From Polytrichum commune (lineage: Eukaryota > Streptophyta > Polytrichopsida > Polytrichales > Polytrichaceae), in NCBI GenBank assembly GCA_950295325.1, contig OX485806.1, positions 10,974,001-11,038,000 on the forward strand: a DNA stretch of 64,000 nucleotides, read 5' to 3'. How positions within the stretch are numbered: the first letter of the stretch is position 1; each line of letters opens with the position of its first letter. Made by a program: the position numbers and the translations under genes. Shown in pieces: positions 1-64,000 of the stretch. Under the pieces are notes generated by a model that saw only the letters and a program-made list of their open reading frames with translations, was not told where the DNA came from and did not search any database.

Positions 1-336
1 AAGATGGAACACAAGATAGATTGTTTGTTTGCAGAAAACAAATGAAATTTGAACAAGATATCATCAATTGTTTCTTAGACCTCCAATGTTACTTAGTATG
101 GGTTGGTTAATAGTTGCACTACGTCCACAAGATTATGTTTAATAGGCTTTTAGTGTATATTCCTTGCTTGGGGGGGGGGGGTATTATCTTTAAGAATTGG
201 AATATTAGGAGTCCTTAAAGTAGGAATTTTTTTTACTGAGCATAAAATATTAATACCCTATTGGTAATTAAATAGCCCTTAATTTTCAACCAAAAGGGGG
301 GGGTGCATTGTGAATTGGCATTTTAACAATGGGATT
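1..336. other. Non-coding flank
   Basis: No gene is seen. The stretch is AT-rich with a G homopolymer near 171-181 and a shorter G run near 296-302. It ends at the boundary of an inverted LTR. Confidence 0.5.
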
Positions 337-442
337 TGTCGTGTAGATAGCGATCGTGTGTCACTGCAACTCGAGTACCAACTACCACTAACAAATAACA
401 CCAAAACATAGCAAAGGCACACATACATAACACACCTCCACA
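337..442 (-). repeat. 106-bp LTR, inverted copy
   Basis: Read on the minus strand this begins TGTGGAGGTGTG and ends CTACACGACA. It matches the LTRs at 12822-12927 and 13264-13369 over the same 106 bp. As in the main element, a purine-rich stretch ending in GGGCA lies immediately before it. The sequence beyond its 3' end (below 337) differs from that after the other two copies, which fixes the LTR boundary. Confidence 0.8.
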
Positions 443-1221
443 TGCCCTCCCTTAGTTGATTATGGAGCCCCGCCAAACAGCTAAGACCAATGCCAATCCA
501 AAGGGCATAGATAATGAAGAATTAATTCGCAACCAACTAGTGTGCTGAACGTCATTCCAAGGAACTGTAGGTTGAGTGCAGTGTGAGCCCCATTTTTAAT
601 CGCCTCTGATGTTTGGCCATCAGATTCCAAAGAATTAATTCCACCGTCTCACGTTCGATCGCGTCTCTAAACCATAACTCCTTATTTTCCACAACACAGT
701 GGAAACCACACATGATCATTGAGTACGACTGGTGGAAGCACCAAGTACCGAAGATCCTCGACATCGAGGACGAGTCTGCTATCCAGATGGTAGAGAAGTC
801 AAGGGTGGCCTCAGGCATGCCATGTGCCAACCACGTTGACACTGATCACACAAGAGCATAGTAGCCGCTCCTTTCTTCTCCCCACACATAAAACATGAAA
901 GACCCTATGGCACAACGGCCACGATGACATGGGGCACAATTTTTGAAATACTCGCGACATTCCCTGCCATCCTTGCCTTCCAACAACAACAAACCACTCG
1001 GCAACACCTCCTTCACCCGAAGGACAGTGCACCCCGCCTTGACATCCAATATCGTAGGCGCCTCACATTGGAGATAAACATAATATCCCTATCAGAATCT
1101 CCGCAACTGGGGTCAGTAAGCACCGTTGCAAATGCGTGCATAACGCAATGTGTCACGGTGCTGAGCAATGGACAAATTTTCCATGGCCGTAGGCATGGCC
1201 CTCTGGAAGAATTGAGCACCC
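443..1221 (-). pseudogene. Truncated 3' end of the methyltransferase-type retroelement (integrase tail and PHD finger)
   Basis: The minus strand of this segment is homologous to 12008-12821 of the main element. It covers the integrase C-terminal region, the PHD finger (a Cys-Asp-Gln-Cys pair followed by Trp-His-Met and a Cys, then a Cys pair), the 3' untranslated region and the polypurine tract. Reading frames are broken in several places, so no protein is expected. Homology stops at about 1221, where the upstream integrase core should begin, so the copy is 5'-truncated. It shows that the PHD-bearing element has at least two insertions within 12 kb. Confidence 0.8.
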
Positions 1222-1592
1222 CCATCTGCAACGGTAATTGACACTTTGTGCGGCACATGCCCTTGTGCCCAAGCCTTAGCTCTCATCCTCTAAGGCATTT
1301 TCAAGCACCAAACAACAAACACCCACCCTAATTCAAGTGTTCCCTCAACAAAATTTCTCACAACATAATTACATTGTATTGTCTAATTAGTGTGGGTTGC
1401 CCTTCGGATTTGCGTGTTGCTATAACTTTTTACTGACATTATCAATTTTTTATCAACTAAGTTATATCATGTTCTTCACTGTGCATGCATACTAACTACT
1501 TATGTTATTTGGGAAAAAATGATACTCTCAATAAAATGTTGTAGCAATGCGTAACTCCAAATGGTAACCCACGTTGATTAGACAAAACAATG
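1222..1592. other. Non-coding, MITE-like remnants
   Basis: No gene is seen. Short stretches near 1425-1575 weakly resemble the approximately 215-bp MITE that follows, so this may be an older decayed copy. Confidence 0.35.
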
Positions 1593-2344
1593 TACACTAA
1601 ATATTGTATTCATTGTCACTTATTGTTTGGAATTACACAATGTTATATCTATTAACTCTATATCACACGATCTACCAACAAATGTCAAATTGGTTGTTTG
1701 GACATTTATAGCACATCAACAACTTTAATTGGTAAAAACTTACATCTTCAGCAATAGAAAGATACAACACCGTGTAACTCCAAAGAGCAAGTGACACTAA
1801 GGGCCGCTTTACACATAGAGGCTGGGCCAATTCGTTGTGTAAGAGGCTTGAAATCCTCACTTGTGATTGGCCAAAAGGTTTAAATCGGCCTCAACCCCTT
1901 TACACCTAGAGGCAGGGTCGATTTGGTGGTATGAAATTTTTAGTCAAAAAATGCACGGTATGACACGGCCCGAGCTCGTTGAATTGGGTGCACCCAAAAT
2001 GGAGGGCCAATGTCACATTTCAATAATAAAAACTCTTTTTGAATAAAAAATGATTTCTTCAACGAACCATATCCATTGGATTATGTGGAAACATGAACGG
2101 CTTTATGCTAGATTATGCTAGATCCGTTGGATTATCCTAGATTTATTGAATCGACCTAGCTTCTTGGCCCTAAGGCCTTTACATATGGAAAAATTGGCCC
2201 GCATTATAATCTTATCATAATGTGTAGTTGAGGACGGTCTCCAACCCAAAAAGGGCTGAAATTTCATGCAATCGGCCTCTTGGGGAATTGGCCTGGCCTC
2301 TAGGTGTAAATTACAGCGGCCCTTAATTATCATATTTAGTGTAG
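1593..2344. mobile_element. MITE family C copy, split by a GGGCC MITE
   Basis: The left part (1593-1800) and the right tip (2323-2344) match the approximately 215-bp family seen intact at 28431-28652. Shared features are a terminal CACTAAATAT-type palindrome, the phrase TTGTTTGGACATT in the middle, and TGTAACTCCAA near the right end. The copy is interrupted at its terminal palindrome by the element at 1801-2322. Confidence 0.6.
1801..2322. mobile_element. GGGCC-terminal MITE (family A), 522 bp
   Basis: The left end (GGGCCGC then TTTACACATAGAGGC) and the right end (GCCTCTAGGTGTAAATTACAGCGGCCC) form imperfect terminal inverted repeats of about 35-40 bp. The flanks are TAA on the left and TTA on the right, an imperfect version of the TAA duplication seen at 27262-27635. 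The TIR type and 3-bp target suggest a PIF/Harbinger-like non-autonomous element. No transposase is present. Confidence 0.65.
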
Positions 2345-3460
2345 TCCGTTTTCGGTAACCCAAGTGACAGAGAACAAAGGTTAACTTACCACAGTAAACA
2401 ATTTGCAGCACTGCCACCTGAGGCACTCCTCAATATAATAATAAGCGCCTCCGTCTCCCAAGCTGTACCCTGTCACAGGCACCAATGAAGACAGAAATTA
2501 ACTTCGCTGACAAAGACGGGGACACGAGGGACGGCGTCCTTTGCCCTGCCCTGCGTCCCCCGCATGCACACTTATTAACATACTCAAAGTAACTTATATA
2601 TAATCCCTCCCTCCATGTAATTAAGCCGCCTTATAATCTCGGTACTGTACTCCCTCTTGAGGATGACACGTTTAGGAACACACACAAAAAAAGTCGTATT
2701 ATCGAGGTGTCGTCTTCTCATTTACTTTACTATGACAAATGGTGTAAAGTTGTGGTATTGCTGAGGGAGTATGAAAACATAAGTAATATGAGTTTAAAAG
2801 TATAGACAATGAGTTTGAGCGATATCGATGGTGTGAAAAATAATAACTTTTAATTAGAAACAAACATGAATGTTCTCGAGAACTCTTGGAATAATAAGAG
2901 TCCAAAGATCTGTGGTGTTGCCTACCCAAGTTAGCAACTGTCTTATCTAAATTTCCTATTAACTTTTGAAAACTAAGAATTTCATTAACACCAACGTATA
3001 AAGAATTCTCTAACAAAAAATGAGACAATAATGATGCATGACATTTAGCATCACTAAGCTTTATTATACGTGGAGCAACATCATTCACATCCACTGAATG
3101 TAGATTAATATCAAAATCAAAGTCTTATGCATGATTGGTTCCCAAAGCAGCATCCACCAACTCATCAATACTCATCCACCAATTCACGGCAACATACTAG
3201 GTAGGAGGCCACTCTAACCCTAATTCTCATTAAGTTCCCAATGGTATGTGAAGTTCCCAAGTAGTTCCCAAGTTGAAATGAATGCATTTTAGATGTACAT
3301 AACATAAATGAAAGGAATTTTAGCATTAACCACCTCTTTGATATGACAAAACATAGATTCTAAATATCGCATTATCAAGTGTCACAGTCGTATAAAAGAG
3401 GGAGTTTTGAACTAAAAAGTTTGGTGTCGCAAAAATGTGTCGTATTAACGAGGTTAGACT
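2345..3460. other. Non-coding; weak Stowaway-like candidate
   Basis: No gene is supported. The segment 2648-2771 is bounded by TACTCCCTC and GAGGGAGTA, a perfect 9-bp inverted pair beginning with TA, like Stowaway elements. A second GAGGGAG near 3398 and near-repeats of a GTCGTATTA phrase at about 2690 and 3438 may mark a different, larger decayed element. Confidence 0.3.
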
Positions 3461-3793
3461 TGTCACGGTATGCGGCGTCGACGGCCGCATCTTATCCGTT
3501 GGGTTTCATCCATCTAGATTTGGATGGATGAATCTAGATGTGGAGAGGAAGGCTCCTAAGTGAGGAGCCTCCTCCTTGGCTTGGCATTCTTGCCAAGTCA
3601 AGTCTTGTGAGTTAGTGTGTGGAGAGAGCTTGTTTGAGGTATAGATTGCATGATTTTGCAATAAATTTTGAGTTCTTCTTTCCCTACTTACACTCTTGGA
3701 TTCTCCCTTGGTGGAGTGAGAGATAGCTTGACTAGTTGTGTGCATTTGAAGAGAGATTTAGAGCTCTTGCAAGGGTTTGATTCTCTTCCTTCT
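3461..3793 (+). repeat. 333-bp direct repeat, upstream copy
   Basis: It begins TGTCACGGTATGCGG and is about 98% identical, with no length change, to 12930-13262. It contains a short hairpin-prone stretch around an ATCTAGAT core near 3510-3540. Because the downstream copy follows an LTR directly, this is read as the start of the element leader. Alternatively it is part of an LTR of another family that also begins TGTCACGG. Confidence 0.75.
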
Positions 3794-5306
3794 CACTTGG
3801 CAAGAATGCTTCATTTTTTTATGTTTTCTTCTTCATTCTTGAGATGTAATGTGCAAGGGAGGGCGTGAAGACAAGGAGTGACGAAGTTATGAAGTTCCGG
3901 AGCGAGAAAACCCCGGATTTGCGAAGCAAGATAAAGAATGTTTGCTTGTGAATGTCACTTCAAGGTGAATTGTAGTGACAAGTTGTTGAATTTTCCACGG
4001 AATTTTATGTCAATTGATTGCCTGCAAGCATGAATTTGTGAAGTGGGAGGTGAAGGGGACATTCTTGATCCTAAAAAGATATCAAACTGTTAACAAAAAA
4101 AAAAAAAACAGAAGAAAGAGAGGAAGAGGGAGGCGGTCTGCCTCCCTCCGCTGCTGGTCAGGGCTGCTGGTCTGCGCTGGTCTGGATAGCGGCGGCCATC
4201 TGCGTCTGTCCGCGGCCGCCAGTGTTTGTCAGTAGCCGCCTGCTGGGACAAGGGATCAGGGAGGTTTCTTACTTAATCCAACCTCCTGCTGGTGCAGCTG
4301 GGGCAGGGGATTGGGGAGGATTTTCACAAATTAACCAATCCCGACACGGGGTAGTGATCGGGAAGATTTTTGTTTGGACGTAATCGGTTTAGATCCGGGT
4401 GTTTGCAAGTCAAACCGGTTACGTATTAACACTCTTTATTTATTTATTTAGTTTTAGTTTTAGTTTTTCTTAATTAATCAATGCGTTAATGAATTAAAAG
4501 CGGACTTAATTTAATATAATTAATTTTAATTAATTAATTAGGTTATGTTTCCTTTCAACTTCTAATTTTTCTCTTCTCTCTAAGGGGTTAATTTCTTAGG
4601 CTTATTAATCAAGGACACAAGGAATAAACCTAAGCTCTTATGAAATATTAAAAATACTTGGGATTCTTTTTAGGGGTTGTGTTGTACGAAATTTCCGAGG
4701 GGTGTGTCATTGGGAATTAGGTGGCATGTGGAATTTTCGTTCGGCCTAAAATAAATTATTATTAGGGTCGAATTGTGTTTATCAGCACATATTCCTGGCA
4801 TTGTTGTGAGGAGAGATTCTTAGGTAGTGGTGAAAAAATGAGAGATGTGCATTTTCATTTCTTAAGCAATAGGGGCTCTTCATTTTGACAACCAACCGCA
4901 GGCGGGTGCCGGTTGGTCGCGGTCGCTTTCAATTTTTGTTTAAATGTTGTTTGGGGAAGAGGATCCAGTGCTGAAAATTGCATTGTTTTCTGTCTTTTGT
5001 TTTGGTACCTTCCCCCGTCGCGGGTTGTATTGCTGGCAGTTGTCGGCATTGCCCCATTTTGTGTTGTTATAGATTATGATAGGGTACTGTGGAGGTGAGG
5101 TCGGATTAATGACCGACGGGACCTTTGTTTGTGCACCAAGTGGGCGGTGCTTGTTTTCACTTGTGGTGAGGCTGGGTTAATGACCAACAGACCATAAGTT
5201 TTGGTGGTGGTTGTAGGTGCAGGTTGCCTTTGACCCTTTTTCTCTTTGTACCTGGATACTAATTCATTTTGGGTTGTTGATTCGGTGACCATCCCATTGT
5301 GGGTTT
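3794..5306 (+). other. Retroelement leader (5' untranslated region)
   Basis: This long non-coding region precedes the Gag start. It holds an A-run near 4097-4110 followed by a purine-rich stretch, a GC-rich block at 4130-4240, and at about 4355-4433 a fragment of MITE family B (TGATCGGGAAGA terminus, then a CCGGTT core). No canonical primer-binding site for initiator tRNA-Met was found near its start. Confidence 0.5.
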
Positions 5307-8300
5307 ATGGTTACAACTCGTACTCAACACTATCGTTCTCCGTCCCCAGGAGCATCGGAAGGTCATCCCTCGGACCTCTCGGACGTTGAACTAGTGGTAG
5401 TACCTAACGAGGTTTTTCAGCCTACTTCGGCGTGGGGGACTATCACTCGGTCTCACGTCCTGTGGGTGGGAATCTTTGACGATATGGAGGACGAGACTAG
5501 GGGAGGGATACGGGACCGGTTTTCCGGTCGAGCAGGGACCATTTCTCTGCAAGACTGGAAAATCCGGTTTCGTACGTGGATGCGAGAGAAACGCCAACGC
5601 AATACCAATTTTAACGATTGGTATGCGTTCGAGCTTCTGCCTCAGCATTTGGAGCATGAAGCTCTCCAAATTTATGAGCAGTGGACGGAGGCTGATTGGA
5701 TGGAGCTGCGCCAGGTGGAGCGATACTGGGAGACTCGGGTTGAGTTGGTATCCACATTGAAGGAAGGCGCAGCTTCCAGTTTCATGGCCGTCCCTGAGGT
5801 TAAATCGGAGGTGTCGGAGGGAGTATTTGTGGTGGACGTAGAGGGAGTTTCTCCTGGTGAATCCAAGGATAAGGGTTCTGCTCCCGCTGTGGCGAAGACG
5901 TCGAGCCCCATTCTTCCATTCTCCCGTTATGCCCAGGCTACCCAGGCGGCTTTAGCCTCTTTGGGGGCTCCGCCAGTTTTTGAGCCGTTGCGGGCATTTG
6001 AGCTGCATCTACATGAGGAGTACGGAGGTTTCCGTCGGGACCAGATGCAGCGGATACAAGATTTTAGACGGGAGAAGGACGATACACCTCGTACCATGTA
6101 TACGAGGTTGGCGAGGTTTGCCAGAGAATCTAGAGGTGTGTTTGCGGAAAGTCAATTGGTAAAGGTGTTTTTGTCTAAGATTGACAAACGCCTTCTTGAC
6201 TTGGCGCTGCCCAGGATCATCATGAATTATGGTGGTCGGGCGACACTCGCAGAGGCATTCACCATTGTGGAGCAATGTGATCGTGCATTGTGTCAGCACG
6301 ACGCCACTGATTTGGTGTCCCTGCTAGTAGATTCTAGCAAATCCCGAAGAGTTCCGGTTGCGGCTGCGGGATTGGCGGAAGCCGAGGTAGACAAGACTAT
6401 GTATTGTTGGTCTTGTGGGCAGGCTGGCCACGCTAAGAAGGACTGTCCTTCGAAGCAAAGGCAAGCCCAAACCGTCACTACTCCGAAGCGGAACCCATTT
6501 GTTCCCGCTAAGGGCTCGGCGAAGGGGACGACGGGTAATCAGTTACCCAAGCAGTTGAAGTGTTCCCATTGTGGGCGGAACAATCATGCGGTGGAGAACT
6601 GCTTTGCTCTCCATCCTGAGAAACGTCCTTCTTCCGACCGGGAGAAGACGTTGGAGGCGAAGATTGGAGCCATGGAGGAGAGGTTCAAAAGCTTGGCGTC
6701 ATCCGGCCAAATCTTGGCCTCACCGTCTTCCTTCGGAGCTCAGGCTAGTTCTTCCACTCCGGATTACTATATGTTCGGAGCCTCGGGCGAGGTGGTGAGT
6801 TCCGCGGCCGTGACACGTGCTCAAGCCGTGTCACAATCCATACCTTCGACCACAAATGAATATGTGGCAAGCTCGCGAGCTCGGGACAATGCGCCTGCGG
6901 ACCAAATTGGTCAGACACGACTACCATTATCTTTTGGATTGGCCGATGCCGTCCAATTTGTCAGTGGTCGTCATCCAAATGATGAGGTTTCACATTCAGC
7001 GACCGATGTGGCGCACACGTTGGCATCCAAGGTGTTGCACACACCTTTGTTCACGGCCATGGAATGGTCATCGCCAGAGTTTCAACCTGCTAAGGTTTTT
7101 TACTTAGCAGGTAGGATTTTGGAAGGGAAGGCATCCTTACCTTCTTTGACTGTGGCTCAAGCCACTACGGACATCCCTGCTTCTGAAGATCCTGAAGATG
7201 TGGCCAAACGGCGAGCGAGACTTGCGGCAGAGACCATTGCGTCTTTTGACGCACACGCCTTAGATGACAAAGCACCGACCACGTCTTATGACTCACCAGT
7301 ATCCGCGGGTGCATCCTATCTGTCTGATGTCGCTGCTAGACCTGTCCGCGAGCGCCGCGGCATTCGATCCGGCGTTGTGCGTATGGTCAATGATACCGGA
7401 ATTTTGGTGGTCAGTCGCACTGGGAGCAATGCTACTCGGGTTGCTCCCCGTTGTGTGATGATGGATTCAGGGGCACAGCCAGTTATGATCGGCAAAAGGC
7501 TTGCCCAAAAGTTGAGGTTGACGGCCGAGGATTTGGCTCCCTGTCCATTCACCATTGTCACATCCATTGGTCACGTGGAGCAGGCCATGGGTTATACTCG
7601 AGAGCCATTACAACTTAGCTTCCAAGTGAAGCCTGAAGATTCACCCGCACCTCTTCTTCTTAGGTGTGCGGTGACGGATGCGACCAACTATGACATTTTA
7701 GTTGGTCAGCAAGCACTTTACCCTTTGGGTTTTATTTTGGACAACTGGACTGAGGAGGCGTGGATCCGACCAGGTTGGTCGGCTGGGGATGGCCGCATGG
7801 AACTTATTCCCGTGGCTTTCGCGGCGGCCGCGACCATAGCACCATTATCTATGGTTTTTGGATGTGGTACTATGGTGGACACATTGCCTTATGGTTCCGC
7901 ATTGTTGGAGGAGTCATTGGCATTCATGGGGAGTACAGACGATCAACTGGATATAGCACCTGAGGGTGTATTGGTGCGCCATCCCAAGGATCCCCTTCCT
8001 CTTTGGCGTGATTCCGCCGAGCTATTTCGGAGGTGCGAGGATATTGTTCACTCTCTCACTCCTAGGACACCGGTCATATCATGTGTCCTCTCGACATTGG
8101 CACATCCCATTTTATGGCAGCCGCCAGACGCGGGGATTACTTTGGTGGAACTGTTTGGGGGCATCGGCACGGGCTTAGCAGCTGTATTGGAGGCTGGCCT
8201 CACGGTCAGACGGTATGTCTATGTGGACAACTCTCCAGTGTCCACCCGTGTGGCTCGTCACCATCTTCACCAGTTGATGGTATTGTACCCCCAGCAGTTA

Positions 8301-9149
8301 CACCCAACTGCCATTCGTGGGTGTTTTTCACGTCTCCCTCGTGATGTTACACTCATCAGTGAGGCCGACTTACGACACTTGGGCCCGGTGGATATGGTGA
8401 TTGCGGGATGGCCATGTCAAGGCCACTCACGTGCTGGGGCAGGCCGAGGTTTAGAGGATTCCAGGTCTAGCCTTTTCTGGGACCTCATCCGGCTTATGCA
8501 GTGGTGGTTTACCCACCAACCTTCTCCTCCAGGGTATATCTTCGAGAATGTAACTTTGTTGGGAGACTCTCAGGACAAGGTGTTGGAAGGCGGTCATTAT
8601 GTCCGTCAACACCTTGGACATCCCATTTTTGTGGATGCTGCGAGCATTGGTTCTTATGCCCACCGGCCTCGGTGGATTTGGACCAACCTCGCACCGTCAT
8701 CTAATTTAGCTGCAGCATTTTCTGCAGTGTCTTCACCTTTGGATCAGAAGGTGGATGACATCTTGGATCCAAACCGGACCTCTTTGCCGGTTGTTCGAGA
8801 TGATTTACCCCCGTTGGCATTGGTCAACAAAGTGGGGGCACCACGGAAGGCCTTTCCCACCTTTATGACGTTTCCACAGTCATTCGCCTTCCGCGATCGG
8901 GGGCCGGGTATGGTGTGGGATGCTAACACCAAAATCCACACCGAACCGTTGGCTGACGAACGGGAGCGGGCCATGGGATTCCGCACTGGCACCACCGCAA
9001 CTCCTAATATTTCTGAGGGCCAACGACGCTTCGTGTTGGGCCAAGCCATGGATTTTTATACCATGGTGTGGACTGTTGCTTTATGCCTTTCATTGCAAAG
9101 GCATCGTGGTGAACAGTGGTTGTCTCTGGGGGCAGAGGACTCTGGTTAG
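5307..9149 (+). CDS. Gag-protease-DNA cytosine methyltransferase polyprotein
   Basis: An uninterrupted 1280-residue ORF. Residues about 200-340 are Gag capsid-like. Two CCHC knuckles follow at C367-C370-H375-C380 and C419-C422-H427-C432. An aspartic protease domain has its Asp-Ser-Gly active site at 720-722. From about 945 to 1260 lies a C5-methyltransferase with motifs in conventional order: SAM-binding Phe-Gly-Gly-Ile-Gly-Thr-Gly (950-956), catalytic Pro-Cys-Gln (1036-1038), Glu-Asn-Val (1080-1082), Ala-His-Arg-Pro-Arg-Trp (1118-1123), Glu-Arg-Glu-Arg-Ala-Met-Gly-Phe (1218-1225) and Gln-Arg-Arg...Leu-Gly (1239-1245). Key residues are all present. Motif VIII and the C-terminal motifs recall Dnmt3-type enzymes; the unpermuted order argues against a DRM origin. 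The expected product is 5-methylcytosine in DNA, probably the element's own or target chromatin (inference). The ATG at 5307 is the first in frame. Confidence 0.9.
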   Translation: MVTTRTQHYRSPSPGASEGHPSDLSDVELVVVPNEVFQPTSAWGTITRSHVLWVGIFDDMEDETRGGIRDRFSGRAGTISLQDWKIRFRTWMREKRQRNTNFNDWYAFELLPQHLEHEALQIYEQWTEADWMELRQVERYWETRVELVSTLKEGAASSFMAVPEVKSEVSEGVFVVDVEGVSPGESKDKGSAPAVAKTSSPILPFSRYAQATQAALASLGAPPVFEPLRAFELHLHEEYGGFRRDQMQRIQDFRREKDDTPRTMYTRLARFARESRGVFAESQLVKVFLSKIDKRLLDLALPRIIMNYGGRATLAEAFTIVEQCDRALCQHDATDLVSLLVDSSKSRRVPVAAAGLAEAEVDKTMYCWSCGQAGHAKKDCPSKQRQAQTVTTPKRNPFVPAKGSAKGTTGNQLPKQLKCSHCGRNNHAVENCFALHPEKRPSSDREKTLEAKIGAMEERFKSLASSGQILASPSSFGAQASSSTPDYYMFGASGEVVSSAAVTRAQAVSQSIPSTTNEYVASSRARDNAPADQIGQTRLPLSFGLADAVQFVSGRHPNDEVSHSATDVAHTLASKVLHTPLFTAMEWSSPEFQPAKVFYLAGRILEGKASLPSLTVAQATTDIPASEDPEDVAKRRARLAAETIASFDAHALDDKAPTTSYDSPVSAGASYLSDVAARPVRERRGIRSGVVRMVNDTGILVVSRTGSNATRVAPRCVMMDSGAQPVMIGKRLAQKLRLTAEDLAPCPFTIVTSIGHVEQAMGYTREPLQLSFQVKPEDSPAPLLLRCAVTDATNYDILVGQQALYPLGFILDNWTEEAWIRPGWSAGDGRMELIPVAFAAAATIAPLSMVFGCGTMVDTLPYGSALLEESLAFMGSTDDQLDIAPEGVLVRHPKDPLPLWRDSAELFRRCEDIVHSLTPRTPVISCVLSTLAHPILWQPPDAGITLVELFGGIGTGLAAVLEAGLTVRRYVYVDNSPVSTRVARHHLHQLMVLYPQQLHPTAIRGCFSRLPRDVTLISEADLRHLGPVDMVIAGWPCQGHSRAGAGRGLEDSRSSLFWDLIRLMQWWFTHQPSPPGYIFENVTLLGDSQDKVLEGGHYVRQHLGHPIFVDAASIGSYAHRPRWIWTNLAPSSNLAAAFSAVSSPLDQKVDDILDPNRTSLPVVRDDLPPLALVNKVGAPRKAFPTFMTFPQSFAFRDRGPGMVWDANTKIHTEPLADERERAMGFRTGTTATPNISEGQRRFVLGQAMDFYTMVWTVALCLSLQRHRGEQWLSLGAEDSG

Positions 9150-9398
9150 GGGGCACAGCGGTCCACACCCATGGAGGAGGGAATTCACGCCATGGTTGGA
9201 GAAGCCGAACGAATTTTTCAATTCGAGCAGCATGTGATGGAGGAGCTTCGAGCTCAACATTTTTACACTGCTTCAGTTTCTTCGCCTACGGTGGTGGCTT
9301 CATCATCACATATTGGTGGTGATGAAGAAATGTCAGACTCTAGTGCTAGCACCGAGACTGGGGCATGGTTAATGCCCCCTCCTCTCATTAGCAATTAG
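9150..9398 (+). pseudogene. In-frame linker between methyltransferase and reverse transcriptase
   Basis: After the TAG at 9147 the same frame stays open to a TAG at 9396. It encodes an acidic, Ser-rich linker with no recognised domain. The reverse transcriptase frame opens at 9392, one base back, so the two frames overlap by a few bases. This may be a one-base deletion in a once continuous ORF, or a real ORF junction. I see no classical slippery heptamer at the overlap. Confidence 0.5.
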
Positions 9399-10737
9399 AG
9401 TATGTGCCAACATCAGGTGGTTCTTCTTTGGTGGAGAGGAAGACTACAGAGTTTGATGATTGGCCATTGGAATTGGGCCCTCATCTCACTGGTGCTGAGG
9501 CACGGAAAATACGAGCATTTATTCGCTCGTACCGTAGGTGTTTTGGTTTTAGCCTTCAAGATCTTGAAGGTTATTAAGGAAAGCCCATCCACATTCAGTT
9601 GGAGGACGACCATCCCATTTTTCGGAGACCTTATAGGCTCAGTGTTTCCGAGCGGAGTGGCGTTCAGGCTCGTTGCCGAGAGCTTTTGGCAGCAAGGCTC
9701 ATCGAACTTTCCAACGGGGAGTATGCTTGTGCTACGGTTATGCCATCGAAAAATGATATCTTTGGCAATTGGACGGAGAAGCGGATGTGCGGGGATTACC
9801 GTCCAGTTAATCGGATGACCAAGTCGGATCGATATCCCATGCCAATCCTGGAGGAGTTGTTCGATGCCCTCGGATTTGCTCGAGTCTTTAGCACGTTGGA
9901 CTTGAGATCCGGCTATCACCAACTCCCATTACTTGTGGGAGACCGAGTGAAAACCACATTATGGGGAGTTGATCAAGATGGGAAAGATCAACTTTACCAT
10001 TGGAAGTTTCTTCCGTTTGGCCTAAAGAATGCACATGCGGAGTTTCAAAGAGTGATGGACCAAGTTCTCTCTGGCTTACCCTTTGCTCGGTGTTACATTG
10101 ATGACGTTATCATTTTCAGTATAACACCACATGAGCACGTAAGGCATCTTCAAGCCGTTTTTGAGCGGTTGCAACGGTGGGGATTGCGCTTGCACCACGG
10201 CAAGTGCAAGTTTTTCCATGACCGGCTGGCATATCTGGGGCATATGATTGTTCCAGGAGGTCTTGGGGTACAACAAGCTAAGGTGGACGCCTTGCAGAAG
10301 ATTCCGGCACCGGTTGATGTGCCGAGACTTCGTGCTTTCTTGGGCTTGGCGAATTACTATCGGCGATTCGTCAAGAACTTTAGCTTGATCGCCAAACCTC
10401 TCACCATTCTCACGAGCAAGGACCAACCATGGACTTGGGGTCGTGAGCAACAACAGGCGTTTGAAACATTGAAGCAGAAACTGGGTACGGCTCTAGTGCT
10501 TCGACGTCCAGATGTCTCCAAATCTTTCCAGTTGCATACGGATTGGAGTTCATTGGGTTTGGGAGCAGTTCTCACTCAGAAGGATGATTTTGGCCGGGAG
10601 TATGTTGTTGCTTACGCTTCGCGAAGCAATAACACGGCGGAGGCTAATTATTCATCCTACGAGGGAGAAGCATTGGCGGCGGTATGGGCTATTGCTCATT
10701 TTCGGCCGTATCTTTATGGTCAGCACTTTACTTTAGT
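9392..10737 (+). pseudogene. Retroelement reverse transcriptase and RNase H, broken
   Basis: A Ty3/gypsy-type reverse transcriptase. The N-terminal conserved block around Pro-Ile-Phe-Arg-Arg-Pro-Tyr-Arg begins near 9610. The Leu-Asp-Leu-Arg-Ser-Gly-Tyr-His block is near 9899. The catalytic Tyr-Ile-Asp-Asp lies at 10094-10105. The thumb and an RNase H domain of the gypsy type follow (His-Thr-Asp near 10535). Breaks are an in-frame TAA at 9575, just before the conserved block, and the loss of one base near 10736, after which the frame changes. The role would be synthesis of element cDNA. This copy could give only a partial product. Confidence 0.85.
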
Positions 10738-12000
10738 ACTGACCATCAGCCGTTACGGTGGCTCATGGAGTCGGATAAGCTTACTGGGAAGCTTGCTAGG
10801 TGGGCTTTGTTGCTCTAAGAGTATGACTTTGAGGTGGTACACCGTGCTGGGATTACCAACCTGGATGCAGATGGACTCTCGCGCAATCCAAGTCCTTCGG
10901 ATGAGGACTTGACCGGGGCCAGGTGGCATGGAGATTGTGATCGAGAGGCGGTTCCAGGTTGGCACGCGGCTGCTTATGTCACTTTATTTTCTGGTGCATC
11001 TGTTGAGATTCCGATACAGGGCTCGGATGATGAGACTGATCGGCCTCAAGCTATTGCCAATATATGGGAGGATCTTCCCGTATTGCATAAGCTTCAACAG
11101 GGTACCTTTCCTTTGTCTATTTCGGCAATGGAAAGGGATAGGATTGGACATCGAATAACAAGGTTCCGTTGGGAGAACGGTTTGTTATTTCGATTGTGGC
11201 CGGATGGGACAAGGCGTATTGTTCCCAGGCCGGATCAGAGGGCCTCCTTGGTGCGACAAGTGCACGAGGAACTTGGCTATTTTGGCATACGCAGGACACA
11301 TTCGATGTTGCGTGGCCAATATTGGTGGACTGGCATGTATCAGCAGGTGGCTGCATATGTCGGGAGGTGTGAAGTTTGTAACCGGGTCAGGTCTAGCTTT
11401 AACACCTTATCACCTCAGTTACAGCCCTTACCTATCATGGGATTAGGCTACCGTTGGTCGCTGGACTTTGCAGGGCCGTTGGTGGTTACACCACGTGGAG
11501 CAAAGTACGTTTTGGTGATGGTGGAGCATTTTAGCAAATGGATTGAGCTTGTTGCTCTACCCCAGAACTCTGCAGAGTTGGCCGCGGCCGCCTTTTTGGA
11601 TCGTGTGTTAGCACGTTTTGGAGCACCAGCTGAGGTGTTAACGGACCAAGGGAGGGAGTTCCTTGGTGCTTTTGAGGAGTTGTGCACTAAGGCTCTCATA
11701 GATCACCACACCACCTCTCGGGATCATTCGGAGGCAGATGGCTTGGCTGAACGTGTTGTTCAGACAACCAAGCGTGGCTTGAGGAAGTATGAATTACTTC
11801 GGGGAAGCCACCGGGATTGGGACCTTATGTTACCATGGATTGCTATGGGCTATCAATTTAGTAGGCATACCTCTTTGACATCCTACAGCCTGTATCAATT
11901 ATTGTATGGACGTGAGCCTATACTCCCGAGTTCTATTCGGGAAAAACTAGCTCCTGTTATGAACTTGGATGACCCAGACCTTTGGGCAGAGTGTTTATAG
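10738..12000 (+). pseudogene. RNase H end and integrase, broken
   Basis: This continues RNase H in a new frame. There is a TAA at 10816 where homologues usually have Gln, then the His-Arg-Ala-Gly end of RNase H. Integrase follows: an N-terminal HHCC zinc finger (Cys pair at about 11370-11381), and a catalytic core with Asp at 11464, Asp at 11644 (in Thr-Asp-Gln-Gly) and Glu at 11749 (in Ala-Glu-Arg). A TAG at 11998 ends the open stretch within a segment that stays in frame and homologous on both sides, so it looks like a nonsense mutation. The enzyme would join cDNA to host DNA. Confidence 0.85.
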
Positions 12001-12537
12001 GAGCGGGCTCAATTCTTCCAGAGGGCCATGTCTATGGCCATGGAGAATTTGTCCATTGCTCAGCACCGTGACACATTGCGTTATGCACACATTCGTAGTG
12101 GTGTTTACCGACCTCAGTTGCGGAGATTTCGGCAAGGGGATTATGTTTATCTTCAACGTGAGGCGCCTACGACATTGGATGTCAGGGCGGGGCGCACTAT
12201 CCTTCGGGTGAAGGAGGTGTTGCCAAGTGGTTTGTTGTTGTTGGAAGGCAATGATGGCAGGGAATGTCGCGAGCATTCCAAAAACTGTGCCCCATGTCAT
12301 CTACCTATTGAGGGTAGAGTTCATCCTGAACTGGCTGTCGTACCAGAGGGTCTTCTATGTTTTGTGTGTGGAGAGAAGAAAGGAGCGGCTACTATGCTCT
12401 TGTGTGATCAGTGTCAACGCGGTTGGCACATGACATGCTTGAGGCCACCCTTGACTTCTCTACCATTTGGACAATGGAGTTGTCCTCGCTGTCGAGGATC
12501 TTCGGTACTTGGTGCTTCCACCAATCGTACTCAATGA
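12001..12537 (+). pseudogene. Integrase C-terminal domain with PHD finger
   Basis: This is the same frame as the integrase core, after the TAG at 11998. The first part, about 12100-12310, is an SH3/GPY-F-like integrase tail. Then comes a textbook C4HC3 PHD finger: Cys pair at 12358 and 12367, Cys pair at 12403 and 12412, His at 12427 and Cys at 12436, Cys pair at 12481 and 12490, with the conserved Trp two residues before the seventh ligand. PHD fingers typically bind histone H3 tails in a methylation-dependent way. Here the finger takes the place where chromoviruses carry a chromodomain, so a role in choosing insertion sites is likely (inference). Confidence 0.85.
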
Positions 12538-12821
12538 TCCTGTGTGGTTTTCATCATTTTATACCTGCCCAAATGGAAAATGATGAGTTATGGCATAGAG
12601 ACGCAATCAACATGAGGCGGTGGATTTAATTCTATGGGATCTGATGGCCAAACATCAGAGGCGATTAAGGATGGGGCTCACCTTGCACCCAGCCTACAGT
12701 TCCTTGGAATAACGTTTACCACACTAGTTAGTTACGGAGCAATTTTTCATTACCCATGCCCTTTAGATTGGCATTGGTCCTAGCTGTTTGGCGGGACTCC
12801 ATAGTCAGCTGAGGGGGGGCA
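12538..12821 (+). other. Retroelement 3' untranslated region with polypurine tract
   Basis: Non-coding sequence between the PHD stop and the LTR. The polypurine tract GAGGGGGGGCA occupies 12811-12821 and abuts the LTR start, the position where plus-strand synthesis is primed. The inverted copy at 443-560 matches much of this region. Confidence 0.75.
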
Positions 12822-12927
12822 TGTCGAGGTGTGTTGTTTATGTGTGATTTTGCTATGTTTTAGTGTTGTTTGTTAGTGGTGGTTGGTACTCGAGCTGCAG
12901 TGACATACGATCGCTATTTACACGACA
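12822..12927 (+). repeat. 106-bp LTR, first downstream copy
   Basis: It starts TGTCGAGGTGTG and ends TTTACACGACA, so its ends form the perfect inverted pair TGTCG/CGACA. It directly follows the polypurine tract. It differs from the copy at 13264-13369 at three positions, each a C/T difference. Confidence 0.85.
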
Positions 12928-12929
12928 GC

Positions 12930-13262
12930 TGTCACGGTATGCGGCGTCGACGGCCGCACCTTATCCGTTGGGTTTCATCCATCTAGATTTGGATGGATGA
13001 ATCTAGATGTGGAGAGGAAGGCTCCTAAGTGAGGAGCCTCCTCCTTGGCTTGGCATTCTTGCCAAGTCAAGTCTTGTGAGTTAGTGTGTGGAGATAGCTT
13101 ATTTGAGGTATAGATTGCATGATTTTGCAATAAATCTTGAGTTCTTCTTCCCCTACTTACACTCTTGGATTCTCCCTTGGTGGAGTGAGAGATAACTTGA
13201 CTAGTTGTGTGCATTTGAAGAGAGATTTAGAGCTCTTGCAAGGGTTTGATTCTCTTCCTTCT
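12930..13262 (+). repeat. 333-bp direct repeat, downstream copy
   Basis: About 98% identical to 3461-3793 and collinear with it. It follows an LTR with a two-base spacer and is cut off directly before the next LTR. The arrangement LTR, leader start, LTR looks like a second, tandem unit that has lost nearly all of its interior. Confidence 0.8.
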
Positions 13263-13263
13263 T

Positions 13264-13369
13264 TGTCGAGGTGTGCTGTTTATGTGTGACTTTGCTATGT
13301 TTTAGTGTTGTTTGTTAGTGGTGGTTGGTACTCGAGCTGCAGTGACACACGATCGCTATTTACACGACA
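13264..13369 (+). repeat. 106-bp LTR, second downstream copy
   Basis: Same length and ends as the LTR at 12822. It is followed at 13370-13373 by GACT, which is also the tetranucleotide just before 3461. Confidence 0.85.
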
Positions 13370-13373
13370 GACT

Positions 13374-13969
13374 GTAACTTTCTTCTCTTCACACTTGTAC
13401 GCCTGCCACGAAACCCAACCACAAATACTTTTATCCCCTCCGGCAGGATGTATTTGTTTTGCAGGAAATGTCACTCTAGCATTTTTGGCTACACACTGCA
13501 AAAACACACTACACAAAAATGAAAATATTTAGTATTGTTACCACCCTAGAAAACGTCATACTTTTAGAGTATGTGAAGGTGAACTTGAAATGCTCAAGTG
13601 CATTGCTTTGACTCTTCTTTTTTTGTTGGATTAAAAGCTTGTGTTGCTTGGTAAGTGAGCATATATGAAGGTCAATGGGGTTTGTTTTGGTGGATGGGTT
13701 GTTGGAAAGAGTTTCAAACGGACCCAAAACTCAATGTAGTGGAAGGAGTTGTTAGTAACTCCGTACGTAATGGTTTTGGTGCTCAAATGCCGTAGGACAG
13801 GGTAAAGTTAGGGGGGATTCGAACTTGGGACGTCATTGGTCGAATTGGGGTAGGACGGGGTCGTCATGAGCATATATATGTGATTAGTGTTGTGAGAGGC
13901 TTGTAAGGAGTTGCGAGGTCGACCATCGCATAAGATGTGGTATTGGTGAGTAGGGTTGACGAGGAACAA
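13374..13969. other. Non-coding
   Basis: No gene is supported. On the minus strand near 13817-13825 there is a tRNA B-box-like word (GTTCGAATCC), but no matching A box or acceptor pairing, so it is not called as a tRNA. Confidence 0.4.
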
Positions 13970-14202
13970 TGATCGGGAAGAGCCGGCAGTTATATTAGTT
14001 ACAAATGAAGCGGTTGAGTTTGAGAAATAACCAGTTGAAGTTCAAGACTGCATGAAAATTACTGATCATTTTAGAGGAATTTATAGAAGAATATACCCCA
14101 ATTTAATAAAGGCAAAACCGGAGGATGTCAACATGTAACCGGTTGGACTTGCAAACACTAGGATCTCAACCGATTATGAATGCCCAAAAATCTTCCCGAT
14201 CA
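13970..14202. mobile_element. MITE family B copy
   Basis: Its ends are TGATCGGGAAGA and TCTTCCCGATCA, a perfect 12-bp inverted pair. The interior has AACCGG-type motifs, the word GAAGTTCAAGACT, and an AT-rich centre shared with copies near 23.4, 27.2-28.0, 39.5 and 49.1 kb. Confidence 0.75.
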
Positions 14203-14419
14203 CTAATGAGGAATATATTAGCCGGAGAGGAGGTTGTTAGGGAGGGGGGGCTTGTGTACACAAGGCAACAATGCGAAGTTCATCAACACTCATGCCAAGT
14301 AAGTGAGAATCTTCAACACACTTTGCATGTGAATATCATTTCATGGTTGTGGCGCAATCAATTTTTAAAATTTAAAATTTAAATTTAAACTAATGTTTTT
14401 AATGTTTTTAATGACAATC

Positions 14420-15460
14420 TTGGCTTCCATAGATTGCACTGATGTGGTACAAGGATTGAGAATTTTTTGGGGTATCATTTGAGCCAATTGGGGGTTGTAC
14501 AGTATGGGGGTTGGTTCAAAGTATGACATGCACATGATGGCTTTGATTGTATGATGGTTTCGTTTTTATCAATGTGCAAAGAGATGAAGGCCTTTTGGCT
14601 CATCACACTTAGAACACCTTGGAACAAACATTTGTTTGTGAATTGCTTGAATGTTTGTGATGGTGGGATTGATGTGGTTTAGAGAGGTAGGCTTTTTGCA
14701 TTACCTGAGCTAATTAGGGTTGTAAATTGTTGAGTCTGGTCAAAAATTTAGTGTGCACATGATGGCTTTGATTGTGTGGCATTTTCGTTCATCAACAGTG
14801 TGCATAGAGACGAAGGATTTTTGGGTGATTAGACTTTGAACTCCTGGGAACGAACACTTGTCTTGTCATGTCTAGAAAGGTTTTGGGAATCCTCGCTGTT
14901 ATGGCAAAGTCATACTGATGTGGTACAGAATTTTATTAAATTTCTTTGCACCACTTGAGGAAATTATGGGTTTTACACTCTGGAGTCTGGTAGAAAATGT
15001 AGCATGCACACGGCAATTTCGATTGTGAGATACTTTTGTTCTCCACCGTGCAAAGAATTGACGGAGTTTGGCTTCTCACACTTTGAACTCCTTGAAACAA
15101 AAATTTATGTCATTTCTTAAAAAAATGTAAAACCTCAATATTATGGCAATACTTTGTGCTCATGTCTTTAAGGCTGTGCATGATGGAATGATGTGGTGCA
15201 AGAATTTAGACGTCCTTTGCATTAGGTTTGAGCTGAACAAGGTGAACATAGTGGAATCTGGTCAAGGTGTAGCATGCACGCGATGGCTTGCATTGTGTGA
15301 CAATTTTGTCGATCAGTGTGCATAGAGATGAAGAAATTTTGGCTTACCACACTTTGAACTCCTTATAACAAACATATCGTCTGTCAACAACAGATTGTTA
15401 CAACAATGTTTTGTGCTCATGTCATTAAGGTCGTGTATGATGGATTTCAAATAATATTGT
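14420..15460 (+). repeat. Diverged tandem repeat, about four units of 226-269 bp
   Basis: Recurring landmarks are GATGTGGT near 14442, 14668, 14920 and 15190, a TTTGAACTCC-like word, and a phrase about CATGCAC plus GATGGCTTTGATTG. Units differ by many substitutions and small indels. No coding function is visible. Confidence 0.65.
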
Positions 15461-16842
15461 AGGCTTGCTCTCACTTGTACATGTGACATTGACAGAGCTT
15501 GACCTAACATGTTGTGCATTACTCATATAATAATAACTAAAAAAATTCCATCTATGCATGTTTGGAATGTTCCCATCTCCGGGGTTGTCTCAGTGGCTGT
15601 TGCTTGCAATAGATAAAATGAGATGGATAGAGAAATGATTCAAGCGGAGCTTTTGAACACAGCCAGGGGGCATTGCAGAGGCCATGCTCAAGAACAATGA
15701 AACTTTGGTGTTGCAGTATAATGTTATATATCATTATTGATGGCTTCATATTGACACTTAATGGGGGTTTGAAGCTCGAGCAAGTAGGTCACTCCTCCTT
15801 TTGACATGATGTGCTCCTTTCTAATGCAGCGATAATAGGGTGCGTTCTTGAAGAATTTAACATTTTGACTTTTGTGTTTTCCTACTTCAGGGTTATGTCT
15901 TACCTCTCTTGGTTTCCAGCTTGTGTCAATGAAATTAAGGACCGAGTATACATGCTACAAAACAATTTGCTTGAATCTTCATGTTCACTCTAGAGATCAG
16001 TAGCCAAAACCTAATACAAGGATCCACAGTTTGGAAGTGATGATGAAGTCAGTAGGGATGTCGTGGAATCTGAATTTGTTTACTGTTCCATTTGAGTTGC
16101 GGTTGATTTCCTTTTGATTGCTTTGGAATGAGTATGTAACTTTAAAAGCTTTGGGTACTCTTATCTCTCTTGATTCTCATTTGTGAATCCTGGTTACATG
16201 TGTCTGTAAGTGCTGTAAATTTAAACCTCGATGCTCACAAGGATATCTCTAATGCATCAAATTTGGAGTTGTACTTGGTTCGAGTTTGTGAAATGTCAGT
16301 TTCCTCGTATGAGTCTTCTGCAATGAGATGATGCCATGGTAGATGAATACCGAAAAGGAGAGGTGATAGAGGTTATTGAGTTTCATGCATACAATTTACT
16401 TCCCATGTCCAACTTGGTTGTGTTGCAGCGGTGAATGGTCATCACTTACAAATTGGTGAGCTTCAAGTGTTGAGAGCCACCTTCATATTTCGCATGTGCC
16501 TCGTACTGCAAACTAAGGTATGTGGCACTGTTGTGGGCATTTCCAACTCCAAATGTTTTGGTTTGTTGGATCAAACTGGGACTTGTTTCATCTATTTAGA
16601 AATTGTACATCACGCAGATGATCATTTTCTTAATCGGAATTGAGATGCAAACGTTCTGGGAGATTAAACGAACACTTCTCTTTGTCTTCAAGTGATAACG
16701 TAGGCCCTCTTTCTCTTCAACTTTTCCAACAGATGGAGCTAGAACCAGTGGACAATTCTACAATCTAACAAATAGAGTAAAAGGAAGCAATCTAGAAGCT
16801 ACAACCATGATTCACTCTATCGTCGATGGTATTTAGTGCCAC
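15461..16842 (+). other. Gene-like but unresolved segment
   Basis: There are plausible splice signals but no recognisable protein. Examples are a pyrimidine-rich acceptor ending TTCAG near 15888, and a possible small exon at about 16431-16518 between TTGTGTTGCAG and GTATGT. The part 15890-16265 resembles 37165-37470, which lies downstream of the small gene at 36049. It may be a decayed duplicate of that locus. Confidence 0.3.
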
Positions 16843-17366
16843 GTACACCATTTGCGAAGGGCCTCAACTAGATGCCTAGAGGTCTCAAAGTGTCACATCC
16901 ATTAATTGCCAGTATGATACTTTTCGTCAACATAACTAACTTTTTAAAGTTGAAAATTATTCACATTATGACATTTTGCATAGCACGTTGGAATACTTGA
17001 GATGATAGTTGTGTATTATAGTATGAGAGGAGAAAGTATTATCGAGCATACTAATGGCATGTGTCATGTGTTTACAATTTAGTATGCAAGAGGAAAATAT
17101 TCTTGAACATACTAATACCAAGTGTCGTTTATGTTTAGTCAACTTGTAGCCCATTGCGTAACATGGGCTTACACCTCATGACACTGTAGTGCTCATGCCA
17201 ATATCAGTAAGTGCACTTGAACGCCAAGTGTCACGAAGTGAAACTAATGGTGAAGTTTGTTGGTCATTAGGGTAACCTAGCATATGCCTCAAAATAGGGT
17301 AAGTGACACTCTTATGCATATGACACTAAATACCCCAAACGGTGTAGAAGTCTTAGAATACTGCCA
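16843..17366. repeat. Dispersed repeat R1, intact copy
   Basis: About 520 bp, matching 32674-33176 plus 35034-35126. Shared landmarks are GCGAAGGGCC, GATGCCTAGAGG, repeated phrases about GAGCATACTAATG, and a right end with AACCTAGCATATGCCTC. This intact copy shows where the second copy was split by later insertions. Confidence 0.7.
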
Positions 17367-18106
17367 GGTAACAAATAATAACTGGTTATTCAGATTCTGA
17401 AAAGCTGGTTATACGATACAAACCTACAAAAGGTCACTGGAAGTGCTTTAAGGCAGGTAATTAGCAAGTCAGCTTAACACAGCAATTCTCTTACAAAAGC
17501 GTATATAGCACAGCTTATATGATAACAATTCAGCTTAACATCGCATTTTCTTACAAAAGAAGTCCAGGTTGGATAATGTATGTGAATACGCGAAGGGTGG
17601 AGATTAGGGTGAGTGATTTCATACTTAGTCGATGTATAGAGCTGGGATTTTGATATGTCGAACCACGAATTTACTGCAAGAGTGTGCATGGCCCCTCTCA
17701 GTGTCAACTGCCAACCTAAAACGATTGCTCACAGTACTATTATAGTGGAACGCACTGAATTCACAAACTTGGAACTTTTCTCCAATTTCTGAAACCCAAA
17801 GTAAGATAATTTGGTTGAAGGAGCCCCCATCTTCCAGCTGTGGAAATTCCAATGAGGCTCAGAAGTTATAGACTCACGATTTCCCACAATGAGATCATGT
17901 CCAAGTCGATCGAGGGACTGAAGATCTAGGATTCAGTCTCCGGCTCTCTGCAAAGCTTCAAGTGTTGGAGCTTCAATTCTAGTTTCATACATTCTTATAA
18001 ACTTATTTGGTCTATGAAGAGCTTACGAGATTCTCGAAGTACTGAGGGAGTAATATATTGTCATATTGCACCTTAGTGCTTAGTAACTTTGTGCTGCAGA
18101 GCTACA
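17367..18106. other. Non-coding
   Basis: No gene or recognisable element was found in this AT-rich stretch. Confidence 0.4.
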
Positions 18107-18515
18107 CCACCAAATATACATATTTGGTGTCCTACGGCATTTTATGTCATGCGGTGGCTTTTTTTAGTGACATTTTCTATGATGAAGTTCACAAATACTG
18201 TCATCCCAACTTTACCTTTAGTTCATATAATGCTGATTTTTGAAACAAAGTTCAGTAAGATTTTGCATCCTAACAAATTTGTGATGAAATATTGCCATGG
18301 ATGATTGAAATTTGGATTGCCAATCACTTAGCAAGTGACGATACTTGGAACACCATAATGCCCAGATTTTATAACTCTATAATGCCCAATTTTTTTGGCA
18401 AGGAATGACAAATACTGTTAGGTTAACACTTAGTGTTGGTGACACACTACACCACAGTTACAATTAGTACTGAGCAAGACAATTAGAACTGGTGACACTA
18501 CATATCATATGTAGT
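18107..18515. mobile_element. MITE family D copy
   Basis: An approximately 410-bp member of a family also at 24430, 25562, 31318 and 38700. Shared features are a start with GCATTTTATGTCA, the middle words GATGATTGAAATTTGGATG and TCACTTAGCAAGTGA, a GGTTAACACTTAGTGTTGGTGACAC-type right half, and a terminal palindrome near ACATATCATATGTAGT. Confidence 0.65.
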
Positions 18516-20759
18516 GTAGCTAATAGAGTATAAAATTTACACACTCCAGTTGCACAGACCCAAATGAATACATAATTTCTTGGACCAAGTCTGCTTTTTT
18601 GCTTTTTTTTCCAACATGATAATATTGCAGCATTGCCTCCTTCCCTCTGTAATAATCACCTGTTGCACCATAAATGATTCATTCGCTAAGAAAGTAAAGT
18701 AACCACAATTGAATACGGATGGATAATATCATGTATCCTTGTAGGTGTTGGTCGAACAGATCACCAACTGATGTAACCTTACTAGATTTCTAATACATTA
18801 TACTATGCTTTGGGAATGCTTTAAACAAATCACTAGTTTTCAGAATAATTATGCTATATTCCTTGCTCCCGATGAACCATGACATTGTACATAAATGAAA
18901 TGACAATTGTATCAACATTTCTTTACTTCACAAGTCTGAAAGTTACTGTGATCTTCAGTATACAGAAGGTCTCTTTAGGGAAATTTTCAAAGCAGTGCTA
19001 CTTCAAGTTGTTATTGGCATTGCTATACATACCAATACGCAAGAAGTCTTAGCTTACTGCCATGTAAGTAGATGGATTCTCTAAGCAACAACCATGGGGC
19101 GTTGCATTTACAACATGAGAGAACTAAGTGGGCAATTTGACCCTTTGATGTGACGCATGATTTTTTGCCTTTGTCCAGATCAGAAAGGTTGAATTGTCTC
19201 GTAAATAAGAGGAGACAATTAAGCTATCTAGGATTCTTCTGTTGTGAGATGTGGTTGGTGTTTAAACCAGTATTGGTCAACAATCGTCTTCTTTGTACCA
19301 TTTGGGTATCTATAATGAGGAGATATGCACACTCATTGATCTTACTTTTGAGAGCCATGGGTCGGTTCTTTGATACCGTTAATGCATGTTGATTATTGAT
19401 ACCATCCATTATTAGATACACAGACCAACATTGGCATCACTATTGAGTGTGGAGTAGTGGATAGAATTTGAGGACGTAGTGAATGAATGAGCGAGTGATT
19501 TGAGTGAATGAAGACTAAATTTGGGTTATGGCCGAATTTGGGTTATGGCATTGCATGTTAATATAGTCGAATCTTGTATTGGTCTGACAACATGTTCATG
19601 GAGGACCTAGAGTATGGCGCAAACCTTGGTTGTGGCTGAAATTGGCTCTAGTTTGGAAAATGTTCACCAAACATTGTGATCTTAGCTACAAGGAGGCATA
19701 TTGTGTGTGGTAGCAATCAATTTTGTAGCACGGGAAGCTTGACTGACTGAATTTTTGTTTGTTGATTGGTTCAAGCATGTCGATCTAAAAGGATCATTAC
19801 ATCGTCTCGGCCAATTCATGAAGTGTTGTGACTGACTAATTCATGTCTTGGTTTGCTTGAGGCATATTAATATGAGAAGACCATTACATCAAGTCAACCA
19901 ATTAATTGTGGTTTTTTGGTTGTGAAGGGAAGGCAAAAGGCACAACTATAGTGAAAGGTTGGGAATGGGGTAAGGTGTAAACGACATAGGAGAAGGTCTA
20001 AACAACATAGGAGACATGGTCATCAATTCAAAGTTTGCATTATGGCACATGCCCCGTATTGAAGTTTAGAGTGTGGTGATTTGTGGCTCAAGTAGGGGCC
20101 CACACAAGCACTGCCAAAGATGTACTCATTTGCGGTGCGAGCATGGGAAGACCTTCATCATAGGTTGGAGGGGTTTTTTTTGGTATGACTTGGGAATATG
20201 GAAGTGTGCAACTTGAAATGTGTCCATTATGGCAGAGTTTGTGATATACGGAATGGATATGTGATCACATTATGGCATTAGTGCATGGGAGAGGTAAATG
20301 GCACAACCAATATTGGCCCTAAACTTGGTTTTTATTGGCAAATGACCCATGTAGAATTTGCTACCAATGTCGTCCACTTACACAACGTTGAACAATACAA
20401 AAGTTCCCCCCTATGACACCACATTGGGAAGTAGAGAATCTTTGATTCTGGCGCCTAGATCAACACCTTCCTCAACGTTGGTTTCAATGATTTCAAATTC
20501 TTTGGGTTGTGATTTGCAATTGCTAACCTTCTCAAGCTTCTAATTAATGCTTAAATCCATCCGTTGGACGATTCCACATAACTAGAGGTGTCCACATTAG
20601 CCTCATCTACTTGACATGCTTAATCTTGCATTTGCAAGCCCTCATGAACGCATGGCATTTCATGCAAAATAATCCATTTAGGATCAATGTCATTATTGCC
20701 CATTTCTTGTCCTATTTGAAAACCATTCATAGAGGCCTTTGTCATTGATCCAATCATTG
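18516..20759. other. Non-coding
   Basis: No supported gene. Short ORFs here lack any recognisable domain. There is no clear repeat boundary. Confidence 0.4.
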
Positions 20760-21180
20760 TGCAACCCAACGTGCAATGAATGCCACCCAAAAAAACCCAC
20801 CCAATGGCAACCCATCACCCAAAATCAACCACCCAATGCTAGCATTTCTATTGAAAACACCCCACCCCAACTCAATACCACCCACCCGCAATGCCACCCA
20901 CCCATGGGTAACGAATGACATCCTTTGTAGCCACCAGGTAGTTGATGTGGCATACATGGATTTGACAATGGGCATGCCAAACCGGCTTGGGTTACTATGT
21001 GGGTAAGTATATACTTGACCGCTACCCTCATACGCACCCTATACTTGAACCAATAGCTAACTTGGTTGACAATAATTTTACTGTGCCACCCAATACGTCC
21101 ACCCTCCATGGTTATGTCCACCCAATGGTATGCAACACCCACAAGGGTCACACCCAAATCACTGGAGGTCACCAAAACAA
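20760..21180 (+). repeat. CCACCCAA-rich simple-sequence region
   Basis: Irregular repetition of CCACCC, ACCCAATG and CACCCA words over about 400 bp. An open minus-strand frame here comes from the biased composition and is not called as a gene. Confidence 0.5.
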
Positions 21181-21529
21181 GTGAGACCACCCTTTTGCTG
21201 AGCGTTTCACTTGGCCAACTCAATTGTCACCAATATATACCCCAAACATCTATCGGGGCCAGTTTGCAGTGAGAAAACAATTCCCTTGCATGGTTCATTT
21301 GGATAGAATTTCTTCTAGTGATTTGCTGACTTTCTAGTCACGCATGACAATTGTCCAAGATTCATATGCTTGTAGTGTTTGTAGATCAACCCTCCCACAA
21401 GGATGTGAGTTGCCTCCATCGATCTGTCACCACCCTTGTATTGGAGCAACAAGAATCCAACATTGAGGAAGATCGGGTTGAGAGACATGGCAATGACCAA
21501 GCCATAAACATAAAGTAGATGTGCCTAGA
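21181..21529. other. Non-coding
   Basis: Nothing recognisable. Confidence 0.4.
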
Positions 21530-21880
21530 TCGAACACAACAATATAATTTGGACACCTATATTTGAGTGGTATGTGGTTGGGTGTGGATCTAAGAACTAG
21601 GACCAAAAAGACACGTGTTTAGTAGAGATCGGACTATATATGTGCTCAAAATATGCTAATCATTCTAGGTTCAATACTCTACATGATTAGCGACATGGAA
21701 AACCACTTAATGATCATGAAAATTTCCACTTTAATAATGAATATCATATTCATACAAGCTCCAAAAATTGTGAGGCAAATGACGACGAACACTAGTTGGT
21801 TTTGTTAATCATCTTGCACTAATCATGTGTTTACCATATCATACGAGAAGCGGGTGTAGAGAGAAAAGTACTCATGTATG
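21530..21880. repeat. Dispersed repeat R4, copy 1
   Basis: Shares CACCTATATTTGAGTGGTA, a later ACACGTGTTTA-like word, and a phrase around GTGAGGCAAATG with copies at 30740-31050, 53070-53400 and 63810-64000. No coding content. Confidence 0.5.
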
Positions 21881-22979
21881 GTACGTTTCCCTTAGAAAGA
21901 GAGTATCATATGCAAACTTTGCAATCCAATCCCCCTCGATGTGAACATTGTGAGGTGCATTACCCCATCCCACCCATGCATTCCATTTCTCAACCCGAAC
22001 ACAACAAAGGACTTGACCTCCAAATTATTATTATTATTATCATCTTGTTTGGGGAAGGGTTTACTGAACCTTTGGTGGAGATTGCTCTTATCTTAGCCCC
22101 ATTTCCTTTCCTAATCACTTGTGTGCTCCCTAAGTAAGGACAAACTCAAGAATTGAATTCTAAAGTTTCTCAGTCTTTTGAAGCTTCCAAATGGAAGCAT
22201 ATGAAGTATCATGTCTAAGGTAGGTGGTCCTAAAACCATCACTTTAAGCATTGAGTCTATATATTGTTACCTATACTTCTAGATGTTTCACGATCCAATG
22301 CATCAAAATTACATGTGTGTAGAAATTCTATGGGTCAAAATTTTATTGGTTGAAGACCCATAACCGACACATAAACCCAATGTTAAGGTGGCAAACATTT
22401 TCAACATCAATATGTACTCATTCCATTGATGATCTAAAGTCGGAGATGGCTTATGTCCTTTGTGATGAACTCCAAAGTGCTCAACCATTAATGTTTCAAC
22501 CATCATTTTTGGGCATGTGTCTATATGCACGTACATTTGAAATTCTCGAATGATTTAATTACATTTCACAATACATCTTTGATTTGACTTGGAATTCCAA
22601 CACTTTTAAACACTCGTTTTACCCCTTCATTCTTTCATTTGAGTTTGTATATTACGGTAATATCGTGAAACATGATATTTTATCCTCAATATGGAAATGA
22701 TTCTACAAAGTGACCATTGAAGCGGACAAATTTCACTTACCCCCCCCCCCCCCATGGCACTTGGCAATGCATATCATAAATACTAAATAAACACATCAAT
22801 ATTATTTGCTCCTTGTTTTGTGCTACCTAAATCACACATCGTCATTGATGGTGGAGTGTGTGGAACATTGTGGAGTAAGACGTTGAAGGTGTTGATTTTA
22901 ACACACTCACACGCTCTACCTATGTTTTTGTAAAGATCATTGCACCAATGAACGGGGAGAGCTGGCTGCTACACTTATC
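21881..22979. other. Non-coding; C homopolymer
   Basis: No gene. A run of C lies at about 22740-22753, just before repeat R3. Confidence 0.4.
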
Positions 22980-23375
22980 ATCCCAACTATTGCATGTGGT
23001 ACTAATTCCCGAAACACACACGATTTTTCCAAGTCTCAAAATTAGCGAGGGTTGGAATTTGTACTAAGTGATACTAAATTCATGAATACACGCTCATTCA
23101 CCATATTTTCCAAGAAAACTAGTGCATTCTCTAAGGTGCTTGCAGAGTGATAAGAAAACGAACCGAAAACACATGCTTGTCGGTCGATATTGCCATGACT
23201 TTCAGCGAATAGCGATGCTGCTATGAATAGTATTTCCAGCGAAGAGTGCCACGATGAGGAGTGCTTCCTCGTTCTTTCGGTCGCACTAATTTCATAGCGT
23301 AGAGAAATTTAGCATCACTCTCACTAATTTCCCACACGCACTCGTAACCCTCCTCCGCTAATCGAGACAAATCAA
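22980..23375. repeat. Dispersed repeat R3, copy 1
   Basis: About 390 bp, similar to 25097-25490. Shared words include GCATGTGGT, CCAAGTCTCAAAATTAG, GAGTGATAA, and GAAATTTAG near the right end. No coding content. Confidence 0.55.
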
Positions 23376-23384
23376 TGTATCCAC

Positions 23385-23982
23385 ATGTGAACCGGTTGAG
23401 TTTGAGAAACAAACAACCAATTGAAGTCCAAGACTTTGGGAGGATGAACACCAATCATTTTAGAGGGTCCGGAATCCATGAAACGCATCCCGAATGAATC
23501 AAGAAAACGGTAGAACCGTGAAGTTGTGTCCTTTGCTATGAAAGACTACAATTATAGCTGATTACTTTGCTCATGCCAATCCATGGCTATTCACTATACC
23601 AAACCTTTCTTGGATTTTGTGCACCTTCTCCTCAAATACGGGTCAAGGATTGAAGCTACTCATTTATCACCCGAAATTTTTAAAATAAATAATCAAGAAC
23701 TGCCGGAATAACTATAGTTAACTAGATTTCTTTCAATGCATTTTAGGGAGCACTTGTTTGTATATATATATATATATATATCTATAAACTATAGATAACA
23801 TCCACATAAAATACAGTGGACCAAAAATAACAAGCACAAGAAACGAAGAAGTTGATGCATAGTCTTTGTCCTACATACAGAGCCAATGAATAAAGAACAA
23901 AACTCGAAAAAGCACAACACGTAACCGGGTGTACTTGGAAAACATTCGGGTGTCAATTGGTTGTGCCCAAATATCTCCCCGG
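23385..23982. mobile_element. MITE family B copy split by repeat R2
   Basis: Left part with AACCGGTTGAGTTTGAGAAAC and right part ending in ATCTCCCCGG match the two halves of intact family B copies. The middle is replaced by the 385-bp insertion at 23500-23884. Confidence 0.6.
23500..23884. repeat. Dispersed repeat R2, insertion with AATGAAT duplication
   Basis: Flanked by AATGAAT at 23493-23499 and 23885-23891, a likely 7-bp target duplication. It has no obvious terminal inverted repeat. It contains a TA microsatellite at about 23760-23781. A second copy at 31602-32008 has about 44 extra bases. The transposition mechanism is not clear. Confidence 0.6.
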
Positions 23983-24429
23983 ATACACGGAAGTTTGGGA
24001 AGTGGGCCAATAAGCTTATGCCAAGACACCTTCAACTTATTAAAGAAAGGGAGAAGGGTGGAGGCCCCACTTTTTAGTGACGGCACAAAGTGTCCCTAAC
24101 ACCGTCCCACAAAAAGGCTGCCGACACGTGGAGGCACGGCGACAAAAGAATGTGAAAATGACACATGCACGCCGGTGTATGGGAAGAATTTGGGGCATCA
24201 AGGGTCAAAAATGTAAGCTTATTAGTGTGTCCAAGTCCACCCACTTCTATAGGTACGTGTGGTGAGTTATCGGTTATTCTTTATTCGTTTGAGGTATACT
24301 CTATAGGTGCCTCTAATTAAACCGTTCGGGTAATTTCCTAAAGCATATATGGAACTTCATCCGGTGGTTTCTCAAACTCAACTAGTTCATCCATCCCTAC
24401 TACGTACCGACACGCAATACGATGTTAAG
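23983..24429. other. Non-coding; family B end fragment
   Basis: No gene. Around 24355-24400 a phrase with CCGGTGGTTTCTCAAACTCAACTAG resembles one end of MITE family B. Confidence 0.35.
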
Positions 24430-24790
24430 CTTAAGTGTCATATGGTATTTTATGTCACAATGGTAACTTCTCGGATGACACTTCTTATGAATGAGTGAAT
24501 GGATACCGTCATGGATGATGGATGAGTTCATCCGTTGGCTGAACACCTTACCTTCTCTTGTCAGCAGCTTGTGATGAAATCGTGTCATGGATGAGTGAAG
24601 TTTGGATGAAACATCACTTGGTAAGTGATAGTAATTGCAACACTGTGAAACGATAAACCCTCCCCCCCCCCCCCAATTTTTTTTTTTTAACAAGGAATGA
24701 CAAATGATGTGGGGTTAACATTTAGTGTTGGTGACACTATAATGCGGTTTAGAATTAGTATTGTGACACTACTAAATATCATATTTAGTG
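24430..24790. mobile_element. MITE family D copy
   Basis: Starts with GTGTCATATGGTATTTTATG and ends in the ACTAAATATCATATTTAGT palindrome. A C-run followed by a T-run at about 24660-24688 interrupts the middle. It lies next to an inverted CGGTTCTCCCCGTTCA family B end. Confidence 0.65.
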
Positions 24791-25096
24791 TAGCAGCCGG
24801 TTCTCCCCGTTCATTGCATGCATGAGTCTTGAGAGAAAAAAATTGAATAGTTAAATATTAACCCTAATAAGTTAGGTAGACTTCAATGTGCCGGTGGGTG
24901 ATTGGACTCTAATGTAAATTTCAAACATGACTTAACACTTCATGTGTGTTTGTGTGTTTGTTGATTTCTTGGGTCTTCAACTTGGTGGGGTTTTAACGAA
25001 AGCCAAGAAAACTTCAACACACCGGACATTTTGGAGCTTGCACCGGCTCTTCGTGTTGTAACTCACATTGTTAGTTCATTCTCCTAAGTACGATGA
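24791..25096. other. Non-coding
   Basis: No gene seen. Confidence 0.4.
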
Positions 25097-25490
25097 TTAT
25101 CCCAATTAGTGCATGTGGTGCTAATTCCCAAAACACACACTATTTTGCCAAGTCTCAAAATTAGTGAGGGCTGATACTAGAACCATGAATATGTATTCAT
25201 TTACCATACCTTTCAAGAAAATTCGTGTATGTCCTAAAGGTGCTTGTAGAGTGATAAAATACTAATTATATGCAATCACATGCTAGCTAGTGAATAGCGC
25301 CAAGATGAATAGTGCACGTACTTTCTAGTGAATAGTGGTAATATGAATAGTAATTTTCAATGAATAGTGTCAAGATGAGCAATGCTTCCTAGATCTTTTG
25401 GTTGCAGTGATTTCACAACGTGAAGAAATTTAGTATCACTCTCATTTTGTTGCACACACTATTAACACTCCCTCACTAATTGGGATATTC
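25097..25490. repeat. Dispersed repeat R3, copy 2
   Basis: Diverged partner of 22980-23375 with the same word order. It lacks coding content. Confidence 0.55.
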
Positions 25491-25561
25491 ATTGTAGGTG
25501 GGTGTGGGTGATTTGACCATGATTTTACTTTACTACATTGACTTTACGTATTGTATTTACA

Positions 25562-26352
25562 TGTTTTATTTAGTGTCATATGATATTTTATGTCACTGTG
25601 GTAACCTTTCTAATGGCACTAAGTTGTGAATAAGTTCACAAGTACTGTCTTGGATGGCTGAAATTTGGATGAAATACATGCCAACTATTGAAGAGAGGTT
25701 TGGTGTATTTTGCATCCTAACATTTTTGTAATGACATGTTGTCAGGGATAATGGAAATTTGGATGGAAAATTGCTTAGTAAGTGATAGTGATTGCAACAT
25801 TGTAAATCTAGCACGGTGTTCGTGAAAACATCACATGGCACGCAAAAATGTCACAAATGACATATTCTTGAATACAAGGAAGGCTGGATTGAATTGGTCT
25901 TTGGAAGCAACTTTTGTCAACCACATTTGGATGTATGTACAAAATGCTAGAAGCATGTGCAAGTGTTATCGTGGGAAGGGGTCTTTTCATATCATGAATG
26001 TTGTGTTCTTCATTGTTACTTCAAACACACTTGATAGCAATCAAAGCACAACATTCATGACATTAAAAGACTTCTTCTTTACTCTATGAACTCAAACCAC
26101 AGGTGCACATACAAAAATTAGTTTCAAAATATAGACTTTCCCAGAGTCGAAGTTCACTCCAGAAGACTTGAAACTGAATCGGCCTTGAATAAGAAATGTC
26201 ACATGTGAATATGACGTTTGTATGAATACTATGTTATAATGCCCAAATGTTTTTTTTACATGAAACACCACATAACGTTAGGCTTAGATTCAATGTTGGT
26301 GACACTACATATTGAGCAAGACAAATAGAATTAATGACACTAAATAGAATAT
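25562..26352. mobile_element. MITE family D copy, split
   Basis: Left half 25562-25811 and right half about 26225-26352 match the intact copy at 38700-39080. An unrelated segment of about 410 bp (25812-26224) separates them. I could not define its ends or a target duplication. Confidence 0.55.
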
Positions 26353-27002
26353 TTTTGTTAGCTTATTCTCACTAACTCATAAGTTAGTACATTTTCTTAC
26401 CTAGATTGTGTGGCTCAACCCTAAGTTAAAGTAATGTTAGTAACATAGTGCACAATTTCAACATACTTTCAATCCAAATCCCTATGAGGACCCACCCTTT
26501 CACTTGTTTTGCCTACAATTCATGAAGTATGTGGCCTTTAACCCCTAACTTCCCAAGCCACCCAAATTGGGTCGATGGAAGTCTTTGGCATGCTCTTACA
26601 ACAAAGAATGTTACCTTTTTGTCAACCACACTCGTGGTTGTGGTATAGCACATGTTTTTTTCTTTGTGAGCCCCACCAAGAAAATAAGGATATCATGCCT
26701 AGTTTTAAAACTACAAAATTCCTTTGTGGAGGTCATTGTGTATGGAGAATGGAAGGTTAGTTTTCTTCAAAGTGCATGGATATGGAAAAAAACACTTTGG
26801 GCAGGAAAATTTTGCATAGAAACTCAACGGGTTGGATGAATATATCCCGGGTGATCACAACCGTCCGATGAAACTCACATAAATCCACCACATTACTTCA
26901 CGCAAAAAACCTTATTGTCCAATGAAACGAGTTCGTGGAGTTGTCTAGAAACTCCAACATGGCTTGCAATGAGTGGGGAGAAACCGACCGCTACACAAAA
27001 TT
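26353..27002. other. Non-coding
   Basis: No supported gene. Open frames near 26567-26839 lack recognisable domains. Confidence 0.4.
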
Positions 27003-27222
27003 AATATGATGTTTAGTGTGACTTACTATTTGGAATTACACAATGCTATAATTATTGTCTACTGTGCATCTCATTTTTCACCAACCATGGTCAGATTGAT
27101 TGTTTGGACACTATAGAACATTAACACCATTACTTGGTAAAAAAAATTACATTAGTAGTACAAATATATAGGAACATGTAACTCCGAACAGTAGGACATA
27201 CTAAATATCATATTTAGTGTAG
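27003..27222. mobile_element. MITE family C copy
   Basis: About 220 bp with TTAGTGTGACTTACTATTTG on the left and a right end in ACTAAATATCATATTTAGTGTAG. The interior TTGTTTGGACACTATAGAACATT matches the copy at 28431-28652. Confidence 0.65.
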
Positions 27223-27991
27223 TTTACAGATGCACCGGTTGAGGTTGAGGTTGGGGAATAAGGGCCGGTTTACACTACGGTGGAGAAGTTCACCGGTCAT
27301 GAAAAAAAGGGCGTTTCTCAATTGTGATTGGTCGAAAATGCAACTCTTGACCGGTGGGTGTTTACACTAGGTGAAGAAAACAATGGTGATGAACTTTTCT
27401 CATGGATGATAAAATGACATGGCCGCCTACATGGCGGCACTTTTTGGAGTTGGGCTTCTCCGGAGGAGGAGTTTCTTGTCCGGCCTCAAGAGGCCGGAGA
27501 AGCCCAACTCAATAAAAATATTTTATTGCCTTTAATTCTTCTCCGGCACATCCACCATTTGCCTCATATAACCATGTCTTGGCCAAGCATTCTTCACCAA
27601 CCGGAGGCCTTCTCCACCGTAGTGTAAACCGGCCCTAAGTAACCGGTTGAAGTTCAAGACTTCAGGGAAAGTACCCATCATGTTAGAGGAATCTAAAGAA
27701 TATACCCCAAATTCATAAAGAAAAACCGGAAGATGTCAACATGTGACTGGCTGGAATCGGAAACCCTAGGAGATTTTTGGGCACAATCGGTCGAGATCCT
27801 AGGGTTTCTGATTCCAACCGGTTACATGTTAACATCTTCCGGTTTTTCTTTATGAATTTGGGGTATATTCTTTAGATTCCTCTAACCTGATGGGTACTTT
27901 CCCTGAAGTCTTGAACTTCAACCGGTTACTTATTCCCCAACCTCAACCTCAACCGGTGCATCTGTAAACTACACTAAATATGATATTTAGT
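27200..27991. mobile_element. Near-palindrome of two head-to-head family B units
   Basis: Two inverted arms run from 27200 to 27771 (including an inserted MITE) and from 27797 to 27991, joined by a spacer of about 25 bp. Without the insertion each arm is about 195 bp and the arms differ at only a few positions. Both carry the family B words (CCGGTTGAAGTTCAAGACT, AACCGG) and both end in the ACTAAATAT palindrome. Such similarity suggests a young inverted duplication, or repair by gene conversion. Transcripts could form a long hairpin. Confidence 0.75.
27262..27635. mobile_element. GGGCC-terminal MITE (family A), 374 bp, TAA duplication
   Basis: Perfect 27-bp terminal inverted repeats start with GGGCCGGTTTACACTACGG. 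The element is flanked by TAA at 27259-27261 and 27636-27638. It sits inside the left arm of the palindrome, so it arrived after the palindrome formed. The 3-bp TAA target fits PIF/Harbinger-type transposition by a transposase encoded elsewhere. Confidence 0.85.
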
Positions 27992-28430
27992 GTTTGATAC
28001 ACTAAATACGAATGCATACACTAAATGTCACTAACCCTATGAAAGTAAGTAACATTAAATGTAAACTCAAACACTACATAGCAACTATGCTAATCTGTGG
28101 AAGATACATGCACGAATTTAGTGTTAGTGAAGATATGACAGAAATTAACAATGATGAAAGGAGAAGGGAGGTGGCGGTAGGGAAAGTGGCAACACATTTA
28201 TGTCTAACACTAATTATCAAAGAATTGAAGATTAGTATTGAGCAGGGTAGGGTGGTAACAACACCGAATATAATCAAAAAACCTCTCTAGAATCAATAGT
28301 GAACACAATTGGGAGGGTCTATCATTTATGTGATCGTTTCCAAAGAAAGGAAATCCTCATGTTGTATTCTTCTAAATGTTACATCTTCACTATGGTTTTG
28401 AAATACTATAGGGATCTTGGGTCCTAACCA
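27992..28430. other. Non-coding
   Basis: Repeated CACTAAAT words in the first 60 bases. An open 92-codon frame follows, with no recognisable domain, and is not called as a gene. Confidence 0.35.
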
Positions 28431-28652
28431 CTACACTAAACATGATATTTATGGGACTTACTATTTGGAATAACGCAATGCTGTATCTATTTACTGTACG
28501 TCTCACGTTTGACCAAAAAATGCTAAATTGGTAGTTTGGACATTATAGAACATTGACAACTTTACTTGGTAAGAAATTATTTCAGTAGTAAAAAGATATA
28601 GCACCGTGTAAATCCAAATAGTAAGTCACACTAAATATCATATTTAGTGTAG
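28431..28652. mobile_element. MITE family C, reference copy
   Basis: Ends CTACACTAAA and TTTAGTGTAG are perfect inverted repeats. The next 30-40 bases also pair imperfectly (ACTTACTATTTGGAAT against ATCCAAATAGTAAGT). Length 222 bp. No coding capacity. Confidence 0.75.
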
Positions 28653-28960
28653 TTCTCTTCCACCATATGGATTTATGATCTACTATAATAGCATATTTCC
28701 AATCCATGTTCATAGACTTCAAATTTGTCTAGTGGGGGAGAACCAATGCTAAGGAACCGCAACTCCGCGTAGTGAAACTCAAAGTGACAAAATTCACGAT
28801 TGGTGACTTACAAACTCGATCATACAATTTCCAGGAGGTGATTCAACAATCATAAAATGCTTGCCCATTTGTGTTCACTATGGCACTTAGAATGGCGTCT
28901 ATATCTTATGCACATAAACCCATTTTTATTTTAGCACATGTCTTTTTGGTGTCCATTTCT

Positions 28961-29316
28961 TGAGGGCCACTTCACACAACCAAGGTCCGTTAATTGTGAG
29001 GACCCTTGACTCTTATACAAAGGTTGTACAGTTGCTTGAGGCCCTTGACGCTGACATAGTCAGCCGGAATTTGCCTCAGGCCTACCTCTTGGGGGCGGGC
29101 TTGACACAAATTTTGGAAGACCATGAAAATCCGTCCATGGTCTACCATGTAAGATCAATCCATGTAGACTTTTCATCCATAATAATTTCTTTGGGCCCTA
29201 AGGCCTTCGCCCTCCAACATGAAGTGAATTTGGCCGGTCTCAGGCTTTTTGACTAGTGAGAGATCTTTGAATGCAATGGCCAGATGCCTTCAGTCTCGTG
29301 TGCGAAAACGGTCCTA
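28961..29316. mobile_element. GGGCC-type MITE (family A), decayed copy
   Basis: The left end TGAGGGCCACTTCACACA and the interior (GAGGACCCTTGACTCT, CATGTAGACTTTTCATCC) match the element at 34327-34922. The right end (GTGTGCGAAAACGGTCCT) is a mutated form of the expected inverted end. Confidence 0.55.
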
Positions 29317-30739
29317 ACTACAACCTCTGCCAAGGACCGCTCACGTATATGTTGTGTCCAATTAAAAAAAAAAAGTGTGATTAAGAAAAGTCCTTGAGTA
29401 AGGACAACGTCCGAGCATGAAAAGTCTCCGACAAACATAAAGCTCACATTCGTTACAATGCATCCTAGCATTACTCAGCATTGAACTCTCGTTTCATGGA
29501 CCCGCAGAATATGATAGTGAGATGCTCGAAAGGTGTGCAGGGTGACCCAAATTCAGATTGAGCTCCCAACATCCAACATATTAGTATACTATGAGGGCCC
29601 ACGTCGTTGGGTAAGGTTAAGATTTTAAGCCGACAAGTGCCGACTGAAAGACCTCGAAACCAAAGGCCAAAAATCACGGCACACAATTATGCATGAACTT
29701 CACCAACAAACTTACCATCTCTACACACTTAGAGCTCCACCGTAGAATTTGTCTGGAGCTAGAAATGAGAATCACGCGTCCCATCGCATTCCACACAAAT
29801 TTTGGCTATGGTGTGTGCGAGGAAGGTGAGGCCACACATGAACTTACGAGGACGTAGTGTGGGCCGCAATTACATTATGTTCGAGGTCACCGGAATCATT
29901 GGGTGACAACTACAAAAACTAACACATGAGGCTCATGGTGCTCAACAAAGAATCATAGTTACCACTTGCACCAAGATGGCACATCGATCCTCCCACCACA
30001 CTAAATTGGGATGACACATGAACTATTATCTTTACTTTTGTATTTTAGTATGTATTTATGGGTTCTATTAGCAATTGCCTTTCATTTCTCAAGCATTTGA
30101 GTGTTACAATAATCAACGTATTTGGAAGTCGTTTTCCTACTTCCTACGTGCAACATTGCTTTTGTTAGATCAAGATCACATGCAAGTGGCACTTCCTCCA
30201 TTTGGTTCACGAGATTTAGTGAACAAATAAGCAATAAGAGAGTTATATTACCTTCACTTCTAGGGCTTCCCTTATTAAAAGAACTCCCATCTCACATCGA
30301 GACCCACCCCCTATGATACTATTCTCCTCCTTATTTTTATTCAACTATGTTAAACAAGGCAAGTTACAAACGCCACAAACTTGGCACCTCACACACACTT
30401 TCTTCTCCCATGATATGGGACAAAGGTGAAAAACGAAATGCATCTTGGATTGCCCCTTTACAACCCCGTAAAGGGGTTTGCTCCGAATTCAACAACGTAG
30501 AACAAGAGTGCCTAAATCTTCCTCCCTACTTCAGATCACCGAGCCGATTTTCGCTCTTATCTCACAGAGGCCATTGCACTCTATGACTCTAGGGAAACAA
30601 CATGTTGTACTCCGCCTTGATGTAAAAAAAGTACTTCTCGTCCGTCCTACAAGCATCCCGACTTCTTGCACTCAAAAAACCAACTTCATTTCATTCCAAA
30701 TCATTACTACGATAGACGTGCCTGATCCGGGTTAAATTC
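29317..30739. other. Non-coding
   Basis: No supported gene or clear element in about 1.4 kb. Confidence 0.4.
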
Positions 30740-31050
30740 TCTTAACTAGAAGCCTATATTTGAGTGGTACAATGCGATTATGTGTGGCTCCAACAACAAA
30801 TACCAAAAAGAGATACATTTTAAGAAAATTGGACTACATGCTCAAAAACATGATAACTATTCTAAAGCCAACAGTCAACATAACTGAAGGGGACATGTAT
30901 GACCACATAATGGGTACGAGATGATGAAGAAGATGTTCATTTGAGCTCCGAAAACCATGAGGCAAGTGGCTATGGCCCCCATTTGGATTTGCTTTACATC
31001 TCATGCAAAATCGTGCGTTCCATACATCACTAGGAGAAGTGGGGTAGTCG
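30740..31050. repeat. Dispersed repeat R4, copy 2
   Basis: Shares CCTATATTTGAGTGGTA and CATGAGGCAAGTGG-type words with the copies at 21530, 53070 and 63810. Confidence 0.45.
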
Positions 31051-31317
31051 AAAAAGTAACCATTTAAGACCCTACCGATACATCCAAAGTACTGCTGGAG
31101 GTACCTACACCACCTCCTTAGAGGACGGAGTCGGATTTCTCATCCCTAATGCCAAGTGGCGGTTCATGAGCGATCATCTTCCTCCAAGCACTTGCCAAGT
31201 TGAATGTCACGTGGCACCATGTCATTGGTCCACGTCACTGATATTTTTCTTCCAGCAAGCAGGTGGGGTGTGCTGTTTCTTCTGTTCATGAAAAGATATT
31301 TCGGGTCCTACACGAAA
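31051..31317. other. Non-coding
   Basis: No gene is recognised between repeat R4 and the next MITE. Confidence 0.35.
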
Positions 31318-32110
31318 TATGGTAATTTAGTAGTGTCACATGGTATATTTAATGCCATCGTGGTGTCTTTTCCAGTGACCCTCACTGTATGAATACTTAA
31401 GTTTACAAGTTTGGTCATGGATAATAAGTGAAATTAGCACAAAATCCATGCCCATTTTTGAAATGAAGCTTCGTGTTTTCTGCATCCTGCTAACTGTGCA
31501 ATGAAATATTATCATGGATGAAAAAAAATCACTTGGTAACTAACAGTAGTTGCAAGCACCATTATCATTCTATAGTGCCCAATGAATTTTAAAAAATAAA
31601 ACAAGAAAACGGTAGAACCGTGAGGCTCTGTTCTTCATTATGAAAGACTACAATTGTAGTTGTCCACTTTGCTCATGCCAATTCATCGCTATTCACTATA
31701 CCAAACCTTTGTTGGATTTTGTGCACCTTCTTCTCAAATACGGGTCAAGGATTGAAGCTACTCATTTATCACCCAAAATTTTCAAAATAAATAATCAAGA
31801 ACTACTGAAATAACTATAGTTAACTAGATTTCTTTCAATACATTTTAGGGAGCACTTATATATGAACTATAGTTAACATCCACATTAAATAAAGTGGACC
31901 AAAAATAACAAGAACAAGTAACGTCCAAGTGTGAACACAAAGTGATTAGGAAATTTGCTCTTGAAACGAAGAAGTTGATGCATAGTCTTTGTCTTACAGA
32001 CAGAGCCAATAAAGAATGACAAATGATGTTAAGTTTACATTTAGTGTTGGTGGCCTACATTTTAGTATTGAGCAATGCAAATAGAATTGGTGACAATATT
32101 TACTGTGGTT
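31318..32110. mobile_element. MITE family D copy split by repeat R2
   Basis: The left part (31318-31600) and right part (about 32009-32110) match the intact family D copy. The 31602-32008 segment is the second R2 copy. Confidence 0.6.
31602..32008. repeat. Dispersed repeat R2, copy 2
   Basis: Highly similar to 23500-23884 (starts AAGAAAACGGTAGAACCGTGA, ends CAGAGCC) with an additional internal stretch near 31917-31966. Like the first copy, it is inserted into a MITE. Confidence 0.65.
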
Positions 32111-32673
32111 CTTTGAGCTGGGTCCTACCAATGTTACCGGGGTTGAGAAGGGACTTATGTAATAAAAAATTAACCCCACATGGTAAATTTGTGGTTAAGA
32201 TTAATCCATCCCAACTAGATCCCCACCAAACTCATTGAGAATCTCTATTTGATGCTAATTCGGGGGTTGAATTTAATGGCTGGGATGGAACTGCGCTTGG
32301 GGTTTTATAATAATAATAATAACTATTATTATTATAAAAAATTTAATACAAAAGGAGTTTCTGTACGATGATAAAATAAACGGCATTGTCGATACGAGTG
32401 ACACGTGTCGTCAACGAATTGGTCCACACTGTAGATAAAATTACAGGTTGGACTATATGTTGTCTTTAGTCCAGTCACGGGTCTGTGTCTTTGTCACAGC
32501 ACGAGAGGGCTAGAACTAGATGTCTTATCCTTTGAGAGAGAGGGCTCCTCCCGATCTTATCTAAAGATGGAAACACAACCCACTATAATAATAATATTAA
32601 CACAAGTGGTATTTGTTTCTTTACTAGCCCACGAAGCTGCTTTGACCTTGGAACTCAAACAATTTCACCTCCA
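32111..32673. other. Non-coding
   Basis: No supported gene. An ATAATAATA-type microsatellite with an internal inverted symmetry lies near 32310-32340. Confidence 0.4.
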
Positions 32674-33919
32674 CTACACTATTTGCGAAGGGCCTAATCT
32701 AGATGCCTAGAGGGTCCCAAAGTGTCAATTCCGTTGATTGTCAATATGATACTAATTCGTCAACATATTAAGTTTAAAAAATGACATTGGTAAAATTTAT
32801 TTACATCATGGCATTTAGTGTAGCACATCGGGATACTTGAGAGGACAAGGTGCACGTTTCAATAGGCAAGGGGAAGATGTTGTTGAGCATGCTAATGGAA
32901 GGTGTCGTGTGTTGACATTTTAGTATGTAGGAGGAAGAAAGTCTTGAGCATAGTAATGTCGAATGTCATTTTAGTATGTAGGAGGAAGAAAGTCTTGAGC
33001 ATAATAATGCCAAGTGTCGTTTGTGCACACTTTTAGTCAACTTCTAGACCATTGTGTAACCCTATAGCATACACCTCATGACACTATTGAACATACTCGT
33101 GCCTTCAAGATATTCGTAAGTGTAGTTGAATGTCACACGACTAATGAAGTTGTTGGTCATTAGTCTAATCTAGCATCAATGTTCAAGATTGAAGCCCTCG
33201 TATGAGCTTCATTCTAAAGGGCCCTCAAATTTCAGCCCTTTAGTTGAAGGGTTGGTTCAAATCCAAGACGTCAATCCAAGAATATAATAGAAATGAAATA
33301 CAAAACTCATATTAAACTTGTGCATGAATTATATGATACATGTTTCTAGTACAATGTGAAAAAAATTAAGAACCAACCATCTAACTCCACTCCTTGTAGT
33401 GGCAATGCCCTACACCTGTTGGTTCTTGTGGCATGCATATTGTATTGAGGACTTCAAGTGATGTCTTCATTTCCAATTTAGGGTTGTGTTTTGAAGGGCT
33501 ATTTCGAGAGAGGTATATTTTGAAGGGCCAAATCACATTTTGGAGGGCATTGAAGACTTAGAGCGTCCCCACCAAACCGGGTATGGGGCATGCCAACGTT
33601 AAAAATGGGGTATCCCGGGTTCTTAGGTGGCGGTACTGGCATAAATCGAGCCCCACCAGTGTCCGGTCCCCCGTAATTTAGAACCGGCCCAGGTATAGTA
33701 AAGACCTTCCCCCGTCATAAATGGTTCATATAACGGCCCTTCTCCCCAAGAGATTACTTTAATATCAGATACTCCGATATCTTACTTTATCCCATGTCAG
33801 ATAATAGGTGTCGTTGTCTTATTAATTGCTTCCTAATTATACCGGGGGTACGCCTAGCAGAGCCCAACATTTTCCTTTCTAATTGCACCCATATCCAGAC
33901 CATGCCCATCAGCAGCGAC

Positions 33920-34260
33920 TTATGCCCACCCATGCCCACCCATAGCATGACATGTGCGCACCCATGCCCACCCATGCCCACCCATGCCCACACATAGCAT
34001 GACATGTGCCCACCCATGCCCACCCATGCCCACACATAGCATGACATGTGCCCACCCATGCCCACCCATGCTATTCAAATTGCGCCCATGTATTCAAAAA
34101 TTATGTAATGTGTATTGTGTAATTGTGTAATTGTGCCCCACCCATGCCCACCCATGCCCACCCATGAACAATAATAGCGCAGCCATGCCCACCCATGCCC
34201 GCCCATGAACAATAATATTGCACCCATGCCCACCCAAAACCCATGGGCATGGGTGGGTAT
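33920..34260. repeat. CCCACCCATG minisatellite
   Basis: Imperfect tandem 10-mers (CCCACCCATG) are interspersed with a longer motif around ATAGCATGACATGTGC, repeated three times at 33940-34060. Open frames across it on the minus strand (Gly-His-Met-rich) are by-products of the repeat. Confidence 0.75.
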
Positions 34261-34326
34261 GGGCATGGGCATGGGTATGGGCGCCCAATGTAGGGCTCTG
34301 ATGCCTAGGCTTCGGTGGGCGTTGAC

Positions 34327-34922
34327 TGAGGGCCACTTCACACATGAGCCAAGAGCCGTGACCTTGTAATGGTGAGGACCCTTGACTCTCATCCAAAGGC
34401 CGTACCATGGGTGTTGGGAAAGCCATTTTATGTAGTCTTTGGCCCTCAAGCATAGTGTGAAGTGAGAATGAACCATGTTGCGGGACCATTGCATATTTTG
34501 TTGGCGGAAAAAGAGGGGAGGATTTGGTTTAATATAATATGTCTCCAAGTTTATTAATTTAAGATAACTACTTGGTGGTGTTTGTCTGTCTTGGAATCTG
34601 TCCTAGAATCTGCCATGCAGTCTGTCCTGAAATCTGTCCTGCTGGGAAAAATATTAAAAAAGTCATGATCTCCCAGAATTTGCGTCAAGCCCACTTCTTG
34701 GAGGTGGGTCTGACGCAAATTCCGGTAGACCATGCACCCTTATCCACAACTAGCCATGTAGGACTCCATGTAGACTTTTCATCCACGAACTTTTCTTTGG
34801 GCCTTTAGGCCTTCACCTCCTAGTGTGAAGTGAACTTGGACGGTCTCCGCCTTTTCGACCAATGAGAGCTCTTACATTGCCATGGTCAAGGGCCTTCAGC
34901 CTTGTGTGTGAAGTGGCCCTCA
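34327..34922. mobile_element. GGGCC-type MITE (family A), innermost insertion
   Basis: Inverted ends TGAGGGCCACTTCACAC and GTGTGAAGTGGCCCTCA. The interior is related to 28961-29316. It is the fourth level of nesting inside R1, the hAT-like element and the GAGCRTCC element. Confidence 0.65.
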
Positions 34923-35126
34923 AGACGAGCTGCCCCCGCCCATGATGGAGGGCTCCCCAAAGGTATAGAATATTATATACTCTATTTGGCGTGTACCCAA
35001 TCTGGTGGGGATGCTCTTTAATCTTGAACACTGCCTAGCATACGCCTCAAAATGGGGTAAGTGGCCCCTATGACGCATGGGACACGAAGTACCATAAATG
35101 GTGTTCTAAAAGTCCTACGACGGGTG

Positions 35127-36048
35127 TCACAACGATATTCGAGCCCAAGCCGACCGCGTCAATTTACTGCAGCGGACGGTCTTGCAGTTTGCATCGGGGG
35201 GCCAGATGGTGCCAAGTAAATTAAGAAGTTACTTGAATCTCTTCACGCCGTGTTTTGTTATGTATCTGCGGCGATCGCTGAATCCCAGGTGGACGTTCAA
35301 GGAAGCTGTTCATTCAAACATGTGTTCGTGTTTGCTGGTTCTTAAGCGGCTGTAAGGTTATCAATAAAGGAGTGTTTTGGCAGTTGTATGTGGAGGCATG
35401 CGTTCCTTGGTTGCGGCTTCTTAAGCTTGTGGAGAGGAGTATTCTTGTTAATAAGACGAGGTTGAGGTTGCTTGGACGTTGAGTGGCTTCTCGTGAGGAC
35501 TGATCGGTGGAGTTCAAAAGCAAGCCGGAAAGCCAGAAGGCGCAGGTGTGTGTGTGTTTGGTGTGTTGTTTCGAGGAGCTAGGGGTCGTAGTTCTGCAAA
35601 CTTACTTATTTGATTGAACTTTCTGCAAAGCTTGTGAGGATGATGATCCAAGCTTCTTGATGCGGGTTGGAGTGTCATCTTTTGGAACTTTAGTGGAAGA
35701 GGTTGAGGTTATTTTGTGCTCCGACTGAGGATGTGTAGGCCACTCGTAAGGCATATCTTTCTGGCGCAGAGTCTACGAGGTCATCTTTTCTCTGTGATTG
35801 AGTGAGTTTGTTATTTTTTTTTTCTCTTTTTCTTTTTGTCAAGTATTGAAGTTAGTGAACTTCTTAGAGTCGAGGCGAAATCAAGGCGACATCACTTGTT
35901 CTTGGTGTCTTGGTGTAACTTGGCGTCAATCTCGTAGTGACATTGAACATGGCTCCGTCTTCCGAAATTCTATGTGATGAGTTTCCTCACTGTTTCCTCT
36001 GTTCACTTTGTCAGGTTACGAGGATAAATTCTGGTAGTGGAAAGCACC
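35127..36048 (+). other. Upstream region of the gene at 36049
   Basis: No ORF is recognised. The tract TTTTTTTTTCTCTTTTTCTTTTTG near 35813-35838 and the splice-like TTTGTCAG near 36007 suggest a 5' leader, possibly with an intron, for the downstream gene. Confidence 0.35.
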
Positions 36049-36441
36049 ATGGGTTCCACTGTGATTATCAACCAAACGATGAAACCCTTGGACATGAAAA
36101 TTGGAAATTATCGATACTTCATTAACCTTACAACGGTAGACAAGAACGCGAGCTACACAGTCTATGTTGACTGCAACGACACTTATAGAGAGTACCGCCT
36201 TAAAAGCGAGAGCGCCTGCGAACCTCTTATTGTGAATTCTGACGAATGCGTCGACAATAAGACGATCATTATTAGGGAAGTGAACGGGCAGTTCGATGTG
36301 GAGATGGAGCCCCGAGAGATCAAGAAGCCAACCAATTTGCGGCCAGCCACACCGCCTGTGTCCGAGCCCGCGGAGAGGGATGTGAGCATGAGGAACAAGC
36401 GGGTGAAGGTCACTCCGAGCAAGTGGAGATTCCACTTTTAG
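36049..36441 (+). CDS. Small protein of unknown function (130 aa)
   Basis: The start codon has a strong plant context (ACCATGG). The product has about 85 residues of predicted beta-rich sequence, with Asn/Thr-rich turns, the phrase Tyr-Phe-Ile-Asn-Leu-Thr-Thr-Val near residue 23 and Asp-Thr-Tyr-Arg-Glu-Tyr near 45. A basic, Pro-rich C-terminal tail follows (Lys-Pro-Thr, Asn-Lys-Arg-Val-Lys-Val). It contains no signal peptide or membrane segment. It resembles small bryophyte proteins of uncharacterised DUF type as I remember them, but I cannot name the family with certainty. Composition looks coding, unlike the flanks. A related downstream flank appears at 15890-16265, so the locus may have been duplicated. 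Confidence 0.6.
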   Translation: MGSTVIINQTMKPLDMKIGNYRYFINLTTVDKNASYTVYVDCNDTYREYRLKSESACEPLIVNSDECVDNKTIIIREVNGQFDVEMEPREIKKPTNLRPATPPVSEPAERDVSMRNKRVKVTPSKWRFHF

Positions 36442-38699
36442 CAAAGCTGCTCCAAAATCTAGCATCTAAAATACATTCTGGAACTTTGGAACGGCGAGGA
36501 CAGGACGACGCATGTGCGTTATGCAGTCGTCGTTTCAAATTTCCAGAACAGGTGGCCGGCGATGGAGGTATGTGGGCGGATGGTGCTACGATTTCCCGGG
36601 ACATCTATTCACATGCACGGGTGAAATGGACGAACTAATTTTTGTACATAGTTGTTGTCATCATCGGTAGACCACCTGATGGTTTCAACAATGGTTAGGT
36701 AATTTGTTCTATTGGTCTCATCGTAGGAGGGTCTGGGAGGTTTTGGGAGACCTCAGGAAGCACTCGTCATCGTGTCATGTTTTGGTGAAGATTTGAGAGC
36801 GTAGAAAGCAAGTTAAAAGCAAGAGAGAAAGAGCCAAAAGGCCATAGACCTAGACCGACGCATAGTGAACCTGGCAAATGTTTGCGGCTCTGGGTCAAAT
36901 GCTACCACCTCATGTATGTCGGAGGTGCCAGTCTCTTTTGGAGTCGAATGCATCTATTATGATGGCAGAGAGGCTACTATCCCAAGTTTTTGTGCTACTG
37001 AGCTGAGCTCGAACATTCTTTTTGTCGATATTAAATTTTTTCTTGCACATTAGCCAAAGTCGTGCAATTGACATTGTATTATAATTACGTTGAAGCAAAA
37101 ATAGCTTGGTGCTTTCTCAGACAAATTATACTTTTGGCTGCTGTCTTTCTTCCTATCAAACGGTTTCGTCGCATGTCTCTCTTGGTTTCCTTGTGTCGAA
37201 AGGTGGGGATGTGGTGGTGGAAGGTGGATTCTTCCATCTTTCTATATGGATTGTTGGGGATGGCCTCTGCTCAAATGGCTAGCTATTGTTGCATGATATT
37301 GTGTGATTTTTCTTTTTCTCTATCCCATTCTAGTTTTCAATTGCTTTGGATTGAGTATGTAAGTTCTGGATCGACTCTCTCTATTGATTTCTAGTTTGTA
37401 GTTTGGTGGTTATCTTTATCTGTAAGTGCCGTTTGAACCTTGATACTTACATGGATATTATTGTATTGATGTTCCATACCCAACGTTGAAGACACACTCG
37501 ATGGACGGCGTTTTTGGAATCACATCCCAAGGTTTGAATGCGAACTGACATGCCCCTGCTCTTTACAGGGCGTGAAATCTTGGATTGAATATGACTAAAT
37601 CAGAATTAAGATTGTAATGTAAATATTAATTATTAATAATCTTATGTAATGTAAAGACTCATTTTTGAGTCCTTAGTGGTACACCTTATCATAGTTGGCT
37701 CCACCCCAAATTTGAGGAGGAGGATGATTTATGAATAGATCAATCTAAGGATTAAAACATTTGTGACTAAACAAAGATGAGCACATTTAAGATGTCGGAA
37801 ATACATGCTTCATACACTACCCACTTACATGCATCGTGTGGTCTAATCATTTGTTTCCAAGCATTAGATGGTTTTATGGTTTATGATCAAAGTAGATTTA
37901 AAGTCACATGCAACCATCTAGTGGGCCAAATGCTCTGTACAATATAAGGAATCACATGGGTGTTACCGCCCATTGAAAAAGTTTCATGGTTTATGAATTT
38001 AGTAGATTTTGAAACGCCATTTAGAGATTTACATAACCACCTAGTGGGCGAAATGCTTCGTACACTACCTGAATCACATGGTTTAATGGTTTAAAGTTGT
38101 GGTAGACTTTCAAAACCACATCCATAGACTTTATCACCTTCTAGAGGTGACATGTTTCATACAAATATGTGAATCACATGGGCCTACCAGCAATTGATGG
38201 TCTTATGGTCTATGATAGTAGTTGATTTTAAAACACATCTATAAATTTTGTAACGATTCAATGGGTGAGAATGAGAGGTAAGACCATGTCATCCATGTAC
38301 TAGTGTAAGGTGGAAATCAATTTCATAAAGATGATGCTCACGATAACTGACTTTATAATATGGTTTTGCAATACTTCGTCATATGACACTCTCTAGTTGT
38401 CACCCAATGATTGCACTAAATTTAATGTGGGTCGATGATGAGTCATGTGGGAGAGAGGTAATTATCACATATGAGCATACCTCTCATCCATCCAACATTG
38501 AATACTTGACCCCCTATAGGTTTATGGCCAAATCATCTCAAATGACTTGGATTGGACTAATTCAAGGTTTTAAACCTATATCTGGTGTCATATCGACTTA
38601 GAATACTAACCTTTGAACAACATGTTATTTCAAGGATTTTATCTTGGATGAATGAGAGGTACACACTTACGCGATGATCCCCTCTCCCCAATAATGTGG
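36442..38699. other. Downstream region of the 36-kb gene, then non-coding
   Basis: The part 37165-37470 is similar to 15890-16265 (shared CTCTCTTGGTTTCC, then ATTGCTTTGGA, GAGTATGTAA and TCTGTAAGTGC). Between 37750 and 38260 a phrase about a GTTTATGG-type word and AATCACATGG recurs at roughly 100-120 bp, a loose tandem pattern. No further gene is supported. Confidence 0.4.
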
Positions 38700-39080
38700 G
38701 CCACACTAAATCAAATATTTAGTGTACCATACACTAAGTATTATAATTAGTGTCGTATGGCATTTTATGTCACTATGATAGCTTTTCTAATGACACTTCT
38801 TATAAGTAAGTTTACAAGTATTGTCATGGATGATTGAAATTTGGATGAAATCCATGCCAATCATTGAAACAAAGTTTGGTAATTTTTACATCCTAAAAAA
38901 TAACATGTAATGAAATAATGTCATGGATGATTGAAATTTGGATGAAAAATCACTTAGTAAGTGACATTAATTGTGACATTGTAATTCTAATATGCCTGAT
39001 TTTTTTAATATAAAGATTGACAAATATTACCAAGTTTACATTTAGTGTTGGTGATCCTGCATGAGTGGTTTACAATTAAG
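38700..39080. mobile_element. MITE family D copy
   Basis: The most complete uninterrupted copy. It has CACTAAAT-type ends, GGCATTTTATGTCACTATG, paired GATTGAAATTTGGATGAAA words, and TTTACATTTAGTGTTGGTGA near the right end. Confidence 0.65.
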
Positions 39081-39533
39081 GTCGATACATTCATAGTCAA
39101 TCATGTCCATTTAACCGCTCACTAGGGTACCTATAATGCCGACATGGATGAGATCTATTGTTGGTCTATATATTTTTTAGGTGAATGGAGTTAAGGTTAA
39201 TATGGTAGCGGCTTCTGATTGATTACCCCCATAAGAGTTTTCATAACTGTCATAGTCAAGAATCGACATTTAGATGAGCAGTTATAATTTAACATATAGA
39301 TTGACTATGTTCTCTAGTAAACTTTACCACTTCAAATTTGTAGTTATTTTCATATTCATGAAATTCTCTCTCAAAAAAATTGCATTCTTCTTAGGATTTA
39401 TTTCTCTTCGTGAGAAAGGCAAATAGAATCGGTGAGTTTTTTTTTTTTTTTTGGTTTCTGTTTTCCTTGATTCCGGAAGGTATTCTGCTGCCAGTGTATG
39501 AATCCTACTTACCGAAGAGCAGGTTCACAGCAA
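39081..39533. other. Non-coding
   Basis: No gene; a T homopolymer lies near 39437-39452. Confidence 0.4.
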
Positions 39534-39748
39534 TGAACGGGGAGAACCGACCGCTAACAGATGGAACGGTTCATTTGGAGAAATAAGCGTTTGAAGTTCA
39601 AGACTTCAGGAAAATTCCCATTATTTTAGAAGAATTTAGAGAATATACCTCAAATTAAAAAAGAAAAGCCGAAAGTTGTCAACAGGTAGCCTGTTGGACT
39701 TGGAATCACTAGGATCTCGACCGACTATGTCTAAAAATGTCCCCGGAC
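39534..39748. mobile_element. MITE family B copy
   Basis: Left end TGAACGGGGAGA, interior GAAGTTCAAGACTTCAGG and GTCAACAGGTAGCC, right end TCCCCGGACATT. Diverged but collinear with 13970-14202. Confidence 0.65.
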
Positions 39749-40095
39749 ATTGGTTCGCAGTAACCCTGTAGAAACCGAAGGCAAGGTATTCTCTTAAAAG
39801 AAGGAGAACGAGGTCAGAAGAAGATTCTATGTTAGTTCGTGGAGATGATGAGTTCGGAGAGTCATGCTGCCGACATTCTCAGCTTTGCATCCATGCACAA
39901 CACGTTTGTTAATCAGGCAGCCTGAATGCGGCGGCCCCCCCTGGTTAAATAATTAGTTTAATGTTGCAGGCAACTGATCATCACAAATTACTGCAACACC
40001 CTGCAGAGTTCCTTATTTCTTCTTGAGAAAGTTCGGCCTGCAACTAATTAAGTGGGGAAAATCTCAGGATCAGTAGAGTTAGCCGTTAATTGGAT

Positions 40096-40347
40096 GGGAG
40101 TTTTGGTCGGGAGGTGGTTGTTTTGCATACAACACGTTCCATGTTCAGAAAGTTTTCGGTGCATGCTTGGAGTCGGTTTTTGAACGACGATTTTCTTATA
40201 CCAGTTCATTGAGGGTCAAAATCCGATTTTTGGCATGCACCCATATAAAAATTTCTTCGTTCAAACCTGCACATCAATTCCAAGCATGCAGCTTACCGAA
40301 TATGGAGGTTTTGTACACTAAACAACCAGCTCCCGACCAAAACTCCC
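40096..40347. mobile_element. Foldback MITE, 252 bp
   Basis: The ends GGGAGTTTTGGTCGGGAGGT and ACCAAAACTCCC-type right end pair over 28 bp with one mismatch, and further pairing (GTGCATGCTTGG with CCAAGCATGCAG) extends inward. No target duplication is evident and there is no coding capacity. Confidence 0.65.
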
Positions 40348-40549
40348 GTTGAATTAAAGGACAGCTCTAAACAACGGGAGAGCTGGTTTGTAATAACTGA
40401 GGTCGGTTGCTCTACCACTTCCCCGACAATGAATTAGGACTGATGGTGGACTGCTTGTATCCTAGTCGGCAGCATGACTCCATCCATATTAAGTTACTTG
40501 GAAAGAAAAATTCAGTCTAAACATGACACCTGTAGACATTTACTCTGAC

Positions 40550-40584
40550 GGTGTGCAGCGACGGATTGGAGGATAAAGAGCACG

Positions 40585-40635
<51 letters not shown>

Positions 40636-41700
40636 TTTTGATTGAAATGCCTCCAGATGGCTCAAGTGGCCCGGCCAGGGCATGGCAAGGTGCTAACTAA
40701 ACAACCAAGTTGTAAACAAGGAGAATGAAGCCCAGTTGTTACCTTGAGAGTCGTTACCTTCCGACTAAGTTAAGCATGTTCTCCGACAGTGCGATCGATG
40801 GTGTTGCTTCTGCAGCTCTTGTACGTCGGAGAGGGTTTCTAGGGTTTGATGAGGATCAGAGCTCAAGGAAGCGGAGCTCAGATGTTGGTGCATTTCCTTT
40901 GGCTTATGCTACACATGTTCATGTAGTATTTGCCTACAATGAAGGATTGATGGTGGATTGATGAGTCGGCACCAGGTGCATCTATGCTTGGAAATACACT
41001 GCATGTAGACATAAACTCAGGTCAGTCTGCAGCGAAGGGTAAGAAAAGAGGAGAAGCTGTTGATTGAAATATCTCCGGCTCAAGTGGGGGGCACAGATAA
41101 TGCTAAACAAGGTAAAGTAAGCCCAGTTGTTGCATTGAGAGCTCTCCTAACCATCTTCCTCTCCGACAGTGCGATGTTGGTTCGTCAAGAGGTGCACGGA
41201 GAGGGTTTCTAGGGTGTGACGAAAATTAAGGGTTGTGGAAGCTGCGCTTAGATATTGAGGCATCTTCTTTGGATTATGCTACTCATGTTAATGTAGTACT
41301 TGCCGAAAATGAAGGACAGATGGTGGATTGTTGAGTCCGCAGCATACTTGGAATTTTTTTCTTCAGTTTAAACATAGATGTAGACAAAAGCTCATAACAT
41401 CTGTCAGGCAGTCTGCAGCGATGGCTTGGAGTATAAAGGGTACGGAGAGAGGAGATCGAGATGAAGCTTCTAATTGAAAAATCTTCGGTTCAAGTGGGCG
41501 GCACATGAGATACCAAACAAGGTAAATTAACCAATTAACCCAGTCGTTAATTACTACCTTGAGTCTAACCTTCCTAATCTTGGTCTCCGTCGTCTCCAAC
41601 AGTGCGATGTTGCTTCTGCAACTCTTGCACGAAAAAGGTTCATAGGCTTTGCTGAGATTTATGGGAGGGAAGCTATGCGCAGATATTGGTACATCTTAAT
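40550..41700 (+). repeat. Three diverged tandem units of about 290-470 bp
   Basis: Units start near 40550, 41022 and 41409. Shared words are TGCAGCGA, GGAGA, a CCCAGT(T/C)GTT phrase, CAGTGCGAT, GAGGGTTTCTAGGGT, and ATGGTGGATTG. A GA microsatellite of about 45 bp occupies 40588-40631 in the first unit only. Confidence 0.65.
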
Positions 41701-42339
41701 CTTTCCCGTCATGTCAAAAAAAAGTAAAGCTCTACTCCCCGGCCATATGGCTCAAGCGCAAACTTGTGACTGCACTTGTGTTAATTAGAAGGTCCTCTTA
41801 AAGAAGATTACTCCGTTTTATATAATATGTGTGCGCACAATCCCCTTCCATTTCTCAAGCAATCTAAGGTTGCAGTGACTAACCAGCTACTTGGGAGTCA
41901 TATTCACCTCGAGCTACATGGCCATTTTCCCGGCCAGTCCTTCATACTAATTACTGACTCAGGATGTAATGAAATGTTCCGATAGATGGCATTTTCTGTA
42001 CACTTGGCTTCAAGTGTCCTGATATGAAACTTAGAGAAACAGTGATTACTAAAATATGCACTCTGTTTAAACTGCAGTTTTTGATCAATGGGAAATACCG
42101 AAGCCCGGAGCATGCACACAACTTCTCCCAACAATTCAAAGGCTGGGCCGCATTTGGGAATTTCGGCAAAAGAGGACGCACTTTAGGAAAGATGCAGAGC
42201 CCGCACACCTCATTAAGTAGTGTGTTGTTACGGGCATTTCCTTGCGAGTCAAACTAAACTATACCCCTTTTCAGTTTCTCAATCTCTTGTAAACTAGTCA
42301 TAAGAATGTCAGGACAGACTTGTTGCGCATGCAAATTAA
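41701..42339. other. Non-coding
   Basis: No supported gene or element boundary. Confidence 0.4.
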
Positions 42340-44244
42340 ATATTGAATTTTTTTTTTTTCAAGAGAAGTACAATTTTTAGGTCTACAAAGAGGTCCATGG
42401 TCACAATGAGGACTGCTATGGCAACCTGCAAGTCCTGTCAGTTCTTTCTTCAGCTGCAATCCAGCCAGTCCTCTATTCCACTTTCTTCAGCAATTGCAGC
42501 TGAAAATGTTTCTGGTTTCAATCTTCACCGGCCATCACAACTACCCACATGCTCAATCTCAGGCACAATTTCACACGTTGAGTATTGATCTATGCATCAT
42601 GTCTGCAAAACATGATGCATCAAAGTTACCAACCACCACCATCACCTCTCCAACTGATATCTCCACCACAGGAATGTGAAGATCATGCCAATGGATTATT
42701 TTTGAATTTATCGGCTCTGCCCTGAGGGAAGAGACCTATTGAAATGGGCCACTGAAATGGGCCAAAGTTTGGCAGCCATCTAGAACCGACCTCAAATGTG
42801 TTGTGATTCTATGGTTTTAGTAACATGCTCTCCAAGTAATTGTTACTAAAACCAATTACAAGTCCAATTGTAAGTGTCTTGATTTAAAGCGGTCTCTAAA
42901 ATAGCCAAAGTTTGGTCTTGGTCGGGTTGCTGACTTGAGTTAGCCATCTGTGCACAATAATAATAAGGCAGTGCACTCTTGCAACTAGCTGCTTGTTTAT
43001 GTGTGTCTTGTTCTTGTCCTCTCCTCATGTATAGCTCCCCATACCCATGTCATACCTTAAAGTGTGGGAGTTAAGTTAGGTTCTAAATAACTCTATCGAG
43101 TTTCTTACATCATTCTCTAGTTAACTGAAGTTAACGCAGTTTCATCGATATGGAAATCTACATGGAACCTCACATGCATATGAGAAGTCTTGACTCCCAC
43201 AAGACATGCATCCACAAGACATTCACTCAGGGACAAACTTGAGGGGAAGAAATCGAAGCAACACGAGAGCTCTGCTTTAAGGGCGGAGCCCATAAAGACT
43301 TCTCAAGAGAGATACAATTTCTAAGTCTGCAATGAGGTCCATGGTATGCATGACTGCTAAAGGCGCACATTTTGTAAGTCTACAAAGAGGTCGTTAGTCC
43401 ACATGCATGACATCCTGAGGGCAAGAGGTGACTAGCAAACCGCCTGCTCTATCTGCAGCAACTGCAGTTGAAGATGCTCCTGCTTTCTTGATCGGCCATC
43501 ACAACTACCCACATGCACAATTTCAGGGTAAATTGTTTCACAGTTTGTAGACTTTATGACTTCATGTCTGTTGAATTAAAACTTCAAGCATCGAAGTTAT
43601 CAAGGACCACATCCTCCCTCCAACAGCACATGTGAGTTCATTGGAATACAAAAATTTCAAGAGAGGGACAATCCGTGAGGTCTACAAAGAGGTCCATGTT
43701 ACAAATGTCAAAGGACAGAGGTAACTAGCAAATCCTCTCAGGATCTACTTAAGCAGTTGCAGTTGCAGATGTTTCCAGTTTTGATCTTGACCCGCCATCC
43801 GGGCGGCCGTCACAACTACCTACATGCACAAAATCAGACACAAATCTCACAATTTGAGAATTGATCAACTTAATCATGTCTGCAAAACATGATGCATCAC
43901 AGCTACCAACCACCACCAACACCTCCTCCATCACATCCTCCTCCACATCCTCCAAGAAGTTGGTAGGATGCCAACTTCTTCATATTCATGGCTTACAGAA
44001 ATTCCAAGAGAGGTACATTCGTTAAGTCTACAAAGAGGTCCATGTTACAAAGAGCAGAGGTGGCTAGTAAATCTTCTCAGCAGGTTCTATCTTGAGCAAT
44101 TGCAATTGCAGATGATGTTTCTGGTTTCGATGATCTTGACCAGCCATCACAACTACCTAACTACATGCACACTTTCAGACACAATGATCTCATAATTTGA
44201 ACAATGATTAATTTGTCATGTCTGAAAAACATAATGCACCACAA
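42340..44244 (-). repeat. Array of decayed copies of the 3' end of the adjacent membrane-protein gene
   Basis: Downstream (on the minus strand) of the gene at 44245-44619, its 3' untranslated region recurs in tandem. Each full unit ends, in + order, with a copy of the protein tail. A Gly/Cys-rich tail ending in Trp and a stop is readable at 43903-43952 (Gly-Gly-Cys-Gly-Gly-Gly-Cys type). More decayed tails lie near 43597-43630 and at 42626-42670. The UTR word CTACAAAGAGGTCCATG recurs near 42383, 43688 and 44028, with weaker forms at 43328 and 43380. Confidence 0.65.
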
Positions 44245-44619
44245 TTACCAACCACCACCACCACCACAACCTCCTCCTCCTCCTCCATTAACTGAAATTA
44301 CACCTCCACCTCCTCCAGCAGCCGTGTCCATTCCAGGGATTAAGACCCCTGCAGCTGTGACTGCCCCAAGCGCACTGGCATTATCCACCCCGCCGAGTGC
44401 TCGTGCGCCGTGACTTGGGTGCCGAACATTAGTCTGTCGAGCTTCGCTACTTTCCCCGCGCCATTGGCGGCTCCGGGTTTTGCCTTGGTAGTTACGTCTC
44501 ACTCGGCGACGGCGATCCACGCAAATTGCAAGGACTGTCAAGATTACGGTGGCTCCAACAAAAATTCCTCCAAGGATCCCAAAGTTGCTCCAATGTGGCT
44601 GATGATGATGACGATCCAT
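44245..44619 (-). CDS. Single-pass membrane protein with Gly/Cys-rich C-terminal tail (124 aa)
   Basis: The ATG lies in the context AACCATGG. After a His-rich start (residues 2-8), one hydrophobic segment at about 13-33 (Phe-Gly-Ile-Leu-Gly-Gly-Ile-Phe-Val to Leu-Ala-Ile-Cys-Val) is followed at once by an Arg-rich stretch (Asp-Arg-Arg-Arg-Arg-Val-Arg-Arg), so a type III-like anchor with a cytosolic C-terminus is likely. A soluble linker leads to a tail of Gly repeats with one Cys, ending in Gly-Gly-Trp. Such tails are common in small plant membrane proteins, but I do not recognise a named family or function. Tail copies downstream suggest repeated 3'-end duplication at this locus. Additional upstream exons cannot be excluded. 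Confidence 0.6.
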   Translation of the reverse strand: MDRHHHQPHWSNFGILGGIFVGATVILTVLAICVDRRRRVRRNYQGKTRSRQWRGESSEARQTNVRHPSHGARALGGVDNASALGAVTAAGVLIPGMDTAAGGGGGVISVNGGGGGGCGGGGGW

Positions 44620-45939
44620 GGTTAGACTCTAAACACTTAACACTAATTCCAGCAGCTTGTGAAAGACTCCTCCAATCAGCTGCTGCTCATTGTCGTTCGG
44701 AGGAAAAGAATCGAACTCATAAGACTGAATCTGTAAAATAGAAATTACAGACTCGCCAAGTTAGCATGAGTCGTTGGAAACATGCATGAATCCTTGCAAT
44801 AACCATGGTCAATCGATCGCATTGCAACAGTAAACCGCACACTTAGAAGGTCTTCGAAAATATTTGGAAATATTTAAGAACGGGTTAAGGGGGGATGAAC
44901 AGTAGTCACTGCAACACAATACTGACCCACACAGATTTTGGGAACTGCTTTTCAAAACTTTTACAAACTCCGGTGACTACAAGTACCAGATCTGGTCGAA
45001 AAATATACGTATTATATATTCCCGTTCCATTATCCAAGCTGCTTGAGAAAAAACTTGAGAACCCTCTTTATCAGTGCTGTAATTACAATTTATTCAAAAG
45101 TGGTAGATCACCTGATATTTGAATTCCACAATAAGTGCGGCGATCAAGAGAAACGGAGCAAAAATTAGGTGTGCAGCAAACTCACTTGCAGTTGTCAGCT
45201 CTAAAGGTTGCCAGAATTGCAACACAACGTTAAACTAGCAATGATCTCTAATTGATCGATAACCTGAATTAAGTAACCCACTTGAGAAATTCCATCACAA
45301 ACTCACCCTCAGGTCTCTGTGGTGTCTCTAACTTATGACATTCCAACACTCACCTATCCAAAAATAAGCACAAATTGTCCAGGATTTGAACATATGCAAA
45401 TGCCAGCAAGGAGTTGAGTTATTCAGGAAGTTAACATTGCATCTAAAGAAAGTTTCTAAAACCGCTGACATGCACATCGTGAGAATATTTTGAATCACGT
45501 GCGCACTCAGTGCTTTTGCACTGCCATGGCCTTGAATCTGTAAAAAGGCAGGTTATCTTTCCAGAATCACGAGTTGTTCCCTAGGTGACTCATCACTCTT
45601 GCGAAGAATCCCAGCTAGTGTCGACATGATCACCAGTTCGGTGGAATCACAAAAGCAGCTTAATTTGTCATCATATCTACTGCCAGATCACACCAATTTA
45701 AATAAACAGATCGTCACTGGCTATTCAATAAGTAGTGAATTGGATGCACTGGACTTGACTTGCATTTTACAGAGGGATATTTCTTCCCTAAGTGACTCAC
45801 TCTGTGAATCCCACCATTTCGGTGGAATAACAAAAGTAGGTTTTGATTTGCACTTACTCGTTAGCAATATCATACACTTGCATAACAATGATCATCGCCG
45901 CTCACAAACTTGAAATCATAAACTAGTACTTACAAATCA
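44620..45939. other. Intergenic with a short tandem duplication
   Basis: Between about 45564 and 45890 two units share a phrase about GTGACTCA(T/C)TC, GAATCCCA and TCGGTGGAAT. Open frames here follow the repeat and are not called as genes. Confidence 0.4.
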
Positions 45940-47009
45940 TATCGATAGAAACTACTTACCAGGTTGTTACGAAGGTTTGTTTCAGTGATGATGAATGCAG
46001 TCTGCATGCTACAGATGCTATTCTAAAGCTTATCTACATCGAAAGCTGCAACTACTTCGTAAAGGCTATGTGACTTTAAGTAGTAATTATAACTGCAGGG
46101 TAATCATGAAGCAAATTCCTCTGATAATGCAATAAGGTAGTGCATTTTTTTGGCCGGTTCTATGCAATTTAGGGTTTCTGTGCAATGTTAAGGTTACAGT
46201 ACATGCGTTGCTGCTACAACAATAACATGACTCATCGGCGCTCACAAACTTGAAATATTCTAGCGCCAAATATATATTGATTCAGGTTATCAGACTGTCA
46301 CTGAGCTTTGTTCGGCGACGATGATGGTTTCAAGAGTTTCTGGTTTAGAGCTAAAGTACATCCGAAAGCTTCTGCAACTTCCTTGTAAAGATACATGTGA
46401 ACTCAAGCAGCACTCAGGGACTTGCATACGGTATATCTACTACAGAGGATACAAGCACACACAAGGTATCCATGATGCAGATTCATCTGAAAATTCAATA
46501 AAGTAGTACAAATTTTGGCTCGTTTAATTTGTGCAATGGCAAGATTAGAGTACACGGGTTTCTCCTGCTGCAACTAAGTTTTTGTCGATTGGCGCCAAGT
46601 CGGAGCTCGGGGAAAACCGATACAGAAAGCTTATTCGATTGTTCTTACTGTTTGTAAACTATAGCTGTGACAAGTCGTTAGGATGTGAATCGACGGTTAC
46701 AAGCTTGAAATATTTCCATATGCTACTGCCAAATTAAATCAATATCAAATATCAAATTGTCACTGAGCTGTGTTCAATGATGGTTTCTAGAGCTTATATG
46801 TACATCGCAAGCTGCATATATCTCCAGAGGATGCTAGGATATACGTGGCTACTAAATACAGGGTAATCTTGATGCAAATTCATCTGAGAATTCAATAAAT
46901 AGTGCACTTTTAGAGTTCTGTGCGATTTTGTGTATCTGTCAATGGTTTTTGGCTGGTTATGTGCAATGGCAAGATTTAGAGTACACGGATTGCTGCTGCT
47001 GCAACCAAA
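45940..47009 (-). repeat. Triplicated 3' flank of the terpene synthase gene
   Basis: Three diverged tandem units (about 45940-46267, 46268-46735, 46736-47052) are read on the minus strand as copies of the sequence after the terpene synthase stop. The third runs into the coding end. The second ends with a 31-bp segment (46591-46621) nearly identical to 47022-47052, which encodes the last residues of the enzyme. The duplication therefore included the end of the coding region. Confidence 0.7.
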
Positions 47010-48106
47010 TTACCGTGGACCGGCGCCGGGACGGAGCTCGGGGAAAACCGATTTAGGATGGCGGTACCGGTCGGAGGAAGCGCAGAAATGAATGTTCCCC
47101 GACATGAAGTCTTTCAACCCTTCGACATACCGATGCACACTAGGTCCCCATGGCTCCACCTCCCACTCCTCCGGCAACTGCGTCTCAAGCTCCGAAACCA
47201 TACCCGCATTCGAGTTCACAAGATCCACAGACCTCCATGCAGCTTCCGCCAAACTTAAGCCCTCGGTATCCATCAAAACCTTAAGCAAATTCCTCGGGTT
47301 ATCCTCCTCGATGGCCTCTCTCGGATACGAAAACAAGTCATTCACAAAGGAAGAATGCACCAAAGCTGCATTACCTAACGCCCGAACGGTTGGATGATTC
47401 CGCACCGAATCCGGAAGAAATGCGTTGTTAGAAAGCTCCACTAGCATGGTGAGAAGCTCCCCTCCGAAGTTCTGTGCACGGGCGTGCGTGTAGGAATCCA
47501 AAGTTTGCAGGTATGAGAAGTCGCCTGCGATGTGATTTGCATGTGTGGCGATGCATACCTCATGGTGTGCTAGCATCCCATCTGCAAGAGTTTCGACAAA
47601 TTCGGGTGAAGATAACCTTCGAAGCTCCTGGCCTAACTCCCACACCATTCCTTCAATCGGGACAGTGCTAGGGTTTGCTTCTTTTTTCAGAAGGGAGTTT
47701 ACTCGACGAAGGAATGCTCGGATGTTTTGAGGGCTGTCGCGGACGTGGAGGTCGTTGCAACATTCCTGGAGGAGGCTGTCGTTCGGATCGTCGAACACTA
47801 AATCGTCGATGAGGAGGAAGAGGTTGATCATCACGTAGATGGCGAAGAAATGGTCGGCGCTCACTGCTCCGTTGTACCAGAAGCTCGCAAGGGAAAGGGA
47901 TGATTTGGAGAACCACTGAAACGTCTGTTCCAATTTCCATCGTCGGCCGATTTCGAGCAAGTGTTGCTCGGCCGATGCTGAGAACTCGGATTCCCGGCGG
48001 GGTGGGATGCCTTTCACGGTGACGGAGCGGAGGAGGGGTGGAAGCTCGGTTGAAATGTCGGCGGTGTTGCTGCTTGTGGATTTTTTTGGTTCTAATTCCG
48101 TCCGAC
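47010..48106 (-). CDS. Microbial-type terpene synthase-like enzyme, main exon
   Basis: This exon encodes a class I alpha-domain terpene synthase of the kind found in non-seed plants (MTPSL). Visible motifs are an Asp-rich metal site Ile-Asp-Asp-Leu-Val-Phe-Asp-Asp (plus-strand about 47787-47810), an NSE-type site Asn-Asp-Leu-Phe-Ser-Tyr-Pro-Arg-Glu (about 47316-47342), and a C-terminal Arg-Tyr pair. The expected reaction is Mg2+-dependent ionisation and cyclisation of a prenyl diphosphate to a terpene; substrate and product cannot be read from sequence. There is no in-frame ATG at the 5' end. Instead a good acceptor (TTACAG) precedes the first codon at 48106, and a stop lies upstream, so at least one exon is missing here. 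The plus-strand side downstream is a triplicated 3' flank. Confidence 0.85.
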
Positions 48107-51100
48107 CTGTAAGTGCGTTAATCACAACACACGCATTAATCACGACAATGGCATCGGATGAGAAGCAGCCCCAGACAATTCACCAAACATATATGGAATT
48201 CTTCAAAGTTCACAATAGACTATTGTATGCTGAACTACATCTCAGACACTCTGGTCTGCACATGGTGAGAATTCCAAAACCTTTGTTGATTAATGTGATG
48301 AAGATGTTCATGACATAGCACATTCAATCAAAACCCAAAACTCCAGCTCTTGGATTCCCATTCTGCAGCCCCAAAACATTTAACAAACATATATAATTAT
48401 TCGAATTTTACAATCTATCGCCGAACATCACAGACACTCTGATCTGTGGGTGGAGATTATAATTAACTTCTGTTCTTTAATGCACAAGGCTCTCCCATGT
48501 GAACATCTTTATCCAAGATCCTCACACTCTATCTGTATCTGGAGGGACAATCAATTTCAGAAAAGGCAATTGCAAAATTTTGTTAGTTAAATCAATGGAG
48601 AAGTCTGTCCCATGTGAAGATCTCCATCATTCACTTGCAGAATGTTTTTCACACACTCCATCTATCTGCATGTGGAGAATCAAATAATAATCACCGACCA
48701 ACTCAAGCTCCCCACGCTCCAAATCCAAATGTTCGCTGCAAAACCAAATCCAACCACCTCCATCCAATCTCTCTATCCGGATGCACTAATCCTTCACAAA
48801 ACAAATCAAAAACTTCAATCCACAAGTCACTCTCCACCTCCCACATAGACAAAGCAAAACCCTTACATACCCAAAATTAAAAGTTGGTTGGTCTCACTTG
48901 CCTCAATGCCCACCATATATTGTTGCCCATAATAGCTATATATTGGGGGCATCTCGGTGTTTCGAATCTTAACTATTGTCATCCATAGTGTTTCGAACCT
49001 TAACTATTATCATCTATAAACAACGGAAGACGTGGTGGTGATGGTGGCGGCGTTGTCCCACCATTTTCATATATCATGTACGTCTAATGTATTTTTCTAA
49101 ATCTAAAAAAAGAGCGTTTCATGCGAAAGACCAGTGATTGGGGAGATTGTTGGGCATAATCGGTTGAGATCCTAGTGTTTGCAAGCCCAACCGGTTACAT
49201 GTTGACATCCTTCGGTTTTCCTCTATTAAATTGGGTTATATTCTATAAATTCCTCTAAAATGATTAGTAATTTTCCTACAGTCTTGAACTTCAACCGGTT
49301 AGTTCTCAAACTCAAGCGGTTCATCCGTAACTAACTACCAGTTCTCCCCAATCATAGCCAAAGATTACCCCCCCCCCCCCCAACCCCTTTCCTAAAGTGA
49401 AAAGGAGTGAGTACTCGGGGAGTACATGTACAATCGGTGGGTATGATGGGGGAAACCTGGGGAGGTGGCTACCATGGCATGGACATGGACAAACATCCAT
49501 ATCGTGGGTACACATGGACATGGGGGCCATTATGATTGCATAGGCTTAGGAGATTGAGGTAGTAGCCCCAGATTTTATTTTGGGATATACCCAAAACCGA
49601 TTTTTTGCGTACATATATCCAATACGTACATATTTTGGAACACAAATATTACTATATTACCGTGTATAATTCATATCCACATGTGCAATGGGCCCTAACA
49701 ACATGGATCCAAGCTAAGTTAAGTACAACCCTTAACCGCGCTCCTCTAGGCACGTTTTGATACCCCATCCATAGTATCCTTGGACACTAACATTTTTGGA
49801 ATTATGTGTACTTGGATTTGTGGCACCAACTAGGACGGATCATAGAGCCCACCATTGAAATAGAGCAATAGCATGCGGCGAAGAAGAGGCTATTCATTCA
49901 TGCTTACCTGCCCCTGTCAGAGCCATCTTCTAATGTATCTACCTATTTGGAGAATCGGCTTCTCGAACTCTTCAATTTATTGCAAGTCTGTGTGTTGGAT
50001 GACGAAATCCTATCGTATTCTCTTGTCTGTGTGAGGATTCTAATGAACTCCCAAGTGTACGAGTTTGCGAAATTTGACACCACACCCAGCAAATTAAGCA
50101 AATCTTAATTACGGTATTCTTAGAATTTTCACGTTAGCCTGTAATGTAGTCTGATTTCTGAACATCTCTGGCACTGATATCTGATCTGTACGTCGAGATT
50201 ATTGCAGGCTAATAGAGCGAATTATCGGATAGCTAGTATGGGCGTACCTCTCATTCATCCAACATTAAAGCCTTGGAAATAGTATGCGCAGCCCGGAGGT
50301 TTCCATTTTTCGTTGATTTGACACCGGAATTAGTTTCAAAGTCCCCAAATTAGGCAAATTGGCCACAAACCTATGAGGCGTCGAGTTTTTATGTTGCATG
50401 GTTGATCGAGGTGTGCTCGTATGTGTTAAATTCCCTCTCTCCAGGTTGATGGATCAGGGTAGACTTGGCCTATGTGAAGATCTACATCATATTTCGCATG
50501 TCCACAAATCTTCACACTGATCTGTATGTGGAGAATCAACCAATCCCTGCATTCTTTAATTCCTGCAACTTTTAATTTGATGCAATTACAAGTCTGTCGA
50601 GTACTGTTTGATGACATGATCGTGTGTTTGGACCCATATTTCACGAAACTGGCAAGGAACAAATTATACTGAAATAATCAGTTCTCCAAGTTCACAAGTT
50701 TCCATCCGAATCCATGAATCTCACCATCTTTCAGGTGAGATATACCATGGATTGCATGGAGTTCAATGCTTGATTCACTAGTGTGTAGTTGCCGTAAGGT
50801 AGATATGTCTCAGATGGTTGGTTTTTCCAACTACCCCACTTCTCCTAGGATACGAAACACGCGATCAGTACAAGATGGTTAGCTTAGCAAATCCAAATCG
50901 AGGTCACTTTCCGAGTGATTTTCGGAGCTCGTATGAATACCTGATTCACTATCAAAGTGCAGAGTCTCGTGCATGCTCATTGAATGGTCATGTAGGTCCT
51001 CCCGCCCCCCTCCCAAATTACAGTATGTTGACTATTCAACTTACAATTTGGTTACCATATTTTGAGCACGCAGTCTAATCCCGACCAAACCACATACCAC

Positions 51101-51332
51101 TTAAACATAGGTGTTCGTAAATCAAGCAAAGCAGCCGAATACGGGTTTTATGTCGACCTTACTCTATGAATTCATAAACAAAAGTCTGCTGTTGTTGTAC
51201 TCCAATGTTGACAACATCGTTACACTCTTTAACTCATGAAAAGTATGTCACAAGACCAAAATTTAAATCGGCAAAAGAGCAGAATAGACCAGTCTAGATA
51301 CAATCCAGTATTCGAGTTCCTAACAACATTAC
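48107..51332 (-). other. Proposed 3.2-kb intron of the terpene synthase gene
   Basis: It lies between the two proposed exons. It contains small tandem repeats near 48170-48660, MITE family B at 49135-49354 and a C homopolymer at about 49366-49381. No other coding exon was recognised, but short exons could be missed. Confidence 0.4.
49135..49354. mobile_element. MITE family B, best-preserved ends
   Basis: TGATTGGGGAGA and TCTCCCCAATCA are perfect 12-bp inverted ends. The interior has AACCGGTTACATGTTGACAT and TTGAACTTCAACCGGTTAG. Length 220 bp, no coding capacity. Confidence 0.8.
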
Positions 51333-51555
51333 CTGTACTAAGAGAGCTCTGGGTCATGACCAATCTGCCTGCAGGAGCTGAAATTGGTGGTGATCTCCTC
51401 CCCAACAAACTATAATTTTCTCCTGCAGCCACTCCACTGAAACATTGATCTCGAAATCGGAATTTCGATGAGGATCTGAATTTGTCCTCACAACATGAAG
51501 AAAACCTGTAACCAAAGCTACTAACTCCACTTAACATCAGAGTGGCCTTCATCAT
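51333..51555 (-). CDS. Candidate first exon: plastid-targeting-like N-terminus, probably of the terpene synthase
   Basis: From ATG at 51555 the exon encodes 74 residues plus one base, up to a donor ACAG/GTAATG. The peptide is Ser- and Arg-rich, almost lacks acidic residues after the first 25, and ends near Gly-Arg-Leu-Val-Met-Thr, all typical of a chloroplast transit peptide. Its phase (one base over) matches exactly the phase needed by the acceptor at 48106. Joined, the product would be 439 residues, with the metal site near residue 175 and the NSE site near 330. The join is inference: phase would fit by chance one time in three. It could instead be the first exon of a different gene. Confidence 0.45.
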
Positions 51556-51614
51556 AGCTGATCAACTTGTCTCCTCCGCACTCCAAAAGAATAGTGCTAA
51601 AGTTTCTTCTCTGT

Positions 51615-51815
51615 ATGGAGGAGGAGAAGAGCGAATTGGAAACTCTCACAGATAGCACTGGCAATGGCATGGCATTCTTGACGAGTGCAACGCTATTATA
51701 CGTGCTACTACGACGAATGCATGTGGCGGCTTTAGTGATGCTATTTTTGGGAATTTCGAGGATATTGGGTGCGAAATTTGCCGAAAGTTTGTGGTCAAGG
51801 GCCCGTCACTTGTGA
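51615..51815 (+). CDS. Possible small hydrophobic protein (66 aa)
   Basis: It starts 60 bp from and diverges from the proposed exon at 51555. It has an acidic start (Met-Glu-Glu-Glu-Lys) and then two short hydrophobic stretches (about residues 19-31 and 35-49). No family is recognised. It could be chance coding in a shared promoter region. Confidence 0.25.
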   Translation: MEEEKSELETLTDSTGNGMAFLTSATLLYVLLRRMHVAALVMLFLGISRILGAKFAESLWSRARHL

Positions 51816-53069
51816 CAAGATGGATCACAGAGTGCGAAAGAAAGAGTGTAAGGATAAGGGGAAGTTGTGGTAATCGTTTTTCCCCATCCTGGAAGCTTTT
51901 GTGTGTGCTTACAGAAAATCTTGGTCACTTTCGTTGGCATTTCATGATGGTTGGGGAAGATTCATCAAGAGGTTCTCCGCAGTTGTGATTGGGTTCAATG
52001 GATTGGAAAAGTTGTGTTGGCAGGCTAGGGGCGATCTGGATCGTTCCAAATGACGTTCCATGCACGCTAGCTTGTTGCCCCGGCCAGTGTGGCACCTGAG
52101 TCACATATTATACGTGGGTGTCCTCGGCCATAAAAACTCATCATCTACATGTTGGGCCTTGCACATTTGACAACAACCAAATTGCATAAAAATCGAAGTT
52201 TTGAAACACAGTCGTCTCTCGTCTCGCGTCCTTTTGTTTCATGCTTTATCATATGAACCAAAACCTTGGTAACTTTGTTAGTGTCAACTACTTTTTGAGC
52301 GGAGTAGAACGTCTATCAAGGTTGTCGATGTTCCACACATGTATGTATATCGATTCCCTTCCAAAAGTTGGCTCCAAATAAAACTAGAATTTATAATTCT
52401 TGTATACAAAACACTCTTAGAATCCAAAAAATGGTCCATATAGTCAGCTAGTTTCCCCTAGGACACTTGACATATTAATTTTCTTTTCAATAATCATAAG
52501 TTTTAAGTTTCGAAAACAATTTTGTCACATCAAAATTGATTCATTTTCTTATGAGGGATGATTTTAGACTCTTTTATGCAAGAACTATAAAGTTTTGAAA
52601 TTATTGCAAATTATATTAACATTTTATGCTGCATTATAATGCCTCATATATAGATGCTTAAAATTTGCACCATATAATATGGGAGTTCCCCAACACGAGT
52701 TTGTTGCCCATGAAAACCTAGGCTCCGGCCACACCGTCAATTTACTTTAACAAAGGAATGTGGCTTTGTCGTGAGAGACTTTGTCCTAAAATAGCATTTC
52801 AAAAGTAATTGTTTTCTATTAATAACTCTTTTCATATTAAATTAGAAATTTCATTGAGCTATCATTGAGCTTCCACTTAGCCTTCACTGAGCTTCACCAA
52901 AGCCTACCCATTAAGTTTTGACATACATGACCTAGACCCATTATACACACACATATATTATATGCACATAGAATGAACCTTATTTTTACATCCCATCCGC
53001 ATGTATCAACTTGTTCATATAAGTTTGGGGTTTCCTTCTAAGGTAGATGTGTCTAATTCGGTGTCTAAT
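51816..53069. other. Non-coding
   Basis: No supported gene; strongly AT-rich after 52300. Confidence 0.4.
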
Positions 53070-53400
53070 CTTAAACGCATACCTATATTTAAGGTGTTGT
53101 ATGGCTGAATGTGAACCTCAGAACATGCACCAAAACATACACATGTTGAACAAAGCTCAAAGTGCGTGCTCACCATTTGTTGACTATTATGGATGCAACA
53201 GTCGATATAATTGGGGAGATCTCTATGATCATTCAATAACTTAGAGAATCTTCACGTCAACAATAAATAAGATATTTTTTCATACGAGCCCGGAAAATTA
53301 TGAGGAAAGGGGCTACAAGCATGATTTGGATTTGCTAGTCACCTCACACTAAGTGCATGTTTCATATCCTACGAGCTAGAAACGGATGTAGAGAAGAAAG
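53070..53400. repeat. Dispersed repeat R4, copy 3
   Basis: Contains CCTATATTTAAGGTGTTGTATGG near 53083 and a GAGCCCGGAAAATTATGAGG phrase that correspond to words in the copies at 21530 and 30740. Confidence 0.45.
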
Positions 53401-56400
53401 TGCATGCTCAAGGCCTGCTTACATTAGTGACAAGAATTCTCATCTTATTCTTAGCAAATCATATTCAAACTAGACCGGTCCAAGATGAGCATAAACCACT
53501 GGATGATAGTGAAAAGGTACCCAAACCAAACAAAGTGGCTGGCAGTTCGACTCCCGACCATGAGATCGTCTCTCTACTTGACAGAAAACTAGCCAAGTGA
53601 TCAAACGCCTCTTGTGCTCCAAAAAAGATAAAATAAAAAACATATTCAAAATAGACAAAATGAAAACCAATTGAAAACAAAACACCAAAAGTGCCCAATC
53701 AGTAGCCGTGGTAGGTAGCTTGTATGCATGGTGAGAAAGACGCATGTACTCAATCATCAAAGCAACATGAAGACCACAAGTCACATTTGGAACATGCTCG
53801 ATCTCACATGTGAACGAACGAACAAATGAAAGTGGCCATTGGCACACAAAAGGACCCTTTGGATGAAAGTCCGGTGAAAAGGTGTGGTGGAGGATGAATT
53901 TCATGGACTCATCATTTATACATGGTCCAAAAGTGGTTGGGCTTGCCTCCAATATCCCTTTGGAGGGTGCCACGTGATTGGACAAATATGCTTGAGGCCA
54001 TGGTTTGTACATGTAGTCGCTATACATGGAAATCCTAGGAAAAGCTTAGCAAGCGATCGATAATTACCTTGATCAGATTTTTAGTTGTTGCACCCCTCAA
54101 GCCCAATTTTGAACTTCCAAACAACCACGGTGGAGAGGCCTACTATGGAAACTCTTTCCTAAAGTGGTTATCAATGTATGGTTGTTTTGTATTTGTGTTT
54201 CAAAATGAACAAATATGATGCATGTTAGAAGATATTGACCGTTTTAATACTAGGTGTCTATGATAGGCAATTTTGATGATATGTGCAACCTGGAAAATTT
54301 TGTACCACATCTTGACTCATATTATATGCTCGTTTTGATAGGAGTTTGAGGTAGGCGTTCCCATGTAAATGAAATGTGTATAATTTAGAATGCTTTAGGT
54401 GACACATCTTTGAAGTAAATTATGACCAACTTTTAGGGGGTTTGGTCCCTCCTAATGAGTGAGTCTCTGTATTGTTTTACGGGTTGCCCAAAAAATATCA
54501 GAATTTTACAAGGTGATTGATTTTCTGATTGAGAATCATGTAAATCAAAATTTTACAATCTGGTCAATTTCAAGACATTCATTTTTTTCTTCAAGCAGCT
54601 TGGACAAATTGGGTAGCATGTTAAGATAAAAATTTAACCATCCCTCGAGCAAAAATTGTAAGTAATTTTTTTTCTTGCACATTTCATTGTAATGAGACCC
54701 TACTTCACGGAGATGGAGAACCTAAAATATGAGCTTGCTCATGAAATAGCAATCCCTCCCATCCTAATGTGCAATGCAACATAAAATCTAAAAAATTAGA
54801 TGAGAAAATGTTACACAAATCCGAAGTTTTAAAAACGAGATCAGTGTGACAATATGGTGATTTATGACAAAATTTTAAAAGAGTAGCAGATATATGATTT
54901 TTTATTTTTTTTAATGGTCATATAGATATGAGCACGAAGTGGTGAGTGTTGAGTTAGTGTTAAGCATTCATTTTTTGGTATCTTACCAACAAACCGTCAT
55001 GTTGATCCCTAAATTAATATTACTCAAAAGGGTCAATTCTATGGAATATCATACTAGATTTTACTACCAAAAGTAGGTTTGAGTATACCTGCCACTACTC
55101 AAGTAACTTGCATGTCTATCTTTATTAACCCCTACATGCACTTGACCATTTTGGGAGCAAAATGGATAAATTCAGCTACATGATTTTGGAAACTTTTCGT
55201 AGAATATTAGCATATGTTAAGGTTGGTCTTAGCCAATGGATGTAATCTTATTATAAATTAAGAATAATAAATATTTTTGAGTTGTTCATATGTTATTTTA
55301 TGTAGATTATGATGTCTAAATACAACATAGTATGATCTAGAATGTGTCAAAAGTGCATTTCAATTGCAACTGCTAGACTTTCATTCAGGTGTGTTTTTCA
55401 CCATGTAAACAACTCTCAAATAACAAAAGGAGTAGACACGATGATTACAATGTGGACAATATTGTGTTAAAAATATTTAAATGAAAATAAATATATTTTG
55501 AAGGCACATTGTATCTCATATTCATAATGTTAATGTCCCTTGCATCATTTTTGGATGACATATATATTTTACATGCATGTTTTAATCTTTTTTTAATTCT
55601 AAAATTCTAAAATTCAATTGATGATTATTATATGTAGCATCTTCTAATTCTTGATGAAAAAACATATAATATCAATTTCTTCCATCTTTATGACCTTTTT
55701 CCATTTAAATAGGACACAGATTTAAAAAAATCTTTCATTTACCTTGCTTGAATCCAACAAATATGGTATTCTAGAAATTTGAAACATTATAAATATAGTT
55801 AGTAATTAAAAGTAAGGATCCCCTATGATGCATACTACCAGTGACATCACTAGTTTATCGAAGGAGTTTATATGAACATATCATATATTTTAGGATGGTA
55901 TAAAATCAAAGGCCATGATTTGAATTCTATGCAAACTTCAAGTTTTACATGTCCTAAGCCAATCCACTTTCAAGCATGGCGTATATTGTATTTCATATGA
56001 TTATGTGAACAAAATTCTTATTTTTTTAGTTGGGAATGAGGCAAAGTCAAGTATCATTCGCATAAAACATCACCTTATCTTATTTTGAATGATGTTCACG
56101 GCTTGGATGTAGTGGGTATGTACATATAAGACAACATTCCAGTTGAAGATTAGAGTTGAACCAAGTATAAACCAAAGGCCAACATAATTAGTGATAATAT
56201 GTAATTTAACATGATCCTTAGGTGATTCAAAACAAATGTTGCAATCTATTATGATGCAATGCATGCAATATGTAACCATTCCAACTATGCTCACTATAAG
56301 CATTTATAGACCCCAAAACTTTCTATTTAAAAGTCATTAGTCGCAAAGACTCTCTTAGAATTGAACTAATAAGAAGGTTTTTAGACCAAATCACAAGAAT

Positions 56401-57009
56401 TTTCATTCACAAAAGTAAGAAACAATTGTATATGATAATTGAATTTTTATATTTTCAAAATGTATTGATAATTTTGAGCTTCAATTTATTTTATATTAAT
56501 CATTTTAGACTTTATTTTATATATAATTTTAAACTTCAATTTATATTGATAATTGTAAAATTAAATTTATATTGGTAATTCTTAAATTTCACTTCATATG
56601 GATCATTTTCAAATTTCAATTTATATAGATCATTTCAAAAAATGAATTTGTAAATTTCAATTTTTGTTGGTGATTTTCAGATTTAAATTTATATAAACCA
56701 TTTAAATTTTAAAAAATATTATTTTTAATTTTAAAAATATTTTATTCAAATTTGTATTGATCATTTATTCATATTTTATTTATAATCTTTAATAATATTT
56801 TTCATTTTCATTTTTAGTTATAATTTATGTTGAAAATGTTTTATTATAGTTTTTATTGAGGAATGTTTTAATTTATTCCATTCATAGATTAATTCTAGAA
56901 TCTAGGATCTGCCTTTTTTATTTATTATAAAATTTTATTAATATTAACAACTTGATTCTCTCATTATGTTTTTTTTAGATTAAACAAATATTTTTATCCA
57001 TATTTTGTT
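53401..57009. other. AT-rich non-coding region
   Basis: About 3.6 kb with no recognised gene. From 56430 to 56860 the word AAATTTCAATTTATAT and variants recur irregularly, giving very high AT content. A tRNA B-box-like word near 53545 has no tRNA around it. Confidence 0.45.
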
Positions 57010-57330
57010 GTTCCTGAAATACCAGATTTATTGATATTATTCAACTTCATTTGTGGACAATGATTGAATACCCCAATCTCTAGAGATAATGAAGTATGCC
57101 ACTTTTGTTCTTATAATGCAATTGAAAATGAGGCACACTTTGTGTTGGAATGTCCCCTATATAACCCCACTAGGAATAAGTTTCTATCATTATTTGAGAA
57201 TATAGTATTAAGGAGCCGCAAGTCTTTCCTTCAATTACACCAACAAGTTGACACTACCCTTTATCTCACAAAGGCTACCGGACTCTGCCACTCTAGGGAA
57301 TTAGCAGGTTTGAAACCATCTTGATGTACT
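57010..57330 (+). pseudogene. LINE reverse transcriptase C-terminal fragment
   Basis: A frame with a stop at 57061-57063 encodes a zinc-binding-like segment (Cys-His-Phe-Cys near 57100, His-Phe-Val-Leu-Glu-Cys near 57136), typical of the end of plant non-LTR retrotransposon polyproteins. It ends Leu-Lys-Pro-Ser-stop at 57324. The remainder of the element is missing. The T-rich DNA after 57390 may derive from its tail or be an independent simple repeat. Confidence 0.6.
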
Positions 57331-57394
57331 TTCAACTTCATTAGCCTTTTGGCTTCACAAACTTACAATCAATCTCATCTCATAAGCTTTGAAT

Positions 57395-57660
57395 GTATTT
57401 ATTTTTATGTTTATGTTTATATTTTATGTGTTTTATATTTTATGTTTATGTTTATTTTATTGTGTTTATATTTTATATAAAAAATAATTTTTATTTTATT
57501 TTATTTTTTGTGTTTATCTTTTGGGTTTATTTTATTTTGTGTTTATTATTTTTGTGTTTATATTTTGTGTTTATTTTATTTTGTGTTTATTATTTTGTTG
57601 TGTTTATATTTTATGTTTAGATTGCCAATTTTTATGTTCATATTTATTTTTATGTTTAAG
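57395..57660 (+). repeat. TTTATGTTTATATTTT low-complexity tract
   Basis: Irregular tandem repetition of TTTATG, TTTATATTTT and TTTTGTGTTTAT words over about 265 bp. Open frames in it are compositional. Confidence 0.7.
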
Positions 57661-58173
57661 TATTGAGGGTAATCATGTGTGAGCCATTGACATATAACGT
57701 GAAAAATATTTAGTGCAAGGGACATCAATGAACTTGTTGTGCTCACATTGACCTCATCACCCTCACTAGGGTGAACTTTGAGATTGTATTGAAGTTAGAA
57801 TTTGTTATTTGAGATGACAAGATAAACATGACCTCTAGTAAAGTTTTTGTTCAGAAAATGACATGCATCTTAGACCTCTAAATAAATTTAGCTACATGGA
57901 CCTTGGTGTACAAGAGAAAAAGATAATGGATCTTGGACAAGTTAAGTAGACTTTTGATTCTTGTTATCTTTAGCTAGCTAGTGTTGTGGTAGAGGCCACA
58001 AAAGTTTTGCAACCACATGTTTCGCTCTATATTTGTGACAACATGAGTTAACTGTCACAGTTAATTTTAGAGGTTGAACATGACGATGTTGAATGCAAAG
58101 CGTATGCATAAAACCTATCAAGCTTACAAGGCATTTCGTCATCAATAGGTTGTGTGTTCACAAGTTAGCAAGC
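57661..58173. other. Upstream region of the wall-type protein gene
   Basis: No gene was recognised. An in-frame upstream extension of the next CDS exists (from 58093) but lacks an ATG context better than 58174 and would hide the signal peptide. Confidence 0.35.
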
Positions 58174-58635
58174 ATGAAGACTCTCATATGTTTGTCGATT
58201 CTGTTGTTTCTAGGTTCGTTTGATAAAGCTCATTGCCGCACCAAATTGCTAGATTCAAAGGTTGATAGCACCAAATTTCAATTCCCTCCATTTCCTCCGT
58301 TCCCACCATTTCCACCATTTGGTGCAAACTTCCCACCGCGACCTCCATTTCCTCCGTTTCCACCGTTTGGTGCAAACTTCCCACCACGACCTCCATTTCC
58401 TCCATTTGGATCAGCTTTCCCACCTCGCCCTCCATTTCCTCCATTCCCACCACGTCCTCCACGTCCCACCTTTCCACCGTTTCCTCCATTTCCACCATTT
58501 CCACCATTTCCACCGTTTAGTTCATATTTCCCACCACGTCCTCCTTTTCCACCACATCCCCCTTTTCCACCAATTCCAGGGTTTCCACCATTCCCAACAA
58601 CCTCAAGTTCTCCTGCAGAAGATATTCATACATGA
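58174..58635 (+). CDS. Secreted Phe/Pro-rich repeat protein (153 aa), wall-type
   Basis: The ATG at 58174 gives a clear signal peptide: Met-Lys-Thr, then a Leu/Ile/Ser core of about 14 residues, and a likely cleavage after the Ala-His-Cys region near residue 22. The mature part is almost entirely short repeats of Phe-Pro-Pro and Pro-Pro-Arg-Pro-Pro, with spacer words Phe-Gly-Ala-Asn and Phe-Gly-Ser-Ala. The C-terminus is Ser/Thr-rich and acidic. Residues are near free of Tyr, Lys and Cys, so classical extensin cross-linking is not expected. Pro-rich secreted proteins usually lie in the cell wall. The Phe-Pro-Pro unit is unusual and I do not know a named family. It is a single exon with AT-rich flanks. 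Confidence 0.7.
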   Translation: MKTLICLSILLFLGSFDKAHCRTKLLDSKVDSTKFQFPPFPPFPPFPPFGANFPPRPPFPPFPPFGANFPPRPPFPPFGSAFPPRPPFPPFPPRPPRPTFPPFPPFPPFPPFPPFSSYFPPRPPFPPHPPFPPIPGFPPFPTTSSSPAEDIHT

Positions 58636-59999
58636 CGTTACCTTCTTTGTAAGATTTGTTCTCAAGTTATTATGCAACAGTTTTGATTTGAATGTTACAA
58701 GCATGTTCTTGAAGAGAGCTTTGTTTTGAATGTGCGAATTGTATCTTTAAGCTTATTTTTGTACAGGTTCTTATGTAGAATTTTACTACATGCAAGGCAA
58801 TAGTGTAATACTAGAATTGTGATTGACTCCAATTGTCACAAATTAGCTCATATATGTTTTATTTGCATCTCTGATTGCTTTGTAAAACACGTGATAATTG
58901 AACATTTGACTCATCAATGAATATTGTAACTACAAAACTAATCTCATGAATACGTCTTGATTGCAGGTTTCAATCCAGTGCATGAGATTGCAATTATAGA
59001 AGGCCCAGCATGAAATCAAAATTGGATGCGAAAAGTGAAGAAATTCAAAAAAGTGTATCCTAGATGTAGTCAGAAATGACCCACTAGAAATGAGAATGCA
59101 AAGTATGAAAAGGAACTATTAAACTAGTGCATATGGTGTGAGACAAAATTCCTATTTAGTGGGGTGTTTTTTGTTTTCCGCGGAATTATATGTTCAGTTT
59201 CAATCGCCATACCAATTCGTCATTGTGATAGAACATACTAAATCTCAAACATATTTGTATGGTTCTAACATGTATAAGAATTGTTATCCTTTTGAAATAT
59301 GATTTTAAACCATAATTCAAAGTCCAGTTGCTCTAGTATATAGCATGAATTGTTTGGCTCACTGCAAGCAACATCTTTTCCACAAAAACATTTCTTAAAC
59401 ATTATAGTATTATGATCTTATTGTGTTTTTTTGTATATTTCTCTCTACGTTTTGTGAGTGATGAAAAATCTCACACCTATTTGGAGGGTTCGTTATTATA
59501 AGTATTGGACAAGCACCTTGTGGATCACTAGGAAATTACTACATCCATCAAGATAGAAGTAATAATTTTATGATACCCACGATGTGAGCTTTGGGACCGG
59601 TATATGGGTAGCGTTTCCTATGACATTCATGCAAGTTCCTATTGTTACAAATCCCATATTCAAGCCTTATTCATGGTAGTGGCTTTAGAGAGTTTGTATT
59701 CTAGGATGGAATCTCCGTTGCAATCAATCATGATACTTAAGAGATTGAATTTTGACATTAGCGCTAAGGTTGGTGTTTTCATTACTAAAAGCAATCACAT
59801 GAATTTGTAATACTCCGTGCAAATTAAACAAGCAAAGATATCGATTTTTGGAACCTTCTCAAATCCTCAAAATAATAATTCAATCAAGTTTGGGGAAGAT
59901 TTCGCAGCATATATATGAGTCCCCGAGCACACATCCTAGATCATCAAAAAAATTGCAAAATATTCGACTCATAAGTACTTTGATGTAGGGTGAGTGCAT
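58636..59999. other. Non-coding
   Basis: No supported gene. The first 200 bp probably include the 3' untranslated region of the preceding gene. Confidence 0.4.
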
Positions 60000-61112
60000 C
60001 TATAATTAATAAAATCAAGAGTTTTTTCAAAGATTAAATATATTTATCTAAATTAAATAATCTTTTTTAGATTAAAAGAAAGAAAACTATTTATATTTTT
60101 AATAAAGAAATTAATGGATTTATTCTCGAAAAAAAGGGAATAGTAAAATTTTAAGAAATTTATAATTGACTATGCCTAGATCTCAAAAAAAATTTATTGA
60201 TAAAACTTTTACAATTGTTGCGGATATTCTATTACGAATAATTCCAACTACGCAAAGAGAAAAAGAAGCTTTTACGTATTATAGAGATGGTGCGATTTGA
60301 TTTTTAGACTCTAAAATAAATTAATAGGGAATAAAACATGATAATATCTAATTACATGAAACTTACACTTAGTGAAGGTGAGTTATAAAAAAACGACAAT
60401 TCCTTCTGTCGTGTACCCTCGATTGATGTAGCCTTAAATATTTTAATTTTTTATAAATTAAAATATTAAGCAAAAGGTTTAAAATATAAATAATTTATAA
60501 TTTATAATTTTATAAATCTACATATTTGAAAAAGCACTACGTGTAGAAATCAACAACACAAAAACTTCGTGAAATTTTCATTTTAATAGAATCTATTTTA
60601 AATTTGTAAAAATATCTATATATATTTACTAATAAAATTATGGTTAGGAAAACAAAATTCCATCTCATTTGCAATTTGGGTACCCCTATAATCATCGGAG
60701 ATTGTCGAAGGAGCTAATCCTTAAAAAATACAAAGTGTTAAGAACAAAAAAATTTAGAGATTATATTTCTATCAATTAATCAATTATTTAATTTTTAGAA
60801 AATATTTTTTTATAACAAGGATGGCTAGCTATTTTTTTAAAGAAAAACTAGCTCATGAAAGTCTTATAAAATTAGGTAAAAGTTTTTTTATAATTTTTTT
60901 AAAGATTATTCCCTTTTTATAAGCTATCTAGGAGAAGCCATATGAGGCTAAAGTTTCATGTACGGTTTTGAAACGGAGCTCACTTATTTTATAAAATCTC
61001 TGAACGACCGTAACGAATGTCAGCTCAATCCGAAGGAGAATATGCGGAAGCTTTACAAAATTATTATGAAGCTATGCGCTTAGAAATCGATCCCTATGAT
61101 CGAAGTTATATA
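60000..61112 (+). mobile_element. Nuclear copy of plastid DNA (ycf3 region)
   Basis: An AT-rich insertion with chloroplast ycf3 exon 1, its first intron and most of the first third of exon 2. The right edge at about 61112 falls in the middle of the ycf3 coding sequence, after codons for Arg-Ser-Tyr-Ile. The left edge, near 60000, is less certain. It is a transferred fragment, not a plastid genome, because nuclear repeats flank it. Confidence 0.85.
60172..61112 (+). pseudogene. ycf3: Truncated ycf3 (photosystem I assembly factor) with group II intron
   Basis: Exon 1 spans 60172-60289 and encodes Met-Pro-Arg-Ser-Gln, then [11 protein letters not shown] and ends in Tyr-Tyr-Arg-Asp plus one base. 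It is two codons shorter than usual near residue 6. The intron 60290-61014 (725 nt) starts GTGCG, has a group II domain V-like stretch at about 60930-60967 (containing GAGGCTAAAG and CATGTACGGTTT), and ends in AC. Exon 2 starts at 61015 with Met-Ser-Ala-Gln-Ser-Glu-Gly-Glu-Tyr and breaks off at 61112. In plastids ycf3 (pafI) is a TPR protein needed for photosystem I assembly. This nuclear copy cannot make it. Exon sequences are otherwise open, so the transfer is fairly recent. Confidence 0.85.
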
Positions 61113-62383
61113 TCTCCTCTCCAACCATGACAACTTTTAAAAGTAACTTCACGAAATGATCAATGACTCAAAGAGGAAAAGAATCCAAACACTCGAAAAC
61201 TTCACATTTTTTGCATTCAAGAGTTTTAAAATACCATCACAGGGTGAATCCATGAGCCAACAATTGCACTCATCAAATTGCTCGTGTGCAAAGTGTAAGT
61301 TGAAGATTGAATGCAAAACTAGCAATGCTATTTTCCGCATATTTCATGTGTTCCAGTCAATGTTGTTCCAAGCAACCCTCATGTTGAACATATTCCAAGC
61401 TTGGCTAGGGTGAGTTTCCATGTAGGCCACTCGCTCACTAAATTCTAAAAAAATAGCAGGTCAGAGGTGTTCGCATGTAGTTAAGCACGAGCTGCCATCT
61501 AACCAAATTTCAGCAGTCTACTAGAATGTGGAGGGCCATGGACATGGGCCGCTAGACTTCCATGCGTCCAATCCAAGACAGCTTTTTGTGCAAACCTCCT
61601 TCCACTTGAGGGCATATCAATGCTTTCGCTATGCCAATTATTTCTCACACATTCCCAAAAGCAAAGATTCGGAACAACCTCCTCGAGCCGTGCACCATTT
61701 AAGGCTACGTAGCAAGAACGGGTGATTATTGTTCCAACGTTGATTGAAGTTCTTGAACAAAGGAAGCCGAGGCGGGCTTGTTGGGAATTGTCCATTGAAC
61801 TTATTAGCATGCATTGGTGGAAGGATTGACAATTGGCCACCAACCACACCCCCATTGGCCACAATGCCATTCTTTGGTCTCTCATCTTTTAAGGCGGGCA
61901 TTCCCAAAACCCTACACATTTTAGTACTTCCCATGGTCTTGCAGTTAAAATTCTCAAATGTACGGATATGTTACATTACACTATTATAGTGTTGGTATTT
62001 GATATACGAAGGGGTAACCAATGCTTTAAGGAGTGCTAGGGAGAAGTGTTAGCTTAACAATTGTTATCTCATACAATTTGTGCGGTCACACTACTAGCTA
62101 ACCTCACTAGTATTCAAGTTCTATTTTCTTTGCATGGGTGGACCAAAACCCTTCCATTTTTAGTTCAAACACATAACTAGTTTAGTTGAGTTCACGAAAT
62201 TTTGATCGGTTTCAAAAAACTAAGTTTGGGCACATCAATAGTCTAGTTAAGTTTAACTCCTCCTCCCTCGAGTTGTTAGGAGAGAGAGAGAGAGAGAAGA
62301 CAAGGTTGGTTATGTTATACTTATGTAAAGTTAACTTTAGCTACGTTTGTTGCATGCACCAACCTTCAAGATAACTTATCCTA
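61113..62383. other. Non-coding
   Basis: No supported gene. A GA microsatellite of about 18 bp lies near 62281-62298. Overlapping open frames at 61500-61930 on both strands have no recognisable domain. Confidence 0.4.
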
Positions 62384-62600
62384 ACTAGACTAAATGTGGT
62401 ATTTAGAGTCACTTACTATTTGGGGTTACATGGTGATGCATCTTTTTGCTATTGATGTGATGTTTACCAAGTAAGGTTGTTAATGTTTTATAATGTCCAA
62501 ACAACCAAACTGACATTTGTTGGTAAAATATGAGATGTACAGTACATAAATACAACATTGCGCATTTCCAAATACCGTAGTTTCATTGCAGCTTGGCCGG
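62384..62600. mobile_element. MITE family C copy, inverted and decayed
   Basis: GACTAAATGTGGTATTTAGAG at the left, then CACTTACTATTTGG; the interior has TTTTATAATGTCCAAACAACC, the reverse complement of the word in the other copies. Confidence 0.55.
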
Positions 62601-63179
62601 GATTTCACCTAATAATTGGTCAAAGTGACCCAAATAGTTAGGCAATCAAAATCGGGAAGTTTCAAAATACAATTAAAATAAGTTAGGCATTCATCCAAGA
62701 TTCTCTTTTAGTTGTTTGAAGGTTATTGCTAATTTCATCTAAAGTGGTTGATTTACCCTAAACCCTTACCTTCGCCTCCGAAGCTCCCATTAGTTGCCCT
62801 AAACTCTTATGTGACATGGTTTGCTATGTGTGAGAGATATGTTGTATTTGTAAAAGATTGTGGGTTAGAAGTGTTAGAATGGCGAGACAAAAGACTCACA
62901 AAAGACATTGCAATGTATGTTTAGACCCATTGATACCTAAAAGCTAATTTATTGATTTACAAGACATGTGAGTTGAACTTGTATGACTTGGGCAATAATC
63001 TGATTTTTTTTTATCAAAAAAAAAAGAGGCAAACTATGTCAATAATTTCCTAGAAATTCATACACCCTTTTATTTATACATTTCCTTGCCCAAGTTGCTA
63101 GGAATCTATGGTCATAAGTGACACTAAATACATATTTTGTGTAGTCCTTAACCGGCGGTGTGGCTAGGACCCAAGAGTG
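62601..63179. other. Non-coding
   Basis: No gene seen between the MITE and the tandem repeat. Confidence 0.4.
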
Positions 63180-63765
63180 TGATTCATTATGAGTGGGACA
63201 AATTGGTGTGAGTGTCCACCATGACCATTTGTGTGGCGCCATGTGTTCCTTGCTAGTTCTATGCATGCCATCTAGTGTATATATATATAATATATTGCAC
63301 ATCTCATGACCTAAAACCAACACTAGGTACCATTCTCATACAAGAATGATTGTGATACATAATGGTGGTTTTTGGTATACACACATTATACTATTAATAA
63401 CAACTTTGTTTACCGTGAATCAAAAATTCGTATGAGCACATCAACGTGGGTGTCCTCCATGATCGTTAATTGTGTAGCACCGTGTGTTCCTTGACTACTT
63501 CTATGCATGTCATCTAATGTTTAAATATTACACAACTCATTACATGCTACAACCAACACTAATATGTACCATTCTTGTACTTGAAGCCCCAAATGTATGA
63601 CTGTGGTACATAATGTTGGGTTTGGGTATATGTACATTATACTACAAACAACATGGTTCATTGTGAGTGAAGAATTGTATTGGCACATTAATTTTGGGTG
63701 TCCTCCATGATCCTTAATCATCCAACGTGCCCGGTCTTCCTTGACTAGTTCTATGCATGTAAAAC
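63180..63765 (+). repeat. Tandem repeat, about 2.4 units of 238-248 bp
   Basis: The word GTGTCCWCCATGA starts near 63212, 63450 and 63698. Other shared words are GTGTTCCTTG, CTTCTATGCATG-like and CCAACACTA. The last unit is cut after TAGTTCTATGCATG. Confidence 0.7.
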
Positions 63766-63809
63766 GGGGAACATGTATTGCAAAACTCCAAAGGTATATG
63801 GGTCTTAAG

Positions 63810-64000
63810 TGGCTCGTGGTCTTAATCAGACACCTATATTTGATTGGTATGTGGACCGGTGAGGATCAAAGAGCAAACATCACAAAGACACATGTTTAAA
63901 AGAGATTGGGCTACGTCTTCAAATATTAATAACTACTCTACACCTCAATAGTGAACACAATTGGGAGGACCTACGTATCTAATTAAGAAATCAACAACCA
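63810..64000. repeat. Dispersed repeat R4, copy 4 (runs off the window)
   Basis: Contains CACCTATATTTGATTGGTATG and ACACATGTTTAAAAGAGATTGG, matching 21555-21640. Its end lies beyond the window. Confidence 0.5.

What the first reader, a model, noticed from the sequence alone, without database searches (positions are those of the whole stretch)
5307..12537. Retrotransposon that encodes a DNA cytosine methyltransferase and a PHD finger
Seen: one coding series with Gag, CCHC knuckles, aspartic protease, a C5-methyltransferase with its SAM, Pro-Cys-Gln and Glu-Asn-Val motifs, RT with Tyr-Ile-Asp-Asp, RNase H, integrase and a C4HC3 PHD finger. Known: capture of cytosine methyltransferases by eukaryotic retrotransposons has been reported, as I recall, in dinoflagellate and charophyte lineages; PHD domains are known in some non-LTR elements. 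Inference: a land-plant element pairing a methylation writer with a chromatin reader could mark itself or its target, hide from host detection, or persist in particular chromatin.
Basis: partly seen in the sequence, partly recalled or inferred. Interest (0 to 1): 0.95.

Follow-up and report, generated by a model that had tools for sequence, protein, structure and literature searches.

The report
Jumping gene with methylase and PHD
This is a worn-out copy of an abundant plant-type retrotransposon that carries its own DNA-methylating enzyme and a histone-reading finger, and that inserts in a rearranged form hinting at a circular DNA stage.

Summary
The window carries a Ty3/Gypsy-type element: Gag, protease and a Dnmt3-type cytosine methyltransferase (MT) in ORF1, then RT, RNase H, DDE-type integrase and a PHD finger. 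It is no chimera: 126 MT matches were scored in the same 408-Mb genome, and relatives are named from Marchantia, Calypogeia, Closterium and Pleodorina. The window copy is broken; 8 of 20 fetched copies are open from MT to PHD apart from one conserved stop. The element spans 3461-13369. It has split direct repeats, A1-int-B1-A2-B2, not ordinary LTRs. Of 40 loci, 29 had both ends readable: all end TGTC...GACA, 23 have exact 4-bp target duplications, 22 are A-int-BAB and 7 A-int-B; ABA-int was not seen at 38 left ends. Also found: a self-complementary primer site with compensatory changes and a UAG-CAR-YYA stop context between MT and pol in 21 of 21 sequences. Closest known: KnitGypsy-Dnmt3 of a charophyte alga. 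PHD, wider distribution and insertion anatomy are additions. Enzyme activity, chromatin targeting and the circular stage are untested.

The parts
3457..3460 (.). left copy of 4-bp target duplication GACT
3461..3794 (+). repeat A1, begins TGTC
   Evidence: 98.2% identical to A2
3584..3598 (+). segment of A complementary to the primer site; candidate self-primer
   Evidence: 15 nt exact; 0 of 300 shuffles as long; RNA start not mapped
3795..3809 (+). putative self-complementary primer-binding site just behind A1
   Evidence: compensatory versions in subfamily 2 and L001
5307..9149 (+). ORF1 as open here: Gag, CCHC, protease, methyltransferase
6402..6452 (+). CCHC zinc knuckle
   Evidence: below Pfam cut-off
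7455..7595 (+). aspartic protease core
   Evidence: below Pfam cut-off; relatives align
8139..9086 (+). Dnmt3-type C5-cytosine methyltransferase domain
9389..9397 (+). TAG CAA TTA: stop with readthrough-type context at the ORF1/pol boundary, in the pol frame
   Evidence: (21 of 21 sequences), L001
9599..10912 (+). RT and most of RNase H (one frame of a broken pol)
10834..12000 (+). integrase, H2C2 and rve core (another frame)
12028..12537 (+). integrase C-terminus and PHD finger (PHD 12358-12492)
12810..12821 (+). polypurine tract TGAGGGGGGGCA directly before B1
12822..12928 (+). repeat B1
12917..12936 (+). 20-nt block TTTACACGACAGCTGTCACG across B1|A2, with palindrome GACAGCTGTC
   Evidence: identical in window, two subfamily-2 copies and L001
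12930..13263 (+). repeat A2
13264..13369 (+). repeat B2, ends GACA
13370..13373 (.). right copy of target duplication GACT
337..1217 (-). older 3' fragment of the same family: integrase end/PHD, polypurine tract and one B, ending ...CACGACA
   Evidence: 84% identical to 12007-12927

Best explanation
The window holds one degraded copy of a high-copy Ty3/Gypsy-type family whose gene set includes a Dnmt3-type cytosine methyltransferase and an integrase ending in a PHD finger. SHOWN: order GAG-PRO-MT then RT-RNH-IN-PHD; split repeats A1-int-B1-A2-B2; TGTC...GACA ends with 4-bp duplications; a conserved TAG in readthrough-type context between MT and pol; a site behind A1 complementary to a segment of A; selection on MT. 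INFERRED: the RNA starts in A near that segment and primes itself, as proposed for Tf1/Sushi elements; the stop is partly read through, giving more Gag-Pro-MT than pol; from the polypurine tract and primer site, reverse transcription should give BA-int-BA; since the inserted form is permuted (A-int-BAB or A-int-B), the cDNA is probably closed to a circle and the integrase acts at the conserved palindrome where B meets A. SPECULATIVE: the methyltransferase, packaged with Gag, methylates the new DNA before or at insertion; the PHD ties the integrase to nucleosomes, perhaps with unmodified H3K4.
Against: No activity, expression, methylation or chromatin data. The free circle model predicts ABA-int-B as well; 0 of 38 left ends show it. 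A-int-B could come from recombination between B1 and B2. The pairs behind omega share copies, some pairs reach 1.1, and the PHD segment gives only 0.65 (0 to 1.3) at very low divergence. A1/A2 differences show no CpG excess. Two of 12 primer sites keep only 8-9 paired nt. The window copy itself cannot make pol.
Confidence: 0.6

Rival explanations
1. The split repeats are copied by a DIRS/PAT-like scheme: A2-B2 is inherited through the RNA and B1-A2 serves as a splint to restore the ends; the A|B junction is not made anew each round.
For: Same A1-B1-A2-B2 layout as PAT elements (passages of PMC4157794); the A2|B2 junction is the same in 14 of 22 loci and no ABA-int form was seen.
Against: No tyrosine recombinase among Pfam matches of the four ORFs at E up to 1; 4-bp duplications and TG...CA ends point to a DDE integrase. 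The polypurine tract abuts B1 and the primer site abuts A1, as for a BA repeat. This scheme also leaves two identical B|A sites, so the one-sidedness is no better explained.
Confidence: 0.3
2. The methyltransferase is kept for another job (RNA methylation, capsid or structural role) rather than to methylate the element's DNA.
For: No activity data; in PMC5890265 one tested retrotransposon enzyme, SymbioLINE-Dnmt, did not methylate DNA in yeast (section 11).
Against: Catalytic Cys, Glu and Arg nearly invariant, DNMT3-like fold and sequence; the same paper reports that retrotransposon DNMTs can methylate CG de novo (abstract).
Confidence: 0.2
3. A-int-B copies arise after insertion by recombination between B1 and B2, not from one-repeat circles.
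For: B1 and B2 are 107-nt direct repeats 0.34 kb apart; the product would look the same.
Against: 7 of 29 complete loci have this form; among the A matches examined no solo A-B was recognised, although A1 and A2 are longer repeats; they lie 9 kb apart, so this is weak.
Confidence: 0.4
4. The methyltransferase segment is an assembly chimera or a chance capture by a single copy.
For: None found.
Against: 126 scored matches in the genome; L001, a separate public contig, has the same order; 70 relatives in the region search; the pol and MT trees agree on the main split.
Confidence: 0.01

Closest known systems
KnitGypsy-Dnmt3 of Klebsormidium nitens (PMC5890265; outline, passages, sections 9 and 11 read in full)
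   Same: Gypsy-type domains, Dnmt3-type methyltransferase in the element, repeats stated to be arranged as in DIRS elements, purifying selection on the enzyme
   Different: The words PHD and Marchantia do not occur in that main text. A K. nitens pol protein with PHD exists (P0262), so KnitGypsy may share it; no MT lies in that protein. Self-primer, leaky stop, 4-bp duplications and A-int-B forms are not in the sections read. Its DNA was not at hand.
SymbioDIRS-Dnmt3 (PMC5890265, same reading)
   Same: retrotransposon with a Dnmt3-type enzyme
   Different: a DIRS element; the paper calls the Gypsy acquisition independent
PAT, Ngaro and Viper elements (PMC4157794, passages)
   Same: A1-B1-A2-B2 split direct repeats
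   Different: they carry a tyrosine recombinase; here an rve integrase and 4-bp duplications
Tf1/Sushi and plant Tcn1 elements (PMC6317226, passages)
   Same: Ty3/Gypsy with predicted self-priming
   Different: they are chromoviruses; no chromodomain was matched here. 'methyltransferase', 'PHD' and 'Marchantia' occur 0 times in that survey's main text

Membership tests
Ty3/Gypsy retrotransposons | RT, RNase H, H2C2 and rve integrase in that order | tested here: met
Ty3/Gypsy retrotransposons | TG...CA ends with 4-5 bp target duplications | tested here: met
   29 of 29 ends, 23 of 29 exact duplications
Ty3/Gypsy retrotransposons | two equal terminal LTRs | tested here: not met
   split repeats A1-int-B1-A2-B2 or A-int-B
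DIRS/PAT/Ngaro (YR retrotransposons) | split direct repeats | tested here: met
DIRS/PAT/Ngaro (YR retrotransposons) | tyrosine recombinase instead of DDE integrase | tested here: not met
   rve 53.6 bits (cut-off 32.6); no recombinase family matched in the four ORFs
Dnmt3 methyltransferases | closest to DNMT3 in sequence and fold | tested here: met
Dnmt3 methyltransferases | de novo DNA methylation | not testable with these tools
   no assay
KnitGypsy-Dnmt3 family | Gypsy pol plus Dnmt3-type enzyme with DIRS-like repeats | tested here: met
   compared
KnitGypsy-Dnmt3 family | one clade with the K. nitens elements | tested here: inconclusive
   K. nitens pol proteins were found but fell outside the tree's length filter; no K. 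nitens MT was at hand
Chromoviruses | chromodomain behind the integrase | tested here: not met
   no chromodomain at E up to 1; PHD there instead
Tf1/Sushi-like self-priming | primer site complementary to the element's own RNA start | tested here: inconclusive
   complementarity and compensatory changes met; RNA start not mapped

The most novel reading that the evidence does not exclude
A green-lineage clade of Gypsy-type retrotransposons has kept a methylation writer together with a histone reader over deep time, moving the writer once between before-RT and between RNase H and integrase, and it integrates through a circular DNA: a DDE integrase acts at a palindrome inside the repeat rather than at the cDNA ends, which is why insertions are permuted (A-int-BAB, A-int-B) yet carry ordinary 4-bp duplications.
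Probability: 0.45. Interest if true: 0.88.

Novelty: new variant of a known kind. Interest (0 to 1): 0.76.

Why it matters
Dnmt3 carried by retrotransposons appears as a lasting part of an abundant Gypsy lineage found in liverworts, streptophyte algae and a volvocine alga, not as an isolated capture; in the pol tree 77 of 84 clade members also carry a PHD. One assembly holds many young copies (A1 and A2 identical in 3 of 22 loci), on which self-methylation could be compared with ordinary elements. Permuted ends with DDE-type duplications make the old question whether an integrase can use circular cDNA testable by sequencing.

Tried and rejected
Chimera: rejected. tRNA priming: two generic primer-site oligos; the initiator-Met one had no match within 3 mismatches in window 3401-5400 or L001; the Lys one had none in the window stretch and six scattered 2-3-mismatch matches in L001. 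Viral contigs: none with the single protein, two remote ones with the alignment, not used. Of four genome-contig loci only L001 was used; L002-L004 match at 29-33% over parts and are filed as bacterial. Viral structure library: phage and giant-virus methylases match less well than DNMT3 (against 63).

Free opening of a two-repeat circle: 0 ABA forms among 38 left ends speak against it. CpG decay: 6 of 79 A1/A2 differences are CG transitions, 61 other transitions, 12 transversions; with 7 CpG sites in A this is no excess. First MT tree (144 rows; 92 shorter hits left out) needed 4 changes for the 'mid' group and joined long branches. After leaving out the 12 long rows named there (P0233 of Pleodorina among them), rows of unknown position and rows under 295 residues, 85 rows gave one clade. 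Both trees and the pol tree are quick trees with SH-aLRT only, unrooted. Searches are capped: 126 of 584 and 40 of 951 genome candidates scored; 120 of 172 and 120 of 665 proteins listed.

Print: searches; in the rows shown I recognised no paper on a land-plant Dnmt-bearing retrotransposon or one with PHD; 'KnitGypsy' is in one held paper. Subscription papers are not held. Passages only were seen of PMC12344493, PMC11244446, PMC4157794, PMC6317226. PMC12344493 speaks of 'LTR Copia and DIRS' for retrotransposon Dnmt3, where PMC5890265 says Gypsy.

Full report
WHAT IS THERE. ORF1 (5307-9149, 1280 codons) holds Gag, a CCHC knuckle, an aspartic protease and a C-5 cytosine methyltransferase (MT). 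Further ORFs hold RT-RNase H (9599-10912), integrase (10834-12000) and integrase C-terminus with PHD (12028-12537). Methylase, RT, RNase H, H2C2, rve and PHD pass Pfam cut-offs; knuckle and protease do not, but many relatives align over the protease.

THE COPY IS BROKEN, THE FAMILY IS NOT. Against relative L001 the window copy has an extra stop near 9.15 kb, a frame change before the ORF1/pol boundary, stops near 9.58, 10.8 and 12.0 kb and a frame change near 10.74 kb. Of 20 other copies fetched from the MT onward, 8 are open from MT to PHD apart from the conserved TAG. L001 is a 9,285-nt contig with identical 127-nt ends, filed under a cyanobacterial MAG, with a 1,346-codon ORF1, TAG and an in-frame 1,047-codon pol ending in a PHD. 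Its closing ends do not by themselves prove a circular molecule.

ABUNDANCE. In the window's own genome (408 Mb, 64 contigs) 126 MT matches were scored out of 584 candidates, at 63-100% identity. Two subfamilies are apparent: the window's, and one at 63-64%.

THE PHD. C4HC3, at the end of pol. Nearest solved chains include CHD4, PHF12, KDM5, ATXR5, UHRF1, BAZ2 and PHF21A. That several of these read H3 with unmodified K4 is recalled. Animal Dnmt3 has an ADD domain with a similar reading (recalled); a parallel, no more. Within subfamily 1 the PHD segment gives omega 0.65 at dS 0.02, too little change to judge; against L001 it is 73% identical with third positions at 43%.

FAMILY HISTORY. Among 306 proteins collected orders include RT-RNH-MT-IN-PHD (43), RT-RNH-IN-PHD (36), GAG-PRO-MT (26) and MT-RT-RNH-IN-PHD (6); 118 show MT only. 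RT-RNH-IN-PHD and GAG-PRO-MT are probably the two ORFs of one layout, as in L001. In the pol tree 84 rows (77 with PHD; 2, P0229 and P0236, with neither PHD nor MT) are split from 26 rows with neither at SH-aLRT 100, and the 39 rows with MT between RNase H and integrase form one clade at 100. The MT tree of 85 rows splits the same two layouts at 99. So the enzyme travelled with pol and changed place once, as far as unrooted quick trees tell. Named hosts: Marchantia polymorpha, Calypogeia fissa, Closterium and Pleodorina starrii with MT; Klebsormidium nitens with pol and PHD, no MT in those proteins.

REPEATS AND INSERTION. A1 3461-3794, B1 12822-12928, A2 12930-13263, B2 13264-13369. I looked at both ends of 40 loci, the window included: 22 A-int-BAB, 7 A-int-B, 9 with a left A but no A or B in the right stretch fetched, 1 with no full left A, 1 with neither; no left stretch held a B. 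The loci were not drawn at random: they come from the best A and MT matches. All 29 complete loci end TGTC and GACA; 23 have an exact 4-bp duplication, 5 one mismatch, 1 two; about 0.1 exact would be expected by chance (29/256). Three subfamily-2 loci have split repeats and exact duplications; for a fourth (L052) no repeat was found in the stretches fetched. The block TTTACACGACAGCTGTCACG across B1|A2 is identical in window, subfamily 2 and L001, while the start of B differs. The A2|B2 junction is uniform in 14 of 22 loci and varies by substitutions or a few nt in the rest, one of which carries an insertion; B1|A2 is uniform in 20 of 22. A1 and A2 are identical in 3 of 22 loci.

PRIMING AND EXPRESSION. 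The 15 nt behind A1 are exactly complementary to a segment inside A; 10 of 12 sequences keep 11 nt or more, L021 and L027 keep 8 and 9. Subfamily 2 (ATTGTTGTCAAGT) and L001 (ATCTTTGTCAAGT) keep 13 nt with matching changes in the primer site. The ORF1/pol boundary reads TAG CAA TTA, TAG CAG TTA or TAG CAA TCA in 21 of 21 sequences: the UAG-CAR-YYA readthrough context (recalled from tobamovirus work).

MECHANISM. A polypurine tract before B1 and a primer site behind A1 predict cDNA of the form BA-int-BA. What is inserted is A-int-BAB or A-int-B. Joining the cDNA ends and cutting at the palindrome inside one BA repeat gives A-int-BAB; cutting a one-repeat circle gives A-int-B. Both are seen. The model also predicts ABA-int-B, which was not seen, so cutting must be one-sided, or a DIRS-like scheme is nearer the truth. 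This stays open.

COMPARED WITH WHAT IS KNOWN. De Mendoza et al. 2018 described a Gypsy element with Dnmt3 and DIRS-like repeats in K. nitens. The present family fits that description and extends it: PHD reader, self-primer, leaky stop, 4-bp duplications, A-int-B forms, wider distribution. I class it as a new variant of a known kind with an unexplained integration path.

Noticed in passing
P0043, P0047 (proteins, printed): Behind the PHD these two algal-type polyproteins carry a further domain with DPWC...SPLF-like stretches that look to me like a second, degenerate SAM-methyltransferase.
   Followed up: no
L001; P0074: Eukaryotic retroelement sequence is filed under bacterial MAGs: L001 under a Synechococcales MAG, P0074 under Candidatus Obscuribacterales; probably contamination.
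   Followed up: partly
P0021, P0023, P0024, P0026, P0029, P0030, P0031, P0033, P0035, P0040, P0054: Eleven Marchantia polymorpha proteins recorded as hypothetical or uncharacterised are copies of this element family.
   Followed up: partly
L039, L042, L043, L044, L045, L047: In the same six copies median dS is 0.175 for MT but 0.056 for pol, which suggests exchange of MT modules between copies or different histories.
   Followed up: no
window 47013-48143, minus strand: ORF with terpene synthase family 2 C-terminal domain (82.8 bits).
   Followed up: no
window 36037-36438, plus strand: ORF matching DUF7748 (93.8 bits).
   Followed up: no
window 13969-14204, 49133-49355, 27771-27967, 39531-39729: A dispersed repeat of about 200-236 nt, 76-86% identical, occurs at several places in the window, one just behind the element.
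   Followed up: no
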